From: a bacterium
GTDB lineage: Bacteria; UBA8248
Direction: 5' to 3'
DNA length: 64,000 nucleotides
Assembly: GCA_022828125.1 (NCBI GenBank)
Contig: JAJEJD010000012.1
Span: 118,501-182,500 of the forward strand
The position numbers and the translations under genes were made by a program. This document shows, piece after piece, positions 1-64,000 of the stretch. Within the stretch, counting starts at the first letter, position 1; each line of letters opens with the position of its first letter. A model generated the notes under the pieces. It was given only the letters and a program-made list of their open reading frames with translations, did no database searches and was not told where the DNA came from.

Positions 1-218
1 TCCAGGAAGCGGCTCATGTGGGTGCCCTTGAAGTGGTGCGGCAGGTCCACGTACATGTTGACGTTGCCGATGGTGTGCTGGGCGTCCTTCGCCCGGTCTT
101 TCACCACGATGGGGTAGCGGATGTTCTTGACACCCACCTTGTCTATCTTGACGTTTCGCTCATCGGAACTCGCCTGCACGTCGGCGAGGTCGGCCGGCTC
201 CGTCGGGAGGCCTGACAT
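1..218 (-). CDS. folE2: GTP cyclohydrolase FolE2, N-terminal part, cut by window edge
   Basis: The reverse strand reads MSGLPTEPADLADVQASSDE followed by the NVKIDKVGVKNIRYPIVVKD block typical of the start of GTP cyclohydrolase IB (FolE2/MptA). This metal-dependent enzyme converts GTP to dihydroneopterin triphosphate for folate or queuosine-type pathways. Only the first 72 codons are present; the catalytic residues lie beyond base 1. The ATG at 218 is preceded by an AAAGGA-like ribosome site. No pathway neighbour is visible. The N-terminal motif is distinctive, but the gene is incomplete here. Confidence 0.85.
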   Translation of the reverse strand, partial: MSGLPTEPADLADVQASSDERNVKIDKVGVKNIRYPIVVKDRAKDAQHTIGNVNMYVDLPHHFKGTHMSRFL

Positions 219-322
219 CGAATCTCATCCTTTCCGCTCTGGTTTACAGAACATTCATGCAGCGGCTTTTTTCCACTCTTTCCGGCGCCGCCCCAAGCAC
301 CGAAAACTGCGGGGTATCGGGC

Positions 323-658
323 CTATTTCTCGGGCCGCTCCCTTCTGATGCGCTCGATTTTGGCCATTTTATCAGATACGGCCTCGGCCAAATCGATCCC
401 CCGCGCGTTGGCGTAGTTCATCACGGCGATCATGACATCCGCCGCTTCGTCCGTATAGGCCGCAGGGTCCACCTCGCGGCCCTTCCATTCCTTTTTCTCC
501 AGGTTCGCGAGTTCACCCGTCTCGCCCGCAAGCTCCAAGGCGAAAAACCGGGGCTCGCGCTCCGGAAAAGCCTCTTCCTGATAGCGCGCGAATTCGGCTT
601 GCAGGGCGCCGAGCCCCTCGTAGGAGCGCGGCAGCCTGGGAGCGTCCTCTTCATTCAC
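323..658 (-). CDS. MazG-like nucleotide pyrophosphohydrolase
   Basis: A protein of about 111 residues from the all-alpha NTP pyrophosphohydrolase superfamily (MazG-like/dUTPase-like), which hydrolyses NTPs or dNTPs to NMP and pyrophosphate, usually as house-cleaning. The metal-binding pattern is visible as GETGELAN followed by DEAADVMIAVMNYANARGIDL-type residues (E..E, then E..D). I chose the GTG at 658 because GGAGGG lies 10 nt upstream; an in-frame ATG at 700 would add 14 residues but has a poorly placed ribosome site. It is encoded head-to-head with the amidohydrolase to its right. The substrate cannot be predicted. Confidence 0.75.
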   Translation of the reverse strand: MNEEDAPRLPRSYEGLGALQAEFARYQEEAFPEREPRFFALELAGETGELANLEKKEWKGREVDPAAYTDEAADVMIAVMNYANARGIDLAEAVSDKMAKIERIRRERPEK

Positions 659-891
659 CGGAACCGTTCCCTCCACACAAGGCCGGGAGGCGCGAAACAT
701 CCCGCCGTGGCGCCCCGTCGAGCGCGGAGCAGAAGTTTCTCACTCCGAATCGAGGGCGTCAATCGGCGGGCGCGAATCTCGATTGACGCGGGATGCGCCA
801 GAATCTACTCTCTCCGAAAAGGCGAACATCATTTCTGCAGCCATGCGGGCGCGAAGTCGCCCCGGTAGCACTCAAACGGAGGGAAGCACCC

Positions 892-1887
892 TTGCCCAAC
901 ATCGATCTGCATCACCACATCTACATCCCGGCGGCGGAAGCGCTCGCCGCCAAAGAGCGCGAAAGACGCCCCCAGCACGCCGACAGCTTCGAAGGGTTTT
1001 TCCCGCCCGTCTCCTCGCGCTACAACGCCAAGATGACGGAGGAGAACTGGGCGGTGCAACTCGCCGACGCGGAGCGCAAGCTGAGCGACATGAAGGCGGA
1101 CAGGCTCGACATGGCGCTGGCCTCCCCGCCGCCGCCCACGTTTTACTACTGGATCGGCGGAAGAGCGGGCGAGGAGATCATCCAGATACAAAACGACGGC
1201 GTCGTCGATTTCTGCAACCAGAACGCCGCGCACTTCCGCGGCCTCTGCAACCTGCCCATGCAAAACGGGGGCGAGGCCGCAGCCGCCGAACTCGAGCGCG
1301 CGATGGGGAAAGGCCTTCTCGGCTGCATCATCTCGGACCGCATCGGCTCCCATGCGCTGGACGAGCCCCAGTACGAGGAATTCTGGGCGGCGGCGGAGAG
1401 GCTCGGCGCGCTGGTGTTCATTCATCCCGATTTCGCGGACCTGAAAGCGCTGTTCCCCTACTACATGGCGAACTGCATCGGCAACCCGCTCTCCACCACC
1501 ATCGCCGCCACAAGGCTCATTTTCTCGGGCCATTTCGAGCGCTACCCGAACCTCCAGCTACTGCTCGCCCACGCGGGCGGAAACCTGCCCTGGGCGGTCG
1601 GGCGCATCCAGCACTGCTGGGAGGTGCGGCCGGAAACCAAGGTGCACACGCCGCACCCGCCCCGGCACTATTTCAAGAACCTCTATTTCGACGTCATCAC
1701 CTTCAACCCCTCGGCGCTCAAGTGGATGGTCGACGAGGTGGGGGCCGACCGCGTCGTGTGCGGCACGGATTATCCTTACGACATGATGCAGCAGCGCGTC
1801 GTGGATTTCGTGGAGGGAGCGGGCCTCACCGAAGAGGCGCAGAACAAAATCCTGCGCGAGACGCCCGCCAAGCTCATGAAACTCTAG
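892..1887 (+). CDS. Amidohydrolase-2 family metal-dependent hydrolase/decarboxylase
   Basis: A 331-residue TIM-barrel protein of the amidohydrolase-related family that includes ACMSD and gamma-resorcylate decarboxylase. The first strand carries DLHHHIY (the HxH metal site). Further ligands are expected at FIHPDF, in LLLAHAGGNLPW, and at the late GTDYPY aspartate. A TTG start at 892 is preferred: GGAGGG lies 8 nt upstream and the protein then begins directly at the metal-binding strand. An upstream ATG at 793 would add 33 residues without domain similarity. The gene stands alone before a repeat element. The substrate is unknown; decarboxylation or hydrolysis of an aromatic acid or lactone is the family norm. 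Confidence 0.85.
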   Translation: MPNIDLHHHIYIPAAEALAAKERERRPQHADSFEGFFPPVSSRYNAKMTEENWAVQLADAERKLSDMKADRLDMALASPPPPTFYYWIGGRAGEEIIQIQNDGVVDFCNQNAAHFRGLCNLPMQNGGEAAAAELERAMGKGLLGCIISDRIGSHALDEPQYEEFWAAAERLGALVFIHPDFADLKALFPYYMANCIGNPLSTTIAATRLIFSGHFERYPNLQLLLAHAGGNLPWAVGRIQHCWEVRPETKVHTPHPPRHYFKNLYFDVITFNPSALKWMVDEVGADRVVCGTDYPYDMMQQRVVDFVEGAGLTEEAQNKILRETPAKLMKL

Positions 1888-1906
1888 GGCGCGCGGCGCA
1901 AGGGGG

Positions 1907-2130
1907 TGTTGAAAAAGTCCGGGGAGAGAGGAATCACTCCCCCCTTGAGGGGGAGTCGAAGAGGCCGAGCGTTTCTTGCGAAGGCCGATTCGGTGGGGGG
2001 TGAAATGTGTTTATCGCCATCCGAATTATCCCCCCACCGGTTCGCTTTCGGGCTTACGCCCTTACCTCACCGACTCCCCCTCAAGGGGGGAGTGAACTTC
2101 AACGCGCTCCCTCAGGGGACTTTTTCAACA
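1907..2130. repeat. MITE-like element with 14-bp inverted ends
   Basis: The 332-base gap between the amidohydrolase and the MetE-like gene holds this element. It starts TGTTGAAAAAGTCC (1907-1920) and ends with the exact reverse complement GGACTTTTTCAACA (2117-2130). Inside are a second inverted pair (ACTCCCCCCTTGAGGGGGAG and its complement) and the GATTCGGTGGGGGG block that recurs at 7.1 kb and 38 kb. It has no coding capacity. A partial flanking match (CAAGGG on both sides) hints at a target duplication. Confidence 0.75.
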
Positions 2131-2219
2131 GCCCCGACAAGGGAGGCATCGAAAGCGAGAAGGCTGCCGTAACGGAACAAGGTGATTCGCCGAAACCATT
2201 TTCGAGCGGAGGAATCGAC

Positions 2220-3392
2220 ATGTACATCGCCACGAGTGACCTCATACTTCCCACCACCATCACGGGTTCCCTGCCCCGGCCGGCCTGGTTCCGCCAGAAT
2301 ATCGGGCGCAGGACGTTCCGCCAGGCGATGATCGACGCGGACTTCCGCGAGCAGTATCTCGACAACGTCTCCTGCGTCATCAGGGACCAGGAGCGCGCGG
2401 GGCTGGACATCGTGACCGACGGCGACGCGCGCTTCGACACCAACGTGGGCGGGCGCGACTGGGTGGGCTACATCGTCGACAGGCTGAGCGGCTTCTCCGG
2501 CTATGAAACTTCGAGGAGCCACGCCACCTGGGGCGGGTCCGTGCCCGGGGAAATCATGTTCGAGGTGCTCGAAGCCAGGATGCTCCCCAAGGTCACCTCG
2601 AAAGTCGGCGAAGGCCCCCTCGAATACGCCCAGATGTGGCGCTGCGCGCAGGCGATGACGGACAAGCCGCTCAAGTTCGGCTCCATCAGTGCGGATTGCG
2701 TGGAATCCATCGTCTCGAACGAGTTCTATGACGACAGGCGCGAGCTTTGCCTCGACCTGTGCGAAATCATGCACGCGGAATTCCACCGCCTGGCGGACGC
2801 GGGCTGCCAGATTTTCCAGGTGGAAGAGCCCTGGGTGCACCGCTTCGATTTCCACGCCGAGGATTCGGAGATGTCGATGGAGTTCTACGTGGATGCGTTC
2901 AACAGGAGCGTGGCGGGCTTGCGGGACAAGCTGGAGCTCTGGTGCCACACCTGCTGGGGCAACCCGGCACAGCAGCGGTTCTACGAGTCCTCGAAAAGCT
3001 ACGCGCCCGCGCTCGAATACATGAACGAACTGGACGTGGACGTGCTCACCTTCGAGTGCGCGAGCACGGGCGGGATGGACCTGGGCGAAATCGGCAAGCG
3101 CATCACGAAACCCAAGGTGGCTATCGGCGTCATCAACCACCGGGGGCTGCAGGTGGAGCGCCCCGAAGAGGTGGCCGCCCTCATCCGCAAGGCGCTCGAG
3201 ACGGTTCCCGCCGAGCGGCTCTGCATCTCCACCGACTGCGGCTTCGGGCGCGAGGGCATGAGCCGCCGCCACGCGTTCTACAAGATGGTGGCCCTGGCGC
3301 GCGGGACGAACATCGTGAAGAAAGAACTCGGCCTGCCCGAGACCTACATACCGGCGAGCGACGGGGCCTTCACGCTGAGTGATGAGGATTAG
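2220..3392 (+). CDS. Cobalamin-independent methionine synthase (MetE C-domain)-like protein
   Basis: A 390-residue protein matching the C-terminal catalytic barrel of MetE, without its N-terminal barrel. Zinc ligands are visible as WCHTCWGN (His and Cys), FECAS (Glu) and STDCGFGREG (Cys), so zinc-dependent thiol methyl transfer is plausible. Single-barrel relatives act in archaeal methionine synthesis or in metabolism of other thiols, and the methyl donor is uncertain. The ATG at 2220 follows GGAGGAATCGAC, a good ribosome site; an apparent upstream extension runs into repeat DNA. The gene is bounded by a repeat on the left and converges with ftsH on the right. Confidence 0.85.
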   Translation: MYIATSDLILPTTITGSLPRPAWFRQNIGRRTFRQAMIDADFREQYLDNVSCVIRDQERAGLDIVTDGDARFDTNVGGRDWVGYIVDRLSGFSGYETSRSHATWGGSVPGEIMFEVLEARMLPKVTSKVGEGPLEYAQMWRCAQAMTDKPLKFGSISADCVESIVSNEFYDDRRELCLDLCEIMHAEFHRLADAGCQIFQVEEPWVHRFDFHAEDSEMSMEFYVDAFNRSVAGLRDKLELWCHTCWGNPAQQRFYESSKSYAPALEYMNELDVDVLTFECASTGGMDLGEIGKRITKPKVAIGVINHRGLQVERPEEVAALIRKALETVPAERLCISTDCGFGREGMSRRHAFYKMVALARGTNIVKKELGLPETYIPASDGAFTLSDED

Positions 3393-3397
3393 GAGAC

Positions 3398-5224
3398 TCA
3401 CCCCTCGCTTCGCGCTTCCGCCACGCCGAGTGCCGTGCGGAGGTCGTCTCCGCCGATGGTTTCCTGCTCGAGCAGGCGCGCGGTGAGGGTTTCCAGATCA
3501 TCGCGCCTTTCTTTTAATATATCCGTCGCGCGCGCGTAGGCCCCGTCGAGTATCTTCTCCACCTCTTCGTCCACCTCGCGCTGGGTCGCCTCGCTGATGT
3601 CCAGATGGGAGGCGCCGTTCCCCACGCCCAGGAACAGCGAACGCGGCGCCCCGCCCATGGCGTGGGGGCCGAATCGCTCGCTCATGCCGTATTCGGTCAC
3701 CATCGAGCGCGCCATGTCGGTCGCGCGCTGAAGATCGTTCTGCGCTCCGGTGGAGACTTCCCCGAATACCACCTCTTCCGCCGCGCGGCCCGCTAGGAGC
3801 ACGGCGATCCTGTCTTCGAGTTCTTTTTTGGAGAGCAGGTAGCGGTCCTCGGTCGGCCGCTGCAGGGTGTAGCCCAGGGCGGCGAGACCCCTCGGGATGA
3901 TCGAGACCTTCTGCACCGGGTCCGCCGTGCCGACGAGTTCGGCCACCATGGCGTGGCCGAGTTCGTGATAGGCCACGCGGCGGCGCTCCTCGTTCGTCAT
4001 GACGCGCGAGCGCTTCTCCAGGCCCGCCGCCACGCGCTCGAAGGCTTCCTCGAAATCGGCCATCATCACGGCGTCGCGGTCGTGGCGCGCCGCGAGCAGC
4101 GCGGCCTCGTTCGCGAGATTGGCGAGATCGGCCCCCGAGAGGCCGGGCGTCATCTCGGCGAGCCGCTCGACGTTCACGTCCCCGCCCAGCACGAGCACCT
4201 TCGTGTGCACCTCCAAAATGTGGCGCCTGCCGCTCAGGTCCGGCTTGTCGACGAGCACCTGCCTGTCGAAGCGCCCCGGGCGCAGGAGCGCGGGGTCCAA
4301 TATCTCGGGGCGGTTCGTCGCCGCCATGATGATGACGCCCTTGCGGGTATCGAAGCCGTCCATCTCGACGAGGAGCTGGTTCAGCGTCTGCTCGCGCTCG
4401 TCGTGCCCGCCCGCGATGTTGCCCACGCCGCGCGCCTTGCCGAGGGCGTCCAGCTCGTCCACGAAGACGATGCAGGGAGCCTTCTCCATCGCCTGCTCGA
4501 AGAGGTCGCGCACGCGCGCCGCCCCCAGCCCCACGAACATCTCGACGAACTCGGAACCGCTGATGCTGAAGAAGAATACCCCCGCCTCGCCCGCCACGGC
4601 CTTCGCCATGAGGGTCTTCCCGCAGCCGGGAGGCCCCACCAGCAGGACGCCGCGCGGGATCTTGCCGCCCAGGCGCAGGTAGCGGTCGGGGTTCTTGAGA
4701 TAATCCACCACCTCGGCCAGTTCCGCCTTGGCCTCGTCCACGCCCGCCACGTCTTCGAAGCGCACGCCCACCTCTTTTTCCGCAAAAATCTTCGCCTTGT
4801 TCTTGCCGAAGGCCATCACCCCCTGGCCGGGGCCCATGCGGCGCAGCACGAAGGCGTAGATGGCGAAGAGGATCGCCAGCGGCAGCACCCATGTCGTGAA
4901 CATCTGCACCAGCCAGGGCGGCTCGAACTGGCCCTGGAAGGTGACGCCCGCACCCTCGAGCAGCTTGATGAGCTCGGGGTCGGCCACCTTCGCGGTCTCG
5001 AAGAACCGCTGCCGGCCATCCGCGTCGCGTCTTTTGAGGACGCCTTGTAAGCGGTCGCCGCGAATGTCGACGCGCTCCACGTCGCCTTCTTTCAGCATGG
5101 CGCGGAACTCGTTGTAGGGGATGCGCTGGTAGCGCGCGCCCTGGAAGAAGAGGGTGTGGATGAGCGACATGATGACGAAGATGAAGAGGAAATAACCGAT
5201 GGAAAACTGCGTTTTCTTGTTCAT
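3398..5224 (-). CDS. ftsH: ATP-dependent zinc metalloprotease FtsH
   Basis: A 608-residue membrane-anchored AAA+ protease that degrades misassembled membrane proteins and short-lived regulators. Seen in order: a first membrane helix near residues 7-25, a periplasmic domain, a second helix ([16 protein letters not shown]), Walker A GPPGCGKT, Walker [11 protein letters not shown], the second region of homology ending LLRPGRFDR, and the zinc site HELGH with a downstream Asp in [16 protein letters not shown]. The start at 5224 has AAGGAGG just upstream. Length is normal for the family; the C-terminal tail is short. It converges with the MetE-like gene, with only 5 bases between the stop codons. 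Confidence 0.97.
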
Positions 5225-5291
5225 CGTCCCCTCCTTCGGGGAGGAAAGCGGCTGAGTCAATCATACGGCGGCGGCGCGGCGCGAGACATGG

Positions 5292-5320
5292 GGCGTCACG
5301 GCACGAGCATATCAGATTCG
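5292..5320. repeat. 29-bp direct repeat, copy 1 (upstream of ftsH)
   Basis: This 29-base stretch, containing CGAGCATATCAGATTCG, matches 5825-5853 at 27 of 29 positions in the same orientation. Copy 1 lies about 70 bases upstream of the ftsH start. It could be part of a promoter or a shared regulator site, but nothing in the sequence decides this. Confidence 0.6.
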
Positions 5321-5364
5321 TCCCATTGTTTCTCTACGGAAGATGCGAGCCGGACTCCCCGCTT

Positions 5365-5574
5365 CTACTTCCTCGAATCGCGCCTGAACCTGACGGCTCT
5401 GTAGATGGAGACGACGGCGCCGCCGAGGATAAGGATGAGCCCCAGGGCCGTCGTGGCGACGAGCGAAGTGTGGATAACGCGATCCCAGTACGCGAGACTC
5501 GCCCCGGAGTCATGCGAGATGACGTAGAGCATCACGAGTCCGAAGAATGTGAAGATGAATCCGAAAAGGATCAT
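5365..5574 (-). CDS. Small two-helix membrane protein, unknown
   Basis: A 69-residue protein with two hydrophobic segments (residues about 1-19 and 38-60) and a basic tail ending RFRRDSRK, consistent with a small inner-membrane protein whose C-terminus is cytoplasmic. No family is recognised. It lies upstream of ftsH on the same strand, about 140 bases away, so a functional link to membrane quality control is possible but unproven. The start codon at 5574 has a weak purine-rich GATGAAGGG upstream. Confidence 0.55.
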   Translation of the reverse strand: MILFGFIFTFFGLVMLYVISHDSGASLAYWDRVIHTSLVATTALGLILILGGAVVSIYRAVRFRRDSRK

Positions 5575-6271
5575 GGCGCTTTCCCTTCATCTCATCAACG
5601 GTTCGGTGCAAGAGAGAAAATATCACGTCTTTCCGGTGACGCGAAACAGCCGCGTCAAATCGAATCCCGTCTCACCCCCTCCCGCCGGGAACTCGAAATT
5701 CGGGAATTAGATCCAACCTTACCGAAGGGAATCAGGTAGAAAACGATGTGAGGAAATTCTTCTCCAGTATTCCTGAGAATCTCCTCGGGAGAATTTCGTG
5801 GCTCCGGTCGCTGCGCAAGGCTTGCGGGGCGACACGGCCCGAGCATATCAGATTCGCGGGGCCGGGGCCGCGCGAATTTGGGGGCACACTGTAGACAAGC
5901 AGGGAGTGACAAGAAAAAAGTCTTTCGATATATCAACCATAGCAGGGTTGATTACCGTCAGGACCCGACATGGACAAGTTGAGTGGACGAGGACGCTCAT
6001 CGGCATCGTTCCCGGCACAAAGTCGGCGCCTGGAGGGTCGCCACCCCCTCGCGTGGCCGAAGCCATACGGGTATTGCGAAATGCCTCAGGCGCCTCATAA
6101 CAGACTATCCGTATTGATGGATTTGGTCAACCAAACAAAAATCCACACATAAAGAGATATGACCGGATTCTCGCGGGTCGTCACCAGGAACCACCTCCCT
6201 CCCCTTGCGCATATCGCCCCGTTCGTTTTTAATGGGGCGGCGTCTTATCCACCCTCATATCTGGAGTGATT
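5575..6271. other. Non-coding gap of about 700 bases
   Basis: I see no convincing gene here. The possible frames are short and low in family similarity. The gap holds the second copy of the 29-bp repeat (5825-5853) and a less GC-rich stretch near 5900-6130. A TCTGGAG ribosome site closes it, just before the selenoprotein gene. Confidence 0.5.
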
Positions 6272-6922
6272 ATGCGAGTATCGGATGAATTCGACAGGCC
6301 GCCGGGGCCGCTGTTCGGGCTTTGGAGCGCGTTCTACATCGACAAGTTTCAGTTCGCGAAGCGGATGCTCATGGGCTACCGCAAGCAGCGCAAGGAGGCG
6401 TTCCGCGACACCCTGAAGCCGGGCGAGCCGATGCCGGACGTCCGCTTAAAGACCACCGACGACGCCGCGTTCGATCTGTCTGATTTCAAGGGGGAGAAGA
6501 ACATCGTGGTCGAGTTCGGGGCCATCACGTGACCCCCCTACCGCCGGCAGGTGGCCGGCGTCGAGGATTTGCAGGAGAAGTACAAGGATGAGGACGTGGT
6601 CTTCTTCGTCGTCTACTCCAAGGAGCCCCACGCGGGCGAGACGAGCCACTTCAAGAAATACGCGCAGCACACCACGTATGAGCACAAGAAACAGTACGCG
6701 CAGGAGATGGTGGAGGAGTTCGGCATGAAGGTGCCCGTGCTCATCGACGACCTGGACGAGAGCGTCGTGCACGCCTTCGGCCGCATGCCGAACATGACGT
6801 TCATCGTGGATAAGGAAGGCAATATCGCCTACAAGTCCGACTGGATGGAGGCGGCGCGCGTCGAGGAATTGCTCGACGAGCTGCTCGCCGAGCAGAAGGC
6901 TGCGGCGGCGACTACATCCTAG
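6272..6922 (+). CDS. Selenocysteine-containing deiodinase-like thioredoxin-fold protein
   Basis: A 216-residue protein when the in-frame TGA at 6530-6532 is read as selenocysteine (residue 87). The active site then reads VVEFGAIT-U-PPYRRQV, the layout of iodothyronine deiodinase-family selenoproteins (FGSCT-U-PPF in animals), and the next conserved block YSKEPHAGE follows. Codons on both sides stay in one frame and encode one continuous thioredoxin-like fold; a classical bacterial SECIS hairpin sits just after the UGA. The ATG at 6272 has GGAG 5 bases upstream. Bacterial members are probably thiol or peroxide redox enzymes; thyroid hormone is not implied. Automatic annotation would split it into two hypothetical genes. 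Confidence 0.88.
6530..6562 (+). promoter_or_regulatory. UGA selenocysteine codon with bacterial SECIS element
   Basis: After the TGA at 6530-6532, bases 6542-6548 (CGCCGGC) pair perfectly with 6554-6560 (GCCGGCG) around the loop AGGTG. The apical loop begins 16 nt after the UGA and carries the GG needed for SelB binding, within the spacing known for bacterial SECIS elements. Confidence 0.82.
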
Positions 6923-6975
6923 TTGAAGGATACGCCTCCCAGGCGGGGGGCTTGCAGGATGGTGCGATGATATAC

Positions 6976-7334
6976 GGGCGGCCCATGCGGGGTTGTTGAA
7001 AAAGCCCCGTGGAGCGATTTTGGTTGTGCGCACGTTTTTGAAGTTCACTCCCCCCTTGAGGGGGAGTCGAAGAGTTGAGGGCGTAAGCCCGAAAACGATT
7101 CGGTGGGGGGTATAATCCGGAATGGCGATAAAACGCATTTCACCCCCCACCAGTTCAGCCTTCGCACAAATCGCTCGGCTTCACTGACTCCCCCTCAAGG
7201 GGGGAGTGGTACTCTTCTCTCTGCTCGGTCGACGATTCCATTCAAGGGCGCAAGCCCACAAGCGAATCGGTGTTGGGTGAATTCCGAGTGAGAAGGGACT
7301 TCTTCAATAACCCCATGCGGCGGGCCGCCCTTTT
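6976..7334 (+). terminator. Rho-independent terminator split by a mobile element
   Basis: GGGCGGCCC at 6976-6984 is the exact complement of GGGCCGCCC at 7322-7330, which is followed by TTTT. Removing the element at 6991-7312 and one copy of CCATGCGG restores a 9-bp hairpin with a 7-base loop. This would be the original terminator of the selenoprotein gene. Confidence 0.75.
6991..7312. mobile_element. MITE-like element with 8-bp target duplication
   Basis: The element begins GGTTGTTGAAAAAG and ends CTTCTTCAATAACC, imperfect inverted ends. CCATGCGG flanks it on both sides (6983-6990 and 7313-7320). Its interior contains, in inverse orientation, the same unit as the element at 1907-2130, including the GAGGGGGAGTCGAAGAG and GATTCGGTGGGGGG blocks. 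There is no transposase gene, so movement would need one supplied in trans. Confidence 0.8.
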
Positions 7335-7362
7335 CCGTTTGCACTGCGAAGGATGAGCGAAC

Positions 7363-8463
7363 GTGAACTCCACCGAATACGCATGGTTCCTGCCGACGGG
7401 AAGATACGGCGACGGGCACACCATCAACGCCAAGACGCCCGAGCGTCCCCCGACGGTGGAATATATATCGGAAGTCGCGCGCGCGGCGGAAGACGCAGGA
7501 TTCGTGAACCTGCTCGTGCCGACGGGCACGCATTGCCTCGACGCCTGGATGATCACCCTGGCCGTCGCCCAGCGCACGGAGCGCATCAAGTTCTGCGTGG
7601 CCTTCCGCCCCGGTCTATCGAGTCCCGTTCTCACCGCCCAGCAGGCGAACACCTATGACGCCGTAACGGGCGGGCGGCTCACCGTGAACGTGGTGACGGG
7701 CTCGACGCCCGTGGATCAGAAGCGCTACGGCGACCACCTGGATCATGCTGAGCGCTACGCGCGGACGGAGGAGTTTCTCGACGTCGTGAAGGCGCTCTGG
7801 ACGAGCGAGGAGCCGGTGAGCTACTCGGGCGAGTACTACCGAATCGAGAACGCCACGCTCTACGCCAGGGCGGTATCGAAGCCGCACCCCACGATATTCC
7901 TGGGCGGAAGCTCGGAAGCCGGCCGCCGCGTGGGCGCGAAACACGCCGACGTTCACATGATGTGGGCGGTGGCGCCCGAGCAGGTCGCCGAGGACGCCGC
8001 CGACATGCGCCGCCGGGCGGCGGAAATCGGGCGCGACGACCTGCGCTTCGGCTTGAGGCTCCACATAATGTGCCGCGAGAGCAGGAAGGAAGCCCGACGC
8101 GCGGCGGAGGCGCTTTTGGAGGACAGCGCGCTCGAGAACACACGGATGTGGGCCGACCAGCGGAACCGCTCCGAGAGCGAGGGCCAGCGCCGCATGAACG
8201 AGTTGTACGAGGGCGGCTCCCCCTGGCTCACGGATACCCTCTGGATGGGCGTGAACAAGGTGCGCTCGGGTGCGGCCGCCATGCTGGTCGGCACGCCGGA
8301 CATGCTGGCCACAGCCCTTAAGGAATACGTCGACCTGGGCGTCCGCAACTTCATCCTCTCCGGCTGGCCGCATCTCGAAGAAGCCGAGATTTTCGGGCGC
8401 GAGGTGATGCCGCTCTTAAAGGACACGAACCCGGCGCGGCTCGAACCGCAGACGGTCGCCTAG
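7363..8463 (+). CDS. SsuD-like flavin-dependent (LLM class) monooxygenase
   Basis: A 366-residue luciferase-like TIM-barrel enzyme that closely resembles alkanesulfonate monooxygenase. SsuD-type blocks are visible: VAFRPG, TGGRLTVNVVTG, YGDHLDHAERYARTEEF and the IFLGGSSEAG phosphate region. It would use FMNH2 and oxygen to oxidise a small substrate such as an organosulfonate. The gene 40 bases downstream encodes a flavin reductase-like protein that could supply FMNH2, the usual two-component pairing. The GTG start at 7363 follows AAGGA. No sulfonate transporter is adjacent, so the substrate may differ from that of SsuD. Confidence 0.88.
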   Translation: MNSTEYAWFLPTGRYGDGHTINAKTPERPPTVEYISEVARAAEDAGFVNLLVPTGTHCLDAWMITLAVAQRTERIKFCVAFRPGLSSPVLTAQQANTYDAVTGGRLTVNVVTGSTPVDQKRYGDHLDHAERYARTEEFLDVVKALWTSEEPVSYSGEYYRIENATLYARAVSKPHPTIFLGGSSEAGRRVGAKHADVHMMWAVAPEQVAEDAADMRRRAAEIGRDDLRFGLRLHIMCRESRKEARRAAEALLEDSALENTRMWADQRNRSESEGQRRMNELYEGGSPWLTDTLWMGVNKVRSGAAAMLVGTPDMLATALKEYVDLGVRNFILSGWPHLEEAEIFGREVMPLLKDTNPARLEPQTVA

Positions 8464-8503
8464 AGAAAGCCGCGCCCTTACCCCATCATAACAAGGACAA
8501 AAC

Positions 8504-9193
8504 ATGACCTACCGCGTCTTCGACACCGCTGAAATCGACCACTCGCAGATCTACCGCCTGCTCATCGGCTCGGTCGTCCCCCGGCCCATCGCCTGGGTGA
8601 GTACGATGAGCACGGACGGCGTGGCGAACCTCGCGCCGTTCAGTTTCTTCACCATGGTGTCGCACCAGCCGCCGATGGCGTCCATTTCCGTCGGCGAGCG
8701 CGAGAACAAGCCCAAGGACACCGCGCGCAACATCCTCGACACCAAGGGCTACGTCATCCACACGGTGGTGAACGGCTGGGAGGAGGCGATGAACGTCTGC
8801 GCGGGCAACTACGCCCCCGATGAGAGCGAGTTCGAGGCGGCGGGTCTCGATATGGTCGCCTCAGACCTCGTGGACGCGCCGCGCATCAAGGACGCCCCCG
8901 TGGCGATGGAGTGCCGCTTCGAGCGCATGATTCCCTTCGGAGACGAATGGGTGACGCACCTCGTCATCGGGGAAGTGCTGCGCTGGCACGTGCGCGAGGA
9001 TCTGATACTGACGGACGAGGAGAAAGTATACATCGACCCGGCGAAGCTCCAGCCGGTGGGCAGGCTGGGCGGGCCCCGGTACTGCCGCACGCAGGACATC
9101 TTCGAGATGCAGGCCCCCTACATCATGCCCGACAGGGTGCACCCCAACGACCCCGCCCAGAACGACGTCCAGGCGGTGAAAAAGGAATCCTGA
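8504..9193 (+). CDS. Flavin reductase-like FMN-binding split-barrel protein
   Basis: A 229-residue protein of the DIM6/NTAB flavin reductase family. The split-barrel N-terminus is seen as YRLLIGSVVPRPIAWVST, then NLAPFSFF (flavin contacts) and the SVGERENKPKDTARNI loop. It probably reduces FMN with NAD(P)H or acts as an FMN-binding oxidoreductase. It lies 40 bases after the SsuD-like monooxygenase on the same strand, so the two probably form a two-component monooxygenase. A repeat cluster follows directly after the stop codon. Confidence 0.85.
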   Translation: MTYRVFDTAEIDHSQIYRLLIGSVVPRPIAWVSTMSTDGVANLAPFSFFTMVSHQPPMASISVGERENKPKDTARNILDTKGYVIHTVVNGWEEAMNVCAGNYAPDESEFEAAGLDMVASDLVDAPRIKDAPVAMECRFERMIPFGDEWVTHLVIGEVLRWHVREDLILTDEEKVYIDPAKLQPVGRLGGPRYCRTQDIFEMQAPYIMPDRVHPNDPAQNDVQAVKKES

Positions 9194-9211
9194 GCGCGAA
9201 GCGGCGGCGAA

Positions 9212-9490
9212 GGGGTTGTTGAAGAACCCCTCCTCGATCGGTCGATTCCTCCCTCATCGGGGATGTTGAAAAAGCCTTTGTCAAAGGAGCAACCCCCCCT
9301 ACCCCCCCCTTGTCAGGGGGGTATAAAAAAGCAATGCCCCCGACGAGGGGGGTAAAAACAAAAAAGGTCCCCCCGACAGGGGGGAGCAATAAAAAGACCC
9401 CCCTGTTAAGGGGGGGTAGGGGGGGTTGGTTTTCAGGGCGAGAGGAGCGTCCCCTCTACCCCCTGAAAAGGGGTCTTTTTCAACCACCCG
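9212..9490. repeat. Composite inverted-repeat element (GTTGTTGAA type)
   Basis: This fills most of the 383-base gap before 9577. It starts GGGGTTGTTGAAGAACCCC, has an internal end GATGTTGAAAAAGCC near 9263, and closes with GGGTCTTTTTCAACCACC near 9471-9488. Between them are C- and G-tracts including repeats of TTGTCAGGGGGGTA. Flanks (CGGCGAAGG and CGGAGAACC) agree at six of nine positions, a possible decayed target duplication. Confidence 0.65.
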
Positions 9491-9576
9491 GAGAACCGCC
9501 CCCTTGCGCGGTGGTTTCGCGCCCTAGTATCATCTCGCCGAATCTTGCGCTCTATCCAATACCCGGAGGAAACCCG

Positions 9577-10047
9577 ATGAAAAAGACCCTGATCGCCGCT
9601 CTCATCCTCGGAGTCTGCATCACCTTGAGCGTCGGGGTGAATAAGGCCCGCGCGATGGACGACGCCGTCTCGAAGCACATGGTCGCCGAAGCGACCCTGA
9701 CGGCGCACTTCATCGCCGCAGCCGTCAAGGCGGGCATGAGTAAAGCCGATATTAACGCCGTCCTCGCCAAGGTGGCGAAGAATTCCGCCATATCGGAGTT
9801 CTGGATCAGCGACGAGAAGGGCCGGGTCGAGTTCACCAACGTTCCGGGAACGGGCTTCAAGTTCCCGACCGACGTGAACGCCAAGTCGCAGGCGGCGCCG
9901 TTCGCCGCACTCCTGAGCGGGGCCAAGAAGGTCGTCGTCCAGGGTTTTCAGCCGCGCGAGTTCGACGGCAAGTCCTTCAAGTACGTGGGCGTGGCTGGGG
10001 TGGACAAGGCCCGCATCGTGCAAGTCGGCGTGGCGGGGAAGAAATAG
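9577..10047 (+). CDS. Secreted protein with a Cache-like sensor fold, unknown role
   Basis: A 156-residue protein beginning MKKTLIAALILGVCITLSVG with a clear Sec signal peptide cleaved near Ala-Arg-Ala. The mature part has a helical segment followed by ISEFWISDEKGRVEFTNVPG, which resembles the strand-turn pattern of extracytoplasmic Cache/PAS ligand-binding domains. No transmembrane or signalling domain follows, so it would be a free periplasmic protein. The ATG at 9577 has GGAGG 6-7 bases upstream. Repeat elements flank it on both sides, isolating it transcriptionally. The function is not assigned. Confidence 0.65.
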   Translation: MKKTLIAALILGVCITLSVGVNKARAMDDAVSKHMVAEATLTAHFIAAAVKAGMSKADINAVLAKVAKNSAISEFWISDEKGRVEFTNVPGTGFKFPTDVNAKSQAAPFAALLSGAKKVVVQGFQPREFDGKSFKYVGVAGVDKARIVQVGVAGKK

Positions 10048-10283
10048 GGCTGTTGATAAAGTGCTCTTTTCAAAGCGTAGGGGGAGCGCCCCTCTCGACT
10101 GGAAAAGCACCCCCCCCTACCCCCCCTTGTCAGGGGTCAAAACCGACCGAAGAGGGAGGTTTTGCAAGACGATGTGTTTCTCGTCAATTGCTCATGCAAA
10201 CGCTCGTTCATCACTCGCGTTTGACCCCTGACAAGGGGGGGTAGGGGGGGGTGCTCCTTCGACAAAGACTTCTTCCACACCCC
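10048..10283. repeat. MITE-like repeat with C-tract inverted arms
   Basis: Left end GGCTGTTGATAAAGT and right end ACTTCTTCCACACC are imperfect inverted ends of the same family. Internal arms near 10105-10137 (CCCCCCTTGTCAGGGGTC) and 10222-10250 (GACCCCTGACAAGGGGGG) are inverted copies. It is non-coding and separates the secreted protein from pdxH. Confidence 0.65.
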
Positions 10284-10313
10284 TGAATCCGCCGCCTGAC
10301 TGAGCAATGAACG

Positions 10314-10973
10314 ATGAATGAAATGGATGAGAATTTAATCGAACAGATGGCGGCGGAAGCCCTCGACGTCGCGAGCGTCGATTCCGATCCCATCGAGCAG
10401 TTCCGACGCTGGTACGCGCAGGCGAAAAGCGCTGCGATCCCCCGCGAGGACGCGATGACCCTCGCTACGGTCGGAGCGGACGGCGCGCCCGCCGCCCGCA
10501 TCGTGCTGTACAAGGACCTCGCAGACTTAGGCTACGCGGAGGCGGACTTTCCCTTCTTCACGAACTACGAAAGCGACAAGGCCGGGCAGCTTGCGCGCGA
10601 CGCGAGGGCCGCCCTCGTTTTCCACTGGAAGCCCCCCGCCCGGCAGGTGCGCGCGGAGGGCGTCGTGGAAAAACTCCCCGCAGGGATTTCCGACGCCTAT
10701 TTCGCCACCCGCCCGCGCGCAAGCCAAATCGGCGCATGGGCGTCGCCACAGAGCCGCGTAGTCCCCTCCCGCACCTGGCTCGAAGAGGCAGAACGCGCCC
10801 TGGAACAAGAATACTCGGGGCAAGACGTTCCGCGCCCCCCCCACTGGGGCGGCTACGTCCTGAAGCCGCACTGCGTCGAGTTCTGGCAGCACCGCGACAG
10901 CCGCCTCCACGACCGCGTGCGCTACACGCTGGAAGAGGATGGTGGTTGGCGTGTCGAGAGACTCGGGCCGTAG
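10314..10973 (+). CDS. pdxH: Pyridoxamine 5'-phosphate oxidase
   Basis: A 219-residue FMN enzyme that oxidises pyridoxine or pyridoxamine 5'-phosphate to PLP. Family signatures in order: DPIEQFRRWYAQA, the FMN-binding RIVLYKDL and FFTNYESDKAGQL, VFHWKPPARQVRAEG, the RPRASQIGAWAS block, and the C-terminal signature from WGGYVLKP and EFWQHRDSRLHDR to WRVERLGP. Full length, with a complete C-terminal PdxH dimerisation region. It stands alone between a repeat and an intrinsic terminator. The start is ATG 10314; a second in-frame ATG at 10323 is possible. Confidence 0.95.
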   Translation: MNEMDENLIEQMAAEALDVASVDSDPIEQFRRWYAQAKSAAIPREDAMTLATVGADGAPAARIVLYKDLADLGYAEADFPFFTNYESDKAGQLARDARAALVFHWKPPARQVRAEGVVEKLPAGISDAYFATRPRASQIGAWASPQSRVVPSRTWLEEAERALEQEYSGQDVPRPPHWGGYVLKPHCVEFWQHRDSRLHDRVRYTLEEDGGWRVERLGP

Positions 10974-10983
10974 AAAAGAAAAA

Positions 10984-11004
10984 GCCCCCGAACGCTTCAG
11001 GGGC
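10984..11004. terminator. Hairpin after pdxH
   Basis: GCCCC and GGGGC pair, extended by GAA/TTC across one mismatch. The stronger T-tract lies on the minus-strand side (GGGGGCTTTTTC), so it may mainly stop antisense transcription into pdxH. Confidence 0.55.
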
Positions 11005-11083
11005 CTCTTGTCGACCGGGTAAGTCCCAATCCTTTGTAGTGAATCTATGAAAAATTCGGTTACGTGGTAAAGTCAACGCCGAA

Positions 11084-11131
11084 ATGATTATCTCGGTCCG
11101 TCACAGGAGTAAACAAGAGAAATGCCTATGA
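11084..11131 (+). pseudogene. 15-codon ORF, possible higB remnant
   Basis: An ATG at 11084 opens [15 protein letters not shown] and stops at 11129-11131, overlapping the HigA start. HigB toxins often begin MI-S-F-HK, so this may be the front of a deleted higB. It is too short for certainty. Confidence 0.25.
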
Positions 11132-11406
11132 AAAATTTACCCCATCCGGGCCTTTCCGTTCGTCATGACTGCCTGGAGCCGCTATCTTTAAGCGTGACGG
11201 AAGCCGCACGAAAGCTCGGCGTGAGCCGCAAGCAGCTCTCGAGCCTCGTCAACTGCCGTTCGGGCATCTCGCCCGAGATGGCGATTCGCCTGGACAAGGC
11301 CTTCGGCGGAGGAGCGGATGTATGGTACCGCCTCCAGACGGACTATGACTTCGCCCAGGCGATGAAGCGTGCGGATGAGATCGAGGTCGAGCGTGTCGTG
11401 GCGTAG
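11122..11406 (+). CDS. HigA-family antitoxin (XRE helix-turn-helix)
   Basis: A 94-residue HigA/VapI-type antitoxin: [37 protein letters not shown] spans the first half of the helix-turn-helix, then [26 protein letters not shown] completes it. Such proteins bind their own promoter and neutralise a HigB mRNA interferase encoded just upstream. Here no intact higB exists; only a 15-codon ORF overlaps the start. It may thus be an orphan regulator or a relic of a toxin-antitoxin pair. The start could be ATG 11122 or 11128. Confidence 0.85.
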
Positions 11407-11517
11407 ATTTCGGCCATGTACGAAAATGTCTCGTGTTGAATCCAGGATACGGGTATCGTAGGCTGTGGACGCCGCGTTAGAAGTTGTGTTTCACCACCGA
11501 GTCGGAGAAGTAAGGAT

Positions 11518-13062
11518 ATGACCGACCTCAACCCCCAGTATCCACTCGAACTCGAAGTAAAGAATTTCGGGCCGATAGCCGAAGCCAAAATCGACCTGCG
11601 TCCCCTCACCGTGTTCGTGGGCCCGAGCAACACAGGCAAATCTTATCTGGCGATCCTTATCTATGCGCTTCATCGGTTTTTTAGTGGTGGCGCGCGAGCT
11701 GATTACTTTCCCGATAGTTTTTTTCACCCCTTGGCACTGGATGAAGAACTGTCCAAAAAGCATTGGAACCGTCTGATCAAATCGTTGAAACATACATTCG
11801 TAGAGTCGCCGGACGAGGACAGCATTCTTGTGCCCGAACCTGTCGCCGATTTGATTTTTTCCTTTTTCTCTAAATCCGACATAAGGAACGGTAATCTCGC
11901 CGACGGGATTTTCAGATGCTTCGGCACCGGCGAACCGAAAGCATTGATCCGTAAGGGGAGTCAAGGAGGCGCACAGGTCGTTTTGCGCAAGTGTGTTTCG
12001 GAGGATTTAGAACCTATTGCGCACAAACTGATGATTTACGCCCGGGAAACTGTTCTCACGAAGAAGATTCCCAAGAAGATGCCTATACGGATCGATGTCA
12101 AGAATACAGGCAATGAATTTCGGAGCCAGCTTGAGTGGGTAAGGGCGTGGGCAAAGGAGTTGCTCTCGACAGACAGACCAAATCACGAGACGTTGGAACC
12201 CAGAATCGTACATTTAATAAAAGATTTGGCCGTCAACACGTTGACTTGCTTCGCCTCTCCCCTGCACCAGCCCGCATTTTATCTCCCTTCCTCCCGCACG
12301 GGCATAATGCACGCTCAGCGCGTGACCGTAAGCGCCTTGATCGAACGAGCAGCTAGGGCGGGTCTACCCCAGCCCTACCCTACTCCCATGCTTTCAGGCG
12401 TTCTGGCGGATTTTCTCGAACAGTTGATCAATCTCGACACGCATCCCCAGGATTTGAACCACGAGCGGAGCGACCTCGGCCGCAAGATCGAAAAAGCCAT
12501 TCTCGGCGGAACGGTGAACATCCAAAAATCGGAAAGTGGTTATCCACACTTCACCTATCGTCAGAAGGAATGGAAAGACGAGTTGCCCTTACTAAACGCC
12601 TCTTCCATGGTCTCGGAACTCGCGCCGGTGGTGCTGTATCTGAGACACGTGGTGCAGCCCGGCAACGTGCTGATTATCGAGGAGCCCGAATCGCACCTGC
12701 ACCCGGCGATGCAGGTCGAGTTCACCCGGCAACTCGCGGCGCTCGTGCGCGCGGGCGTTCGGGTGATCATCACGACGCACAGTGAATGGGTGCTCGAAGA
12801 ACTCGCCAACATCGTGCGGCTATCCGGCCTGTCAAAGACCGAGAGAAAAGGAATTGCAGGCGGGGACGTCGCCCTGCGGCCCGAGGAGGTGGGGGCATGG
12901 CTGTTTCAACCCAAGAACCGCCCCAGGGGGTCCGTCGTCAAGGAAATCCCGCTCGATGATGATTCGGGCCTTTTCCCGTCCGGTTTCGATGAGGTCGCCG
13001 TTGCGCTCCACAACAACTGGGCCGAGATATCCAGCCGAGATCGAGGTGGCGCGAACGGGTAA
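11518..13062 (+). CDS. AAA/ABC-type ATPase, OLD/RecF-like, candidate defence protein
   Basis: A 514-residue ATPase of the AAA15/AAA21 group. The N-terminus LELEVKNFGPIAEAKIDL leads into Walker A GPSNTGKS. Walker B and flanks appear near the C-terminus as NVLIIEEPESHLHPAMQ, followed by the switch IITTHSEWVLEEL. The central 300 residues, the coiled-coil/insert region, are AT-richer than the surroundings. No TOPRIM domain is visible, so it is not a full OLD nuclease. Its stop overlaps the next start (TAATG), so it is translationally coupled to the putative nuclease downstream, as in two-gene defence modules. Phage defence is an inference. Confidence 0.8.
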   Translation: MTDLNPQYPLELEVKNFGPIAEAKIDLRPLTVFVGPSNTGKSYLAILIYALHRFFSGGARADYFPDSFFHPLALDEELSKKHWNRLIKSLKHTFVESPDEDSILVPEPVADLIFSFFSKSDIRNGNLADGIFRCFGTGEPKALIRKGSQGGAQVVLRKCVSEDLEPIAHKLMIYARETVLTKKIPKKMPIRIDVKNTGNEFRSQLEWVRAWAKELLSTDRPNHETLEPRIVHLIKDLAVNTLTCFASPLHQPAFYLPSSRTGIMHAQRVTVSALIERAARAGLPQPYPTPMLSGVLADFLEQLINLDTHPQDLNHERSDLGRKIEKAILGGTVNIQKSESGYPHFTYRQKEWKDELPLLNASSMVSELAPVVLYLRHVVQPGNVLIIEEPESHLHPAMQVEFTRQLAALVRAGVRVIITTHSEWVLEELANIVRLSGLSKTERKGIAGGDVALRPEEVGAWLFQPKNRPRGSVVKEIPLDDDSGLFPSGFDEVAVALHNNWAEISSRDRGGANG

Positions 13063-13541
13063 TGGGACTAGTGGATGCAGTTCGCAAGGTGGTTCACAAG
13101 AAGTTTTCCAAGAAATGCCTCACAAGAAAATGTAGTAGGCCCGGTTGTGGTGTGTCCTTGAAAGGCGCGCCAAGCCCGCGCTTGATCATCGACTTCGATA
13201 AACCCGGTTCGCCTCTCGGCCAAAGCGATACACGCTGCGATTTCCTGTTCATCGCCGAAGATAACGATGAATCAGGCTGGGTTGCACCGTTGGAGTTGAA
13301 AAGCGGCGGCTTGGACGCCAGTCAAGCCATTAAGCAGCTTCGAGCAGGCGCCCGCGTGGCGGAAGAGATTGTTCCTCAGGACGAACCAGTACGATTTCGG
13401 CCCATCGCAGCACACCAAGGCATACATAGAGCCGAACTAATCAAGTTGAGAAACAAAGCGAGCAGAATCCGGTTTCGCGGGCAAATGGAGTACGCCCGAT
13501 TGATGTCGTGTGACGCTGCGTTAGTCGAAAAACTTCGCTAA
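13062..13541 (+). CDS. Putative PD-(D/E)XK-like nuclease partner of the ATPase
   Basis: A 159-residue protein with no named family that I recognise. Residues about 66-87 read RCDFLFIAE...WVAPLELKSG: an acidic residue on one strand, then E-L-K on the next, followed by a helix with QAIKQLRAGA. This is the core pattern of restriction-endonuclease-like folds. Three cysteines near residues 20-30 (CLTRKCSRPGC) plus Cys in RCDF could bind zinc or an Fe-S cluster. The ATG overlaps the ATPase stop codon. The likely role is the effector or DNA-binding half of an ATPase-nuclease module. Fold and activity are inferred from a short motif only. Confidence 0.6.
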   Translation: MGLVDAVRKVVHKKFSKKCLTRKCSRPGCGVSLKGAPSPRLIIDFDKPGSPLGQSDTRCDFLFIAEDNDESGWVAPLELKSGGLDASQAIKQLRAGARVAEEIVPQDEPVRFRPIAAHQGIHRAELIKLRNKASRIRFRGQMEYARLMSCDAALVEKLR

Positions 13542-13587
13542 TGGACACCAAACACTTGTAAGTCGCAAAACCGCTGTTGCAACACCC

Positions 13588-14304
13588 CTACGCCTTAATC
13601 CCCTGAATGCCCCAGGAGGTGTCTTTCGCCGTCACGAAGACGTAGTCCTCATCGCCCAGGATTTCGACCGAGTGGACGACGTCCGCCGGCATGTGGATGA
13701 TGTCGCCCGCGGTGACCGTCGCGGTCTCGCCGCCGATGGTCGCGCGCGCCGCACCCGAGAGGACGATGGCGAACTGCTCGTTGGGGTGTGAGTGCGGCTC
13801 GGCCTTCGCTCCTGCGGGAATGCGCATCTTGCCGAATATGATTCGCTCGCCCGTCACCCAGACGCCCTCGGTCGGGCTGTAGGCCTCGCCCGCCAGGCCC
13901 TTTTCCATCGCCTCGGTGTCGTAGAAGTAGGGAACGTGATCGGCGGTCTGCTTCATCTCGGTGGGCGTGCCTTCTATCGTCGTCGCGGTGTCTTTCGCCA
14001 CGATGAACTCGTAGTCCGTATCGCCGAGTATCTCGGCCGCGTGCACGGCGTTGGCGGGCCGGTAGGCGATGTCGCCGGGCGTCAGGACATGCACGTCGCC
14101 TTCGATGTTCAGGCGGCTGCTGCCCGCGAGGCAGTAGCCGAACTGCTCGTTCGCGTGGGCGTGCGCTTCCGAGTGCGTGCCAGCCGGCATGCGCATCTTG
14201 CCGAAGATGAGCCGCTCGCCCGTCACCCACGCGCCCGCCGCCGAGCTGTAGGCCGCGCCCGCCAGGTTCTTCGCCATCTCGTCCGTCTTGTAGAAATACG
14301 TCAT
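13588..14304 (-). CDS. Tandem-cupin (bicupin) protein
   Basis: A 238-residue protein made of two near-identical cupin halves (about residues 1-118 and 122-238), each beginning with a P/T-Y-FY-T-MA/E pattern. Metal-binding motif 1 is seen as HSEAHAHANEQFGYCLAG and as EPHSHPNEQFAIVLSG; motif 2 as PGDIAYRPANAVHAAE and AGDIIHMPADVVHSVE. All histidines and the glutamate are kept in both halves, so both may bind metal. Internal duplication is evident from shared stretches such as WVTGERxIFGKMRxPAG. It might be an isomerase, dioxygenase or sensor; no pathway neighbours help. Confidence 0.85.
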   Translation of the reverse strand: MTYFYKTDEMAKNLAGAAYSSAAGAWVTGERLIFGKMRMPAGTHSEAHAHANEQFGYCLAGSSRLNIEGDVHVLTPGDIAYRPANAVHAAEILGDTDYEFIVAKDTATTIEGTPTEMKQTADHVPYFYDTEAMEKGLAGEAYSPTEGVWVTGERIIFGKMRIPAGAKAEPHSHPNEQFAIVLSGAARATIGGETATVTAGDIIHMPADVVHSVEILGDEDYVFVTAKDTSWGIQGIKA

Positions 14305-14666
14305 GCGTCTCTTCTCCCTTTCCTGAAATGATCCGCCGCATGGGCGTCTCGCCTCTTATCCAAAGCGTGGAATATCGCCCATCCGTGCGATGCGGGCAAG
14401 GTCGGCGGGGACAACCGACTATGAAGGTGTAGGGGTCGTTCGCGAACGACTCCTGCGACGCAAAAAGGGATATGGCGCGCAACTGCGCCCGGACTATGGA
14501 ACCCACAGAATGGATAACGTATATTGGCACGAAATGGTCCAAAGGTTCCTCCCCGATGACAAGGACCCAAGGGGTCCTCTCCAGCCTCCAGCGATGGAAG
14601 CCGGAGTAGTCGGGGAGGTCGCTTTTTATGATCCGCTTTCATTAATCTACAGAAGGAATCGCCATA
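14305..14666. other. Gap with palindrome and a large multibranched hairpin
   Basis: Contains a palindrome at 14429-14455 (TAGGGGTCGTTCGCGAACGA...). At 14548-14556, CCTCCCCGA pairs with TCGGGGAGG at 14610-14618, enclosing a smaller hairpin (GGACCC/GGGTCC, 14563-14577) and followed by GCTTTTTA. It may be a terminator or a structured leader of the HEPN gene that starts 48 bases later. No gene is seen. Confidence 0.55.
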
Positions 14667-15359
14667 ATGACCCGAACCAGCGAGCAGATTCCCCAAAGCG
14701 AACACAACAAGGACAATAAACACCGAATCGATAGGGCACTTAGTTGGCTAAGGAAGAGTGAAGCTACCAAGTACGACGAAGAGAAATTCATTTGTCTGTG
14801 GATTGCGTTCAACGCAGCCTACGGCGTTGAAGGAACTGATGCGAATGAGGTTGAAACAGCGAAGTTCAAAAGTTTTTTAAGAAAGATCAGAAAATACGAT
14901 AAGCAGAACGATATAGGAGAAAGTTTCCTAGATTTGGATGATAAAGATTTAGAGCGAAAACCAATCCGGAATTTTTTGACAAACCGTCATGTATATAAAC
15001 CGTTCTGGAACTACGTGCGAGACAAACAAGATGACAACTGGAGTGAGCAATTTGATCGAGAAAACAACTCGGCATTGAACGCTTTGGATAACAAATTGAC
15101 GAATAATAATGAGGTAGACAAGGTATTCAACATAGTTTTCGAGCGTCTATACCAATTGCGCAACCAAGTTTTCCACGGAGGCGTAACTTGTGGCAAAAAT
15201 GGATTGGGATGGATTCAAATTAAGGATGGCGGCTGCATAATGGCAAAAATCGTTCCGGTGATTCTAAAGATCATGGATGCAAACCTCGATTACGATTGGG
15301 GAAAGATCGCTTTCCCGCGGATTGGTGGCAAACCATGGACTGGCGATAGCCCGTCGTAG
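14667..15359 (+). CDS. HEPN (Apea-like) domain protein, candidate RNase/defence factor
   Basis: A 230-residue protein from an AT-rich gene unlike its GC-rich neighbours, suggesting transfer. The front carries FICLWIAFNAAYG, and residues about 170-182 carry LYQLRNQVFHGG. This gives the R-x4-H motif (RNQVFH) of HEPN RNases in the context known from Apea-like HEPN proteins. Members cleave RNA in defence or toxin settings or act as nucleotidyl-transfer partners. No antitoxin nucleotidyltransferase (MNT) neighbour is present; the nearest small gene is an XRE regulator on the other strand. The start at ATG 14667 follows AGAAGGAATCGCCATA. Confidence 0.7.
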   Translation: MTRTSEQIPQSEHNKDNKHRIDRALSWLRKSEATKYDEEKFICLWIAFNAAYGVEGTDANEVETAKFKSFLRKIRKYDKQNDIGESFLDLDDKDLERKPIRNFLTNRHVYKPFWNYVRDKQDDNWSEQFDRENNSALNALDNKLTNNNEVDKVFNIVFERLYQLRNQVFHGGVTCGKNGLGWIQIKDGGCIMAKIVPVILKIMDANLDYDWGKIAFPRIGGKPWTGDSPS

Positions 15360-15372
15360 GAGCAGGTGGAAT

Positions 15373-15402
15373 TGTAGGGGTTGTTCGCGAACGACCCCTA
15401 CA
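15373..15402. repeat. Palindrome TGTAGGGG...CCCCTACA
   Basis: A nearly perfect 30-base palindrome centred on TTCGCGAA, just after the HEPN gene. The same type occurs at 14429-14455, 15811-15833 and 57270-57297. Confidence 0.8.
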
Positions 15403-15417
15403 GGATACATTACCCGC

Positions 15418-15711
15418 TTAGATCAGATCATCCACGGTGACGCCCAGGGCTTCGGCGATGGCGACCAGCGTCTTCGCCGAGCCTGTACGTTTGCCCGTCT
15501 CGATTTGGGAGAGGTAGACCGGGTGGATGCCGGCTGCGGCGGCCAGAGCGCCCTGCGTCATGCCGCGATGATCCCGATAGACGCGGATGGGATTCTGACC
15601 GGCCAGAAGGCGGTCCACGACCTCGGTGGGAAAGGACTCGCCCCCCTCCGCATCGGCGCGATCGTAAAGTTCCTCATCGCTCAATAACGCCTCGGCGTCC
15701 CTGTTCGACAT
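15418..15711 (-). CDS. XRE-family helix-turn-helix regulator, antitoxin-like
   Basis: A 97-residue protein with an acidic N-terminal tail (residues 1-35, including LLSDEELYDRADAE) and a C-terminal helix-turn-helix: NPIRVYRDHRGMTQGALAAA, then GIHPVYLSQIETGKRTGSAKTLVAIAEALGV. The layout with a PTEVVDRLLAGQNPIRVYR linker is typical of antitoxins paired with RelE-type toxins. No toxin gene is seen beside it, so it is either orphaned or acts as a solitary repressor. It is encoded opposite to the HEPN gene and converges with it. Confidence 0.8.
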   Translation of the reverse strand: MSNRDAEALLSDEELYDRADAEGGESFPTEVVDRLLAGQNPIRVYRDHRGMTQGALAAAAGIHPVYLSQIETGKRTGSAKTLVAIAEALGVTVDDLI

Positions 15712-16139
15712 GACGTTCTCCCCTCCCTCGTGCGCTTCACCGCATGAAACGATGTACGGCGCGTCGATGACGCACGCCGACTATCGCCCATCCATGCACG
15801 GCGGGCAAGCAGGGGTGTTCACGAACGACCCCTATATCATGAGGAACACAGAAGCCGCATACGGGATTGTTGAAAAACCCTCGTCGGTCAGGCGAGACGC
15901 AACGGTAGGGACAGGTCGCGACCTGTCCCTACGAAAGCAAAAGACGAAACCTCCGGATCCCCCCTCTCCTCTCTTTGGTCGGGTATGACGCCGGAATGAC
16001 GAGCCGGACCTTCATCCCATGCAGGTGCGCCGGTGCGCATTCCTCCCGATTGACGGGCGATGGAGTCCGTAATAGGTTCCCGGAAGACGGCGGCCCCCGA
16101 GGGCCGCGCGCAAACCCTTCGCGCCCGAGGGGAATTCCC
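15712..16139. other. Gap with two palindromes and a solo element end
   Basis: Holds a palindrome at 15811-15833, a solo TTGTTGAAAAA end near 15868, and a perfect 28-base palindrome at 15905-15932 made of GTAGGGACAGGTCG and its complement. No gene is seen before the barrel-protein start. Confidence 0.6.
15905..15932. repeat. Perfect 28-bp palindrome, GTAGGGACAGGTCG type
   Basis: Arms GTAGGGACAGGTCG/CGACCTGTCCCTAC. The identical palindrome is at 31619-31646, and a two-base variant is at 58628-58655. Confidence 0.85.
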
Positions 16140-16925
16140 ATGCCGAATCGCATCCCCACCGCCGCACCGTGGCGGCGGATGATTCTCCCGCTCTTCCTGG
16201 CGGCGCTCCTGCTTTCTCCCGTTCTCGCCTGCGCAGAAGGCTCCTACGTCCGCGCCGCCCTGGGCGTCGACTGGACGCGGGAGACGCGCTTTCGCGACGT
16301 CGACCCCACGCGCGAGGGCGTCGCCGCCCTCTACGGCGCCTCGATCGGAATCGACGGGAAACCGACGCAGACGGTGGGCGACTTCGGCTCCGGGGCGGGC
16401 TTCTCCCTCGGCCTGGGCCGCGCCGTCGCACCCGACCTGCGCCTCGAGGCCGCCGTCTCGTATCGCCCCGAGCTCACCTTCGAGGGCGACGCCAACTACC
16501 GCCGGACGCCGGGCAGCCAGTCCGTCACCGCCGACCTCTCGGCGACCTCGGCCATCCTCACGGCTTATCTGGACCTCCCGCGAATCGGCGGCCTGCGCCC
16601 GTTCATCGGGCTGGGCGGGGGCCTGTCCTACGCCCGCATCGGCCGGACGCTCATGCGCTTTCCGGGCCTCTCGCAGACGACCACCGTCCCGGGCGGGCGA
16701 AGCCTCAACTTCGCCTGGACCGCCTCGGCGGGCGTCGCCAAGCCGCTCACCGAGCGGCTCACCCTCGACGTCGCCTGGCGCTACACGGATTCGGGCGACG
16801 TGGAAACCGGCCAGGGGGACATCCGCGTCCTGCGCCCGGACCGCGACATCTCGGTCCTCATCGGCCAAACGCGCGCGCGCCTCACCGGCCACGGCGTATG
16901 GGTTTCCCTGCGCTACGCCTTTTAG
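16140..16925 (+). CDS. Outer-membrane beta-barrel protein (OmpW/OprF-porin-like)
   Basis: A 261-residue protein with a signal peptide (basic start, hydrophobic residues about 14-30, cleavage near CAEG) and alternating strands typical of an 8-stranded barrel. It ends GVWVSLRYAF, with the C-terminal aromatic residue recognised by the BAM machinery. Glycine-rich turns such as FIGLGGGLSYARIG match small OMP_b-brl domains. It might be an adhesin-like or structural porin; no substrate is implied. The ATG at 16140 follows GAGGGGAATTCCC. It stands alone, between palindromes upstream and the large repeat downstream. Confidence 0.8.
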   Translation: MPNRIPTAAPWRRMILPLFLAALLLSPVLACAEGSYVRAALGVDWTRETRFRDVDPTREGVAALYGASIGIDGKPTQTVGDFGSGAGFSLGLGRAVAPDLRLEAAVSYRPELTFEGDANYRRTPGSQSVTADLSATSAILTAYLDLPRIGGLRPFIGLGGGLSYARIGRTLMRFPGLSQTTTVPGGRSLNFAWTASAGVAKPLTERLTLDVAWRYTDSGDVETGQGDIRVLRPDRDISVLIGQTRARLTGHGVWVSLRYAF

Positions 16926-16977
16926 ACCGAGGGGAACGCTTCTGCAGGGCGACGAGGAATGTCGAAGCCGCACCCGC

Positions 16978-17402
16978 CGTCCGGGTTTCTATCCCTCGTG
17001 GGGGGCGCATTTCCCCGCATTTGCGGCGAAGCGCTCATTGCTCCCTCTCAGCACCCGGATGAAATTCTCTGCGTTTCGTTCGAAATCAACCCGCATTTTC
17101 CCGCATTTGCCGTCGCGCTCCCCGGGGCGCGAACGCGTATGATGGCGAAGCCGGGCACTTCGCTCGGGGCCGATGGAATTTCCATAAAATTCGATAAATA
17201 TCGATAAATTCACGGGGTTTTTCGATAAATTTCTGAAAATTAAATTCTTGGGAAATGACGCCGCGGAATCCGGGCGCAGGGAGATTCTGCCACGGCCCAC
17301 GCCTCACGCGATGACGGCAAATGCGGGGATTTGCGGGCAGTTGCGGGGGAAGTGAGCGGAAATTTCGCGAACCGGCGGTTTTATCGTAGAGTCGGGGGCG
17401 GT
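16978..17402. repeat. Large dispersed repeat, copy A (about 420 bp)
   Basis: This stretch matches, in reverse complement, 30933-31358. The best-kept blocks are GCATTTGCGGCGAAGCGCTC, CGTTCGAAATCAACCCGCAT, TTCACGGGGTTTTTCGATAA, ATTCTGCCACGGCCCACGCC and CGGCGGTTTTATCGTAGA. An open frame of about 93 codons on the minus strand (17300-16989) is also open in copy B, but codon differences are mostly replacing, so coding is doubtful. It lies between the convergent barrel gene and M24 peptidase. Confidence 0.85.
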
Positions 17403-17464
17403 TCGCACGCCGACGCGTTTCGGCGGATCTGTCGCAAATAATTGATTCTTAATATGTTATGAAT

Positions 17465-18712
17465 TTATTCGATGACGACGTGCTCGCGTAGGGGTTCTCC
17501 CAGGTGCGCCATCCCCGTCTCGGTGACGAGGACGGTATATTCCGCATGCACGCCGCCCTCGCCGAATTTGCCCGAGGGCAATTCCACCGAGAGCACCGCG
17601 CCTGAGGGCAGGGAAATATCTGAATTTTCAGGCAAAAACGGATCGTCGAGCTTCACGGGTTCGCTCAGCGTATAGGGCAGCTCGCGCGCCTCGATCCCTA
17701 TCGTGTGGCCGCAGAAAGCGCCGTTGTAGCGCGGCAGGCCGGATTTTTTCGCCGCCGCCACCGCCGCGCGAAAAATCTCGGAGGGCTTCACCCCCGCCCT
17801 GATCACGCCGAAAGCGGCCTCTAATCCCGCCTGGATGGCGCTCCACTGCGCCTTGCGCTCCGCGCCCGGCTCGCCGAACGAGCCGCAACAGCCCACGTCC
17901 GCACAGTAGTGGTTCAGCCGCATGCCGGCGTCGAAGAAAAAACCGTCTCCAGGCTCGAATTTTCGCTCAGATGGCGGAAAAATAGAGGCCGAACGCCTAC
18001 CGCCGGCGAGATGGAACCAACTCCATTTGCCCCCTCCGGCAGCCACGGTGCGGTAATAATGGCTTGCTACTTCGCGTTCGGTTCGCCCTGCGGCCATCTC
18101 CTTGTGGAACGCGACGACGGCCTGTTCGTTCAAGACCGCCGCGGTGCGCATGCGGTCAATCTCTTCATCAGTCTTCTGGAGGCGAATCAGGCGGAACAGG
18201 TTCGAGGCGTCCAAAAAGGAGACGTCAGGCAGAGCCGCTTCCAGAGCGCCGCGCGTGCCCGGGCGAATTCCCTCGTTATCGAGCGCCACCTTACCGCTCG
18301 ATAATCCACGCTCCCGTAAAAGCCTAAGCAGGGCACTGGTAATATTCGCTTCGCGCGGAGCGTCTTCGGCAATGAGAGAAATATAATTTCTCTCCTCTTC
18401 GGTCGCTCCTGCCTCGCCGGGCATCATATCGAGCGCCGAGCGGGGACCATAGCCCCTCACGTCCTCAATCCACGATCCGGTGGCGGCATAGTAGGTCTCG
18501 TCCTGCCGGGAGAGTATCAACCCCGGCGGTGAGGCCTGATCCCGGAAAAACAGCGCGACGGTCTCCGTCGTGGCATCGCCATAGGTGTATTGCGCCCAGC
18601 CCTGGAAACCCGTGAGATACAAGACGTTATGCCGTGTCGTCGCTATCAGCGCATCCAGATCGAACCTCTCCATGAAATCGAGAGCGCGTTCTTTATGAAA
18701 AAGCATGAACAT
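17465..18712 (-). CDS. M24-family metallopeptidase (Xaa-Pro dipeptidase/creatinase-like)
   Basis: A 415-residue pita-bread-fold enzyme with a complete creatinase N-terminal domain (IATTRHNVLYLTGFQGWAQY) and C-terminal catalytic domain. Five metal ligands are visible: FFFDAG (Asp), NHYCADVGCCG (Asp), CGHTIGIEARE (His), SVELPSGK (Glu) and VHAEYTV (Glu). It would be a dipeptidase, aminopeptidase P-like or a C-N hydrolase such as a DMSP lyase or creatinase relative. It lies 20 bases after the TRAP permease on the same strand, so it probably acts on the imported compound, perhaps a small peptide or amidino acid. The start at 18712 follows TTTAGAGG. Confidence 0.88.
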   Translation of the reverse strand: MFMLFHKERALDFMERFDLDALIATTRHNVLYLTGFQGWAQYTYGDATTETVALFFRDQASPPGLILSRQDETYYAATGSWIEDVRGYGPRSALDMMPGEAGATEEERNYISLIAEDAPREANITSALLRLLRERGLSSGKVALDNEGIRPGTRGALEAALPDVSFLDASNLFRLIRLQKTDEEIDRMRTAAVLNEQAVVAFHKEMAAGRTEREVASHYYRTVAAGGGKWSWFHLAGGRRSASIFPPSERKFEPGDGFFFDAGMRLNHYCADVGCCGSFGEPGAERKAQWSAIQAGLEAAFGVIRAGVKPSEIFRAAVAAAKKSGLPRYNGAFCGHTIGIEARELPYTLSEPVKLDDPFLPENSDISLPSGAVLSVELPSGKFGEGGVHAEYTVLVTETGMAHLGEPLREHVVIE

Positions 18713-18732
18713 CCTCTAAAAAGAATATTGGA

Positions 18733-21700
18733 CTATGATTGGAGAACAGGTTTCCTGTAATCCTTGATTTGTCGGATCAGCGGAATCGCGCCGCAAACCA
18801 AGCCCGCCGCCAGCATAGCAATGCTGAAGAAAATAACGAACAGGATGAATGTGACAAAGCAGACAAACAAGAGAATCCGCTCGTATTTATAGAGCCTATT
18901 CAGAAGCCAGCCCTGTGTTCCCGCCGAGAAAGCGATGAATCCCAAGAGCGTAATGGATGCGGAAAGCGCAACGCGCAACGGACTCGCGAACGTAAGCAGT
19001 GCGGGGTCGAACATGAACAAAAACGGCACGATAAAACCAACGATAGCGAAGCGTAGAGACATCATGGACGTCTTGAAATAGGGCGCTCCGGCCAACTTGG
19101 CCCCCACAAGCGAGGCTATCGCTACGGGCGGCGTAATGGCGGAGAGGATCGCGAAGTAGAAGATGAACATATGGGCCGCGACCCGGTCTCCTTTGGCGGC
19201 CACGAACTCCTTTACCCATTCCGCTCCATAAATATGCGTGAGTTCAGGGCCCACGAGTTTAATCAGTACGGGGCCGCCTAAAATAGCAAGCAACACATAT
19301 GCTGCAGTCGTCGGCATTCCCATGCCCAATATTGCGCAGCAAATTGCAGTAAGCAGCAGTGCGACAAAGAATCCGTCAAGACCGATGTAATACGCGCACC
19401 CGCCACCCACAGAAGCACCGAAAAGGCATATATCCTGCGCGAGGGCTTCTATCATGAAGGCAAACTTGTTACCCACGCCCGTAATGGTCAAAACCTGAAC
19501 GACAACCTCGATCGTAGCCAGCGTTACGGCGAATTCAGCCCCTTGTCTGCCACCTACCCTCAATGCATCGCGAATACTGAATATCCATTTGGAAGCGCTC
19601 TGCGCGGCCCGTACATCCGGGCCCGCTTCCCCCGCCTTGTTCGCTCGATACAAATAGGTAAACGGATTACAAGATACGGCCAACACCTGTTTCACGCTCG
19701 GCGTTGAACCATTATTCTCGGACTCTTGCGGGCCGAATGAAAAAATGACTTTCTGCACGATGACAGCCAACCCGAAAAAGATGAGGCCATCATAGATGAA
19801 CCCGAAGGGAACGAACCATTCGCCGAAATTCGCGATTGCGGGAACAAGCGTGTATATCCCTTTCTGCACATAATAAGCGCCCACCCAAATCATGACGAAT
19901 AGCCAAGGTATGGTCGTGGAGGGTTGCGTTCGATTGCCCCTGGAAACGGACCATGCGCTAAGCAGGGCCAGCACAAGAGCGACTCCTGCAACGCCGGAAG
20001 ACCAGCCAAAAGCAAACCAGAAACCAAACAAAGTGAGCGGAAATATGGCCAGCCAGTTACGCTCTATCTCACGCCCAAATTGACCCACCCAAGAAAACAT
20101 TCGAGCGGAAACGCTCACCAGAATAAATCCCGTAATGGATAAGGAAAGGACGGCTTTTATTACTGCACCCCAAGTCGGCTTCCCGAAAATTCCCAACGGC
20201 AAACCAAAACCCAGCTCGAAACCCGTGAGAAGCGCGTACAAGAAAAACGCGAAAACCCAAAATGTAACCGGCACGAAAACGAATACATCATCTGCGATCG
20301 TCTTGTCGCCTCTCCTCATAGTCCCCAAAAATTCCGTCACGTTCCGGTAAAACCAAATACCCACCATGATGAAAACCGACATGACACCCGCAAAGACAGG
20401 CGTTCGGCCCTCAAAGAGGAAATAGACCAAAAACGCCAGGGGCACGAGATAGAACCACCCGTTCTTCAGTTCCTCCTTCCAGCTCGGAATCTCGGAAGCG
20501 GGCAATGGCTTGATATTCAACGCCCCGGCTGCAAAGTGGATATTGATCCCCACGATAGTGAAATACAAGATCGCAGGTATGGTGGCGTATACGATAATAT
20601 GGAAATATGGCACCTCGATAAGTTCGCTCATGATGAAGGCGCCCGCCCCCATGACCGGCGGCATGATTTGCCCGCCACTACTAGCCGCCGCTTCCGCTGC
20701 TCCGGCGATATGCGGGCTCAGCCCTATCCGCTTCATGAGCGGAATCGTGAACGTGCCGGTGGTCACGACGTTGCCGGAAGCGCTGCCAGAAACCGTACCC
20801 ATGAGTGCGCTTGAACCCACGGCGGCGAGGCCGGCGCCTGCACGCATTTTTCCAAATAGCCCTAAAGCAAAATTAACGAAAAAGCGGCCTGCGCCCGATT
20901 CATGCAAAAACGCTCCCAGAATAAGAAACATGATGATGAACGTGGCCGAGATGACGACCAAAAAGCCCAATACGCCACCAATGAAATCCGTCGAGAGTTT
21001 CGCCTGCAGCTCTATCCACGTGTGACCACCATGACCAAAAGGAGCCGCGAAGAGATTGCCCCAGATCCCATAAGTGAAGGCAATAACCGCCAATGTCGGG
21101 AGGGGTGGGCCGAAACAACGCCTGGTCAATTCGAGAGCAACGATAAGCATGACGAAGCCGACGCGCGCATCTCCAATCGTCGGGGCGCCCGGTCGATCGA
21201 CCATCTCTTCGTGATAATAAAAAAGGTACAAACATGCGGTTGCTACGAAAAAAAGCATGCCTGCGTTCAGACCAATTGTGAATCCAGCCGGAAAAGGATG
21301 AGCCGGGTATTCTTCGAATACTTCTTTAATGCGTTTTTTGGCCCAGAAAAGAGGAAAAACGAGAATAAATACAGGCCAGAGATATAGAACGCTTCTCACT
21401 TCATCACTTTGACCAGCCCACAATCCTACCCGCCAACCAATCAGAATAAGCGCTCCAAAAAATATCAAAAGAAAAACACCTGCTTTTTTCACGCCCTCGG
21501 CAGGCCTGAAAAAGATTGCGAATAATGTCCACATCGTGGGAATGGCAGCACACGCAATCAACAACCACCAGGAAGTGGGTTCATGCGTGCTTTCAGGCAA
21601 ATAATCCCAAAACCAGAAAAGTATCGGCGCAGGAACAAAGCCCAGAACCCAGAGCAAAAGCGCGAGCCATGATTTTTCGACAACCATCATGGCTATCCAG

Positions 21701-22059
21701 ATGGCGAACGGTAACGCATAAACCCACCAAACACTCCAGTCAGACCAGCCTTCTCCCATCTCGTAGACGAAATAATAGAAGATGACGGCGGGAATCAAAG
21801 ACAAAAGGTAGAGGACGGGAAGGACCTTCAGCTTGCGAATTTTATCCCCGTATATCTGTGGCATCGCCCCGGCACCACCTATAAGCAGAATGCTATAGGC
21901 TAATAACATATGCATGTTGGGGTGCATCTCACCCGGCAATGGCCGCAAATAGACCGCGGAAATATGATACAACCCTGAGAGCACACACAGCCATGAAGTG
22001 ACAAAAACCAGTGCCCTTACTAGGGGAGCTGATTGGCTGGGGTCTGATTCAGAAGTCAT
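18733..22059 (-). CDS. TRAP transporter fused permease (DctQM, TAXI type)
   Basis: A very large polytopic protein of 1108 residues: an extended N-terminal block of helices (DctQ-like plus extra), then the DctM domain with FVVISATFIIMFLILGAFLHE, SGSASGNVVTTGTFTIPLMK and the GGQIMPPVMGAGAF signature, and later a region with MGMPTTAAYVLLAILGGP and AITPPVA. These are the hallmarks of the fused permease of TAXI-TRAP systems, which use ion gradients to import carboxylates or amino acids with a periplasmic receptor. The receptor is encoded divergently at 22340. The start at 22059 (MTSESDPS) is preferred over 22098, which would add 13 residues with no ribosome site. Confidence 0.92.
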   Translation of the reverse strand: MTSESDPSQSAPLVRALVFVTSWLCVLSGLYHISAVYLRPLPGEMHPNMHMLLAYSILLIGGAGAMPQIYGDKIRKLKVLPVLYLLSLIPAVIFYYFVYEMGEGWSDWSVWWVYALPFAIWIAMMVVEKSWLALLLWVLGFVPAPILFWFWDYLPESTHEPTSWWLLIACAAIPTMWTLFAIFFRPAEGVKKAGVFLLIFFGALILIGWRVGLWAGQSDEVRSVLYLWPVFILVFPLFWAKKRIKEVFEEYPAHPFPAGFTIGLNAGMLFFVATACLYLFYYHEEMVDRPGAPTIGDARVGFVMLIVALELTRRCFGPPLPTLAVIAFTYGIWGNLFAAPFGHGGHTWIELQAKLSTDFIGGVLGFLVVISATFIIMFLILGAFLHESGAGRFFVNFALGLFGKMRAGAGLAAVGSSALMGTVSGSASGNVVTTGTFTIPLMKRIGLSPHIAGAAEAAASSGGQIMPPVMGAGAFIMSELIEVPYFHIIVYATIPAILYFTIVGINIHFAAGALNIKPLPASEIPSWKEELKNGWFYLVPLAFLVYFLFEGRTPVFAGVMSVFIMVGIWFYRNVTEFLGTMRRGDKTIADDVFVFVPVTFWVFAFFLYALLTGFELGFGLPLGIFGKPTWGAVIKAVLSLSITGFILVSVSARMFSWVGQFGREIERNWLAIFPLTLFGFWFAFGWSSGVAGVALVLALLSAWSVSRGNRTQPSTTIPWLFVMIWVGAYYVQKGIYTLVPAIANFGEWFVPFGFIYDGLIFFGLAVIVQKVIFSFGPQESENNGSTPSVKQVLAVSCNPFTYLYRANKAGEAGPDVRAAQSASKWIFSIRDALRVGGRQGAEFAVTLATIEVVVQVLTITGVGNKFAFMIEALAQDICLFGASVGGGCAYYIGLDGFFVALLLTAICCAILGMGMPTTAAYVLLAILGGPVLIKLVGPELTHIYGAEWVKEFVAAKGDRVAAHMFIFYFAILSAITPPVAIASLVGAKLAGAPYFKTSMMSLRFAIVGFIVPFLFMFDPALLTFASPLRVALSASITLLGFIAFSAGTQGWLLNRLYKYERILLFVCFVTFILFVIFFSIAMLAAGLVCGAIPLIRQIKDYRKPVLQS

Positions 22060-22232
22060 AGGTCTAGTTCTATCCTTTCCCCACGTTGGTGGATACATAT
22101 GCGTGGAAAATGAAGCAAGATATTATGGAATTATTCTATTCTAACGATAGCTTTACCGTTTTGCCAGTGACTCATGAATTTCTGTGCGAATTAATCCCTG
22201 TTATTGATCCGTGACCAACCTTTTCTTGTTGC

Positions 22233-22266
22233 TTGACCAAAACATATGGTTTTGCTTTAGTATAGC
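22233..22266 (+). promoter_or_regulatory. Possible promoter/operator of the TAXI receptor
   Basis: The 280-base divergent region contains TTGACC (22233-22238) and a TATAGC/TAGTAT -10-like box near 22258-22266. An inverted repeat, CAAAAC and GTTTTG (22238-22254), lies between them. The spacing is not ideal, so this is tentative. Confidence 0.35.
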
Positions 22267-22339
22267 CACTTCGATACAAGATAAAGGTTCAGCATTTTTT
22301 TCATGAGTTTCATTACTTTACCTCGAAAAGGAGAAAAGA

Positions 22340-23311
22340 ATGAGGAAATCCACGCTTCGGCTGATCACGTTAGCGGCAGGCCTTGCCTTGCTAATCGGCA
22401 CTGCCCCCACTGCGGATGCAGCCAAAATACTTATGGGAACGTCCCAGCCAGGCGGCGCCACCTTCGAGATAGGGACCGCGATGGGCAAAGTCATCACGGA
22501 CAATTCGGGCGGAAAGATTCAAGTGGAAACATCCGTCACCGGTGGTTCCACCGCGAATGTCCGAATCCTCCAGAAAAAGGACAAGAACAAGGCCTTACGC
22601 ATAGGTATGGCCACCGCACCTGCTGTCTCTTGGGGACAAACAGGTAGAAAGCCCTTTAAAAAACCTCAAGACGTCCTGGCGCTAGGAGCTCTTTATCCAC
22701 TTACGACCGTCTACACCACCTTTAAAACCACCGGAATCAAAAAATGGTCCGATCTCACCGGTAAAAGGTTCGTCGTCGGCGGTCGCGGGGGCTCCATTTA
22801 CATCGTGACGCAGCTTGCACTCAAACACAGCGGCGTAAAAGCGAAAAAAGAATTCTTCAACAACAACCAGAATTCTGCCGCCATCAAAGACCAAAGGGTG
22901 GACGCGGGCTTTTTCTTCCTGAACGCGAATGTTCCCGCGCCCGTATATATGGACCTTGCTCGCACGCTCTCGGGCAAACTCCATTTCTTCGGCCCTGATG
23001 AGGCTACCATCAAAAAATTGGCCGTGAACGAAGCAGGTATCGTACGCGATGTCGTGGCTGCCGGCTCCATCCCTGGTTACAACAAAGACGTCGTAAGCTG
23101 GGGACAGATGTGGACTTTGATGACCAACAGTCACATGACCAATGCCAACGCGTACGGGCTCGTCAAGGCTCTATACGACAATCACAAGCAAATCACCAAA
23201 TACCACCCGACCGGGAAATACGTCACCAAAAAGACTGGCCTTCGCGGGATGAAGAAACTTAAGATACATCCGGGCGCCGCTCGCTACTGGAAAGAGTCGG
23301 GCATGATGTAA
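22340..23311 (+). CDS. TAXI-family TRAP transporter solute-binding protein
   Basis: A 323-residue periplasmic protein with a signal peptide ending TADAA and the TAXI-type opening KILMGTSQPGGATFEIGTAMGKVI. It continues with VETSVTGGSTANVRIL and RFVVGGRGGSIYIV, the ligand-binding region of the family (glutamate/glutamine receptors of TAXI systems are the best-known examples). It captures the ligand for the fused permease encoded divergently 280 bases away. A strong terminator follows. The start at 22340 has AAAGGAGAAAAGA upstream. Confidence 0.92.
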   Translation: MRKSTLRLITLAAGLALLIGTAPTADAAKILMGTSQPGGATFEIGTAMGKVITDNSGGKIQVETSVTGGSTANVRILQKKDKNKALRIGMATAPAVSWGQTGRKPFKKPQDVLALGALYPLTTVYTTFKTTGIKKWSDLTGKRFVVGGRGGSIYIVTQLALKHSGVKAKKEFFNNNQNSAAIKDQRVDAGFFFLNANVPAPVYMDLARTLSGKLHFFGPDEATIKKLAVNEAGIVRDVVAAGSIPGYNKDVVSWGQMWTLMTNSHMTNANAYGLVKALYDNHKQITKYHPTGKYVTKKTGLRGMKKLKIHPGAARYWKESGMM

Positions 23312-23327
23312 ATATCAACAAGTCTCG

Positions 23328-23358
23328 AAAAACCCCCTGCTTCGGCGGGGGGTTTTTT
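23328..23358 (+). terminator. Terminator of the TAXI receptor gene
   Basis: AACCCCCTGC pairs with GCGGGGGGTT around a TTCG tetraloop, followed by TTTTTT. Confidence 0.9.
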
Positions 23359-23448
23359 GTTGTCTAATCATGCTCATCATGGGCCTTGGAAATGTTATGA
23401 TGCCCGGATCTTACCTACTGCCAGATAATTCATTCCAGGGGGAAGGAA

Positions 23449-24057
23449 ATGAACACACCCGGTTTTGAAACCTTTCGTCTCGTAAAACCCGATGAAGCCG
23501 AAAGCGAGGTTTCGCAAATTTATGATGAGATATGCCGATTAAAAGACCCGCGCTGGCTGGGGCCTTTGTTCGGTTTTTTCGCTCATGTGCCGGGTCTCTT
23601 GCGGGGATTCTGGGAACTGCAAAAACGTCTCGAAGTGCTGAATGGTCACATTTCACGCGAGTTGACGAATCGGATCGCAATGGTTTGCGCGGTCGCCTCA
23701 GACTGTCCCCGCTGCGTGAATTTCCACAAAACCGACCTCGTTCACCGCATGGAACTCGATGAGCATGAAGTCGAAAAACTCCATGACTTTGAAAATGCAG
23801 ATTTGCCCGAGTCAGAAAAAGCAGTATTCCGCGTGGCCAGAAAACTTACGCTCAACGAACAACTAACTGACGAAGAGTTCCAAGCGTTGCGCGAGCACGG
23901 CTTTGACGAGCCGGCAATCGTGGAGATCGTCTCGGTCGCTCTGCTGGAGGGTGGTTTCGCCCGTCACGCAAGCGTTTTGGCCCGTTTTGAAGATGGGATG
24001 GACTGGCCGGCGCAACATACCCCGTCCGCTGAATACCGAAGTGTCATCGACCGCTAA
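23449..24057 (+). CDS. Carboxymuconolactone decarboxylase/AhpD-like protein
   Basis: A 202-residue all-helical protein of the AhpD/CMD superfamily. The redox motif is visible as SDCPRCVNFHKTDL (CxxC plus His four residues later), preceded by LTNRIAMVCAVA. With both cysteines present, a peroxidase- or reductase-like activity fits better than a lactone decarboxylase. The N-terminal segment DEAESEVSQIYDEI is common in family members annotated as peroxidase-related. The start at 23449 has GGGGGAAGGAA upstream. It is monocistronic between two unrelated transcription units. Confidence 0.85.
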   Translation: MNTPGFETFRLVKPDEAESEVSQIYDEICRLKDPRWLGPLFGFFAHVPGLLRGFWELQKRLEVLNGHISRELTNRIAMVCAVASDCPRCVNFHKTDLVHRMELDEHEVEKLHDFENADLPESEKAVFRVARKLTLNEQLTDEEFQALREHGFDEPAIVEIVSVALLEGGFARHASVLARFEDGMDWPAQHTPSAEYRSVIDR

Positions 24058-24095
24058 AAGCTTACGGACTTATTGGTGCTAACCGAGAAAAGAGT

Positions 24096-24395
24096 TTATT
24101 TATTGCTATGAACTTGTGTCAGAAGACTCTTGGGAGGTTGTGTATATTTAGCCGCTTTGCTTGCGCGAAGATTCTTTGTCTGAGTTAAGGGGGATTGGGT
24201 CGGCGCTTTCTTTGTAACGTCATACTTAGGTGATTCGGCGGGGTAGTTGTAAAGAGTAACCAGGCACGCATCGGTTTTGCCGTGTGTTTCTTCGGCAAGC
24301 GCGCTGGACACGCTCACAAGAAAGAAAACAACTAACCCCAGAATTTTCAGACAGCTCACAAAATAATCCCCAGGAATAGACTCTTTAGAATACAT
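24096..24395 (-). CDS. Small secreted protein, unknown
   Basis: About 99 residues with a hydrophobic signal-peptide segment (CLKILGLVVFFLVSVSSALA) followed by EETHGKTD and a Thr/Ser/Lys-rich tail. No domain is recognised. The gene is AT-rich. I chose the ATG at 24395 since the longer frame begins with TTG. It may be real, but support rests only on the signal peptide. It faces away from the sugar ABC operon that begins at 24598. Confidence 0.4.
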   Translation of the reverse strand: MYSKESIPGDYFVSCLKILGLVVFFLVSVSSALAEETHGKTDACLVTLYNYPAESPKYDVTKKAPTQSPLTQTKNLRASKAAKYTQPPKSLLTQVHSNK

Positions 24396-24597
24396 ACCGG
24401 ACAATCATACCATGAATATCGATGAAATGGTCCTACAGCTTGACCCGCTAATTTGTCATGTTGAAAAACAATCTCGGCCACTATAAAGTTAGGCAAGTAT
24501 CCAAAATCTGCAGCTTTACAAATATGGCGGGTGGTGCTAGGCAATCATTCGCTTATTTATTTGGAATCTACACACCTTTACTTGGAAGCTTTGTCCC

Positions 24598-26556
24598 GTG
24601 CCAGAATCCAAGAATTTGCTGAAAATGATAAAAATCGACAAATCCTTTCCGGGCGTTCATGCGCTCAAAGAAGTCGATTTCGATCTCGCCGAAAGCGAAG
24701 TCCACATCCTTCTGGGAGAGAACGGGGCCGGAAAATCCACCCTCATCAAAATTCTAGCGGGAATTTATCACGCCGATTCAGGCCAAATCGAGATTAGCGG
24801 AACGCCCACCGTTATTCCCGATGCCAGAACCGGTCGCGATCTAGGAATCAGCGTCATATACCAGGAACTGAACCTGGTGCCCGATCTGAGTGTAGCGAAA
24901 AATATTTTTTTGGGTCGTGAACCGGTCTTGCCCGGTGTCATGAGGCGTGTGGATTGGACCAGAGTCGAGCAAGAATCCCGTGCGATCATGGAGCGCCTGG
25001 ACGTGAGAATCGACGTCAACGCGCCGGTCCGCTCTCTAAGCGTCGCGGATCAGCAAATGGTGGAGATTGCTCGCGCCCTCGCATTCGACTGCAAGATTTT
25101 GGTGATGGATGAACCCACGTCTTCTTTGAGCGGCCACGAAATCGAGGAACTCTTCAAGGCCGTCAAACGGCTGCGAGAGCATGGCGTCGGCATCATTTAC
25201 ATTTCACATCGACTTGAAGAAGTCCACGAGATTGGAGATCGCGTCACTGTGCTGCGCGATGGGGAATACATGGGCACATGGGAAGTCAAGGATGTGGAAC
25301 TCGATTTCCTGATCACGCAGATGGTAGGAAGAACGCTTGATGAGAAATTCCCCTGGACGCCCCGCGAGCGTGGAGAAGTGGCTTTGCGGGTGCGTGGACT
25401 CACCCAGAACGGCGTATTCGAAGACATCAATTTTGACCTCCACTATGGCGAAATCGTCGGCCTCTCGGGTCTCGTAGGCGCGGGGAGAACCGAAGTGGCG
25501 CGGGCTGTCATGGGCGCTGATCCCGTGGAAAGCGGCACTGTCGAGATGACCCACGCGACGAAAGAAAAAGAGGAAATACAGAAGCTCCCTCACTACCCTC
25601 TATGGATGGCGCTCGTGGATGTGGTTGTCTTCATACTGGCTTTGCCGTTATTCACCGTCATCTTCCAAGGAATTTACGATCCTTTCACGCTCAATATGAA
25701 TTCTCCGCCACCGTTGTTCAGTGGAAATTGGTTTTACGAATGGATTCTGGGTGGACCGCTATACAACATACCAAACGGCCCCACTCCCTATCTCGTCGCC
25801 GCCGGATTGGCTCTCATCAGGCAATTGGGACTTTGGTTCCTCGAACGGCAGTACCGCTGGCGCACCTTGATCACCGACTTCGCAAGCTGGTACGCCCTGG
25901 CGATATGCGCGATGGTCTTTACGAGTCTGTTCACCCAGAATTTCGTTCTTGAATGGGTCATGATCTGGGGCGGTGTCGCCATGATTGTGATTCGATTCCT
26001 GACAATCCTCACCCATGAGCGCAAGTGGACCCCAACGCTGGCCATACGACGCGGGCTGGGGCTTTTGCCCGAAGACAGGAAAACCCAAGGCCTCACCCAG
26101 GTACTATCGGTCGCCTTCAACACCACAAGTGCTAATCTCCGGCGCCTCATCAAGCGGTGGCTGCTCAACCTGAGCATGGAAAAAGATTTCGTCGATGAGC
26201 ACATCGACCAGCTAAAAATCATGACGCCGAACCAAGAGACGCAAATACGCTTCCTCTCGGGTGGCAATCAGCAAAAAGTCGTTCTCGCAAAATGGCTTTT
26301 CAGACGCGCCAACGTGCTTATATTCGATGAACCGACTCGCGGGATAGACGTAGGCGCTAAATTCGAAGTTCACTCGCAGATGCTGCAACTTGCCAAAGAC
26401 GGTGCCGCGGTTATGATGATTTCAAGTGAATTGCCCGAGATTCTCGGGATGAGCGACCGTATTCTGGTAATGCGTGAAGGACGGCTCACCGCAGATATCG
26501 ACAGAAACGAAGCTACGCAGGAAGGAATTTTACGCTACGCAATGACGGCGGATTGA
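24598..26556 (+). CDS. Sugar ABC ATPase (RbsA/XylG type) with a membrane-helix insertion
   Basis: A 652-residue tandem nucleotide-binding protein; family members have about 500. The first half is ordinary: Walker A GENGAGKST (about 39-47), then VADQQMVEIARALA and Walker B ILVMDEPTSSL. The second half starts normally (LSGLVGAGRTEVARAVMGAD) but from about residue 316 to 480 the usual short loop is replaced by a stretch with four predicted membrane helices (about 332-355, 398-418, 432-450, 452-476). It then resumes at RRGLGLLPEDRKTQGL with an intact signature LSGGNQQKVVLAKWL and FDEPTRGIDVG. GTG start. The first gene of an importer operon with two permeases and a binding protein. Confidence 0.9.
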   Translation: MPESKNLLKMIKIDKSFPGVHALKEVDFDLAESEVHILLGENGAGKSTLIKILAGIYHADSGQIEISGTPTVIPDARTGRDLGISVIYQELNLVPDLSVAKNIFLGREPVLPGVMRRVDWTRVEQESRAIMERLDVRIDVNAPVRSLSVADQQMVEIARALAFDCKILVMDEPTSSLSGHEIEELFKAVKRLREHGVGIIYISHRLEEVHEIGDRVTVLRDGEYMGTWEVKDVELDFLITQMVGRTLDEKFPWTPRERGEVALRVRGLTQNGVFEDINFDLHYGEIVGLSGLVGAGRTEVARAVMGADPVESGTVEMTHATKEKEEIQKLPHYPLWMALVDVVVFILALPLFTVIFQGIYDPFTLNMNSPPPLFSGNWFYEWILGGPLYNIPNGPTPYLVAAGLALIRQLGLWFLERQYRWRTLITDFASWYALAICAMVFTSLFTQNFVLEWVMIWGGVAMIVIRFLTILTHERKWTPTLAIRRGLGLLPEDRKTQGLTQVLSVAFNTTSANLRRLIKRWLLNLSMEKDFVDEHIDQLKIMTPNQETQIRFLSGGNQQKVVLAKWLFRRANVLIFDEPTRGIDVGAKFEVHSQMLQLAKDGAAVMMISSELPEILGMSDRILVMREGRLTADIDRNEATQEGILRYAMTAD

Positions 26557-26578
26557 TCCGCGTTCGGAGGTAGATGGA

Positions 26579-27592
26579 ATGAGCGCTGCAGTCTCGGCGG
26601 AAAATGAAAAGTTCATCTTGGGTTATCCGGTAAAGGATATTCCCTGGGAGCGGGTGCTCCTCATTTCCGCGTTCGTAGTCTTGATGATCTTTTATACTTT
26701 TGCGACCGAGAATTTCCTCACCCTCGAAAACTTCGTGAACGTCGTGCGCCGAGACGCATGGCTTTTCTTTTTGGCCTATGCCCAGACACTGGTCATCGTG
26801 TCGGCGGGATTCGATCTTTCGCAAGGCTCCATCATGAGCGTGGTGAGCGTGATGGCATGGAGCGCGATGCTGCATTTCGGGTTTTTCGTCGGCCTCATCG
26901 CCGGTCTCGGCATCGGTCTGCTTTGCGGCGTCATCAACGGGTTTTTCGTCGGCGTCGTCAGGGTACAGCCGTTCATCGCGACATTGGGGATGCTCTTCAT
27001 CGGCAGCGGCACGGCCCAGCTTTGGACCGGCGGCCTTCAGATGGGAGGCGCACGCGAGGGCGCAACGCTGCCGAAGCACGTGGAAGAAGCATACGTCTTT
27101 CTGGCGAAAGGGAATCTCGGGCCCATTCCCTTTACATTCATCTGGATACTCATCGCGTTGGGCACCATGTGGTATCTGCTCAAATACACCCGCTTCGGTA
27201 CTTACGTATACGCCCTGGGCGGAAACGAGCAAACGGCGATTTCCGCCGGCATCAACTTTCCGGGCATGAAGATCGCCATTTTCGGCATCGGCGGTCTTCT
27301 GTGCGGTTTCGCGGGGCTTCTTCTTTCGGCTAACGTCAGCGCTGCGGGCGAACCCAGGCTGGGCGGCGGCGATCAACTGCTCCAGTCGATCGGAGCGACC
27401 ATCATCGGCGGCACGCATATTTTCGGCGGGCGAGGCGGCGTGCTGGGTACGACGCTGGGTGTTTTCCTGATCATATTCCTGGTGAACGGGCTGAACATCA
27501 TGGGAATCGACACCTACCGGCAACAGATCATCGTCGGCTTGGTGATTCTCGCCTCCATCTGGGTCAGCACCCTGCGTGAGCAGAAAAACTAA
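26579..27592 (+). CDS. Ribose-type ABC transporter permease 1
   Basis: A 337-residue inner-membrane permease of the RbsC/BPD_transp_2 family with about 8-10 hydrophobic helices. Family blocks are visible: SAGFDLSQGSIMSVVSV, VQPFIATLGMLFI, YALGGNEQTAISAGIN and the end block GGTHIFGGRGGVLGTTLGVF. It would form the translocation channel with the second permease encoded 15 bases downstream, energised by the ATPase 22 bases upstream. Two different permease genes suggest a heterodimeric channel. The N-terminal 40 residues are longer than usual and cytoplasmic. Confidence 0.92.
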   Translation: MSAAVSAENEKFILGYPVKDIPWERVLLISAFVVLMIFYTFATENFLTLENFVNVVRRDAWLFFLAYAQTLVIVSAGFDLSQGSIMSVVSVMAWSAMLHFGFFVGLIAGLGIGLLCGVINGFFVGVVRVQPFIATLGMLFIGSGTAQLWTGGLQMGGAREGATLPKHVEEAYVFLAKGNLGPIPFTFIWILIALGTMWYLLKYTRFGTYVYALGGNEQTAISAGINFPGMKIAIFGIGGLLCGFAGLLLSANVSAAGEPRLGGGDQLLQSIGATIIGGTHIFGGRGGVLGTTLGVFLIIFLVNGLNIMGIDTYRQQIIVGLVILASIWVSTLREQKN

Positions 27593-27607
27593 GGGAGATT
27601 CAACATC

Positions 27608-28603
27608 ATGGCGAATGTAGCGGAGGCTCCGGTCAGACCATCGGCCTCCTTCTTGGCCAACTTCAATTACGAAAAATATGGTTTGCTCGTCGTGTTCATC
27701 CTGATGATGATCATATTTTACGTTCTCCAGTTGATGGGCTACGTGAACAACTTCATCGAAGCCCATAATTTGACCAACCAACTCAGAAACGCATCTCTCC
27801 TGTTCTTCATCGTCGCGGGCCAAAGCATGGTACTCCTCGTTTCGGGCATCGATTTGAGTCAAGGTTCCCTGCTCAGCCTCTCGAGCGTCGTGATGGCGCA
27901 GGGCATACTGGACTTCGGCCTCGCTGTGGGCGTGTTGATGGGCATCGGAATGGCGACGATTTTCGGTTTCATTAACGGCTATCTCGTGGGCCGCGTGAAG
28001 ATACAGCCTTTCATCGTCACCCTGAGCATGCTCTTCATCTGCGCAGGCATCGCACTGGTATTCACGGGCGGACGCACCATTCATCAATTCACGGGCGAGC
28101 AAAAAGATATCCTGCAAGCCATCGGCCTCACGGATTTCTTCCACATCCCCGGCACGCTGTTCATCGCCATCTTCTTCTTCATCATTCTCTACCTGCTGAC
28201 GAAACGAACGGTGCTCGGCCGGGCAATCTATCTGACCGGCGGGAATGAGGAGGCCGCGCGGCTCTCGGGCATCGATACCGGAAAGGTGAAACTCATTTGC
28301 TACTTGATCAGCGGCATCTGTGTGGGCATCACCTCGTTCCTTTACCTGGCGAGACTCCCGGCCACGAACGGCCTCGCGGGATTCCAGCTTGAATTCCAGT
28401 CCCTGGCGGCCACCGTGGTGGGAGGCACGACGTTCCACGGCGGCGAGGGCGGCGTGACGCAAGCCGCAATCGGGACGCTGTTCCTGACATTCCTGCTTAA
28501 CGGCCTCATTCTCCTGGGCGTGGGCACATTCGCACGGGAGGTGGTGGTAGGCGTATTGCTGATTACGGCGGTGGTTTTGAGTTCCCGCAAGCGGCGGGAA
28601 TAG
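27608..28603 (+). CDS. Ribose-type ABC transporter permease 2
   Basis: A 331-residue RbsC-like permease. It carries VSGIDLSQGSLLSLSSVV, IQPFIVTLSMLFICAGIA, YLTGGNEEAARLSGIDT and GGTTFHGGEGGVTQAAIGTLF, matching the other permease at the same positions; the pair is divergent paralogues. It lies in the operon ATPase-permease-permease-binding protein. The binding protein gene follows after 88 bases, including an AGGAG ribosome site. The substrate is a sugar or another small polar solute (family inference). Confidence 0.92.
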   Translation: MANVAEAPVRPSASFLANFNYEKYGLLVVFILMMIIFYVLQLMGYVNNFIEAHNLTNQLRNASLLFFIVAGQSMVLLVSGIDLSQGSLLSLSSVVMAQGILDFGLAVGVLMGIGMATIFGFINGYLVGRVKIQPFIVTLSMLFICAGIALVFTGGRTIHQFTGEQKDILQAIGLTDFFHIPGTLFIAIFFFIILYLLTKRTVLGRAIYLTGGNEEAARLSGIDTGKVKLICYLISGICVGITSFLYLARLPATNGLAGFQLEFQSLAATVVGGTTFHGGEGGVTQAAIGTLFLTFLLNGLILLGVGTFAREVVVGVLLITAVVLSSRKRRE

Positions 28604-28691
28604 GAAATATGTTGATACTGTAGTCATTTTCCCTTTCGCGGAGGAGAACACTTCCGTCCGTGAAACCCATTCTGCGACGAGGAGACACAAG

Positions 28692-29750
28692 ATGAAAAAC
28701 ATGCTCCGCACTTTCATGATCCTCGCTTCCGTCGTCACATTCATGTTCGTGTCGATGGCAGCAACCCCGGACGCCGACGCCCGGGTGAAGGCGAAGAAGA
28801 AATACAAGATCGCCGTCGTCGTGCCGAACGGCGTCGACCCCTATTTCTTCTCGAAATGGTACGGCAGCGTCCAGGCGGCCGAAAAAGCCGGTGTGACCGT
28901 GACCATGTTCGATGCAGGCGGCTATGAGTTTCTGCCCAAGCAGGTGGCCCACGTGGAGGATATCATCGCTGCGAAATACGACGGGATGATCATCTGCCCC
29001 ATCAGCACGAAGGGCATGGTGGACGCGGTCCACAAGGCGATGGACAAAGGCGTCAAGGTCGTCGTGGACAACATCGACCTCGACAGCAATCGTGTCAAAA
29101 ACCGCGTCATGAAAAACAGCTACGAACTGGGCGTTCTCATCGCCTCCACCCTGGCGCATGGCATCAATTACGAGGGCAAAGTCATGATGCTGCCCGGACC
29201 CAGCGGCATCGAGATGGTGACCTCCATGGCGAAAGGTTTTGAGGAGTACATGAGCCACTACCCGAAAATCAAGATTGTGGCCAAGGAATTCACCAAGTCC
29301 AACGTGCAGCATGCATACCAGACGGCGGAAGACCTGCTCAAGAAACACCCCGACGTGAAAGGCATCTACCCCTGGGCGACGCTCATCGCCCGCGGCACGG
29401 TGGACGCCGTGAAAGCCGCCGGTTACAAGCCCGGCCAAATCAAGATCGTGACGCACAACCTCGTCGTCGGCATCGAGAAAGACATTCGCGACGGCTGGGT
29501 GCATGCGGCCGTCCTGGCCGAGCAGATCGCCATGGCGAGCGAGGCTGTCTATAACGTGATCGATCTCATCGAAGGGCGCACGCCTCCCGGCACGCCCTAC
29601 CGTGGCGGTACGCTCAGCTACATCCAGAATTACATGGCTTTCCAGCACAACCTCGACATTCTGGATCGCAGCGGTATCGAGGCGCCCCAAAATTGGATGA
29701 TCAAGCGCCAAAAACGCGCAGCAAACATCGTGGGCGGCAAACGCCGTTAA
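28692..29750 (+). CDS. Sugar-type ABC transporter substrate-binding protein
   Basis: A 352-residue periplasmic-binding protein of the RbsB/LacI-like type 1 fold (Peripla_BP_4). The signal peptide spans about 1-27 (cleavage near DADA). The two-lobe fold appears as YKIAVVVPNGVDPYFFSKWY, DGMIICPIST, VMMLPGPSG and GIYPWATLIARGTVDAVKAAG, with the late hinge block EQIAMASEAVYNVIDLI. It delivers the ligand to the permease pair upstream. A strong terminator 20 bases after the stop ends the operon. Confidence 0.92.
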   Translation: MKNMLRTFMILASVVTFMFVSMAATPDADARVKAKKKYKIAVVVPNGVDPYFFSKWYGSVQAAEKAGVTVTMFDAGGYEFLPKQVAHVEDIIAAKYDGMIICPISTKGMVDAVHKAMDKGVKVVVDNIDLDSNRVKNRVMKNSYELGVLIASTLAHGINYEGKVMMLPGPSGIEMVTSMAKGFEEYMSHYPKIKIVAKEFTKSNVQHAYQTAEDLLKKHPDVKGIYPWATLIARGTVDAVKAAGYKPGQIKIVTHNLVVGIEKDIRDGWVHAAVLAEQIAMASEAVYNVIDLIEGRTPPGTPYRGGTLSYIQNYMAFQHNLDILDRSGIEAPQNWMIKRQKRAANIVGGKRR

Positions 29751-29771
29751 GAAACATCTACATGGAAAGAC

Positions 29772-29805
29772 AAAAGCCCCGCCGGGGTAACCGGCGGGGC
29801 TTTTT
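29772..29805. terminator. Bidirectional terminator between the ABC operon and molybdoenzyme gene
   Basis: A 14-bp perfect stem, AAAAGCCCCGCCGG/CCGGCGGGGCTTTT, with loop GGTAA and T-runs on both strands. It serves the sugar operon and the convergent sulfite-oxidase-like gene. Confidence 0.93.
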
Positions 29806-29823
29806 CATGCCGACTTGTCTCGC

Positions 29824-30906
29824 CTACAACCCTTTCACATGGATGCTGAGCCCCATCCGCCCCGTCGACCCGCCGGGTTGCGGATCGGAAATCTCATCCG
29901 TCTGCACTTTTCCTGCGCCATCCACGGCTCGCACCGTCGCCGGATAGAAACCGTTTTCCTCGAAACGCATGGGAAACGCCCAGACGCTCCAGGCGAGCGG
30001 CCCCAAGGGCTTTCTGAGCAAGGCGGGCGCCCAGGACCGCAAACGATCACCCTGCCCATAAGTTACCTCCACCTTGCGGATTCCCCGATCCCCTGCGAAG
30101 GCCGAGCCCACGAGCCAAACTTGCGTCGCTCGAACCTCAACACGCCTTCTGGGGGCTTCGAAACGGCTGAGCGTCTCGACGATCGCCTCATCCGACCACC
30201 CTCGCCGTTGCCAATATCCGCCGTGTCCCCTGGTCGTAACCTCAATGGATTCAATCCATTTTACGTTCTTGAGGCCGTAAGTCCCCGGCACGAGCAGCCT
30301 GAGCGGAGCGCCGTGATCTCTCGGCAAAGGTTCTCCGTTCATCCTGGTGCAGAGAAGCGTTCTCGAATCGAGGGCCTGCTCCAGGGATATGGAATCATGA
30401 TACCCGTCCGAGGCGCGAAAAATGACCCGGGCGGAGACCGAGCGGCGAACGCTTTCCGCCACGCCCGCCCGCTCGATGAGGGTTCCGAGCGGCACCCCTT
30501 CCCACAGGGCGTTCCCAATCTGGCCGCCGCCCACGGGGTTCCCGATGCAGGTCATCGTCGCCCAGGTCCGCTCCTGCCCGAGCGCGCTCAACTCCGCATA
30601 AGTAGCGGAAAAAGGCTCTGTTACCTCACCCGTTATTTTCAGCCGCCATTTCCGGCGGGAGAGCCTGGGCGCCGAATGGCCGATGCTCTGCACGTAGAAT
30701 TTTTCGTTCGCCGTAACCTCGGGAACGACGCGCGCGGCGAAATCGAGAACCTCCTCCCCGGGCATGGGCGTCTCGACGGGGCGGCTGTTCAGCCAGTCGA
30801 ACAGGCGGCCCATCATCGAGGCCTGCGCCTCGCGCGGAACCCCGATGACGGCCAGAGGCGCGACTCGCCCCGCAACCCGCAACAGTTGGCGTCTGGAAAC
30901 CCTCAT
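29824..30906 (-). CDS. Molybdopterin-dependent oxidoreductase, sulfite-oxidase fold
   Basis: A 360-residue protein of the sulfite oxidase/MsrP (YedY) superfamily. The N-terminus MRVSRRQLLRVAGRVAPLAV looks like a Tat signal peptide (SRRxxL), implying export of the folded enzyme. The molybdenum ligand cysteine is in the block MTCIGNPVGGGQIGNALWEG, followed by GVPLGTLIERAGV and RASDGYHDSISLEQAL. A dimerisation-like C-terminal domain (RKVEVTYGQGDRLRSWAPA...WSVWAFP) is present as in true sulfite oxidases. No heme partner gene is adjacent. Just upstream is copy B of the large repeat, which would lie in its promoter region. Confidence 0.88.
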   Translation of the reverse strand: MRVSRRQLLRVAGRVAPLAVIGVPREAQASMMGRLFDWLNSRPVETPMPGEEVLDFAARVVPEVTANEKFYVQSIGHSAPRLSRRKWRLKITGEVTEPFSATYAELSALGQERTWATMTCIGNPVGGGQIGNALWEGVPLGTLIERAGVAESVRRSVSARVIFRASDGYHDSISLEQALDSRTLLCTRMNGEPLPRDHGAPLRLLVPGTYGLKNVKWIESIEVTTRGHGGYWQRRGWSDEAIVETLSRFEAPRRRVEVRATQVWLVGSAFAGDRGIRKVEVTYGQGDRLRSWAPALLRKPLGPLAWSVWAFPMRFEENGFYPATVRAVDGAGKVQTDEISDPQPGGSTGRMGLSIHVKGL

Positions 30907-30932
30907 GGCGCTCCTCCACCAGGAAAACCGTC

Positions 30933-31358
30933 CCCGATTCTACGATAAAACCGCCGATTCGCGAAATTTCCGCCCTTCACCCCCGCAACTCCCCGCAAAT
31001 CCGCGGGTTTGCCGTCATCGCGTGAGGCGTGGGCCGTGGCAGAATCCCCCTGCGCCCGGATTCCGCGGCGCCTTTTCCCAATAAAACAATTTACCGTTTT
31101 TTATCGAAAAACCCCGTGAATTTATCGAATTTTATCGAATTTTTCGGAAATTCCATTTTCTCGAACGAAACCGCCCGGATTCGCCATCATACCGGAATCC
31201 CCCGAACCTGCGCGGACGGCAAATGCGAGCAAATGCGGGTTGATTTCGAACGAGACGTAAAGAATTTCGTCCGGACCCCGGGAGGGAGTGATGAGCGCTT
31301 CGCCGCAAATGCGGGGAAGTGCGCCCCCACTCGAGGGACGGATACCCGCGTGGAGGGT
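30933..31358. repeat. Large dispersed repeat, copy B (inverted relative to copy A)
   Basis: Matches 16978-17402 in reverse complement over about 420 bases. The strongest identity is in TTTATCGTAGA at the left edge, the block around GGCGTGGGCCGTGGCAGAAT, GAAAAACCCCGTGAATTTAT and the right block GAGCGCTTCGCCGCAAATGC. It starts about 27 bases upstream of the molybdoenzyme start codon. Confidence 0.85.
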
Positions 31359-31389
31359 GCGGAACCAGACCCGGCCGATGAGGGGCTGC

Positions 31390-31760
31390 CTGAAAAGTCC
31401 TCATATCTCCCTCATCCTGAGTAGCGGCGGAGCCGCGTATCGAAGGATGCCCTCTCGCCCGGCGCGAGGCATTCGACTCCCCTCGCCCTTCGATACGCCG
31501 CCTTCGGCGGCTACTCAGGGTGAGGAAAGAGGCTTTGGCGGTTTGCGGGGGTCGCAGACGGGGCTCTTTCAACAGCCCCCTCAAGGGGGGAGTGATTACG
31601 GACTGGCGCGGTGATTCTGTAGGGACAGGTCGCGACCTGTCCCTACGGTAAACCATTCGATGAACGGGATGCCCTCTCACGAGGACTTTTTCAACAACCC
31701 CCTTCCGGACGGGTTTCTCCGGGGGAGCAGGAGCGTCCGCGAGGTCGTTACTCCCCCCGA
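31390..31760. repeat. Repeat mosaic before the mutase operon
   Basis: Holds an inverted pair CATCCTGAGTAGCGGCGGAG / CCGCCTTCGGCGGCTACTCA (31414-31526), a solo element end CTCTTTCAACAGCCCC near 31565, the perfect palindrome at 31619-31646 and another end GACTTTTTCAACAACCCCC near 31684. With copy B it makes a 946-base gene-free stretch. Confidence 0.7.
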
Positions 31761-31804
31761 GTCGGTTCTGTTTCCCCTTGACACGATGGCGCCGTTTCTG
31801 CAGG

Positions 31805-31827
31805 TTGTATACTGTTTTCGCATACAA
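31805..31827. promoter_or_regulatory. Possible GntR-type operator upstream of hcmB
   Basis: TTGTAT and ATACAA form a perfect inverted repeat separated by 11 bases, 26 bases upstream of the hcmB start. TATACT (31808-31813) within it resembles a -10 box. TTGACA at 31778 is too distant to be its partner. Confidence 0.4.
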
Positions 31828-31852
31828 ACAAGGGCCTGTTGAGGAGCGCCTC

Positions 31853-32260
31853 ATGAGTCAACCAATTCGCGTCCTGCTGGCGAAGGTGGGTCTCGACGGT
31901 CACGACCGGGGCGTCAAGATCGTCGCCCGCGCCCTGCGCGACGCCGGCATGGACGTCATCTACACCGGCCTTCACCGCTCGCCGGAAGAGGTGGTGACCG
32001 CCGCCGTCCAGGAAGACGTCGACGTGCTGGGCGTAAGTCTCCTCTCCGGCGTCCAGATGACGGTGTTCCCCAAGATATTCGACCTGCTCCGCGCCAGCGG
32101 CGCCGATGACATGATCGTCGTGGCCGGCGGCGTCATGCCGGACGAAGACGTGGTCCAGCTCAAGAAAATGGGGGTAAGCAAGGTGCTGCTGCAGGATACG
32201 CCGCCGCAAACGATTATCGATACCCTGACCCGTCTCGTGGAGGAGCGCGGCGCGCGCTAA
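31853..32260 (+). CDS. hcmB: B12-binding small subunit of 2-hydroxyisobutyryl-CoA mutase
   Basis: A 135-residue cobalamin-binding domain. The base-off/His-on motif is visible as LDGHDRG (DxHxxG), followed by LLSG and VVAGGVMPDEDV, the other two loops of the fold. Stand-alone B12 subunits of this size pair with a separate catalytic subunit, here encoded at 34674, as in isobutyryl-CoA and 2-hydroxyisobutyryl-CoA mutases. It is the first gene of the operon; the CoA ligase follows after 10 bases. The naming as HcmB rests on the active-site residues of its partner. Confidence 0.85.
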   Translation: MSQPIRVLLAKVGLDGHDRGVKIVARALRDAGMDVIYTGLHRSPEEVVTAAVQEDVDVLGVSLLSGVQMTVFPKIFDLLRASGADDMIVVAGGVMPDEDVVQLKKMGVSKVLLQDTPPQTIIDTLTRLVEERGAR

Positions 32261-32270
32261 GCCGACATCC

Positions 32271-33701
32271 ATGGAGTCCTGGTCATTCCCGCCCGCTTAC
32301 GACGAGAACTTTCTGCCGGCGCCGAGCAGCCGCTACTGGTTCCCCAGGCGCGAGACGATGCCGGCGGGAGACCGGGAGAAGGCCATCCTGGAGCGCCTCC
32401 GGCAAGTCTGCGCCTATGCCTACGAGAATGCGGCCCTCTACCGCCGCAAATGGGATGAGGCCGGCTTTCACCCGAGTCATCTGAACTCGCTCGAGGACTT
32501 CGAGGAGAAAGTCCCGGTCCTCACCAAGAAGGACCTGCGCGAGGCGCAGGAGCGCCGGCCGCCCTTTGGCGATTACCTCTGCGTGGACGAAACGGAAGTC
32601 TTTCACATCCACGGCACCAGCGGCACGACCGGGCGGCCCACCGCCTTCGCCATCTCGCAGAACGACTGGCGCGCCATCGCCAACGCGCATGCGCGCATCA
32701 TGTGGGGCATGGGTCTGCGCCCCGGGGATACGATTTGCGTCGCCGCCGTGTTCTCCCTCTATATGGGGAGCTGGGGGGCGCTCGCCGGCGCGGAGCGCCT
32801 CGGCGCGAAAGCCTTCCCGTTCGGCGCCGGCGCGTCCGGCATGTCGGCGCGCTGCGTGCAATGGCTCGACATGCTGAAGCCCACCGCCTTCTACGGCACG
32901 CCGACCTACGCCTTGCACCTCGCCCAGGTCGCGGAAGACGAGGGCCTGGATCCCCGCGACATGCAGCTCAAGGTCATGTTCTTCTCCGGCGAGCCCGGCG
33001 CCTCGATTCCGGCCATCCGCGAGCGCATCGAGGGGCTCTACGGGGCCAGGGTCTACGACAGCGGCTCCATGGCCGAGATGAGCCCGTGGATGAACGTGGC
33101 GAGTTCGGCCGAGACGGACGGAATGCTCTGCTGGCAGGACGTCGTCTACACGGAAGTGTGCGACCCCGAAACCATGCGCCGGGTCCCCTACGGGGAACGG
33201 GGAACGCCCGTGTACACCCATCTCGAACGCGCCTCCCAGCCGATGATCCGCCTGGCGTCGGGGGACCTGACCCGCTGGGTGGACGAACCGAACCCTTGCG
33301 GACGCACCTATCCGCGCCTGCCGCACGGTATCTTCGGACGCATCGACGACATGTTCACGATCCGGGGCGAGAACGTGTATCCCAGCGAGATAGACGCCGC
33401 GCTCAACGAACTCGCGCACTACGGCGGAGAGCACCGGATCGTGATCAGCCGCGAGGCGGCGATGGACGAGTTGCTGCTGCGCGTCGAGGCCAACCCCGGG
33501 ACCTTCGCCGACCCCGAGGGCGCCGCCCGGTTCTGCACGGAGGTTGCGCACAAATTGCAGAAGGTGCTCGGGCTGCGGACGGGCGTGGAGATCGCCGAGC
33601 CGGGTTCGATCCCCCGAACGGATTTCAAGGCGCGGCGCGTGATCGACGATCGCGCTGTCTTTCAGGAAATGCAGACTCAACTGGATGACGAAAACCGCTG
33701 A
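32271..33701 (+). CDS. Acyl-CoA ligase (PaaK-like), probable 2-hydroxyisobutyrate-CoA ligase
   Basis: A 476-residue adenylate-forming enzyme of the phenylacetate-CoA ligase group. The P-loop is FHIHGTSGTTGRPTAF; later motifs are YDSGSMAEMSPWMN (A5-like), GDLTRWVDEPNPCGRTYPRL (A7) and FGRIDDMFTIRGENVYPSEID (A8), with a C-terminal domain ending in a conserved lysine in DFKARRVID. It forms acyl-CoA from a carboxylic acid, ATP and CoA. Located between the two mutase subunit genes and overlapping the GTPase start by one base, it most likely activates 2-hydroxyisobutyrate for the mutase. The substrate is inferred from context. Confidence 0.82.
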   Translation: MESWSFPPAYDENFLPAPSSRYWFPRRETMPAGDREKAILERLRQVCAYAYENAALYRRKWDEAGFHPSHLNSLEDFEEKVPVLTKKDLREAQERRPPFGDYLCVDETEVFHIHGTSGTTGRPTAFAISQNDWRAIANAHARIMWGMGLRPGDTICVAAVFSLYMGSWGALAGAERLGAKAFPFGAGASGMSARCVQWLDMLKPTAFYGTPTYALHLAQVAEDEGLDPRDMQLKVMFFSGEPGASIPAIRERIEGLYGARVYDSGSMAEMSPWMNVASSAETDGMLCWQDVVYTEVCDPETMRRVPYGERGTPVYTHLERASQPMIRLASGDLTRWVDEPNPCGRTYPRLPHGIFGRIDDMFTIRGENVYPSEIDAALNELAHYGGEHRIVISREAAMDELLLRVEANPGTFADPEGAARFCTEVAHKLQKVLGLRTGVEIAEPGSIPRTDFKARRVIDDRAVFQEMQTQLDDENR

Positions 33702-34705
33702 TGGGAGCCTATGTCCCCTCCATAGAACTCATCGCCCGCGTTCAGGCAGGCGAGCCGGCCGCTATCGGCCGCCTCATATCGCGCGCGGAGTCGGGCCTGG
33801 CGGAAGCGCGCGGCGCACTCGCCCGGATCCACAGACTCGCCGGGCGGGCGCACCTCGTCGGCATCACCGGGGTGCCCGGCAGCGGAAAATCCACGCTCGT
33901 CGGCGGGCTTGCGCAAAGGCTGCGCGCCGGCGGCGAGAAGGTCGGCATCATCGCGATCGATCCGTCCTCTCCGTATTCGGGCGGCGCCATCCTGGGAGAC
34001 CGCATTCGCATGAGCGATTTGAGCGCCGACCCCGGCGTTTATATCCGCAGCATGGCGACGCACGGGGCGACCGGCGGCATGGCGCGCGCGGCTTTCGAGG
34101 CGGCCGATATCCTCGATGCCGCCGGTTTCGGTGTCATCATTCTCGAAACCGTCGGCGTGGGCCAGGACGAGGTCGAAATCGTGCGGGCCTCCCACACCAC
34201 GGTCGTGGTTTCCGCACCCGGCCTCGGGGACGAGGTCCAGGCGATCAAGGCGGGCCTCCTGGAGATCGCCGACATCCACGTCGTGTCGAAATGCGACCGC
34301 AGCGACGCCAACCGGACGCTGACCGATTTGAAGCAGATGCTGACGCTCGGAACCCGCGAGCGCGAACCGTCCGCCTGGGTTGCTCCCGTCATCGGAACCA
34401 GCGCCGTTTCCGGGGAAGGGATCGACGATCTGCGCGAGGCGGTTGCCCGGCATCGCGACCTGACGTCAAATACCGATGCGGGCCGGGCGCGGCGCAAGAG
34501 CATCGCGGAATTCCGGCTGCGCAAGACCGCCGAAAATCTGTTGTATGATCGATTTCACGATGCCGCGGCGGCGGCGAGCGCGAAACTCGCCGAACAGCTG
34601 ATGCGCCGGGAGGGCGACCCCTATTCCCTGGCGGAAGAGTTGCTCTCGACGACGCTTGAAGGGGAGGGAGACCATGAACGAGATGTTCACTCAAAATCCG
34701 TTTGA
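33701..34705 (+). CDS. MeaB/ArgK-type G-protein chaperone of the B12 mutase
   Basis: A 334-residue GTPase of the MeaB/ArgK/MMAA family (G3E), which gates cobalamin loading and protects acyl-CoA mutases from inactivation. Seen: LVGITGVPGSGKSTLVGGLA (P-loop), IAIDPSSPYSGGAILGDRIR (switch), a conserved RSMATHGATGGMARA segment, ILETVGVGQDEVEIV and VVSKCDRSDANRT (base specificity). The ATG overlaps the ligase stop, and its 3' end overlaps the mutase gene by 32 bases, so all are translationally coupled. By position it corresponds to MeaH of known hcm clusters. Confidence 0.9.
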   Translation: MGAYVPSIELIARVQAGEPAAIGRLISRAESGLAEARGALARIHRLAGRAHLVGITGVPGSGKSTLVGGLAQRLRAGGEKVGIIAIDPSSPYSGGAILGDRIRMSDLSADPGVYIRSMATHGATGGMARAAFEAADILDAAGFGVIILETVGVGQDEVEIVRASHTTVVVSAPGLGDEVQAIKAGLLEIADIHVVSKCDRSDANRTLTDLKQMLTLGTREREPSAWVAPVIGTSAVSGEGIDDLREAVARHRDLTSNTDAGRARRKSIAEFRLRKTAENLLYDRFHDAAAAASAKLAEQLMRREGDPYSLAEELLSTTLEGEGDHERDVHSKSV

Positions 34706-36365
34706 AAAACTCCTGAGCGAGATCGAGGATTGGGAGAGCAACGAGGTCGCCGCTTTCCTGAACAAACAAGCCGAGCGCAAGGAGCAGTTCTTCACAACCG
34801 GCGATATTCCGGTGCAGCGCGTCTACACCGCCGCCGATGTTGCGGAAACGCCAATCGAGGATATCGGTCTGCCGGGGCGCTATCCCTTCACGCGCGGGCC
34901 CTACCCCACGATGTACCGCAGCCGGGTGTGGACCATGCGCCAGATCGCCGGTTTCGGCACCGGCGAAGACACCAACAAACGCTTCAAATACCTGATCTCG
35001 CAGGGGCAGACGGGACTCTCGACCGACTTCGACATGCCCACGCTCATGGGCTACGACTCCGACCACCCGATGAGCGACGGCGAGGTGGGCCGCGAAGGCG
35101 TGGCCGTGGATACGCTCGCCGACATGGAGGCGCTCTACGACGGCATCGATCTCGAGAACATCTCCGTGTCGATGACCATCAACCCCAGCGCCTGGATCCT
35201 GCTCGCCATGTACGTGGCGCTGGCCGAGAAGCGCGGCCTCGACCTGAACAGGCTCTCGGGCACCATCCAGGCGGACATTTTGAAAGAATACATGGCGCAG
35301 AAGGAGTTCATCTACCCGATCGCGCCGTCCGTCCGCATCGTGCGCGACTGCATATCCTTCTGCGGCCGCAACATGAAGCGCTACAACCCGATCAATATCT
35401 CGGGCTATCACATCTCAGAAGCCGGCGCCTCGCCCTTGCAGGAGGCCGCCTTCACCATGTGCAACCTGATCGTCTACGTGGAGGAGGTGCTGAAGACCGG
35501 CATGAGCGTCGACGAGTTCGCGCCGAGGCTTGGTTTCTTCTACGTCTCGCAAGCGGACCTGTTCGAGGAGATCGCCAAGTTCCGCGCGCTGCGCCGCTGT
35601 TACGCCCGGATCATGAAGGAGCGCTTCGGCGCGAAGAACCCCGAATCGATGCGGCTTCGTTTCCATTGCCAGACCGCGGCCGCGACCCTCACCAAGCCGC
35701 AATTCCGGATCAACATCGTGCGCACCGCGTTCCAGGCCCTCGCCGCGGTCCTCGGCGGCTGCCAGTCGCTGCACACGAACGGCTACGACGAGGCGTTCGC
35801 GATTCCGACCGAGGACGCCATGCGGCTGGCCTTGCGCACGCAGCAGGTAATCGCGGAGGAAACGAACGTCACCAACGTCATCGATCCGCTGGGCGGTTCC
35901 TACTACCTCGAGAGCCTGACCAACGAGTACGAGACGCGCATTTTCGAGATTCTCGACTATGTGGATGAAAACGGCGGCGCGATCAAATTGATCGAGGAAG
36001 GCTGGTTCCAGAAGCAGATCGCCGACTTCGCCTACGAGACCGCCCTGCGCAAGCAATCCGGTGAAAAGCCGGTCATCGGGGTCAACACCCTGGTCGAGGA
36101 GGATGAAACCCACGAGATCGAGACCCATCCCTATGATTCCTCGACCGCCGACCGGCAGATCGCGCGGACGAGGAGGGTGCGCGCGGAACGCGACGACGCC
36201 AGGGTCGGGACGCTTCTGGAGGAGCTCGTCTCGGTCGCCAGGGACGAGACGCGGAACATCATGCCCGTCACGGTGGAACTCGTGCGCGCGGGCGCGACGA
36301 TGGGCGATATCGTCGAGAAACTGAAGTCGGTCTGGGGCACCTACCGGGAAACGCCGGTTTTCTGA
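34674..36365 (+). CDS. hcmA: 2-hydroxyisobutyryl-CoA mutase large subunit
   Basis: A 563-residue catalytic TIM-barrel subunit of the acyl-CoA mutase family, without a B12 domain. The substrate pocket reads TMRQIAGFG and GLSTDFDMPTLMGYDSDHP. Ile91 replaces the Tyr of methylmalonyl-CoA mutase and the Phe of isobutyryl-CoA mutase, and Asp118 replaces Ala. These are the two residues (Ile90/Asp117 in the Aquincola enzyme, recalled from the literature) that define 2-hydroxyisobutyryl-CoA mutase. It would interconvert 2-hydroxyisobutyryl-CoA and 3-hydroxybutyryl-CoA. The start at 34674 has GGGAGGGAG upstream. Known neighbours of this enzyme (small subunit, ligase, MeaB-like protein) are all present. 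Confidence 0.9.
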   Translation: MNEMFTQNPFEKLLSEIEDWESNEVAAFLNKQAERKEQFFTTGDIPVQRVYTAADVAETPIEDIGLPGRYPFTRGPYPTMYRSRVWTMRQIAGFGTGEDTNKRFKYLISQGQTGLSTDFDMPTLMGYDSDHPMSDGEVGREGVAVDTLADMEALYDGIDLENISVSMTINPSAWILLAMYVALAEKRGLDLNRLSGTIQADILKEYMAQKEFIYPIAPSVRIVRDCISFCGRNMKRYNPINISGYHISEAGASPLQEAAFTMCNLIVYVEEVLKTGMSVDEFAPRLGFFYVSQADLFEEIAKFRALRRCYARIMKERFGAKNPESMRLRFHCQTAAATLTKPQFRINIVRTAFQALAAVLGGCQSLHTNGYDEAFAIPTEDAMRLALRTQQVIAEETNVTNVIDPLGGSYYLESLTNEYETRIFEILDYVDENGGAIKLIEEGWFQKQIADFAYETALRKQSGEKPVIGVNTLVEEDETHEIETHPYDSSTADRQIARTRRVRAERDDARVGTLLEELVSVARDETRNIMPVTVELVRAGATMGDIVEKLKSVWGTYRETPVF

Positions 36366-36456
36366 TTCAAACGCTCGCACGGGCGAACGTCCGGCGGCGC
36401 AGCCGGACGCGTCCGCCCGATTCTTCATGTATCCCTTATCCCGAGGAAGATGGAAA

Positions 36457-37650
36457 ATGAAAGTGACTCGAAGCTTCATGGCAATCGCGTTCCTGGGGGC
36501 GGCGACCCTCCTCACCGGTTCGGCCCCGGCGTCAGGTGAAATCACCATCGGCGGGTCCATCTCCCATACGGGCCGTTACGCGGAGCCGGCAGGCCGGTTC
36601 GTCAACGCCTATCGTCTGTTCGCCGATCGGCAAAACGCCAGGGGCGGCCTGCTGGGCAAGAAGGTGAAGCTGATTCTCCTGGACGATAAATCGGACAAGC
36701 AGACCAGCATCAAGCTCTACGAGAGGCTCATCACGCAGGAGAAGATCGATTTCACGCTCGGCCCCTACTCCAGCGGCATCACCGACGCGGTGGCCAACCT
36801 CTTTGAAAGGCACGAATACCCCACGCTGGCGCCGGGCGCTTCCTCCAGAGGGCTGTGGGAGAAGGGCAGAAAATACCTTTTCAACCAAAACGCCGTAGCC
36901 CAGAAAAACCACAAGGGCGCGCTGCACCTCGCCAGGGAGGTCGGGGTGAAGCGAATCGCCATCATCGGCGAGGACAGCCTCTTCCCCCGGCAGTCGGCGG
37001 AGGGCGCCGTGGAGTGGGCGAAGAAACTCGGCCTCAAAGTGGTGCTGAACGAGAACTATCCGCGCAAGCAGACCGACTTCACTGCGCTGCTGCAAAAAAT
37101 CAAGGCGCGCCGGGCGGAGGCGCTTTTCTCGAACAGCTACTTCGCGGACGCCGCCGCGCAGATTCGCCAACTCAGGGAGCTCAACATCAACCTCAAGATT
37201 TTCGCCGGAACCATCGGCCCCGGTCTCCCTAAATTCGCCGAGCAACTCGGCGCCACGGCGGAATACGTTCTGGGCTTTAGCCAGTGGGAGCCGCAACCCG
37301 ACGCCCTGAAGTTTCCGGGCATGAGAGAACTCATCGCCTCCTACGAGAAGCGCTACGGGGTGAAGCCGAGCGATCATGTCGCCATGGCTTACGGGGCGAT
37401 AGAGGTGGTGAGTCAGGCGATTCTGAAAGCAGGTTCCCATGATCGCCAAAAAGTCTGGAAGACGCTGCGCGCCTCGGCGCTCCAGACCGTGATGGGAAGA
37501 TGGAAGGTGGATGAGAACAACCTCAACGAACGGGACGGCCTGACGTTCCAGATTCTCGACGGCAGGCGCAGAATCGTCTGGCCGAAAGAACTCGCGGAAG
37601 TTTCCTACAAGCTGCCGATGCCCGGATGGAAGGATAGAAACAAACGCTGA
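36457..37650 (+). CDS. ABC transporter substrate-binding protein (Leu/amide-binding type)
   Basis: A 397-residue periplasmic-binding protein of the Peripla_BP_6 (LivJ/amide-binding) family. The signal peptide covers about 1-27 (TGSAPASGE). Family blocks: ITIGGSISHTGRYAEPAGRF, GGLLGKKVKLILLDDKSDKQT, FTLGPYSSGITDAVANLFE and the conserved late block VAMAYGAIEVVSQAI. No permease or ATPase genes are adjacent. It follows hcmA by 91 bases on the same strand and could capture the carboxylic acid used by the mutase pathway, or share permeases elsewhere. A relic of hcmA sits directly after its stop. Confidence 0.88.
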   Translation: MKVTRSFMAIAFLGAATLLTGSAPASGEITIGGSISHTGRYAEPAGRFVNAYRLFADRQNARGGLLGKKVKLILLDDKSDKQTSIKLYERLITQEKIDFTLGPYSSGITDAVANLFERHEYPTLAPGASSRGLWEKGRKYLFNQNAVAQKNHKGALHLAREVGVKRIAIIGEDSLFPRQSAEGAVEWAKKLGLKVVLNENYPRKQTDFTALLQKIKARRAEALFSNSYFADAAAQIRQLRELNINLKIFAGTIGPGLPKFAEQLGATAEYVLGFSQWEPQPDALKFPGMRELIASYEKRYGVKPSDHVAMAYGAIEVVSQAILKAGSHDRQKVWKTLRASALQTVMGRWKVDENNLNERDGLTFQILDGRRRIVWPKELAEVSYKLPMPGWKDRNKR

Positions 37651-37728
37651 TGATGGGCGATATCGTCGAGAACTGAAGCCGCTCCGGAGCATCCGCCGGG
37701 AAACGCCGGTTTTCTGATTCAAACGCCC
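37651..37728 (+). pseudogene. Remnant of the hcmA 3' end
   Basis: Bases 37651-37728 repeat the last codons and following bases of hcmA (36298-36374). Both share GATGGGCGATATCGTCGAGA, GGGAAACGCCGGTTTTCTGA and TTCAAACGC. One A is missing early (frameshift) and the middle has diverged. It abuts the stop of the binding-protein gene. A tandem duplication followed by deletion is the simplest origin. Confidence 0.85.
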
Positions 37729-38640
37729 GCCGGGGGGGTTGAAAAAGCCCCGAAATATGAAGGTTCGACGCGATGGGATTTTGTAGGGGCGGTTGAAAAA
37801 GTGCTGATGAATGAGGGTTTGCGCTTTTTGTAGGGGCGGACCTGTGTGTCCGCCCCAAACGCGAAGTTCGCATATCGAGTGGATATCGGGGGCTGGAGCG
37901 CCAACAAGGGGAGAAAGCATCAGCAAGGCCTGCATCAACAACCGGGCGGACACACAGGTCCGCCCCTACAGGAAACCCATTCCCTGCTTCCAGGGACTTT
38001 TTCAACAGACCCCTACGGGGTTGTTGAAAAAGCCTTTGTCAAAGGACCACCCCCCCTACCCCCCCTTGTCAGGGTTGTTGAAAAAGCCCGAGGAGAGAGG
38101 AATCACTCCCCCCTTGAGGGGGAGTCGGCAAGACGAGGGCGAAGCCCGAAGGCGCGCCGGTGGGGGGACATGCCACGGAAAAGCTCCCCCCACCGCATCA
38201 GCCTTCGCACAAACCGCTCGGCTTCTTCGACTCCCCCTCAAGGGGGGAGTTGATTTGATATTCTCGTTGGTGAGGAGCGATCTTCGCAGGGGCCGCATAC
38301 CGGCTTTTTCAACAGCCCCTTGTCAGGGGGGTATGAAAAACCCCCTGAAGCAGGGAATGGGTTTCCCGTAGGGCTCAGACATATATGTCTGACTACGTGT
38401 CCGCCCGCTCGCCTCAAAAACCAACCCCCGCAAAAAAAGATCAACTCCCCCCTTGAGGGGGAGTCGATGAGGTGAGGGTGTAAACCCGAAACCGAATCGG
38501 TGGGGGGAGCTTTTCCCTGTGGTATGTCCCCCCACCGAATCGGCCTTCGTCCAAAGGACTCGGCCTCTTCGACTCCCCCTCAAGGGGGGAGTTGATTGCA
38601 TATCTCACGCGTGAAGGGATGGCCCTCAAGGGGGGAGTGA
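37729..38640. repeat. Dense repeat mosaic preceding the RiPP precursor
   Basis: Nearly a kilobase without genes. It contains GTTGAAAAAG-type ends near 37739, 37792, 37996, 38021, 38074 and 38309, inverted GGGGCGGACC-type palindromes at 37830-37856 and 37944-37969, and two or three copies of the ACTCCCCCCTTGAGGGGGAG unit with the TCGGTGGGGGG core (38105-38250 and 38446-38597). It looks like nested insertions of one MITE-like family. Confidence 0.75.
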
Positions 38641-38679
38641 ATCCCTTCTCTGCTCGGTCATCAAACCTTTATCCCCTGA

Positions 38680-38796
38680 ACAGGAATTACCCTCAAATCT
38701 TGTGTATGGGCTGAATTGAAGAAGGCGGATTATGAGCGGAAGTTCCGCCTCGTATTTGATGAAGGAAAACCCGTCATGGAGGAAGTCGAGGAGTAG
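38680..38796 (+). pseudogene. Possible 3' fragment of an unknown gene
   Basis: A 38-codon frame ending VFDEGKPVMEEVEE and a TAG stop reads like a natural acidic C-terminus (AELKKADYERKFRLVFDEG) but has no start codon after the upstream TGA. The rest was probably lost to repeat insertion. The family is not recognised. Confidence 0.3.
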
Positions 38797-38927
38797 AAGT
38801 CAGGCGGGTTTTGTCAACTTTCCTTTATAATTCCCGGCTTTTTCCATAACGCGGCCGACCCGTCCGCGCGCCGTCGAGTTCAAGACTCCGCTTCGAAAAA
38901 ATAATCAAAATACTGAATAAAAAAAAG

Positions 38928-39006
38928 TTGACTTTGCAAAACGCCGAAGAATAAGATCGGTTTCATTATATGAGGTTGGGTTCTTCATCAAACCATTCGA
39001 AGGAGG
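38928..39006 (+). promoter_or_regulatory. Promoter and ribosome site of the RiPP precursor gene
   Basis: An AT-rich stretch carries TTGACT (38928-38933) and TAAGAT (38952-38957), 18 bases apart. AGGAGG at 39001-39006, 6 bases before the ATG, is a near-perfect ribosome site, consistent with high expression of the peptide. Confidence 0.6.
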
Positions 39007-39012
39007 TTAGCC

Positions 39013-39264
39013 ATGAGAAGCGGCGACGAAATGTTGAAACAGATTGTTGACAAGTCCGCCCTGGACGCAGATTTCAGGCAACAGCTGCTCGCAGACCCGA
39101 AGGCGACCATCAGTGAGGAACTGGGCATCACGATTCCCGATTCGATGAATGTCGTGGTCCATGAGAGCGACATGCAGACGGTGCATCTCGCGTTGCCGCC
39201 GGACCCGAACATCACCGAGGAGCAACTCGAAGCCGTCTCGGCGGGCCTTTGCTGCTGCTGGTAG
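39013..39264 (+). CDS. NHLP-family RiPP precursor peptide with a CCCW core
   Basis: An 83-residue precursor with a nitrile-hydratase-alpha-like leader (NHLP/TOMM propeptide): MLKQIVDKSALDADFRQQLL, DPKATISEELGITIPDSMNV, then VHLALPPDPNITEEQLEAVS. The end, AVSAG-LCCCW, gives a cleavage site of the Ala/Gly-Gly type followed by a five-residue core with three consecutive cysteines and a C-terminal tryptophan. Cysteines are the substrate of the YcaO cyclodehydratase encoded 1.2 kb away; the tryptophan may be the substrate of the halogenase. A strong promoter and ribosome site precede it and a terminator follows. It converges with the biosynthetic gene set. Confidence 0.92.
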   Translation: MRSGDEMLKQIVDKSALDADFRQQLLADPKATISEELGITIPDSMNVVVHESDMQTVHLALPPDPNITEEQLEAVSAGLCCCW

Positions 39265-39320
39265 ACCGGAAACACCTGTCGGCGCGCGGATGCCTCGAAT
39301 CCGCATGATGTAAAAGTCAA

Positions 39321-39353
39321 AAATCCCCCCGCTTTACTTCGACGGGGGGATTT
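39321..39353. terminator. Bidirectional terminator between the precursor and biosynthesis genes
   Basis: AAATCCCCCCG pairs with CGGGGGGATTT around an 11-base loop. It lies between the convergent precursor gene and the end of the minus-strand operon, and could serve both. Confidence 0.85.
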
Positions 39354-39384
39354 GTGCTTTATTTTGCCGGAGTGGTTCTCAAAT

Positions 39385-40497
39385 CTAGACCGCTCCGGAA
39401 AGCACCATGAACACATAGGCCTTGACTTGCCTGAGCCGATCTCCGGATATGACCAGCTTGATGTGGTGAATGCCCCGCAGCAGCAAGAATTGCCCGGATT
39501 TCGCGAAAAGCGTCGTCGGTTTACAAACCCAGCCGGCAAGCGCCTCGATCTTCTCCGGAACGACAAGGTCCTCATGGCGCAAGGCTTCCAGAAATGCGTC
39601 CCAATCGGTCAGGCCGTCGAGCCAATAACGTGAATCTTTCGTATATCTGTGTTTGACGATAAGCGTCAGGCCGAGCGCCGGACCGACACCCTCTTCGCGC
39701 ACGTCGATATTCAATCCGGTTCTGACGATATCCGCGCGTTCCCTGAAGCGTGAAATCACGGAATCGACGACCGACATATCACCCGGCCAACCCGTGTTTT
39801 CAAGATAGCGGCATACTTCCCCCTGCGATTTGAAGTCCATGATCGCCAGGCGGATCGTGCGTTCCCGGGACGGGAATACCCCGAACGAATCCAGGCGCGT
39901 GTCTTCGGGCTGCGCCAGGTAAACCCGTTCGGCGTTTTCCCGTTCAGCGGCTATCTTCTCCCAGCCGACGCAGGAAACGAGGGCGTCCACCACGATTCCG
40001 ACATCATTCTGGAGGCCTGCGCCACCGTATAACGTGCGCTCGTTGGGCCGCAGGAACATTCCGGGAAGCGAATCGTTACTGCCCGGCGCGGAATCGATGT
40101 CATACTCCAGCATCAGTTTACGCCCCACGATCTCCCGCAGGGGCGAGTTCGGTGCTTCCATTTCCCGGAACAGCCGCCCGACCGCTCTCGCGGTCTCATC
40201 CGTCCCGTCGGTCCGCGCCCGTTCTTCGAAAAAATCACCCGATCGGTTTCCGCTCGACAACGAGACGCCGAAATCCGCCACCGGCCGAGCGTCATGCAGG
40301 GGCAGCTCGAAACCGAACGGCTGGGCGCCCATGGTGATGGGAAGTTTCCCGGCGCGTTCGAGTATGCGCTCCCACCCCGGATCTCCGATCAGAACCGGCG
40401 AAATCCTGCCCCGAAAGTGCTCGAGCAATTCAGCCATCGTGACGCCTTCTTCGGCGAGACGGTCCTGGGTAAGCGTGATTGCTCCGTCGATATCCAT
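39385..40497 (-). CDS. Unknown 370-residue protein of the RiPP cluster
   Basis: No family is recognised. It has no signal peptide or membrane helix, and composition suggests a soluble alpha/beta protein. Noticeable segments are ISPVLIGDPGWERILERAGK and GMFLRPNERTLYGGAGLQND in the front and LDSFGVFPSRERTIRLAIMD in the middle. Nothing resembles a ThiF, dehydrogenase or methyltransferase motif. Its ATG is 9 bases after the YcaO stop, with TAAGGA as ribosome site, so it is almost certainly co-translated with the cyclodehydratase. A role in modifying or guiding the precursor is an inference from position only. Confidence 0.75.
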   Translation of the reverse strand: MDIDGAITLTQDRLAEEGVTMAELLEHFRGRISPVLIGDPGWERILERAGKLPITMGAQPFGFELPLHDARPVADFGVSLSSGNRSGDFFEERARTDGTDETARAVGRLFREMEAPNSPLREIVGRKLMLEYDIDSAPGSNDSLPGMFLRPNERTLYGGAGLQNDVGIVVDALVSCVGWEKIAAERENAERVYLAQPEDTRLDSFGVFPSRERTIRLAIMDFKSQGEVCRYLENTGWPGDMSVVDSVISRFRERADIVRTGLNIDVREEGVGPALGLTLIVKHRYTKDSRYWLDGLTDWDAFLEALRHEDLVVPEKIEALAGWVCKPTTLFAKSGQFLLLRGIHHIKLVISGDRLRQVKAYVFMVLSGAV

Positions 40498-40506
40498 GTT
40501 GGTTCC

Positions 40507-42825
40507 TTACGCGATCACGGGCGCAGGATTCAAATCGGCTTCGGCCAGGGGGTGTTCGCGGCGGCCCATTCTGAGGGGCACGTCGTACAGGCGCCCGGGC
40601 GCGAATCTCGCCCAGAAATGGCGCATGCCCGGCACGATGACCCGCGCAACCGGCATCCCGATGTCCGGCCGGGTCTGGTCCAGCACGAGGAACTCCATAC
40701 CCCTGGCTTCCACCAACGCACGGCAATGCTCCACGTCGTCGCGCGTGTCCGCCGATTCAATCACCGGATAATCCGAGCCTTGCCTGAGCGGCGCGTCCTC
40801 TACCGGCGCCAGCCAGGAACAATCGGCGATTCGAGCCGTCTTCCACCAACTGAGCGCCAGCGGATCGTCGATCATGGGCTTGCCGTCGCCCCCGCCGGGA
40901 CGCGGCAGCCAGGTAAGGCACTGGTTCAGCTCGCAAACCGCGCGCAGGGCCGCCAGCCGCGGGTCGGCATGGGCGCCGGCGCCGTAAATGATGTCCTCGG
41001 TGTCCGCGTCCGGTCTGCGCGATAGCGCGACGAACGAAGGGATCCCGATGTCGGAAGTAACGTCGAGCATCCACACTTCCCGCTCGCAGCGGGCGTAGTA
41101 ATCCGCGGCCGATGCGAGGAATTCGTCGTCAAAGCCGGAAAGATCGACCCCGGGCGCTCTCAGTCCGTTGTACCACCAGATGGCGAACGCATCGCGCTCG
41201 ACCAGTTCATAGAAGCCTTGCAGGATGGCCCCCTCCAGGGTGTTCCCCGCGGCGCAGCCGTTGGAGTCGGCAATCAGATCGGCGCCTCCGCGCCCTTCGG
41301 GAGACATGCTGTAGAGCATCGACGTCGGCAGATAGCGATGCCGCCGCTGCGTGAACGACCAGACCGGGGTCCAGTCGATTTCGGCGTCGGGGTCGAGACG
41401 CGGCGGGACGATGTTGTACGGGTGGCCTTTCGCGTTGATGCTTTCCGCGTTGTCGAGCTGATAATCGCTGAACAGCTGCGCATCGTTGGGATGGATCGCC
41501 GCCTCTTCCGCGGCGAAGTCGTCGAACCGCCTGCGGATGCGGATCTCGTCTCCGCACCGGGCGCCCGAATGACGCTCGATCGCCTCGCAGAGAGCGCTGG
41601 CCTCGGATTGTTCCCGCGTGCTGCCCTTGCCTGCACTCTTGCTGCGCAAACTGCGCCTGAGCGAACTCAGGCTCCGGCTCCTCGCCCCGGGGTTGCTCCC
41701 GGCCCAATAGACGTGCAGCCAGGAGTCGTTCTCATCGGTCGTGCGCGCGAGCCAGGTTACGACTCCGCTGACCGGGCTCACCAGATGGCGGTATTTCGCC
41801 AGGGTCGCTTCGGGCGTCACGGCCCGCGCGCCGCCGCTGTTGCGGTGGGTCTTGGGACTCGCTTTCAGACAAAGCGCCGCCGGAGGCCGGTCCGGCAGAT
41901 AGAGCGCCTCGTCGCCGCAGGCGGGGCATTGCGGGCGGCGCGTCACCGGATGCCTGGAACTTTCGAACGCCCCGAGGTTCATCGCTATCGCGTGGTCGTG
42001 AATCGGGGCCGCCTCATCCAGCACCAGCCACTTGGCGACCTCCGCCGCGATCAGCCCGTACAGCGACTCCAGCACCCCGGACTCGGCGGCGAACGGCTTG
42101 AAGGCGGCTTCCTCACCGGCGAAGCTGCGCAGGAAATTGTGGACCTCCTTATGGCAGCGCAGGCGGCAAGCCAGGCACTCCCAGCAGGGTCCTTTTTTAT
42201 CCGCGCGAAAGACGGAGCCGAAAAGCGCCTCCATGCCGCGCGGGCGCACCAGCGTCCACGGCGCTCCCGCCTCGAGCGCGCGCCGGTTCACTTCTGCAAG
42301 CCGTTTGTCGAGATAATCCTCGCAGACGATAACGGTGAGCCTGGGGTCGCCGGCCGTCACCCCGATGCCGACCTCTTCCAAATGCCGGACGAGGCGGCCG
42401 TCGTCGCCATCGACCGCGACCCGTGATTCCGCCAGCCGCCCTTCGACCCAGCGGGGCGATGCGCCGAGCGACGACCAGTAGGCCGCCCGGGGCCGGTCCA
42501 TGCCGTGATCGGCGGAGACGACATAGCCCCTGGCGGAGAGCGAAACAATCGCCGCGTGAACGTCGGCGGCGGGGTGGCGGCCTTCGAGGGCGGCGGCAAT
42601 CTCGGATAGCGGCTTCGAGCCGCCCAGAAGCGGCAGCAGATCGCCATACAGGCCGCCGTGGAGCAGCGTATCGAACGATTCGGAAACCAGCAGCGTCTGC
42701 CGCTCGTCGATTTCGTGGAACTGCAGGTGCGGGGTGAGCGATGGAAGCTCGACGAGGCCCTCGTCCGCAGGCGTCGTATTCGTCAATATCCCGCGCCTGG
42801 GATTCCTTTTCGTCTGGGTTGGCAT
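40507..42825 (-). CDS. Fused ThiF-like/YcaO TOMM cyclodehydratase
   Basis: A 772-residue fusion. Residues about 1-320 form the Ocin-ThiF-like leader-binding part, with a zinc tetrad from C214/C217 (GPCWECLAC) and C300/C303 (PQCPACGD). Residues about 385-772 form the YcaO domain: GKGSTREQSEASALCEAIER (399-418), NGCAAGNTLEGAILQGFYEL with ERDAF, and CELNQ (631-635), the ATP/Mg-binding glutamates of azoline-forming YcaO enzymes. The C-terminus NPAPVIA is a degenerate PxPxP tail. It would cyclise core cysteines to thiazolines using ATP. No separate flavin dehydrogenase (McbC-like) gene is seen, so oxidation to thiazoles is unexplained. The AlkB-GlnE gene lies 33 bases upstream. Confidence 0.93.
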   Translation of the reverse strand: MPTQTKRNPRRGILTNTTPADEGLVELPSLTPHLQFHEIDERQTLLVSESFDTLLHGGLYGDLLPLLGGSKPLSEIAAALEGRHPAADVHAAIVSLSARGYVVSADHGMDRPRAAYWSSLGASPRWVEGRLAESRVAVDGDDGRLVRHLEEVGIGVTAGDPRLTVIVCEDYLDKRLAEVNRRALEAGAPWTLVRPRGMEALFGSVFRADKKGPCWECLACRLRCHKEVHNFLRSFAGEEAAFKPFAAESGVLESLYGLIAAEVAKWLVLDEAAPIHDHAIAMNLGAFESSRHPVTRRPQCPACGDEALYLPDRPPAALCLKASPKTHRNSGGARAVTPEATLAKYRHLVSPVSGVVTWLARTTDENDSWLHVYWAGSNPGARSRSLSSLRRSLRSKSAGKGSTREQSEASALCEAIERHSGARCGDEIRIRRRFDDFAAEEAAIHPNDAQLFSDYQLDNAESINAKGHPYNIVPPRLDPDAEIDWTPVWSFTQRRHRYLPTSMLYSMSPEGRGGADLIADSNGCAAGNTLEGAILQGFYELVERDAFAIWWYNGLRAPGVDLSGFDDEFLASAADYYARCEREVWMLDVTSDIGIPSFVALSRRPDADTEDIIYGAGAHADPRLAALRAVCELNQCLTWLPRPGGGDGKPMIDDPLALSWWKTARIADCSWLAPVEDAPLRQGSDYPVIESADTRDDVEHCRALVEARGMEFLVLDQTRPDIGMPVARVIVPGMRHFWARFAPGRLYDVPLRMGRREHPLAEADLNPAPVIA

Positions 42826-42858
42826 CCGGCGATCCTGCGTCTGCTCGGGCGGCGCGTT

Positions 42859-45255
42859 TTATGTGCGCGAAACAAGCGTATCGATCCGGGCGGCGGCGCC
42901 GGATGCGGTTTCGGTGACCGCCGACGCCAGCGCATCGAAATCCTCCTGCCCGCAAGCGTTCGCAATCAGGGATTTGACCTTCGTCCCCCCCGCCGCCGCG
43001 TCGAACCCTTCCTCGCCGACGAGGCGCATGACGCCCTGCAAATCCCGCCACATGACCGCGGCTTGCGCCAGCGGTTCGGCGCCGGCCATATCGAACACCG
43101 CCGCAGCGCTCGGCGCCGGGTCGTCGAGGAAGCTTCCGCCGCGCTCCAACTGCAGGTAGCGCGCGGCCTTCTCGACGTCGTCCAGCCCGCCGCGCATCCG
43201 GGCGTATGCGGACACGTTTTTTTCGGCGCCCTCTTCCGTCCACTCGCTCAACCAGTCGGGCAAAGACCTGTTCGCGCCGTATTCGGTCAGTATCCGGCGC
43301 CGCGCCTCCTCGAAGCGGTCTGCGATATCGGAACCTTCATACTCGAAGGCGCAGCGTGCCCTGGTGAGGGCGGGAATCTCGCCTGAAGCCGAATTTCCGA
43401 AACGCCCGGCCAGTTCGGAAAGCGTCAACGCAGGTATGGAATTCGAGCCGTGCGGGACCGGGGAGAACAACAGGCTGTCCTGCGACAGGTCGCTCAGCGA
43501 CTTTCGGAAACTCCCGAACATGCGTTCATTTTCGCCGGACTGGCGGCCGTCGTGGAGGATCAGCATCTCGATTCCAACGCCGGGGTATGCTTCCCGGCTG
43601 GCCAGATCGCCCAGGAAAACGGCGGCGACGCCGCCCACGCTCAGCGTCCCGAAGCGGTCGACGTAATCCGCCACCACGGAGGCGAGCACGGTCGAAATCG
43701 ATGCTTCGGCGAGATTCGAGAGCGCCGTACTCGCTTCCGCCGGCAAGAGGTTTCCGCGCATCACGTGCATGCCGATCTGAAACGCCTTGTCGTTCGACCA
43801 GTTCCGCACGATTTCAGCGGTTTCCCTCGCGTCGGCCACCGGCAGTTCGGCGACCAGACCCTTCAATTCCTGAACGTCCATTTCGTACGTCCAGTAGACT
43901 CTCGCCAGCCCGCGCCGCGCAATCGATTCGTATTCCGCATCCGGCCCGAATCCTTTCGGCAGGTCGAGATCGAGGAATTCCTGGTCCTGCAGGTTGTCCA
44001 GAAGTTCCGGATTCCGCTCAATCCATTTCGCGAGCCGAGGGGCGGCGCCGAAGATTTCGAGTATCGCGTCGAAGGCGTCGGGCCGCGCCGCGGCAATCGG
44101 GCTGTCGTAGGGGCTCCAGTCCTCGATATCCGGATAGAAATGCTCCCGCCACTGGTCCACCAGCGGGTCCATCTTCTCGAACCAGCGCTTGGGCCGCAGC
44201 ACGATGTTCATCATGTCGGCGTAGGTTCCCGGCAGTTCCGGCGACTCGTCGAGGCCGCTGACCTGCAGCAGCGGGTACTGGCGCGACGCCACCGCGTGAT
44301 GGTCCGCATGGCGCTGCATGTTGAAAAACATCCAGTTGCTGAACTTCCAGTCGGCGCTCCAGGAATGGCGCGGCATCGCCTTCTCCCAGCGGCCGTTGTC
44401 CAGACGGACCCGGCGCAGGCCGTAGTGCTGGAAGTAGTTGCTCATCTTCATCGAAAAGACGCAGGACAGGCCGAGGAAGATGAAGACCGGAACGGCCCAG
44501 ATCCCGCCCAGCCAGTACACCAGCGCGTACCAGAACGCGACGCCGATGCCGTAGCGCCAGAACGGATTCTCGTAATGCCAGACGGGCAGACGGCGCCGCG
44601 TCAGGCGTTCTCCCGCGACTTCCCAGGAATGCACGAGGTTGCTGACGACTTCCTTGGGGAAATATTTCCAGAAACTCTCCCCCTTCGGGGCGGAGCCCAC
44701 GTCGTACGGCGTGCCGACCAGGGCATGGTGGATATAGACGTGTTCCGTCGCGTACTGCGGATAGGAGACGGAGGCGAGCAGGAATTCGCCCACCCGGCGC
44801 TCCCAGGTCGTGCGCCGGTGTATCATTTCGTGACCGACGACGAACACGGCTTGCGCCTCCATCGTCAGGATTACCGCCAGGAGCACGCCTTCCCACCACG
44901 AGAATTGATCCGCCGCCAGGATTTGCCACATACCGAAAATGAGCGTCGGCGGCCACAGAAACGACCACGACCAGACCGGCAGGTTGTGCCAGAACAGGCG
45001 GTGTTCCGGCGTATTCGACGGATCCATGTTCTGTCCGTCGCGGCCCAGCGCCCGGTCGAGCCACCCGGCCAGACTCATGAAGACGAGCGGCGGCAACAGC
45101 CACCAGCCGCCATGGAGCGCGCCGAGAAGAATCAGCGGAAAAACGACCAGCGGCAGATAATGCGGAACAGCGTTCAGGATGGACGGCTCGACAGGTTGAG
45201 CGGCGCCGGCGTTGCCCGGGTCGGAGCCGCCACTTACAACCGGACTTTGTGGCAT
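42859..45255 (-). CDS. AlkB-type di-iron membrane hydroxylase fused to a degenerate GlnE-like domain
   Basis: A 798-residue fusion. Residues about 30-385 match alkane 1-monooxygenase: membrane helices and four histidine motifs, GHEMIH (142-146), EHVYIHH (171-177), NYFQHYG (273-279) and MQRHADHH (313-320), as needed for a di-iron site. From about 395 the sequence switches to the glutamine synthetase adenylyltransferase (GlnE) fold: AILEIFGAAPRLAKWIERNP, a polymerase-like core near 537-569, IPALTRARCAFEYEG (627-641) and GGLDDVEKAARYLQL (689-703). The catalytic SDxDL aspartates are replaced (VGIEM, 560-564), so nucleotidyl transfer is probably lost. It may hydroxylate or desaturate the precursor; the GlnE-like part may bind the peptide. 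The start has GAGGAG upstream. Confidence 0.85.
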   Translation of the reverse strand: MPQSPVVSGGSDPGNAGAAQPVEPSILNAVPHYLPLVVFPLILLGALHGGWWLLPPLVFMSLAGWLDRALGRDGQNMDPSNTPEHRLFWHNLPVWSWSFLWPPTLIFGMWQILAADQFSWWEGVLLAVILTMEAQAVFVVGHEMIHRRTTWERRVGEFLLASVSYPQYATEHVYIHHALVGTPYDVGSAPKGESFWKYFPKEVVSNLVHSWEVAGERLTRRRLPVWHYENPFWRYGIGVAFWYALVYWLGGIWAVPVFIFLGLSCVFSMKMSNYFQHYGLRRVRLDNGRWEKAMPRHSWSADWKFSNWMFFNMQRHADHHAVASRQYPLLQVSGLDESPELPGTYADMMNIVLRPKRWFEKMDPLVDQWREHFYPDIEDWSPYDSPIAAARPDAFDAILEIFGAAPRLAKWIERNPELLDNLQDQEFLDLDLPKGFGPDAEYESIARRGLARVYWTYEMDVQELKGLVAELPVADARETAEIVRNWSNDKAFQIGMHVMRGNLLPAEASTALSNLAEASISTVLASVVADYVDRFGTLSVGGVAAVFLGDLASREAYPGVGIEMLILHDGRQSGENERMFGSFRKSLSDLSQDSLLFSPVPHGSNSIPALTLSELAGRFGNSASGEIPALTRARCAFEYEGSDIADRFEEARRRILTEYGANRSLPDWLSEWTEEGAEKNVSAYARMRGGLDDVEKAARYLQLERGGSFLDDPAPSAAAVFDMAGAEPLAQAAVMWRDLQGVMRLVGEEGFDAAAGGTKVKSLIANACGQEDFDALASAVTETASGAAARIDTLVSRT

Positions 45256-45336
45256 GTCAGCTCCTCAATGGTAGACATTTTGAGTCCCTTGGACCGGAAG
45301 ATATTTTATCCCCGAAGACCTTGACCTGCAAGTTTT

Positions 45337-46638
45337 TCAGGCCTGCAAGATTTCGAGGAGACGCTCGAGAGCTTCGATGCAAAACGCCGTGGTCACGGAT
45401 TCGGAGCCATGTCCTATCCGCCCGACCGCGCCCCACTTCAGCGTCTGGTCGCCGAACGCGAGGAGTTCCGGCCAGCTGCCGTCCTCATGCTGCGAACCCG
45501 TGAACATTTCCACGAGGCGTTTCGCGTCGATGCCGTCGAGGCGCCCCGCGTGGTGGAGCGCCGAGACGGCCTGCGCCGTTTGGAGGACGTTGCCGAAACC
45601 TCCCTCATCGTCCCGTAAACCCAGGATGCGCTCCGCCAGTACCGGGCGCAGGCGCTCGAGAGCGGGCCGTGCGCGAACCATGGCGCGGGCGGCCGCGTAG
45701 CAGACGGCGATTTCGTCGGGATACCATTTGGAGGAGCCCGCGAGATCGCCTTCGCTCATCAAGGCTTCCAGCCATCGCCGGGCGTCCCTGGTTTCAGGGT
45801 GGTCGCCGAGATAGGCGATGACGTTCGCATTGACCACGGGGTCGGCCTCGATGCGAAAGGGCGACACGACGTCGGGTTCGTCGTCTTCGAGAACCCAGGT
45901 CATGAAGCGGCCTTCCTCGTCGCGGTTCGCCAATATTTGCGGGACGTTCCTCCCCAGCAATATCCAGGGATGAGTATCGAGCACGAGTGAACACAGCGCG
46001 GTACTGTCGAGATCCCGGGGCAGATGGCGGTAATAGCGCCACAATCCGGGATATTCGACCGTGTCGACGAGATACGCCCTGGTCGCGGCGCAGATGGCTC
46101 TGGCGCGCGCTTCCCCGCAGCATTCCAGCGCAAGGACGCAGAAAGCCGATACGAAAGGAGGCCTTTCGAAATGCCGCGGTATATCCGGATCGGCCACGTT
46201 GAACCGGATGCAGTGCCAGGCGCCGTTTTCGTCTATCGTGGATTCGAGGAAATCGAGACCGCGGCGGATGGCTTCCCTGCCCGCTATTGCAAGCGCCTCG
46301 GCGGTGGCGGCGGCCTTCGGGACTATCTCCCCCTGAACGACGGGCGGACGGAGGGGCGGCGCGGGGTCGTGCATGGTCCTGCGAAGGAAATCGAGCGATG
46401 CCGCGCCGGTTCTCGCCTCCTCGCGTTCCGCCTCGGTGAATTTGCTGCGCGGCGGAAGAACGAGGTGCGTCGCGGCATAGGTGTCTTCGTGCACGTGAAT
46501 CTCGTGGCCTTCGGCCATCTTCACGCCGAATTCCGCTTCGATGGTCTCTTTGGGCCTGGCGAGAAGACGCTCCCTGAAGTCGCAGTCCTCGCCGGCCCGC
46601 GATATCAGGGAATCGGCTGCGTCAAAGGGCTTCCTCAT
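45337..46638 (-). CDS. NHLP leader domain fused to a squalene-cyclase-like toroid
   Basis: A 433-residue protein. Residues about 7-75 are homologous to the leader of the precursor at 39013: CDFRERLLARPKETIEAEFG, EIHVHEDTYAATHLVLPPRS and KFTEAEREEA align directly. The remainder is an alpha/alpha barrel of the prenyltransferase/squalene oxidase-repeat class: AIRRGLDFLESTIDENGAWH, RDDEGGFGNVLQTAQAVSAL and TGSQHEDGSWPELLAFGDQT (QW-like) followed by VTTAFCIEALERL. A clean DxDD motif is not visible, so cyclase chemistry is uncertain. It may be a leader-guided modification enzyme or a leader decoy. Gaps to the neighbours are about 80 bases on either side. Confidence 0.85.
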   Translation of the reverse strand: MRKPFDAADSLISRAGEDCDFRERLLARPKETIEAEFGVKMAEGHEIHVHEDTYAATHLVLPPRSKFTEAEREEARTGAASLDFLRRTMHDPAPPLRPPVVQGEIVPKAAATAEALAIAGREAIRRGLDFLESTIDENGAWHCIRFNVADPDIPRHFERPPFVSAFCVLALECCGEARARAICAATRAYLVDTVEYPGLWRYYRHLPRDLDSTALCSLVLDTHPWILLGRNVPQILANRDEEGRFMTWVLEDDEPDVVSPFRIEADPVVNANVIAYLGDHPETRDARRWLEALMSEGDLAGSSKWYPDEIAVCYAAARAMVRARPALERLRPVLAERILGLRDDEGGFGNVLQTAQAVSALHHAGRLDGIDAKRLVEMFTGSQHEDGSWPELLAFGDQTLKWGAVGRIGHGSESVTTAFCIEALERLLEILQA

Positions 46639-46713
46639 GGACCTCTACTCCATTTTCGCAGGCCCTGGCCGAACGCGCATTTGCGCCGTCAGGTAGTTAT
46701 TTGCGTATCCGGA

Positions 46714-49650
46714 TCAAGCGATTTGCCTTTTGATCAATTCCTTGAATACCCCGTCGACTTCCTTGAGTTCATCGAAGGAACCGCTTTGCACGACTTTTCC
46801 GGCTTGCAGCACGTAGATGCGGTCGGCCTGTTCCAGCGTGGACAGCCGGTGGGCAATGACGAGGCGGGTGGAAGTCAGGGCGGCGAGATTCTGCATTACC
46901 TTGGCCTGGCTCTCGTTATCCAGCCAGTTGGTCGCCTCGTCAAACAACATGATTCGAGGACTGCCGATTATCGAGCGGGCGATCGTGATGCGCTGGCTCT
47001 CGCCGCCTGACAGGACGGACCCGCTGGCACCCACCATGGTCATCATGCCCATGGGCATGTCCTTGATTTGGGCTTCGACTTCGGCGGTCCGGGCCGCATC
47101 CCATACTTCCTCGGTCGCCATTTCGTCATGGTGAGAGACCAGATTATCCCAGAGATCTTGCGGATGGAGTCCGACGGATTGAGGCACCGCGCCGATTTTC
47201 CGGCGCACCTGTTTCAGATTCAGGTGCCTTAGGTCGCGTCCGTCGTAATACACCGCGCCGGCGGTCGGCCAGTCGATACCGAGCGCGAGCCGGAACAGGG
47301 TGCTCTTGCCGGCGCCGGACTCACCGGCAATCGCGACGAATTCGCCGGGACGGGCGTGAATCGTGACGTCGTCGAGAATCAGCGGACCGTCGGGATCGTA
47401 GCGGAAGGAAATGCGGTCGAACAGTATTTCGCCGCCCAGGTATTCCACCGGCTCTCCTTCCGTCACGGTTTCAGGAACGGCGGAGAGCAGTGGGCGCATC
47501 TGCTCGAACGCCGGCCGCATGGCGGCAATGGCGCCGAAGGACTCGCCGAGCCGGGCGATGGCGGACTGAAAAACGATAAAGACCGTGTAAACGACGAGAA
47601 AATCGCCGACCGGAATGTTTCGCTCACCCGCCACCGCGAAAAGTAGCACCCCGCCGGCAAGAAAGGGAAGCGCGGCGCCGAATGCCCGCGAATGTCCCTC
47701 GAGCGCGCCCAGTTCGATCTCCGCGCGTTTCTGCTCACGATAATCCCTCGCCCAGATGGCGTAAGCCGACCCTTCCGCATTATCCATTCGCAGCTTGGAG
47801 ATGCCTCCCACGAGCTGGAAGAGCCGGCCGGCTACGCGGCGCGCTGCGCTGATCATCCGCCCGTAAGGGGAAATCTGGCGCAACCCGAGGGCTACGGCGA
47901 CCAGCAGCGAAGCCAGGCTGAAGACGAGGGTGATGAGGCCGAGCGTGGCATCGTAGAAAAAGATGACGCCAAAAACCGGAAGCAGGAAAATGATCGACAA
48001 AAAGCTGTTGGCGACGACTCCGCGCAAGCCGTCGCGAAGGTTCTGGAACGTCATCCCCGACATGGCCAGATCACCGGCGGGATGGCGGTGCAGAATGCTT
48101 GGCGGAAGGCGCATGAGACGGTCCCAGAAAGCGGCTTCGACCCGGGAAGCCGAGCGCCCCTCGAGCCGCATCATCGCCGTGCTCTGAAACAGGTGCAGCA
48201 GCGCGCCGAGCAGGCCGAACGCCGCTACCGCCACGGCAACGGCATAGATCGCTCCTGCGCTTCCGCCCACCGATATTTCATTCGCAACGAATCCGAGCGC
48301 CAGCGCCGGCAGCAGTTTGATCAAGCCGTATGGAAGCCCGGCAATGACCAGCCGCGCCAGGTCCGCGGCCGATCCGCGCAGGGCGATTTCCATCAGGTCC
48401 GCCAGTTTCACGCCCTCCGGCGGCAATGGCCGATAGAACATCCAGGCTTCCTCCGCCAGCTCGCCCGCGCGGTCCGCCGTTACCCGGAGGCTGCGTTTGC
48501 TGACCGGGTCGATTTCCCTGTATCGCCCGAACCTTCCCGGCAGCAGCGCCACGGGCCGGCCGTCCTCCGTGCGGAACGCCAGCATCGCGTTGCTGTCGCC
48601 GCGCCACCAGCTGCCCTCGGCTTTGAATCGCACGCGCCGGGCGCGTATGCCTGACGCGTCGAGAATATCGACGAGACCGACCGGAGTATTGGAGGGTCCC
48701 GAGCGCGCCGGTATCTTGAAATCGATTCCTTCATGGCGGCCGATGAGTTGCAGGGCCTCCGCCAGCGCCGTGTCCTCGACACCGGCGTCCCGGTCAACCG
48801 GAAGGTCATAGATATTGAAGAGCCGCTGCCGCGCTGCTTTTTCGGCCGTACGGCGGCTGGCAGTCCGCGCGCGCTCGAGATTGACGTCGTCGACCACGAC
48901 CAGTCGGCGGTTCAGGCGTTCCAGGGAGAAAGCAACCGCGTGAAAAGAGGCGAGCGCCGGCAGCAGCATGCCCTGTTCCGCCAGGCTTTCGGTAGATATG
49001 CCCGTCAGCGTCGCCTCGTCGAACAAGGCGAGCCAGCTTGTCCGCGTCAGCGGAATAACGGCTTCGTGCGGGCCGCTCGCTTCCGCCAGTTCCGCCGGGT
49101 CGACAATACCCATGAACAGGCTCGCGCCGCGCGGCGGTTTGGATACCCACACCACGCCGCGCCGTACGGATAGCGTACAAGGGGCCAGGGCCTGCGCCCG
49201 ACCGGGTTCGGCCAGCGCCGTCGGACGCGGAAGGGGGTTTGCAAAACGCGACAGCGTTTCGGTAATGGCGATCAGCCAGGTGTCGGTCTGTTCCGCCAGT
49301 TCCGCCGGATGAACCCGGGACAGCAGGGAAGCCGGCAGACGCTTCAAAATGGTGCCCGGCAGTCCTTTGGCAACGATGCTGAGCGTATTGTCTTCGTCAC
49401 CCTCTCGCTGGTCCGGCGCCATACCCGGCAGCAACCAGCCCGATTCCCGGCGCAGCAGATGCTGCGGCGCCGCCTGCTCCACCCCGTCCTTGAGTTCGAC
49501 GAGGAACAGATTGACGGCGCCCTGATCGATGAACCAGACACTATCCGGGTCGTCGAGCTTGACCGGCAGGTTGCCGGCGCAGGGCACGGACTCGCCGAAG
49601 CGAGCGGCGAGTTCGGCTATGGACGTGAATTCCGGCCTTGTATTCTGCAT
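46714..49650 (-). CDS. NHLM-type bacteriocin ABC transporter, ATP-binding protein (long form)
   Basis: A 978-residue exporter half of the kind found in NHLP clusters (NHLM ABC2). The first 400 residues form a soluble N-terminal region (cyclic-nucleotide-binding-like start WFIDQGAVNLFLVELKDG). Next is a six-helix ABC membrane domain (about 430-720), then the nucleotide-binding domain with Walker A GESGAGKSTLFRLALG, signature LSGGESQRITIARSI and Walker B IMLFDEATNWLDN. It probably pairs with the peptidase-containing transporter to secrete the modified peptide. Its ATG overlaps the stop of the upstream gene (TGATG). Confidence 0.93.
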   Translation of the reverse strand: MQNTRPEFTSIAELAARFGESVPCAGNLPVKLDDPDSVWFIDQGAVNLFLVELKDGVEQAAPQHLLRRESGWLLPGMAPDQREGDEDNTLSIVAKGLPGTILKRLPASLLSRVHPAELAEQTDTWLIAITETLSRFANPLPRPTALAEPGRAQALAPCTLSVRRGVVWVSKPPRGASLFMGIVDPAELAEASGPHEAVIPLTRTSWLALFDEATLTGISTESLAEQGMLLPALASFHAVAFSLERLNRRLVVVDDVNLERARTASRRTAEKAARQRLFNIYDLPVDRDAGVEDTALAEALQLIGRHEGIDFKIPARSGPSNTPVGLVDILDASGIRARRVRFKAEGSWWRGDSNAMLAFRTEDGRPVALLPGRFGRYREIDPVSKRSLRVTADRAGELAEEAWMFYRPLPPEGVKLADLMEIALRGSAADLARLVIAGLPYGLIKLLPALALGFVANEISVGGSAGAIYAVAVAVAAFGLLGALLHLFQSTAMMRLEGRSASRVEAAFWDRLMRLPPSILHRHPAGDLAMSGMTFQNLRDGLRGVVANSFLSIIFLLPVFGVIFFYDATLGLITLVFSLASLLVAVALGLRQISPYGRMISAARRVAGRLFQLVGGISKLRMDNAEGSAYAIWARDYREQKRAEIELGALEGHSRAFGAALPFLAGGVLLFAVAGERNIPVGDFLVVYTVFIVFQSAIARLGESFGAIAAMRPAFEQMRPLLSAVPETVTEGEPVEYLGGEILFDRISFRYDPDGPLILDDVTIHARPGEFVAIAGESGAGKSTLFRLALGIDWPTAGAVYYDGRDLRHLNLKQVRRKIGAVPQSVGLHPQDLWDNLVSHHDEMATEEVWDAARTAEVEAQIKDMPMGMMTMVGASGSVLSGGESQRITIARSIIGSPRIMLFDEATNWLDNESQAKVMQNLAALTSTRLVIAHRLSTLEQADRIYVLQAGKVVQSGSFDELKEVDGVFKELIKRQIA

Positions 49651-51860
49651 CAGCCCGACTGCACCAGCTTGTAGTACGCGCCATCCCGATCCGCGATCAA
49701 ATCGTCGTGCGCGCCGCGTTGCACGGTGACGCCTTTGTCGAGCACGATGATTTCATCGCAATCCCGCACGGTGCTCAGCCGGTGCGCCACGATCAGGCAG
49801 GTGACGCCGCGACGCCGCAGGGCGTCATCGACGTATTCCTCTGTCGCGGCATCGAGCGCGCTGGTGGCCTCGTCCAGGATGAGCACCGTCGGATTGCCCA
49901 CCAGTGCGCGGGCGATTTCCAGGCGTTGCTGCTGGCCGCCGCTGAAATTCGCCCCGCCTTCTTCGACGAGGGTCGCATATCCCTGCGCTCGAAGCAGGAT
50001 TTCGTCATGGATTTGGGCGTCCCGCGTCGCGGCGAAGAGGATTTCATCCGGAACGGCCGGGTTCCACAACGTGATGTTGTCGCGCAGGGACGCGGTAAAG
50101 AGCACGATCTCCTGATCCACCATGGATATGGACTGCCGCAGCACTTCTTCCGGAATCTGATCCCGCGGATGACCGTCAAACAGGATTTCGCCCGACCAGG
50201 GCTGGTAGACGCCCGAAACCAGACGCGCCAGGGTCGACTTGCCGGAACCGCTGGGACCGACCACGGCGACGCGCTGCCCCGGTTTGATCACGAGGTTGAA
50301 GTCCTTTATCAAAGGGGGCCGGCTCTTGTTGAAACCGAAGGTGAGGTCTCGCAGTTCGAGTTGGCCCGCGAGTTGGAGCCGGCCGTTGAACGTGCGGATA
50401 GACTCCGATTCCGGGCTCCGGCGGCTGAAAACGGGATCTTCATCGGTTTTAGAGATGTCCTCGAGACGCTGCAAATCGGTTTCGAGCGCCTGACGGGTTT
50501 CGGCAAACTCCAAAAAGCGCCTGACGGGAGCCAGGAACATCTCCGCCAGGATGTAGAACCCGACCAGCGTCCCCAGGGTCATGTTCCCGGCCATGACCAT
50601 GCCGCCCCCGACGCCGAGAATCGCCGCGCTGCGCAGCGCGTCGACCAGCCCCGGAAGCGAGGTATTGACGGAGCCCAGTTCGGAATAGAGTTGGCGCGCA
50701 CGCAACTCACGCGCCTGTTGACCGCTCCAGCGCGAAAAGAACCGGTCGTCCGCTCCCGTCATGCGCAGGTTGTCCGCATGACTCAACATCTGCATGCCGA
50801 GGCCGATCAGCAATCCCTGCTCGCGCCTCATCGCCTGGCTCCGGACCGCCCGGAGGGCGTTGAGGAAGTGGGCCAACGCTCCGTGCAGAAGGGCCAGCAG
50901 AAGCACGATCAGCGTGAGCAGGACATCGTAGGCGAACATCGCGACGAGCAGCACCACGCTCATTCCCATGTCGATAATCAGGACAAGGAACTGATCCGCC
51001 AGATTCCTGGCGATTCTGTCGGTGGATGAGACCCGGTCGGTCAGGTCGCCGGCCAGCCTGTGTTCAAAAAACTCCACCGGCAGCCGCAGCAGCCGTGACA
51101 TGCCGCGACTGAAGCCAATCACCGATACCCGGACGGCGAGCCGCTTGAGGAATCGGTGCTTGAGCAAGGACAGGACGTATACCAGGACGCCGCCGCCAAG
51201 CAAGGCGGCCACCAATCCGCCCCAGGACCCGTGTTTTTCCATAACATCGTCGACGAAAACACCGAGGGATACGGGAATCATCAACGTCAACAGCGTCAGC
51301 ATGAGTCCGCAGGAAATCACCCCGGTAAGCACATTCCATGATCCGGAGAGCAAGGCGCCCAATTGCCTGAACAAATCGGGCTGTTCGCCTCCGGGCCTGA
51401 AATCGGCGCCGCACTTGAAGCGGAGCGCAATTCCACTGTAGCCCTTGTTGAACTCTTCAGCGGAAACCCTGCGCCGCCCCGTGGAAGGATCGTTGAGATA
51501 GAAATAGCGTCCATCGAATCCTTCGAGGACAAGGAAATGGCTGAATTGCCAGAACAGGATCAAAGGCAATCGCAGCTTTTTCAGTTGATCGGCGCGTACG
51601 CTGAGCCCACTGCATTCGAGACCATAGTGCCTGGAGGCGCGCAATATGCTCGCGGCGCTGCTGCCGTCTCGGCTCACCTCGCATTTTTCGCGCAATTCGG
51701 TAAGCGGCACCCATCGTCCGAAGTAGGCCAGTACGATGCCGAGACAGGCGGCGCCGCATTCCGACGCATGCATCTGCAACAGAACCGGCGTGGTCACCCT
51801 TCGCTTCATTATGTCCGGAAAGGCATCATCCCCGGCCCCTTTGGGGTCGTGAGGCGGCAT
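49650..51860 (-). CDS. NHLM-type ABC exporter with C39 leader peptidase
   Basis: A 736-residue peptidase-containing ABC transporter. The N-terminal C39 domain (about 18-150) has catalytic Cys in HASECGAACLGIVLAYFG, His in FSHFLVLEGFDG and Asp in YLNDPSTGRR, so it can cut after a double-glycine-type motif such as AVSAG in the precursor. Next is a six-helix exporter domain. The nucleotide-binding domain has GPSGSGKSTLARLVSG, signature FSGGQQQRLEIARAL and ILDEATSALD. It is co-translated with the second ABC gene (stop/start overlap) and follows the HlyD-like gene after one base, forming the export unit. Confidence 0.94.
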   Translation of the reverse strand: MPPHDPKGAGDDAFPDIMKRRVTTPVLLQMHASECGAACLGIVLAYFGRWVPLTELREKCEVSRDGSSAASILRASRHYGLECSGLSVRADQLKKLRLPLILFWQFSHFLVLEGFDGRYFYLNDPSTGRRRVSAEEFNKGYSGIALRFKCGADFRPGGEQPDLFRQLGALLSGSWNVLTGVISCGLMLTLLTLMIPVSLGVFVDDVMEKHGSWGGLVAALLGGGVLVYVLSLLKHRFLKRLAVRVSVIGFSRGMSRLLRLPVEFFEHRLAGDLTDRVSSTDRIARNLADQFLVLIIDMGMSVVLLVAMFAYDVLLTLIVLLLALLHGALAHFLNALRAVRSQAMRREQGLLIGLGMQMLSHADNLRMTGADDRFFSRWSGQQARELRARQLYSELGSVNTSLPGLVDALRSAAILGVGGGMVMAGNMTLGTLVGFYILAEMFLAPVRRFLEFAETRQALETDLQRLEDISKTDEDPVFSRRSPESESIRTFNGRLQLAGQLELRDLTFGFNKSRPPLIKDFNLVIKPGQRVAVVGPSGSGKSTLARLVSGVYQPWSGEILFDGHPRDQIPEEVLRQSISMVDQEIVLFTASLRDNITLWNPAVPDEILFAATRDAQIHDEILLRAQGYATLVEEGGANFSGGQQQRLEIARALVGNPTVLILDEATSALDAATEEYVDDALRRRGVTCLIVAHRLSTVRDCDEIIVLDKGVTVQRGAHDDLIADRDGAYYKLVQSG

Positions 51861-51861
51861 C

Positions 51862-52413
51862 TTATGATCGCCTCATACGAAAAAGCGCGATCGGAGATTG
51901 CCTGCCGAGCTCGATGACTATCCGACATTTCCTGCCCGCAAGGGAACCCGAATCCAGACTTTCCTCGAGCGCGATATCGACGCGGTACACGGACACCGGC
52001 GCCGCGGACTCAAATGCCGCCGGCCCCCCGGAAAAGGGCACGGCGGAAATTGCCCTGATCTCTCCGCCAAGTGTGACTGTTTCTCCATCCGCCGCATCCG
52101 GCTCAACCATCACCGGCATCCCGGTTTCGAGATGTGGAGCGATGTCGCTCTCGACCCAGACGAGGGCCTGCACGGAGCGTCTGCCATCGGGCAAGTTTTC
52201 GCCTTGCTCGACCAGTACGCCGTCTACCACAAGATTACGGGCTACGTTGCCGAAGAAAAACCATGCCGAGAGAATGCACAGCAATAGCGCAATTGCGGCG
52301 ACAAGCAGGCGCTCCCGCGGCGTGGAAACTGTCAGTAGCCGGTCGAGTTGTTCGCGTTCTTCCTTCGCTTCGGCAACCGTTTTATGAAATGAGTCGAACG
52401 GATTGTTGAACAC
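51862..52413 (-). CDS. Short HlyD-like secretion adaptor (NHLM type)
   Basis: A 183-residue protein with a cytoplasmic N-terminus, one membrane helix (about 35-55, RLLVAAIALLLCILSAWFFF) and a beta-rich periplasmic part (VEPDAADGETVTLGGEIRAI... YRVDIALEES). This matches the barrel-sandwich/beta-barrel portion of membrane-fusion proteins of NHLM systems, but the alpha-helical hairpin that would reach an outer-membrane channel is missing. It is therefore shorter than usual and may suit release to the periplasm only. The first gene of the export operon; GTG start. The stop is one base before the peptidase-transporter start. Confidence 0.75.
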   Translation of the reverse strand: MFNNPFDSFHKTVAEAKEEREQLDRLLTVSTPRERLLVAAIALLLCILSAWFFFGNVARNLVVDGVLVEQGENLPDGRRSVQALVWVESDIAPHLETGMPVMVEPDAADGETVTLGGEIRAISAVPFSGGPAAFESAAPVSVYRVDIALEESLDSGSLAGRKCRIVIELGRQSPIALFRMRRS

Positions 52414-52810
52414 GACGGTAGAGTAGCCTCTTCAATGAAGGTGAAAAATCTCATTCCATTTCAATATATTATATGAAATCATACACAATTTGGATCAAGA
52501 AATATCACGGCTTGGGAGTAGCGGATTGCCGTTGCACGGAACAGATCGTTATCCTCCGGGATGAGTTGCTCCAGAGAATTGGCCGCGAACGATTCCGGTT
52601 GCTCGCGCCGCCTACGCCCCTACATCTCTGGAGACCCCCCCTCGCAGGTGCTGAATATCATTATACGAAACCACAGGGCGGGGACTTTTTCAACGGCCCT
52701 GGATGGACGCCCTGCAGCAGACAGACGATTTTCTCCGTCTTGCAGCCCCCCTCGTCATACCCGGCATTCCTCTTTTCCAAACCCGGTGGGAGCAATCCGG
52801 TGGCGTAGAA
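52414..52810. other. Promoter region and solo element end between the halogenase and export genes
   Basis: A gap of about 400 bases. On the minus strand, TTGATC (52493-52498) and TATAAT (52468-52473) lie 19 bases apart in an AT-rich stretch and may drive the export genes. A solo repeat end GGGACTTTTTCAACGGCCC is at 52681-52699. No gene is seen. Confidence 0.5.
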
Positions 52811-54118
52811 TCAACCGATATTGAAGTTTCCCAGGACCGGCGCCTGGCAGCCCAGCCCCTGGGAAATCTGGGCAAAACTGGTGAGGGGAAGCGCGCACAT
52901 CCGGTCCCAGTCCGTTTTGTCGATGACCGTCTGGTTCATCAGTTCGAGCATTTCGTCGAATTTACGAAGCGCGTCGCAATCCACCACTTCGGGGTCCGCC
53001 GCCTCACGGTGTAGAGGCCAGGCGTTGTCTCTGGCATGGCGCCAGAATCTGCTGTCGTACCTGGAACCACAGGAATAGTGCCAACCGACGAACAGGCCGT
53101 AGCAAAGCATGTTGTTGATGAGAAACCGGTTGACCACCGGCGCGTCACGCTCGAGATGCTCTTCCGAACGGTTCAGACGCATATGGAGAACCATCCCGAT
53201 CTGCAGTTGGGCGGATACGATCGCCGTTGCTTCAAGCGGCTCAATGAAGCTTGCCGCGTTGCCGATGCGGGCCACCGCGCCGTCGTAAATCCGGCGATGG
53301 ATGAAATTGGGAAACTGAATGACGGCGCGCTGCTCGAATTCCGGTACGCCGTCGCTTTCGAGAAAAACGTCAAAGTCCGATTCCACTTCGGCAAGGCCGG
53401 ATACGTCGCGGTTAAAGATGTACCCGTAGGAAGTATGTAACGTAAGCGGAATCACGAATATCCAACCGTGCGGACGCGCAACCGCCCGGGTATAAGTATG
53501 CTGTAATACCAGCCCGTCCCGATCTTCTTCGACGATAGCCGGACAGCGGCGGATGATGGCTGTATTTGTAGGGATGAAAGAGAGGTCGATGTGCCGTTCG
53601 GGATCGAGTTCTCGGGGGAACCCGCGGGCATCGAAGACCAGGTCGTAGCGCTCCGGCGGCAGGCCTTCGAATTCCACCTGCGCGCCGCCTTCCACCCTGG
53701 TGATATCGAGAACTTTCGCGTCGATACGGCGCGCGCGCGTGCTTTCGCGCAGCAGGTTCGTCAGGACGTCTGCGGACAGGTGGTAGGCGTAGGACACTTG
53801 CTGCGGTGTGAAATAGTGGGTGAAGCCCTGATTGCGCCGGCCCCATCCCTCGAATGCAACACCGTACTTGCGGGTTCCTCTCAGGCGCTGCTGGATGGTT
53901 TCATGGGGGAGATTCGTCAGTTCCTGCAAATGCTGAACCAGGCTCGGCCAGCTGCCCTCACCCACTCCGACGACGGGGATGCGCGAGTCGTATATGTGGT
54001 GCAACTCGTGGTCGCCGTCCGGGTGAAGACGGGTTACATTCGCGGCCGCAAGGGAGCCTGCGGTTCCCTGCCCGACAACCGCGATCTTCCGCAAAGATTT
54101 ACTGCCCGGCTGTATCAT
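52811..54118 (-). CDS. Tryptophan-halogenase-like flavin-dependent protein
   Basis: A 435-residue FAD-binding protein of the PrnA/RebH-like group. It has GQGTAGSLAAA (FAD site, 16-26), VGEGSWPSL (52-60), and RKYGVAFEGW with Lys84 at the place of the chloramine-forming lysine. The WxWxIP motif is changed to WIFVIP (219-224), and GNAASFIEPLEATAI matches the catalytic-Glu block. So halogenation is possible, although one signature tryptophan is replaced. It lies upstream of the RiPP export genes on the same strand with 397 bases between. The only tryptophan in the predicted core is its last residue. A FAD-dependent oxidation other than halogenation cannot be excluded. Confidence 0.82.
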   Translation of the reverse strand: MIQPGSKSLRKIAVVGQGTAGSLAAANVTRLHPDGDHELHHIYDSRIPVVGVGEGSWPSLVQHLQELTNLPHETIQQRLRGTRKYGVAFEGWGRRNQGFTHYFTPQQVSYAYHLSADVLTNLLRESTRARRIDAKVLDITRVEGGAQVEFEGLPPERYDLVFDARGFPRELDPERHIDLSFIPTNTAIIRRCPAIVEEDRDGLVLQHTYTRAVARPHGWIFVIPLTLHTSYGYIFNRDVSGLAEVESDFDVFLESDGVPEFEQRAVIQFPNFIHRRIYDGAVARIGNAASFIEPLEATAIVSAQLQIGMVLHMRLNRSEEHLERDAPVVNRFLINNMLCYGLFVGWHYSCGSRYDSRFWRHARDNAWPLHREAADPEVVDCDALRKFDEMLELMNQTVIDKTDWDRMCALPLTSFAQISQGLGCQAPVLGNFNIG

Positions 54119-54336
54119 CCCACGTCACTTTCGCAGGTATCGGCCCATTGCCTTCCCAAAACACAGATGAAACCGGGGATATGAGCCATTGTCAAATCGA
54201 GCTGCTTCGAAATCCCGTGCATGGGCGTCGTGAATCGAGGAATCTCGCGCGCTTGACCGACGAGAGTTACGCCGAGCGCGCAACGAGCGGCATCCCCCAC
54301 ACGGGCGTTCACGCTCCCGGAGCGACCCCCTCAAGG

Positions 54337-54579
54337 GGTTGTTGAAAAAGGACCCCTCCAGAGGAGAGAATCCCGATCATCGAATAATTCACCGTAGGGA
54401 CAGGCCTCCGTGCCTGTCCTGACAAAGGACAACCACGGAGGGCAGGACAACCCCGAGGAAGGGTGGAAGAAAAGCCCCCTTGTCAGGGGGGTAAAAACAA
54501 TGCCCCCGCCGCGCCCCTTTGGACAGGCACGGAGGCCTGTCCCTACAAAATCACCATCACAAAGACTTTTCCAACAGCC
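54337..54579. mobile_element. MITE-like element with 9-bp target duplication at a stop codon
   Basis: Begins GGTTGTTGAAAAAGG and ends CTTTTCCAACAGCC. CCCTCAAGG flanks it on both sides (54328-54336 and 54580-54588); the right copy contains the stop codon of the TonB receptor gene. The interior carries inverted palindrome arms GGGACAGGCCTCCGTGCC / GGCACGGAGGCCTGTCCC. No transposase is encoded. With the rest of 54119-54336, no gene is seen here. Confidence 0.8.
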
Positions 54580-54582
54580 CCC

Positions 54583-57117
54583 TCAAGGACCGAAAGTATA
54601 TTTGGCGTTTACGAACAGCGTGCGCCCCCGGGCGGAGGCGAACGTGAGAGCCGGGCCGTCGGGGAGCGTGGAGGGACCCCGGTCGGCGACGTTCAGGACG
54701 CCGCCGATGAGTTCCATCCCGCGAAAGCCGAACGCATCGCGCCAGCGCAGCGTGACGTCGTGGCCCACCCACCTCCGGTAGCGGCCGCTCCGAATCGTAT
54801 TCCAATAGCCCGAAAGCCCGTAAACGCTCCAGTTCGCGGTCACGCGGCCCCGGCTCACGCGAACCGAGGCGTGAATGCGGTCACGCGGGAAATAGTTCGG
54901 CACCTTCTCGCCGCTCACCCGGATTTCATTTTCGGTCACGCGCAACCAGCGCAGGTCGAAGACCACGCCCGCCGCGTCGGCCTTCAAATCGACGCGCGCG
55001 CGCAGGTCGATACCCTCGACGTTGTTTTCCCCGATATTCGCGTAGGAGCCTTCGATGCGGTCGATGAGGTCCCCATCGCGTATGACCCGCACGCCGGCGG
55101 GCAGTTGCCCTTTCGCCTCGAGATCCAGGATGTCCTGCGACGGCCAGCTCTCCGGCGCATCGGAGATGTCGATCCGGAACCAGTCCGTGCTCACGGACAA
55201 GGGCCCGAAGCGCGCCGCAGCGCCGAGGCTGAGACTCTCCGCCTCGTCCGGATCGAGATTCGGGTTTCCGCTGTCCACCCGCTCCACCTGAATCCTGCGG
55301 CAATCCCTGATGTGGCCGGTGTGCGTCCTCACGTCGCAGACGTATGGATAACCAACCGATTCGCGTAAGTGCAGAACGCTCAGCGCAGGCGGCCTGCCGC
55401 CCGCGCCCCAGGACGCGCGGAGCGCGAGGTTCTTGCTCAGGCCGTAGCGGCTCGCGATCCGGCCCGAAAACGTCGCGCCGACGTCGTCGTGATCGTCATG
55501 CCGTCCCGCGAGGGTAACGTCCCAACCCTTGAGCAGCGGCAGGGAGACTTCCGCGAACGCCGAGAAGCGATCACGTTCGCCGATCGACCAACTCCCGCCG
55601 GAGCCGAGCACGTCTTTCGGATCGTAGGAGCGGCCGTTCATGTCCCGGTAATCGCGGACATCTCTCCATTCCTCGGAGGCGATTTCGGCGCCCGCCGCCC
55701 ACAATACTTCCCCGCCTGAAAGCGTGAACGCCTCACCGTTGAACGAAGCCCCCGCCGCAGTGTGCTCCACCACCCGGTCGTGTCTGTTTCGCAAACTGGT
55801 CTCCCGAATCGCCGCCAGATGGTCGGGGTCGGTCGAAAAGGGATCTTCCACGTTGTAGCGTCCGTCTTCAATTTCTTTCGCAATCGCGGTTGCGCTCACG
55901 AACGTATCGCCGTTCACGACCAGGTCGTGCAGATAATGGCGAACGTGCGCGTCGTAGCCGATTCCGCCCAGCTTGCCCCGGACGCCGAGCGTCAAGTCGC
56001 GCTCCTCGACGTCCGTTATCCATTCGCGGTTGCCGTGGGCGACGAATCGATGGGCCACCCTGATTTTATCCGGAAGAGCGTCGATCTCGGGGTCCTGAAG
56101 CAGCCTGTCCCGGAGCGGCTGCGAAGGAGAGAAGGAGAAGGAACCGACCGAGGGAGCGTAAAGGAGCGTGCTTTCACTTTGCGCGAACCGCGCGTCGAGA
56201 TAGATATCGGCGCTCTCGCCGATCGGGTGCTCGGCGATCAGGAACAGGCCCTCGCGCGAGAGGCGCTCCCACTCGTAATGCCACTTGATCGCGGAATAGT
56301 CGAAGCCGCAGCCCACGCCGGGGATATCGCGGGGCTCGGTGAGTCCGCTGATGTAGGCGCTTCCCTCGCAGGCGCCGAGAGGACGGGAGATGGTGCGCCG
56401 CCCACCTTCCTCGCCCGGGAGGCTGATGAAAAGCGTGTTGCCGCCGGTCGAGATGTTCCGCGCATCCTCGAACGAGCCGCCCGGCGTCCACGAACCGCGG
56501 TAGTAGTCCCTGTCCGCGTCGCGTATCTCTTCCCGCCGGACGACGTCGAGTCCGACCACGGCGCGTCCGCGTCCGAGCGCGCCTCCCCACACGAAACCGC
56601 CATGCTCGGAATCGGCGCCCGCCTGCTTCGGCCGGGCCGCGCCGGCCCGGGCTTCAAAGCCCTTGAAACCGCTCCTGAGCACGATATTAATCGCCCCGCC
56701 GACGGCGTGTCCGCCGTGCAGGGCGGCGGCGTTGTCATTCAATATCTCGATCCGCTCGATGGCCGACAAGGGAAACGCTTCGGCGTCAAAGACCGAGTCT
56801 GATATGCGGCGGCCGTTGACGAGAACCGCTCGGTAGCCGCTTCCGGCAACGGATGGCCGGAAGAGGCCGAAGGTGTTGAACTCCAGCCCCCTCTCCAGCA
56901 GTTGCCTCAGGTTCCGGGCGCCGGAGAGCTCGATGTCGCTCCGCGTGATGACGGCTACGGGACGAGCCGTCTCCGAAGCGGGTCCGGGGATGTGACCGGC
57001 CACCGAGGCGCCTGCGGCCTCCCCCTGTGCGGAGACTTCTACCGTCCCCGACAGGAAAATCGCCAGAAAAAATGCTGGAAAAACTGCATAAAAGACGTGC
57101 TTTCGACTCACGTGCAT
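54583..57117 (-). CDS. TonB-dependent outer-membrane receptor
   Basis: An 844-residue receptor with a signal peptide (about 1-31) but no distinct TonB box that I can identify. The plug domain reads VAVITRSDIELSGARNLRQLLER, then YRAVLVNGRRISDSVFDAEAFPLSAIERIEILNDNAAALHGGHAVGGAINIVLRSG, followed by a 22-stranded barrel. It ends AKYTFGP, without the usual final Phe directly at the end. It would take up a siderophore, cobalamin, sugar or peptide. It lies next to the RiPP cluster on the same strand, so product recapture or metal uptake is an appealing but unproven link. A mobile element sits at its stop codon. Confidence 0.9.
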   Translation of the reverse strand: MHVSRKHVFYAVFPAFFLAIFLSGTVEVSAQGEAAGASVAGHIPGPASETARPVAVITRSDIELSGARNLRQLLERGLEFNTFGLFRPSVAGSGYRAVLVNGRRISDSVFDAEAFPLSAIERIEILNDNAAALHGGHAVGGAINIVLRSGFKGFEARAGAARPKQAGADSEHGGFVWGGALGRGRAVVGLDVVRREEIRDADRDYYRGSWTPGGSFEDARNISTGGNTLFISLPGEEGGRRTISRPLGACEGSAYISGLTEPRDIPGVGCGFDYSAIKWHYEWERLSREGLFLIAEHPIGESADIYLDARFAQSESTLLYAPSVGSFSFSPSQPLRDRLLQDPEIDALPDKIRVAHRFVAHGNREWITDVEERDLTLGVRGKLGGIGYDAHVRHYLHDLVVNGDTFVSATAIAKEIEDGRYNVEDPFSTDPDHLAAIRETSLRNRHDRVVEHTAAGASFNGEAFTLSGGEVLWAAGAEIASEEWRDVRDYRDMNGRSYDPKDVLGSGGSWSIGERDRFSAFAEVSLPLLKGWDVTLAGRHDDHDDVGATFSGRIASRYGLSKNLALRASWGAGGRPPALSVLHLRESVGYPYVCDVRTHTGHIRDCRRIQVERVDSGNPNLDPDEAESLSLGAAARFGPLSVSTDWFRIDISDAPESWPSQDILDLEAKGQLPAGVRVIRDGDLIDRIEGSYANIGENNVEGIDLRARVDLKADAAGVVFDLRWLRVTENEIRVSGEKVPNYFPRDRIHASVRVSRGRVTANWSVYGLSGYWNTIRSGRYRRWVGHDVTLRWRDAFGFRGMELIGGVLNVADRGPSTLPDGPALTFASARGRTLFVNAKYTFGP

Positions 57118-57349
57118 GGCCCCCTCCTCGTGTGGATACCTGACTGTATGTCTGCTGGTTATTGGTAAGTGGGAGGCGCAGGATTGTCAAGATTTTTTCG
57201 GGGGAAACGCATTCAACCCCCCAGGGCGGAAGCGGGGATGGTTCCCGAACCGGCGAGGGAGGCAACGGTGCAGGGGCGGCTCGCGAACCGCCCCTGCGCT
57301 CAGAAGAAGATCGATTCTCTGTGGATACTGCCAGGCGAATGGTGCGAAC
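57118..57349. other. Gap with a GCAGGGGCGG palindrome
   Basis: A 28-base palindrome at 57270-57297, arms GCAGGGGCGG/CCGCCCCTGC around CTCGCGAA. Nothing else is seen. It lies upstream of the TonB receptor gene, so a promoter for that gene should be in this stretch. Confidence 0.6.
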
Positions 57350-57901
57350 TCATCCCGAAAAATAGCGCTCCATCCACTGCTCGACGTCGAAGCTCCAGGT
57401 ATCGACACCCTCTTCGCGGGATACGCTCTGGAACACCGGCTTCGCCTCTCCGGACTTGAGCACCCGGAAACTCCATTGTACGACGTAATCCGCATCGCCC
57501 ACGTCGTCTCCCTCGTCCGGCTCCCTGTCGCCGCCGCTCACGAGCACGAATCTGGTGAACCGGCGCGACAGAAAAGAGCGCTCGTCGATCACGTCGTATT
57601 CTATCCGAACGACGTAATCGGAATTCTCCAAAGGCTCTCCGGCCTCGCTTAACCGAACGCAGCGGAACCGCGGGGTGAAAGACAACCCCTTGCAGGCGGC
57701 CCCTCGAACTTCGGCCTCCTCGGGGGTGGAGGGGGAGACGACGTGCGAATCGGTGGGAACCAGCCTGGCCTCAACGGCCACCAGGTACTTTTCCTTCGGC
57801 TGGGCGCGGGTGATCCGCAGAAACGGGGAATCGGTGAGCTCGAAACCCCCGCAACCGCTCAGAGAAACCAGAATGGTGAGGCAAAAGGCAAGACGTTTCA
57901 T
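57350..57901 (-). CDS. Lipoprotein, unknown
   Basis: A 183-residue predicted lipoprotein: MKRLAFCLTILVSLSGCGGF has a lipobox (LSGC) with the acylated Cys near residue 17. The mature part is beta-rich and acidic with segments VRIEYDVIDERSFLSRRF and YVVQWSFRVLKSGEAKPVFQ; no family is recognised. I chose ATG 57901 because it gives a proper signal peptide and has AAAGGA upstream. It follows the DUF309 gene with only one base between stop and start, so the two are co-transcribed. Confidence 0.7.
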   Translation of the reverse strand: MKRLAFCLTILVSLSGCGGFELTDSPFLRITRAQPKEKYLVAVEARLVPTDSHVVSPSTPEEAEVRGAACKGLSFTPRFRCVRLSEAGEPLENSDYVVRIEYDVIDERSFLSRRFTRFVLVSGGDREPDEGDDVGDADYVVQWSFRVLKSGEAKPVFQSVSREEGVDTWSFDVEQWMERYFSG

Positions 57902-57902
57902 C

Positions 57903-58334
57903 TCAAATCCTTTGGCCGGCGGCTTGGGAAACTTTTTCCTGCTTGGCGGCGGCGTATTCAATCTTCGGCCATAAATCCCATGCGCGGGCGAGCACGCGTT
58001 CCTCCCCCTGATCCAGAAGGCTCACGCGCACCCCGCGCGACTGGTTCACGAGTTTCTTGTAGAGAATCGGCACGTCGAGATCGCCCACGGCCTCATCCAC
58101 CTCGCGGAAGCGCTCGAGGCCCTTCTTGAGATTCGCGAGCGCACCCTTGTGGTGGCGCTGCTGGAGCTTCACGTAGCCGGCGGCGATCTGGATGAGCCCC
58201 TGGTAGAACTTCTTGGGCACCGGCTCGGCGTGCATCCAGATGCCCTCCCACGCCTCGTGCGCGCACCAGTACTCCCCTTGATTGAACAGGAAAACGCCCG
58301 CGTCGCTGCGCGCCTCCCAGGGAATGGGGAACAT
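57903..58334 (-). CDS. DUF309 family protein
   Basis: A 143-residue helical protein with the DUF309 signature: VFLFNQGEYWCAHEAWEGIW (residues about 14-33) followed by KKFYQGLIQIAAGYVKLQQR. DUF309 proteins have unknown biochemical function. The ATG at 58334 with AGGAG 8-9 bases upstream is better than the TTG six bases earlier. It is the first gene of a two-gene unit with the lipoprotein. Confidence 0.85.
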   Translation of the reverse strand: MFPIPWEARSDAGVFLFNQGEYWCAHEAWEGIWMHAEPVPKKFYQGLIQIAAGYVKLQQRHHKGALANLKKGLERFREVDEAVGDLDVPILYKKLVNQSRGVRVSLLDQGEERVLARAWDLWPKIEYAAAKQEKVSQAAGQRI

Positions 58335-58781
58335 TTTCAATCTCCTCGAAAAGAGGCTCCTGCGTCCGGTCCGACGTTCCTCGCTTCACGGGTGCGGCGG
58401 CGCATGCCCCATGACATGAAGCAATACGCCCGAAGACCCGGACGCCTCTCTCTAAAATAAGCCTCTTTGCGCGAGAGCGCCACTGAAAAATCATCCGTTT
58501 CGGCGCCGCGTGGTAGCAGCGGCTCGCGTGGGGCGGACAATACCGCACTTGCGGAACGGCGGAGGTGCAGGGCCGCACCTGTTTCGCTCACGATTCTCCG
58601 ATGTGGTGAAGGAAAATATCGGATTCTGCAGGGACAGGTCGCGACCTGCCCCTACGCCCCGCCGCACAATCGACCGTTCATCAGTCGGAATGGATTATCT
58701 GGTACGCTCAAAAAAACCGGCGGCCGGTGAGGAGGCCGGCCGCCGGCCTTCTTGCAGTACCCTACTTCTCGAAGCCCAAGC
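58335..58781. other. Gap with palindrome and operon terminator
   Basis: Includes the imperfect palindrome at 58628-58655 (GCAGGGACAGGTCG type) and the terminator at 58708-58748. No gene is seen. Confidence 0.6.
58708..58748 (-). terminator. Terminator of the second sugar ABC operon
   Basis: On the minus strand, GCCGGCGGCCGGCC folds onto CCGGCCGCCGG and runs into TTTTTTT, 34 bases after the binding-protein stop. Confidence 0.85.
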
Positions 58782-59687
58782 TTAGGGCGCGTTGCTCTTC
58801 GTCATCACGAATGCCTGGATGACGTGGGACTTGGGCAGCTTCTCCCCCTTGGCGAGCTTGATGCCGTTTCGCACGGACACGCGGCCTTCCTCGTCGAAGG
58901 GAATGGCGAGGGTGGCCGTCATCTCGCCGCGCTTGATGGCCTGCACCGCGTCCTTGATGGCGTCCATTCCGAAAACGTTGATGCCCTTGCGGCCCGAGGC
59001 GCGGATGGCGCCCAGGACGCCCATCGCCATCGAGTCGTTGTAGCAGAACACCCAGTCGATCTTCTTGTTCTTCTGGAGGATGTTCTCCATCACCTCGAGC
59101 GCCTTGACGCGGTTGTACATGCCCGTCTGGTGGGCGACGACCTTGATGCCCTTGTTCTTCGCCCACACGGCGTCCGAACCCGTCTTGCGGTCGTCCGAGG
59201 AGGCGGCGCCGGGGATGCCCGACATCACGACGAGGTTCCCCTTGCCCTTCATCTGCTTGACGACCCACTCGGCGCCGATGCGGCCCATCTCCTTGTTGTC
59301 GGTGCCGACGAAGTGCACCACGGCGGGGTCGCTGTTCCAGCGCTGGACGGCGACGACCTTGATGCCCTTGGCGGCGGCCTTTCTGAGGGTGGGCTCGGTT
59401 CCCTTCGAGACCGTGTTCACGAAGAGCACGTCCACGCCCTTGGTGATCATGTCCTCGAGGTCGTTGATCTGCTTGGCGAGCTTGTCCTGGCTGTCGGTGA
59501 TGATGATGTCGACGCCGTGCTTTTTCGCCTCGGAGCGCATGTGCTTGGCCACGGTGGCGTAGGCGGGGTGGTGAAGACCCGAGAAGGATGCCCCGAACCG
59601 GAGCTTCTTCATCGCCGCCTGGGCCGGCACCGTCCCCGCGACGGCCAGTGCGACCGCGAGGGCTAGAACACCGAGAATTCTTTTCAT
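58782..59687 (-). CDS. Ribose-type ABC transporter substrate-binding protein
   Basis: A 301-residue RbsB-like periplasmic protein. The signal peptide covers about 1-24 (PAQAA). Ligand-lobe blocks are LRFGASFSGLHHPAYATVAK, DVLFVNTVSKG, VVHFVGTDNKEMGRIGAEWV, NLVVMSGIPGAASSDDRKTG and WVFCYNDSMAMGVLGAI. It ends an operon transcribed permease-ATPase-binding protein, 32 bases after the ATPase gene. The ligand is likely a sugar; the system is distinct from the one at 24.6-29.8 kb. Confidence 0.93.
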   Translation of the reverse strand: MKRILGVLALAVALAVAGTVPAQAAMKKLRFGASFSGLHHPAYATVAKHMRSEAKKHGVDIIITDSQDKLAKQINDLEDMITKGVDVLFVNTVSKGTEPTLRKAAAKGIKVVAVQRWNSDPAVVHFVGTDNKEMGRIGAEWVVKQMKGKGNLVVMSGIPGAASSDDRKTGSDAVWAKNKGIKVVAHQTGMYNRVKALEVMENILQKNKKIDWVFCYNDSMAMGVLGAIRASGRKGINVFGMDAIKDAVQAIKRGEMTATLAIPFDEEGRVSVRNGIKLAKGEKLPKSHVIQAFVMTKSNAP

Positions 59688-59719
59688 GGCTTTCTCCTCC
59701 TTTGGTTAGGGTTTCTCGC

Positions 59720-61225
59720 TTAGACTCCGTTGTCCGATTCATCGGCTCCCATCATGAGCCGCAAAACTTTCTCCTGTGTGGCCTCCTTGCGGGAAAGCTC
59801 CCCGGCGACGCGCCCGTTCCTGATGATGATGACCCGGTTGCTGATCCGCAGCACCTCGGGCAGGTCCGAGCTGATCATCAAGATGGCGACGCCGCGCTTT
59901 TGCAGTTCCCGGATGAGGGCGTAGATCTCCGCCTTGGCGCCCACGTCCACTCCCCGGGTGGGTTCGTCGAAGATGAGCGCCCGCGCGCCCGTATCCATCC
60001 AGCGCGAGAGGATGACCTTCTGCTGGTTGCCCCCGCTCAGCGCCTTCACGGACTGGCGGGGACCGCGCGTCGCGATGCGAAGCTCCGCGATGATCTCCTG
60101 CACGCGGGACTCGTGCGCGGGCCGGCGGATGAAGCCGCCGGTCGTGTATTTATCGAGCGTGGCGAGCGTGCTGTTCTCCTTTACGAGTAATTGCATTACG
60201 AGTCCCTGGAGTTTGCGATCCTCGGGCACCATGCCGAGGCCTGCGGCGATCCGCTGCGGAACGCCTCCGCTCAGCGTCTCGCCCATGAGGCGCGCCTCGC
60301 CGCCCGCAGCGGCTTCCGAGCCGAAGAGCAGGTGCGCGAACTCGCTGCGCCCGGAGCCGATGAGGCCCGCGAGGCCGACCACTTCGCCCGCCCGCACCTG
60401 AAGGGAGATATCTTGAACTACACGGCCGTCAGACAACCCCTCCGCCTCGAGCGCCACGGGCGCATCTTCGGGCACTTCGAGCGGCGGCTCCTCCTCGGCG
60501 AGGCGGCGGCCCACCATGGCGAGGACGAGCCGATCGATCTGCGTCTCGGACACCTCGCTCGAATGCACCCGTTCGCCGTCGCGCAGAACGGTGACGCGGT
60601 CGGCAATCTGGAAGACCTCGTCGAGGCGGTGCGAGATGTAGATGATTCCAAGTCCCTGCTCTTTCAGACCCGCGATGACGCGAAAGAGCACCTCGATTTC
60701 GCTCTGCGTGAGCGGAGCGGTGGGTTCGTCCATCACCAGGATGCGCGAGGCGCGCGAGAGCGCCTTTGCGATTTCGACCATCTGCTTCTGCGCGACGCCG
60801 AGCGCTTCGACCGGGGTGCGCGGGTCGATGGATATGCCGAGTTCTTTCAGGATTTCCCCGGCGCGCGCGTTCATCTCGCGGGTCGCGACGAAGCCCGCCC
60901 GGTGCAGGGGTTCGTGGCCCAGGAAGATGTTCTGCGCCACCGTGAGCTTCTGGACGAGGTTCAACTCCTGGTAGATGACGGCCACGCCCATCGCCAGCGC
61001 CTCATGGGGATTGGCGACCCGGTAGTCGTTCCCCTCGAAGCGTATCTCGCCTGCATCGCGCCGGTGGACGCCCGCGAGAATCTTGATGAGCGTAGACTTG
61101 CCCGCTCCGTTTTCTCCGATCAGGGCATGCGCCTCGCCGGGTATGACTTCGAAATCGACCTTGGAGAGGGCCTGGACGCCCGGAAAGGCCTTGGATATCC
61201 CCTCCATCGTCAACAGCGCCGACAT
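59720..61225 (-). CDS. Ribose-type ABC transporter ATPase (RbsA-like)
   Basis: A 501-residue tandem ATPase of normal length. First half: GENGAGKSTLIKILAG, LGVAQKQMVEIAKALS, ILVMDEPTAPL. Second half: GLIGSGRSEFAHLLFG, GMVPEDRKLQGLV, LSGGNQQKVILSRWM and FDEPTRGVDVGAKAEIY. It energises the permease encoded 4 bases upstream. It serves as a useful contrast with the 652-residue relative at 24598, which carries an extra membrane region at the loop just before the PEDRK block. Confidence 0.95.
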   Translation of the reverse strand: MSALLTMEGISKAFPGVQALSKVDFEVIPGEAHALIGENGAGKSTLIKILAGVHRRDAGEIRFEGNDYRVANPHEALAMGVAVIYQELNLVQKLTVAQNIFLGHEPLHRAGFVATREMNARAGEILKELGISIDPRTPVEALGVAQKQMVEIAKALSRASRILVMDEPTAPLTQSEIEVLFRVIAGLKEQGLGIIYISHRLDEVFQIADRVTVLRDGERVHSSEVSETQIDRLVLAMVGRRLAEEEPPLEVPEDAPVALEAEGLSDGRVVQDISLQVRAGEVVGLAGLIGSGRSEFAHLLFGSEAAAGGEARLMGETLSGGVPQRIAAGLGMVPEDRKLQGLVMQLLVKENSTLATLDKYTTGGFIRRPAHESRVQEIIAELRIATRGPRQSVKALSGGNQQKVILSRWMDTGARALIFDEPTRGVDVGAKAEIYALIRELQKRGVAILMISSDLPEVLRISNRVIIIRNGRVAGELSRKEATQEKVLRLMMGADESDNGV

Positions 61226-61229
61226 CTGC

Positions 61230-62210
61230 TCACTGCCTGTGCACGAGTTGGCGGTCGATGATGACAGCGAGCGCGATGACGACGCCCTTGGCGACGAGTT
61301 GCCAGTGCGCGCTGATGTCGTGGAGGTTCAGGCCGTTGTTCAAGACGCCGATGGTGAAGGCGCCCGCAAGGGTTCCGAACACGCGCCCCTCCCCCCCGGC
61401 GAGGCTCGTGCCGCCGATGACAACGGCGGCAATGGCGTCGAGCTCCGCCTGGATGCCCATGTTCGCCTGCGCGGACTGGAGACGCCCGATGATGAGGAGC
61501 GAGGCGATGCCCACCCCGAAACCGCAGATGGTGAAGACCGAGGTGCGGATGCGCTCGACGTTGATGCCCGAAAGACGGGCGGCTTCTTCGTTTCCGCCCA
61601 CGGCGTAGACCGAGGTGCCGAAGGCCGTTCGCGTCAACACGATGTGGGCTACGACGTAGACGATAATGAGAACGTAGATGGGTATCGGCAGCCCGAAGAG
61701 GTGTCCCTGGCCGAAATTGCGGTACCAGCCGCCGAAGCGCGTGACCGGAAAGGAATCCGTCACCACGAGGGCGATGCCGTGGTAGATGGTCATCCCGGCG
61801 AGGGTGGCCACGAAGGCGTTGATGCGCGCGAAGGCGACGAGGAGGCCGTTCCATAGCCCGCAGGAGAGGGCGACGGCCAGCATGATGAGGATGCCCGCCG
61901 CGTCGCCGAAAGCGTTCATCGCCATGATGCCCACCACGCCCGAGAGCGCCATGACGGAGCCGACCGAGAGGTCGAACCCGCCCGAGATCATCACGAACGT
62001 CATGCCGGCGGCGATGATGGCGTTGATGGAGACCTGGCGCGCGACGTTGATGAGGTTCGCCGGGTTCAGGAAGGCTTCGGACGTTACGGAGAGAACGAGG
62101 CACAAGAACGCCAGACCGATGACCGGCCCGAAGCGGACCAGAACGCTATACGCCGCGCGCCCGCCTGCGGGGGCGGCGCCTTCGCTCGATGCGTGAGCCT
62201 CTTGCGCCAT
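61230..62210 (-). CDS. Ribose-type ABC transporter permease (RbsC-like)
   Basis: A 326-residue permease with the family blocks ISGGFDLSVGSVMALSGVV, INAFVATLAGMTIYHGIAL, YAVGGNEEAARLSGINV and GGTSLAGGEGRVFGTLAGAF. A single permease gene suggests a homodimeric channel. I prefer the ATG at 62210 (MAQEAHASSE), which has GGAAG 7 bases upstream, over an ATG 15 codons earlier. The first gene of the permease-ATPase-binding protein operon. Confidence 0.92.
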   Translation of the reverse strand: MAQEAHASSEGAAPAGGRAAYSVLVRFGPVIGLAFLCLVLSVTSEAFLNPANLINVARQVSINAIIAAGMTFVMISGGFDLSVGSVMALSGVVGIMAMNAFGDAAGILIMLAVALSCGLWNGLLVAFARINAFVATLAGMTIYHGIALVVTDSFPVTRFGGWYRNFGQGHLFGLPIPIYVLIIVYVVAHIVLTRTAFGTSVYAVGGNEEAARLSGINVERIRTSVFTICGFGVGIASLLIIGRLQSAQANMGIQAELDAIAAVVIGGTSLAGGEGRVFGTLAGAFTIGVLNNGLNLHDISAHWQLVAKGVVIALAVIIDRQLVHRQ

Positions 62211-62366
62211 GGCTGTCTTCCATCGGTTGGCAAGATTGCGGCTTGAAATTTTCAACGAGTATGGAAAGGAGTATACACCAAAGAGGCGAAAAGAACAGCG
62301 GCTTTACCGGGTGGGGACATCCCGATAGAGGAAGAAGGAACTGCGTAGTAACGGTTTGCGGACCGC

Positions 62367-62978
62367 TCAAGACCCCCAGTCAATGAAAACGGGGATGAGC
62401 GACGCGACGAGCAAAAGCGCCATCACAGCGTTGAAAGCCCTCAGCCATTTCCTCGCGGTCAAAATCCGTCCTATGCCGACACCGAACAGTGTCCAGACGG
62501 AAACGCACGGGAAGCTCACGGCGAGGAATATCGAGGCGACCAGAACGATTTCCAGATAGAAATATCCGCCCGCGCTCGTAAAAGCGGCGGTCGCGCCCAC
62601 CGCCATGACCCAGGCTTTCGGGTTCACCCACTGGAAACCGGCCGCCTGGAGAAAGGTGAACGGCTTGCCCGGTCTTGCACTCCGCTCGCCCATTCCACCT
62701 GCAGTAGCGATTTTCCACGCCATCCAGAGGATGTAGGCGCAACCGAGAAGTTTGAGGACGATGTGGACTTCGGGCAACGCCTGGAACAATCCCCCCAGGC
62801 CGAGCCCCACCGCGACCACCATGACCGGAAATCCGAGGCTGATCCCCAATATGTGCATGAGCGTCCGCCGGTAGCCGAAGTTCGCACCCGAAGCCGTCAC
62901 CATGACGTTGTTTGGTCCGGGCGTGATAGAGGTGGAAACCGCGAACGAGAGCACGGGCGCGATGAGTTCCGTCAACAT
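62367..62978 (-). CDS. LysE/RhtB-family amino-acid exporter
   Basis: A 203-residue inner-membrane protein with about six helices. The N-terminus SFAVSTSITPGPNNVMVTAS carries the LysE-family TPGPN motif, followed by GYRRTLMHILGISLGFPVMV and FQWVNPKAWVMAVGATAAF. It exports amino acids or related small molecules. The longer upstream reading frame runs through the 5S gene and a terminator, so the ATG at 62978 is the real start. It lies directly behind the rRNA operon on the same strand, separated by a terminator. Confidence 0.92.
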   Translation of the reverse strand: MLTELIAPVLSFAVSTSITPGPNNVMVTASGANFGYRRTLMHILGISLGFPVMVVAVGLGLGGLFQALPEVHIVLKLLGCAYILWMAWKIATAGGMGERSARPGKPFTFLQAAGFQWVNPKAWVMAVGATAAFTSAGGYFYLEIVLVASIFLAVSFPCVSVWTLFGVGIGRILTARKWLRAFNAVMALLLVASLIPVFIDWGS

Positions 62979-63009
62979 GAGAAAAGCGATACTCCCTGTA
63001 AAGACGACA

Positions 63010-63044
63010 AAAACCCCGCCGGCGGCGTTCACCAGCGGGGTTTT
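63010..63044 (-). terminator. rRNA operon terminator
   Basis: AAAACCCCGC pairs with GCGGGGTTTT around a 15-base loop. On the minus strand it ends in TTTTT, just after the 5S gene. It overlaps the upstream leader of the LysE gene. Confidence 0.85.
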
Positions 63045-63053
63045 GATTTCATA

Positions 63054-63168
63054 TTCCGGCGACGACCCACTCTCCCACGGAAAGGACCGCAGTACCATAG
63101 GCGCTGGCGGGCTTAACTGCCGTGTTCGGGATGGGAACGGGTGTGGCCCCGCCGCTATAGCCACCGGA
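63054..63168 (-). rRNA. rrf: 5S ribosomal RNA
   Basis: The reverse strand reads TCCGGTGGCTATAGCGGCGG, then CCCGTTCCCATCCCGAACAC and GCGGTCCTTTCCGTGGGAGA, the conserved 5S loops, ending GTCGTCGCCGGAA which pairs with the start. Length is about 115-118 bases; ends are estimated from the terminal stem. Confidence 0.95.
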
Positions 63169-63253
63169 AATATCAAAAAATTCCCGACAATCAAATCACG
63201 CGTTTGGCGACATCTTGCTCTCGACCGAGAACCGATGAGCGAAATCTCAAATC

Positions 63254-64000
<747 letters not shown>

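What the first reader, a model, noticed from the sequence alone, without database searches (positions are those of the whole stretch)
39013..54118. A candidate new class of NHLP/TOMM RiPP cluster with hydroxylase, halogenase and leader-fused toroid
Seen: an NHLP precursor with a tiny CCCW core, a fused ThiF-YcaO cyclodehydratase, an AlkB-type hydroxylase fused to a GlnE-like domain, an NHLP leader fused to a squalene-cyclase-like toroid, a halogenase-like flavoprotein, an unknown 370-residue protein and complete NHLM export genes. Known: YcaO plus NHLP leader plus NHLM exporters define azole peptide clusters. Inferred: the product is a very short azole peptide with further oxidation or halogenation. 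I know of no described cluster with this enzyme set.
Basis: partly seen in the sequence, partly recalled or inferred. Interest (0 to 1): 0.95.

Follow-up and report, generated by a model that had tools for sequence, protein, structure and literature searches.

The report
Sponge-symbiont brominated peptide-terpenoid gene cluster
This gene set matches a peptide-making cluster already published from marine-sponge microbiomes (srp), and it encodes a five-residue peptide, LCCCW, that is likely turned into a brominated ring-bearing compound; two of its puzzling proteins, a prenyltransferase-like one and a terpene-cyclase-like one, are predicted to attach and fold a terpene chain, which would make the product a peptide-terpenoid hybrid.

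Summary
In detail: the genes named are all there. The claim of an undescribed cluster does not. This is the published srp proteusin cluster: same LCCCW core, same leader motif at residues 66-72, fused YcaO, and a Trp halogenase with SrpI's catalytic Lys84 and loop 105-109. Print reports thiazolines and Trp-6 bromination on this core. Of 80 related loci, 60 hold a closed precursor gene, and 56 of those encode GLCCCW.

Against pure Trp prenylation: clusters whose core lacks Trp keep the prenyltransferase-like gene. I saw no assay of these three proteins; the founding 2021 paper was not held.

The parts
39013..39264 (+). Precursor peptide (SrpE ortholog): 78-residue NHLP leader ending SAG, core LCCCW
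   Evidence: TIGR03793 E 1.4e-19; NITEEQL at residues 66-72 (sequence), as NLTEEQL 66-72 in SrpE (PMC10858898 passages); GLCCCW in 56 of 60 related loci with a closed precursor ORF
39385..40497 (-). 370-aa protein, predicted aromatic-prenyltransferase (PT-barrel) fold; called U370 here
40507..42825 (-). Fused cyclodehydratase (SrpC ortholog): RRE-like winged helix, ThiF-like TIGR03882, YcaO
   Evidence: E414, E417, E540 and E543 invariant in 68 of 68 rows
42859..45255 (-). AlkB-type membrane di-iron oxygenase (residues 1 to about 380) fused to a GlnE adenylyltransferase-like domain that has lost its DxD
   Evidence: 8f6t alkane 1-monooxygenase E 9e-46; nine motif histidines invariant in 72 of 72; GlnE of genome G098 SDLDL versus VGIEM here
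45337..46638 (-). NHLP leader (residues 1 to about 80) fused to a class II terpene-cyclase-type toroid (residues 105-433)
46714..49650 (-). NHLM-type ABC transporter 2 (permease/ATPase)
   Evidence: TIGR03797 E 1.3e-198
49650..51860 (-). NHLM-type ABC transporter 1 with C39 leader peptidase
   Evidence: TIGR03796 E 5.3e-257, over cut-off; Peptidase_C39 1.4e-32
51862..52413 (-). Short HlyD-like membrane-fusion protein, 183 aa (GTG start)
   Evidence: TIGR03794 E 4.7e-6 over model positions 6-56; found in related loci beside ABC1
52811..54118 (-). Flavin-dependent peptidyl Trp halogenase (SrpI ortholog)
   Evidence: PF04820 E 5.8e-42; Lys84 in 29 of 29 rows and P105-Q-Q-V-S109 as in SrpI (PMC10858898 passages); PDB matches 9luq and 5uao, the latter MibH, at E 3e-24

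Best explanation
The genes at 39013-54118 are a member of the published srp proteusin cluster, and they likely make a brominated tri-thiazoline LCCCW peptide that is predicted to be prenylated by the 370-residue protein, likely oxidised by the AlkB-type enzyme and predicted to be cyclised by the leader-fused terpene-cyclase domain. Steps: (1) the leader of SrpE binds the YcaO fusion and three Cys become thiazolines (reported in print for srp, with a partly modified mixture from SrpC in E. coli; not tested here). (2) The halogenase brominates indole C6 of the C-terminal Trp (reported in print for SrpI). (3) The 370-aa PT-barrel protein transfers a prenyl group, in LCCCW most likely to the Trp (inferred from fold, conservation and kin clusters). 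(4) The AlkB-type enzyme oxidises the prenyl chain, for example to an epoxide or alcohol; its GlnE-derived domain would be a docking part (inferred). (5) The toroid protonates the chain or opens its epoxide and cyclises it, its fused leader keeping it in the complex (inferred). (6) The C39 ABC transporter cuts after SAG and exports the product, in some hosts with an added MMPL/LolA-like/DUF1302-type lipid route (inferred). The order of steps 2-5 is unknown. My odds: srp membership 0.97; some prenylation of the peptide 0.55; terpenoid cyclisation 0.45; Trp as the prenyl acceptor 0.35.
Against: Clusters whose core has no Trp (LCCCGI, LSCCM/L/V, LCCCL, RCCCCA) keep the 370-aa gene and AlkB-GlnE, and all but LCCCL show YcaO in the stretch read, while toroid and SrpI ortholog are missing from those stretches and, for the two genomes searched whole, from the genome: if the 370-aa protein prenylates Trp in LCCCW, it must use another acceptor there, or it never uses Trp. 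The Trp/toroid/SrpI association is one event on the tree, since the rows labelled LCCCW form one clade. The 370-aa protein matches no prenyltransferase by sequence, its catalytic residues could not be aligned with known ones, and the structural superposition is loose (rmsd mostly 4-5 A). The toroid has D-x-D-S, not the full DxDD of squalene-hopene cyclase (motif recalled). No prenyl-diphosphate synthase was recognised among the cluster and flank genes scanned; the host pool would have to supply the donor. The window's own cluster shows no MMPL/LolA set among the nine flank genes scanned, and 48 of 80 loci show no MMPL, many of them cut short by the contig or locus end.
Confidence: 0.45

Rival explanations
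1. srp product without a terpenoid: the peptide is only cyclodehydrated, brominated and hydroxylated by the AlkB-type enzyme on the peptide itself; the 370-aa protein and the toroid use old folds as peptide- or leader-binding scaffolds.
For: Activities in the texts read stop at thiazolines and bromine. The toroid carries a leader without a core, a scaffold-like design, and the GlnE part, with its DxD mostly lost, shows that the cluster re-uses an enzyme fold in what is probably a non-catalytic way. No sequence link of the 370-aa protein to prenyltransferases.
Against: Strict conservation of the toroid acid motif (51 of 51) and of charged residues in the 370-aa family looks catalytic; two terpenoid-type folds, and lipid-type exporters in some relatives, would be a coincidence.
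Confidence: 0.3
2. Prenylation happens, but not on Trp: the 370-aa protein and AlkB-GlnE act on the Cys-rich part or on a terminus of the peptide in all variants, and toroid plus brominase go with a C-terminal Trp, the toroid using the indole as cyclisation partner.
For: Two genomes whose only core of this type lacks Trp (G121 LCCCGI, G123 LSCCL) have the 370-aa gene and AlkB-GlnE but no toroid hit and no SrpI ortholog, against toroid in 17 of 18 and SrpI ortholog in 10 of 10 LCCCW genomes searched.
Against: One phylogenetic event; more distant kin of the 370-aa gene go with cores ending in Trp or Tyr, two of them in G121 itself; PalQ shows Trp prenylation on an NHLP peptide.
Confidence: 0.2
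3. A metallophore: the tri-thiazoline peptide binds a metal and is taken up again through the adjacent TonB receptor.
For: Consecutive thiazolines and a TonB receptor at 54583-57117.
Against: The TonB receptor is not conserved: one 25% hit in 80 loci.
Confidence: 0.05

Closest known systems
srp proteusin clusters of marine-sponge microbiomes (SrpE/SrpC/SrpI; J Am Chem Soc 2021, 143:10221, not held; PMC10286304, PMC10858898)
   Same: Core LCCCW, NHLP leader with the LxxxxL-type motif at 66-72, YcaO enzyme, Trp halogenase with Lys84 and loop 105-109
   Different: No difference found in the texts I saw. PMC10858898 has no occurrence of AlkB, toroid, squalene or desaturase; the founding paper may name these genes.
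mpr proteusin cluster (MprE/MprC/MprD)
   Same: NHLP leader and YcaO azoline formation (PMC12455567, first of three parts read)
   Different: Has the azoline oxidase MprD and ten precursors; no such oxidase among the cluster genes scanned here
PalX/PalQ of Paenibacillus (PMC10853753, passages)
   Same: NHLP peptide with C-terminal Trp that is prenylated with C5, C10 or C15
   Different: PalQ belongs to the isoprene-synthase superfamily, not the PT barrel; the cluster is three genes (kinase, precursor, prenyltransferase)
PT-barrel aromatic prenyltransferases (FunA, CymD, DMATS family)
   Different: No detectable sequence similarity; catalytic residues not aligned
Class II terpene cyclases: drimenol synthase AsDMS, meroterpenoid cyclase MstE, squalene-hopene cyclase
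   Same: Toroid fold and D-x-D-S/T motif; significant profile match to drimenol synthase (E 1e-6)
   Different: Single toroid domain fused to a RiPP leader; DLDS instead of DxDD (the latter recalled)
MibH, Trp chlorinase of NAI-107
   Same: Peptide Trp halogenase (5uao E 3.4e-24)
   Different: MibH acts after leader removal and chlorinates (PMC10286304)

Membership tests
srp proteusin cluster | NHLP precursor with core LCCCW | tested here: met
   39013-39264; core as in PMC10858898 and PMC10286304
srp proteusin cluster | SrpI-type halogenase with catalytic Lys84 and leader-contact loop 105-109 (PQQVS) | tested here: met
   Lys84 and P105-Q106-Q107-V108-S109 by residue number
srp proteusin cluster | YcaO cyclodehydratase in the same cluster as the precursor | tested here: met
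   YcaO within 3 kb of AlkB-GlnE in 70 of 70 testable loci
srp proteusin cluster | Origin in a marine-sponge microbiome | tested here: inconclusive
   Three of the four nearest relatives are titled Nitrospinota or Nitrospinae MAGs (L013-L015; L012 only 'bacterium'); record titles do not name the host
srp proteusin cluster | Overall sequence identity to published SrpI, SrpC and SrpE | not testable with these tools
   Founding paper not held; full sequences of these proteins not seen
PT-barrel aromatic prenyltransferase | PT-barrel (ABBA) fold | tested here: met
   Predicted model only:
PT-barrel aromatic prenyltransferase | Match to a curated prenyltransferase sequence family | tested here: not met
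   No prenyltransferase family among the Pfam or NCBIfam matches of 54 members; no PDB sequence hit up to E 10. So: predicted to work like one, not filed as a member
PT-barrel aromatic prenyltransferase | Prenyl transfer activity | not testable with these tools
   Needs an enzyme assay
Class II terpene cyclase | Alpha-alpha toroid of the cyclase type | tested here: met
Class II terpene cyclase | Asp-rich catalytic acid motif | tested here: met
   D209-L210-D211-S212 invariant in 51 of 51, aligned with the AsDMS motif; shorter than the DxDD of squalene-hopene cyclase (recalled)
AlkB alkane monooxygenase | Histidine motif set of the di-iron site | tested here: met
   Nine histidines in four motifs invariant in 72 of 72; 8f6t E 9e-46
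GlnE adenylyltransferase | Catalytic DxD (SDLDL) | tested here: not met
   VGIEM in the window; first Asp in 2 of 72 rows, second as Asp in 35 and Glu in 21; SDLDL in the G098 GlnE, but a second GlnE-like ORF (G113) also lacks it

The most novel reading that the evidence does not exclude
srp is the first ribosomal meroterpenoid pathway: a PT-barrel peptide prenyltransferase from a family invisible to sequence searches, an AlkB-type oxygenase and a leader-tethered class II terpene cyclase build and fold a terpene chain on a brominated tri-thiazoline pentapeptide, and this one product has been passed between at least four bacterial phyla almost without change in its core.
Probability: 0.4. Interest if true: 0.9.

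Novelty: new variant of a known kind. Interest (0 to 1): 0.62.

Why it matters
The srp cluster is widespread, and I saw no report of its isolated natural product in the texts I could read. If its two unnamed enzymes build a terpene chain, a search for the plain brominated peptide looks for the wrong mass, and exact masses to look for can now be given. It would also join two great natural-product classes, ribosomal peptides and terpenoids, by leader-guided terpene cyclisation, and would point to a family of peptide prenyltransferases (1063 homologues at E 0.001 or better among the 7995 candidates scored) that the sequence searches made here did not recognise.

Tried and rejected
Metallophore reading from the TonB receptor: dropped, not conserved. 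Catalytic adenylylation by the GlnE part: held unlikely, DxD mostly lost; of the two GlnE-like comparison ORFs one (G098) keeps SDLDL, the other (G113, a 1544-aa frame) does not. A new cluster class: dropped, srp published. Sequence evidence for the prenyltransferase fold: none found with Pfam, NCBIfam or PDB up to E 10. Scan at the precursor: one promoter-like site at 38928-38957 (0.5 expected by shuffling) and one terminator-like site upstream at 38736-38748 (1.3 expected); not used. The Trp/toroid/SrpI association was first taken as strong covariation, then marked down after the tree showed a single event. Four of the 63 rows labelled LCCCW in that tree (L020, L032, L038, L054) have no closed precursor in the locus and were labelled by default. 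One LCCCW genome, G122, has no toroid hit; in L083, its locus, AlkB-GlnE is cut by the contig start. Of the recurrent ORF families I gave seven to Pfam: three were named (MMPL, LolA-like, and DUF1302 only weakly, E 0.0073), four had no family and some of these may be antisense frames. Conservation counts use orthologs that passed a filter of 85% length and no stop: AlkB-GlnE 71 of 85 loci with a hit, YcaO 67 of 80, 370-aa 65 of 67, toroid 61 of 64, halogenase 28 of 38, plus the window in each.

Literature (search listings unless stated): searches. The terms proteusin, prenyltransferase and terpene cyclase together: 0 papers. The 14 papers and the 7 listed were seen as titles and abstract starts only; none of the titles is about a terpene cyclase acting on a ribosomal peptide. 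PalQ was the nearest. PMC12715784 was seen as abstract start and two reference passages. The founding 2021 paper was not held under DOI or PMC id, so I cannot say whether it names these genes; what I say of it beyond what the later papers cite is recalled.
Full report
Observation. The precursor at 39013-39264 is an NHLP peptide (TIGR03793 E 1.4e-19) ending SAG-LCCCW. It faces a minus-strand run of a halogenase-family flavoprotein, a short HlyD-like protein, the two NHLM ABC transporters, the leader-fused toroid, AlkB-GlnE, the YcaO fusion and a 370-aa protein without a family. The TonB receptor upstream is a neighbour, not a part.

It is the srp cluster. Published SrpE has the core LCCCW, whose three Cys are made into thiazolines by the YcaO enzyme SrpC (a partly modified mixture in E. 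coli; fully modified with the related MprC/MprD on a chimera) and whose C-terminal Trp is brominated at C6 by SrpI (PMC10286304, first of three parts read). SrpI uses Lys84, is modelled to contact the leader with a loop at residues 105-110 (P105, Q106, Q107, V108, S109 named), and needs the motif NLTEEQL at SrpE 66-72 (PMC10858898, passages). The window's halogenase has Lys84 and P105-Q-Q-V-S109 at the same numbers, Lys84 in 29 of 29 rows, and the precursor reads NITEEQL at 66-72 (sequence). PMC9426513 (passages and one section) also reports srp-like clusters in two of three sponge species. The founding paper was not held.

Distribution. A scan with the AlkB-GlnE protein gave 81 relatives, of which the best 80 loci are kept, with titles naming Nitrospinota, Alpha- and Gammaproteobacteria, Acidobacteria or Bryobacterales, Candidatus Binatia and 'Deltaproteobacteria': four phyla without counting the last. 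Single homologues in the protein database are named Gemmatimonadetes (toroid) and Nitrospira (toroid). Of 60 loci with a closed precursor ORF, 56 encode GLCCCW; four loci hold a precursor with MCCCGI (in addition to LCCCW in L056, L059 and L060), and four (L078, L079, L085, L091) have only other Trp-less cores. A tree of the 370-aa protein mixes phyla, for example Vicinamibacteria with Binatia and an Alpha- with a Gammaproteobacterium at 100/100, so the cluster moves between lineages. In the window's genus the AlkB-GlnE gene is in 5 of the 6 other genomes searched (in G004 only a piece at a contig end), and in none of the 54 more distant genomes searched.

Kin clusters. The window's genome has a second copy of this family beside another NHLP precursor (G000:C30). 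The copy is in 7 of 7 genomes of the genus, and its precursor keeps AWNSLNQNS in all 7. Other genomes have distant copies on contigs that also carry, within about 8 kb, NHLM transporters and NHLP precursors with cores ending DIDTW (2), GGDSW (2), DDSY and SSSY. Two of these contigs hold a leaderless toroid next to the 370-aa kin (L140, L144) and two a halogenase (L142, L143), with a weak halogenase hit on a third, G121:C98. Aromatic side chains are the usual acceptors of this enzyme fold (established knowledge).

AlkB-GlnE. The oxygenase part matches a solved alkane monooxygenase at E 9e-46 and keeps nine histidines in four motifs in 72 of 72 rows. The GlnE part is 31% identical to the GlnE of genome G098, which has SDLDL where the window has VGIEM. 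The first Asp is present in 2 of 72 rows, the second as Asp in 35 and Glu in 21, so it is probably not an active adenylyltransferase. A second comparison ORF, from G113, also lacks the motif, so loss of it is not confined to the fusion.

Lipid-type export genes. An MMPL transporter with a sterol-sensing-type match occurs in 32 of 80 loci; in 19 of the 21 loci where it precedes the HlyD-like gene the gap is under 400 bp. A LolA-like gene occurs in 22, usually just after the precursor, and a DUF1302-type gene (weak match, E 0.0073) in 20; 13 loci have all three. This fits a greasy product. The nine flank genes scanned in the window include none of them.

A result against the simple model. Two genomes whose only core of this type lacks Trp (G121 LCCCGI, G123 LSCCL) have AlkB-GlnE and the 370-aa gene but no toroid hit and no SrpI ortholog (best halogenase E 2.5e-7 and 8.7e-14). 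The second clusters of G105 (LCCCL) and G106 (RCCCCA) also keep AlkB-GlnE and the 370-aa gene without toroid or halogenase in the stretch read, while the LCCCW cluster on the same contig has both. Among LCCCW genomes the toroid is found in 17 of 18 searched and a SrpI ortholog of 64% or more in 10 of 10. So toroid and brominase go with Trp, while the 370-aa protein and AlkB-GlnE do not need it. The rows labelled LCCCW form one clade (100/99), so this is one event. Either the 370-aa protein changes acceptor, or its acceptor is not Trp.

Conclusion. Shown here: membership in srp by its distinctive residues, the predicted folds, the intact motifs, the conserved gene set. Reported in print for srp: thiazolines and 6-bromo-Trp. 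Inferred: prenylation, oxidation of the chain and its cyclisation. I find a ribosomal meroterpenoid the most economical reading of a cluster that keeps a PT-barrel protein, an alkane-type oxygenase and a terpene cyclase tied to a copy of the peptide's own leader, at about 0.45.

Noticed in passing
G000:C30:141224-142762 (L092 7988-9796): Second NHLP precursor with a core ending FANAWNSLNQNS beside a second copy of the 370-aa PT-barrel family; in all 7 genomes of the genus searched, with one in-frame stop in the G002 copy.
   Followed up: partly
L056 and L060 at 18284-18529, L059 at 18483-18728: A second precursor with core MCCCGI on the opposite strand to the LCCCW precursor.
   Followed up: partly
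L017:345-2687, L068:16283-17233, L057:17237-18466: MMPL transporter, LolA-like and (weakly) DUF1302-type genes flank many srp loci, suggesting lipid-type export.
   Followed up: yes
L197:10404-11483, L198:10059-10991, L200:7066-8082: A similar-looking protein of 310-359 aa without Pfam match near NHLM transporters in clusters with DSW, DSY and DTW cores.
   Followed up: partly
window 54583-57117: TonB-dependent receptor next to the halogenase, with one 25% hit in the 80 related loci.
   Followed up: yes
window 18000-28000: G+C falls to about 0.50-0.55 with strong AT skew at 20-22 kb, against about 0.63 around; a 1121-aa ORF at 18733-22098 lies there.
   Followed up: no
L056, L059-L061, L071, L078, L085, L091: AlkB-GlnE matches end near residue 647-664 of 798, so the C-terminal part of the GlnE domain is missing or very divergent in these loci.
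   Followed up: no
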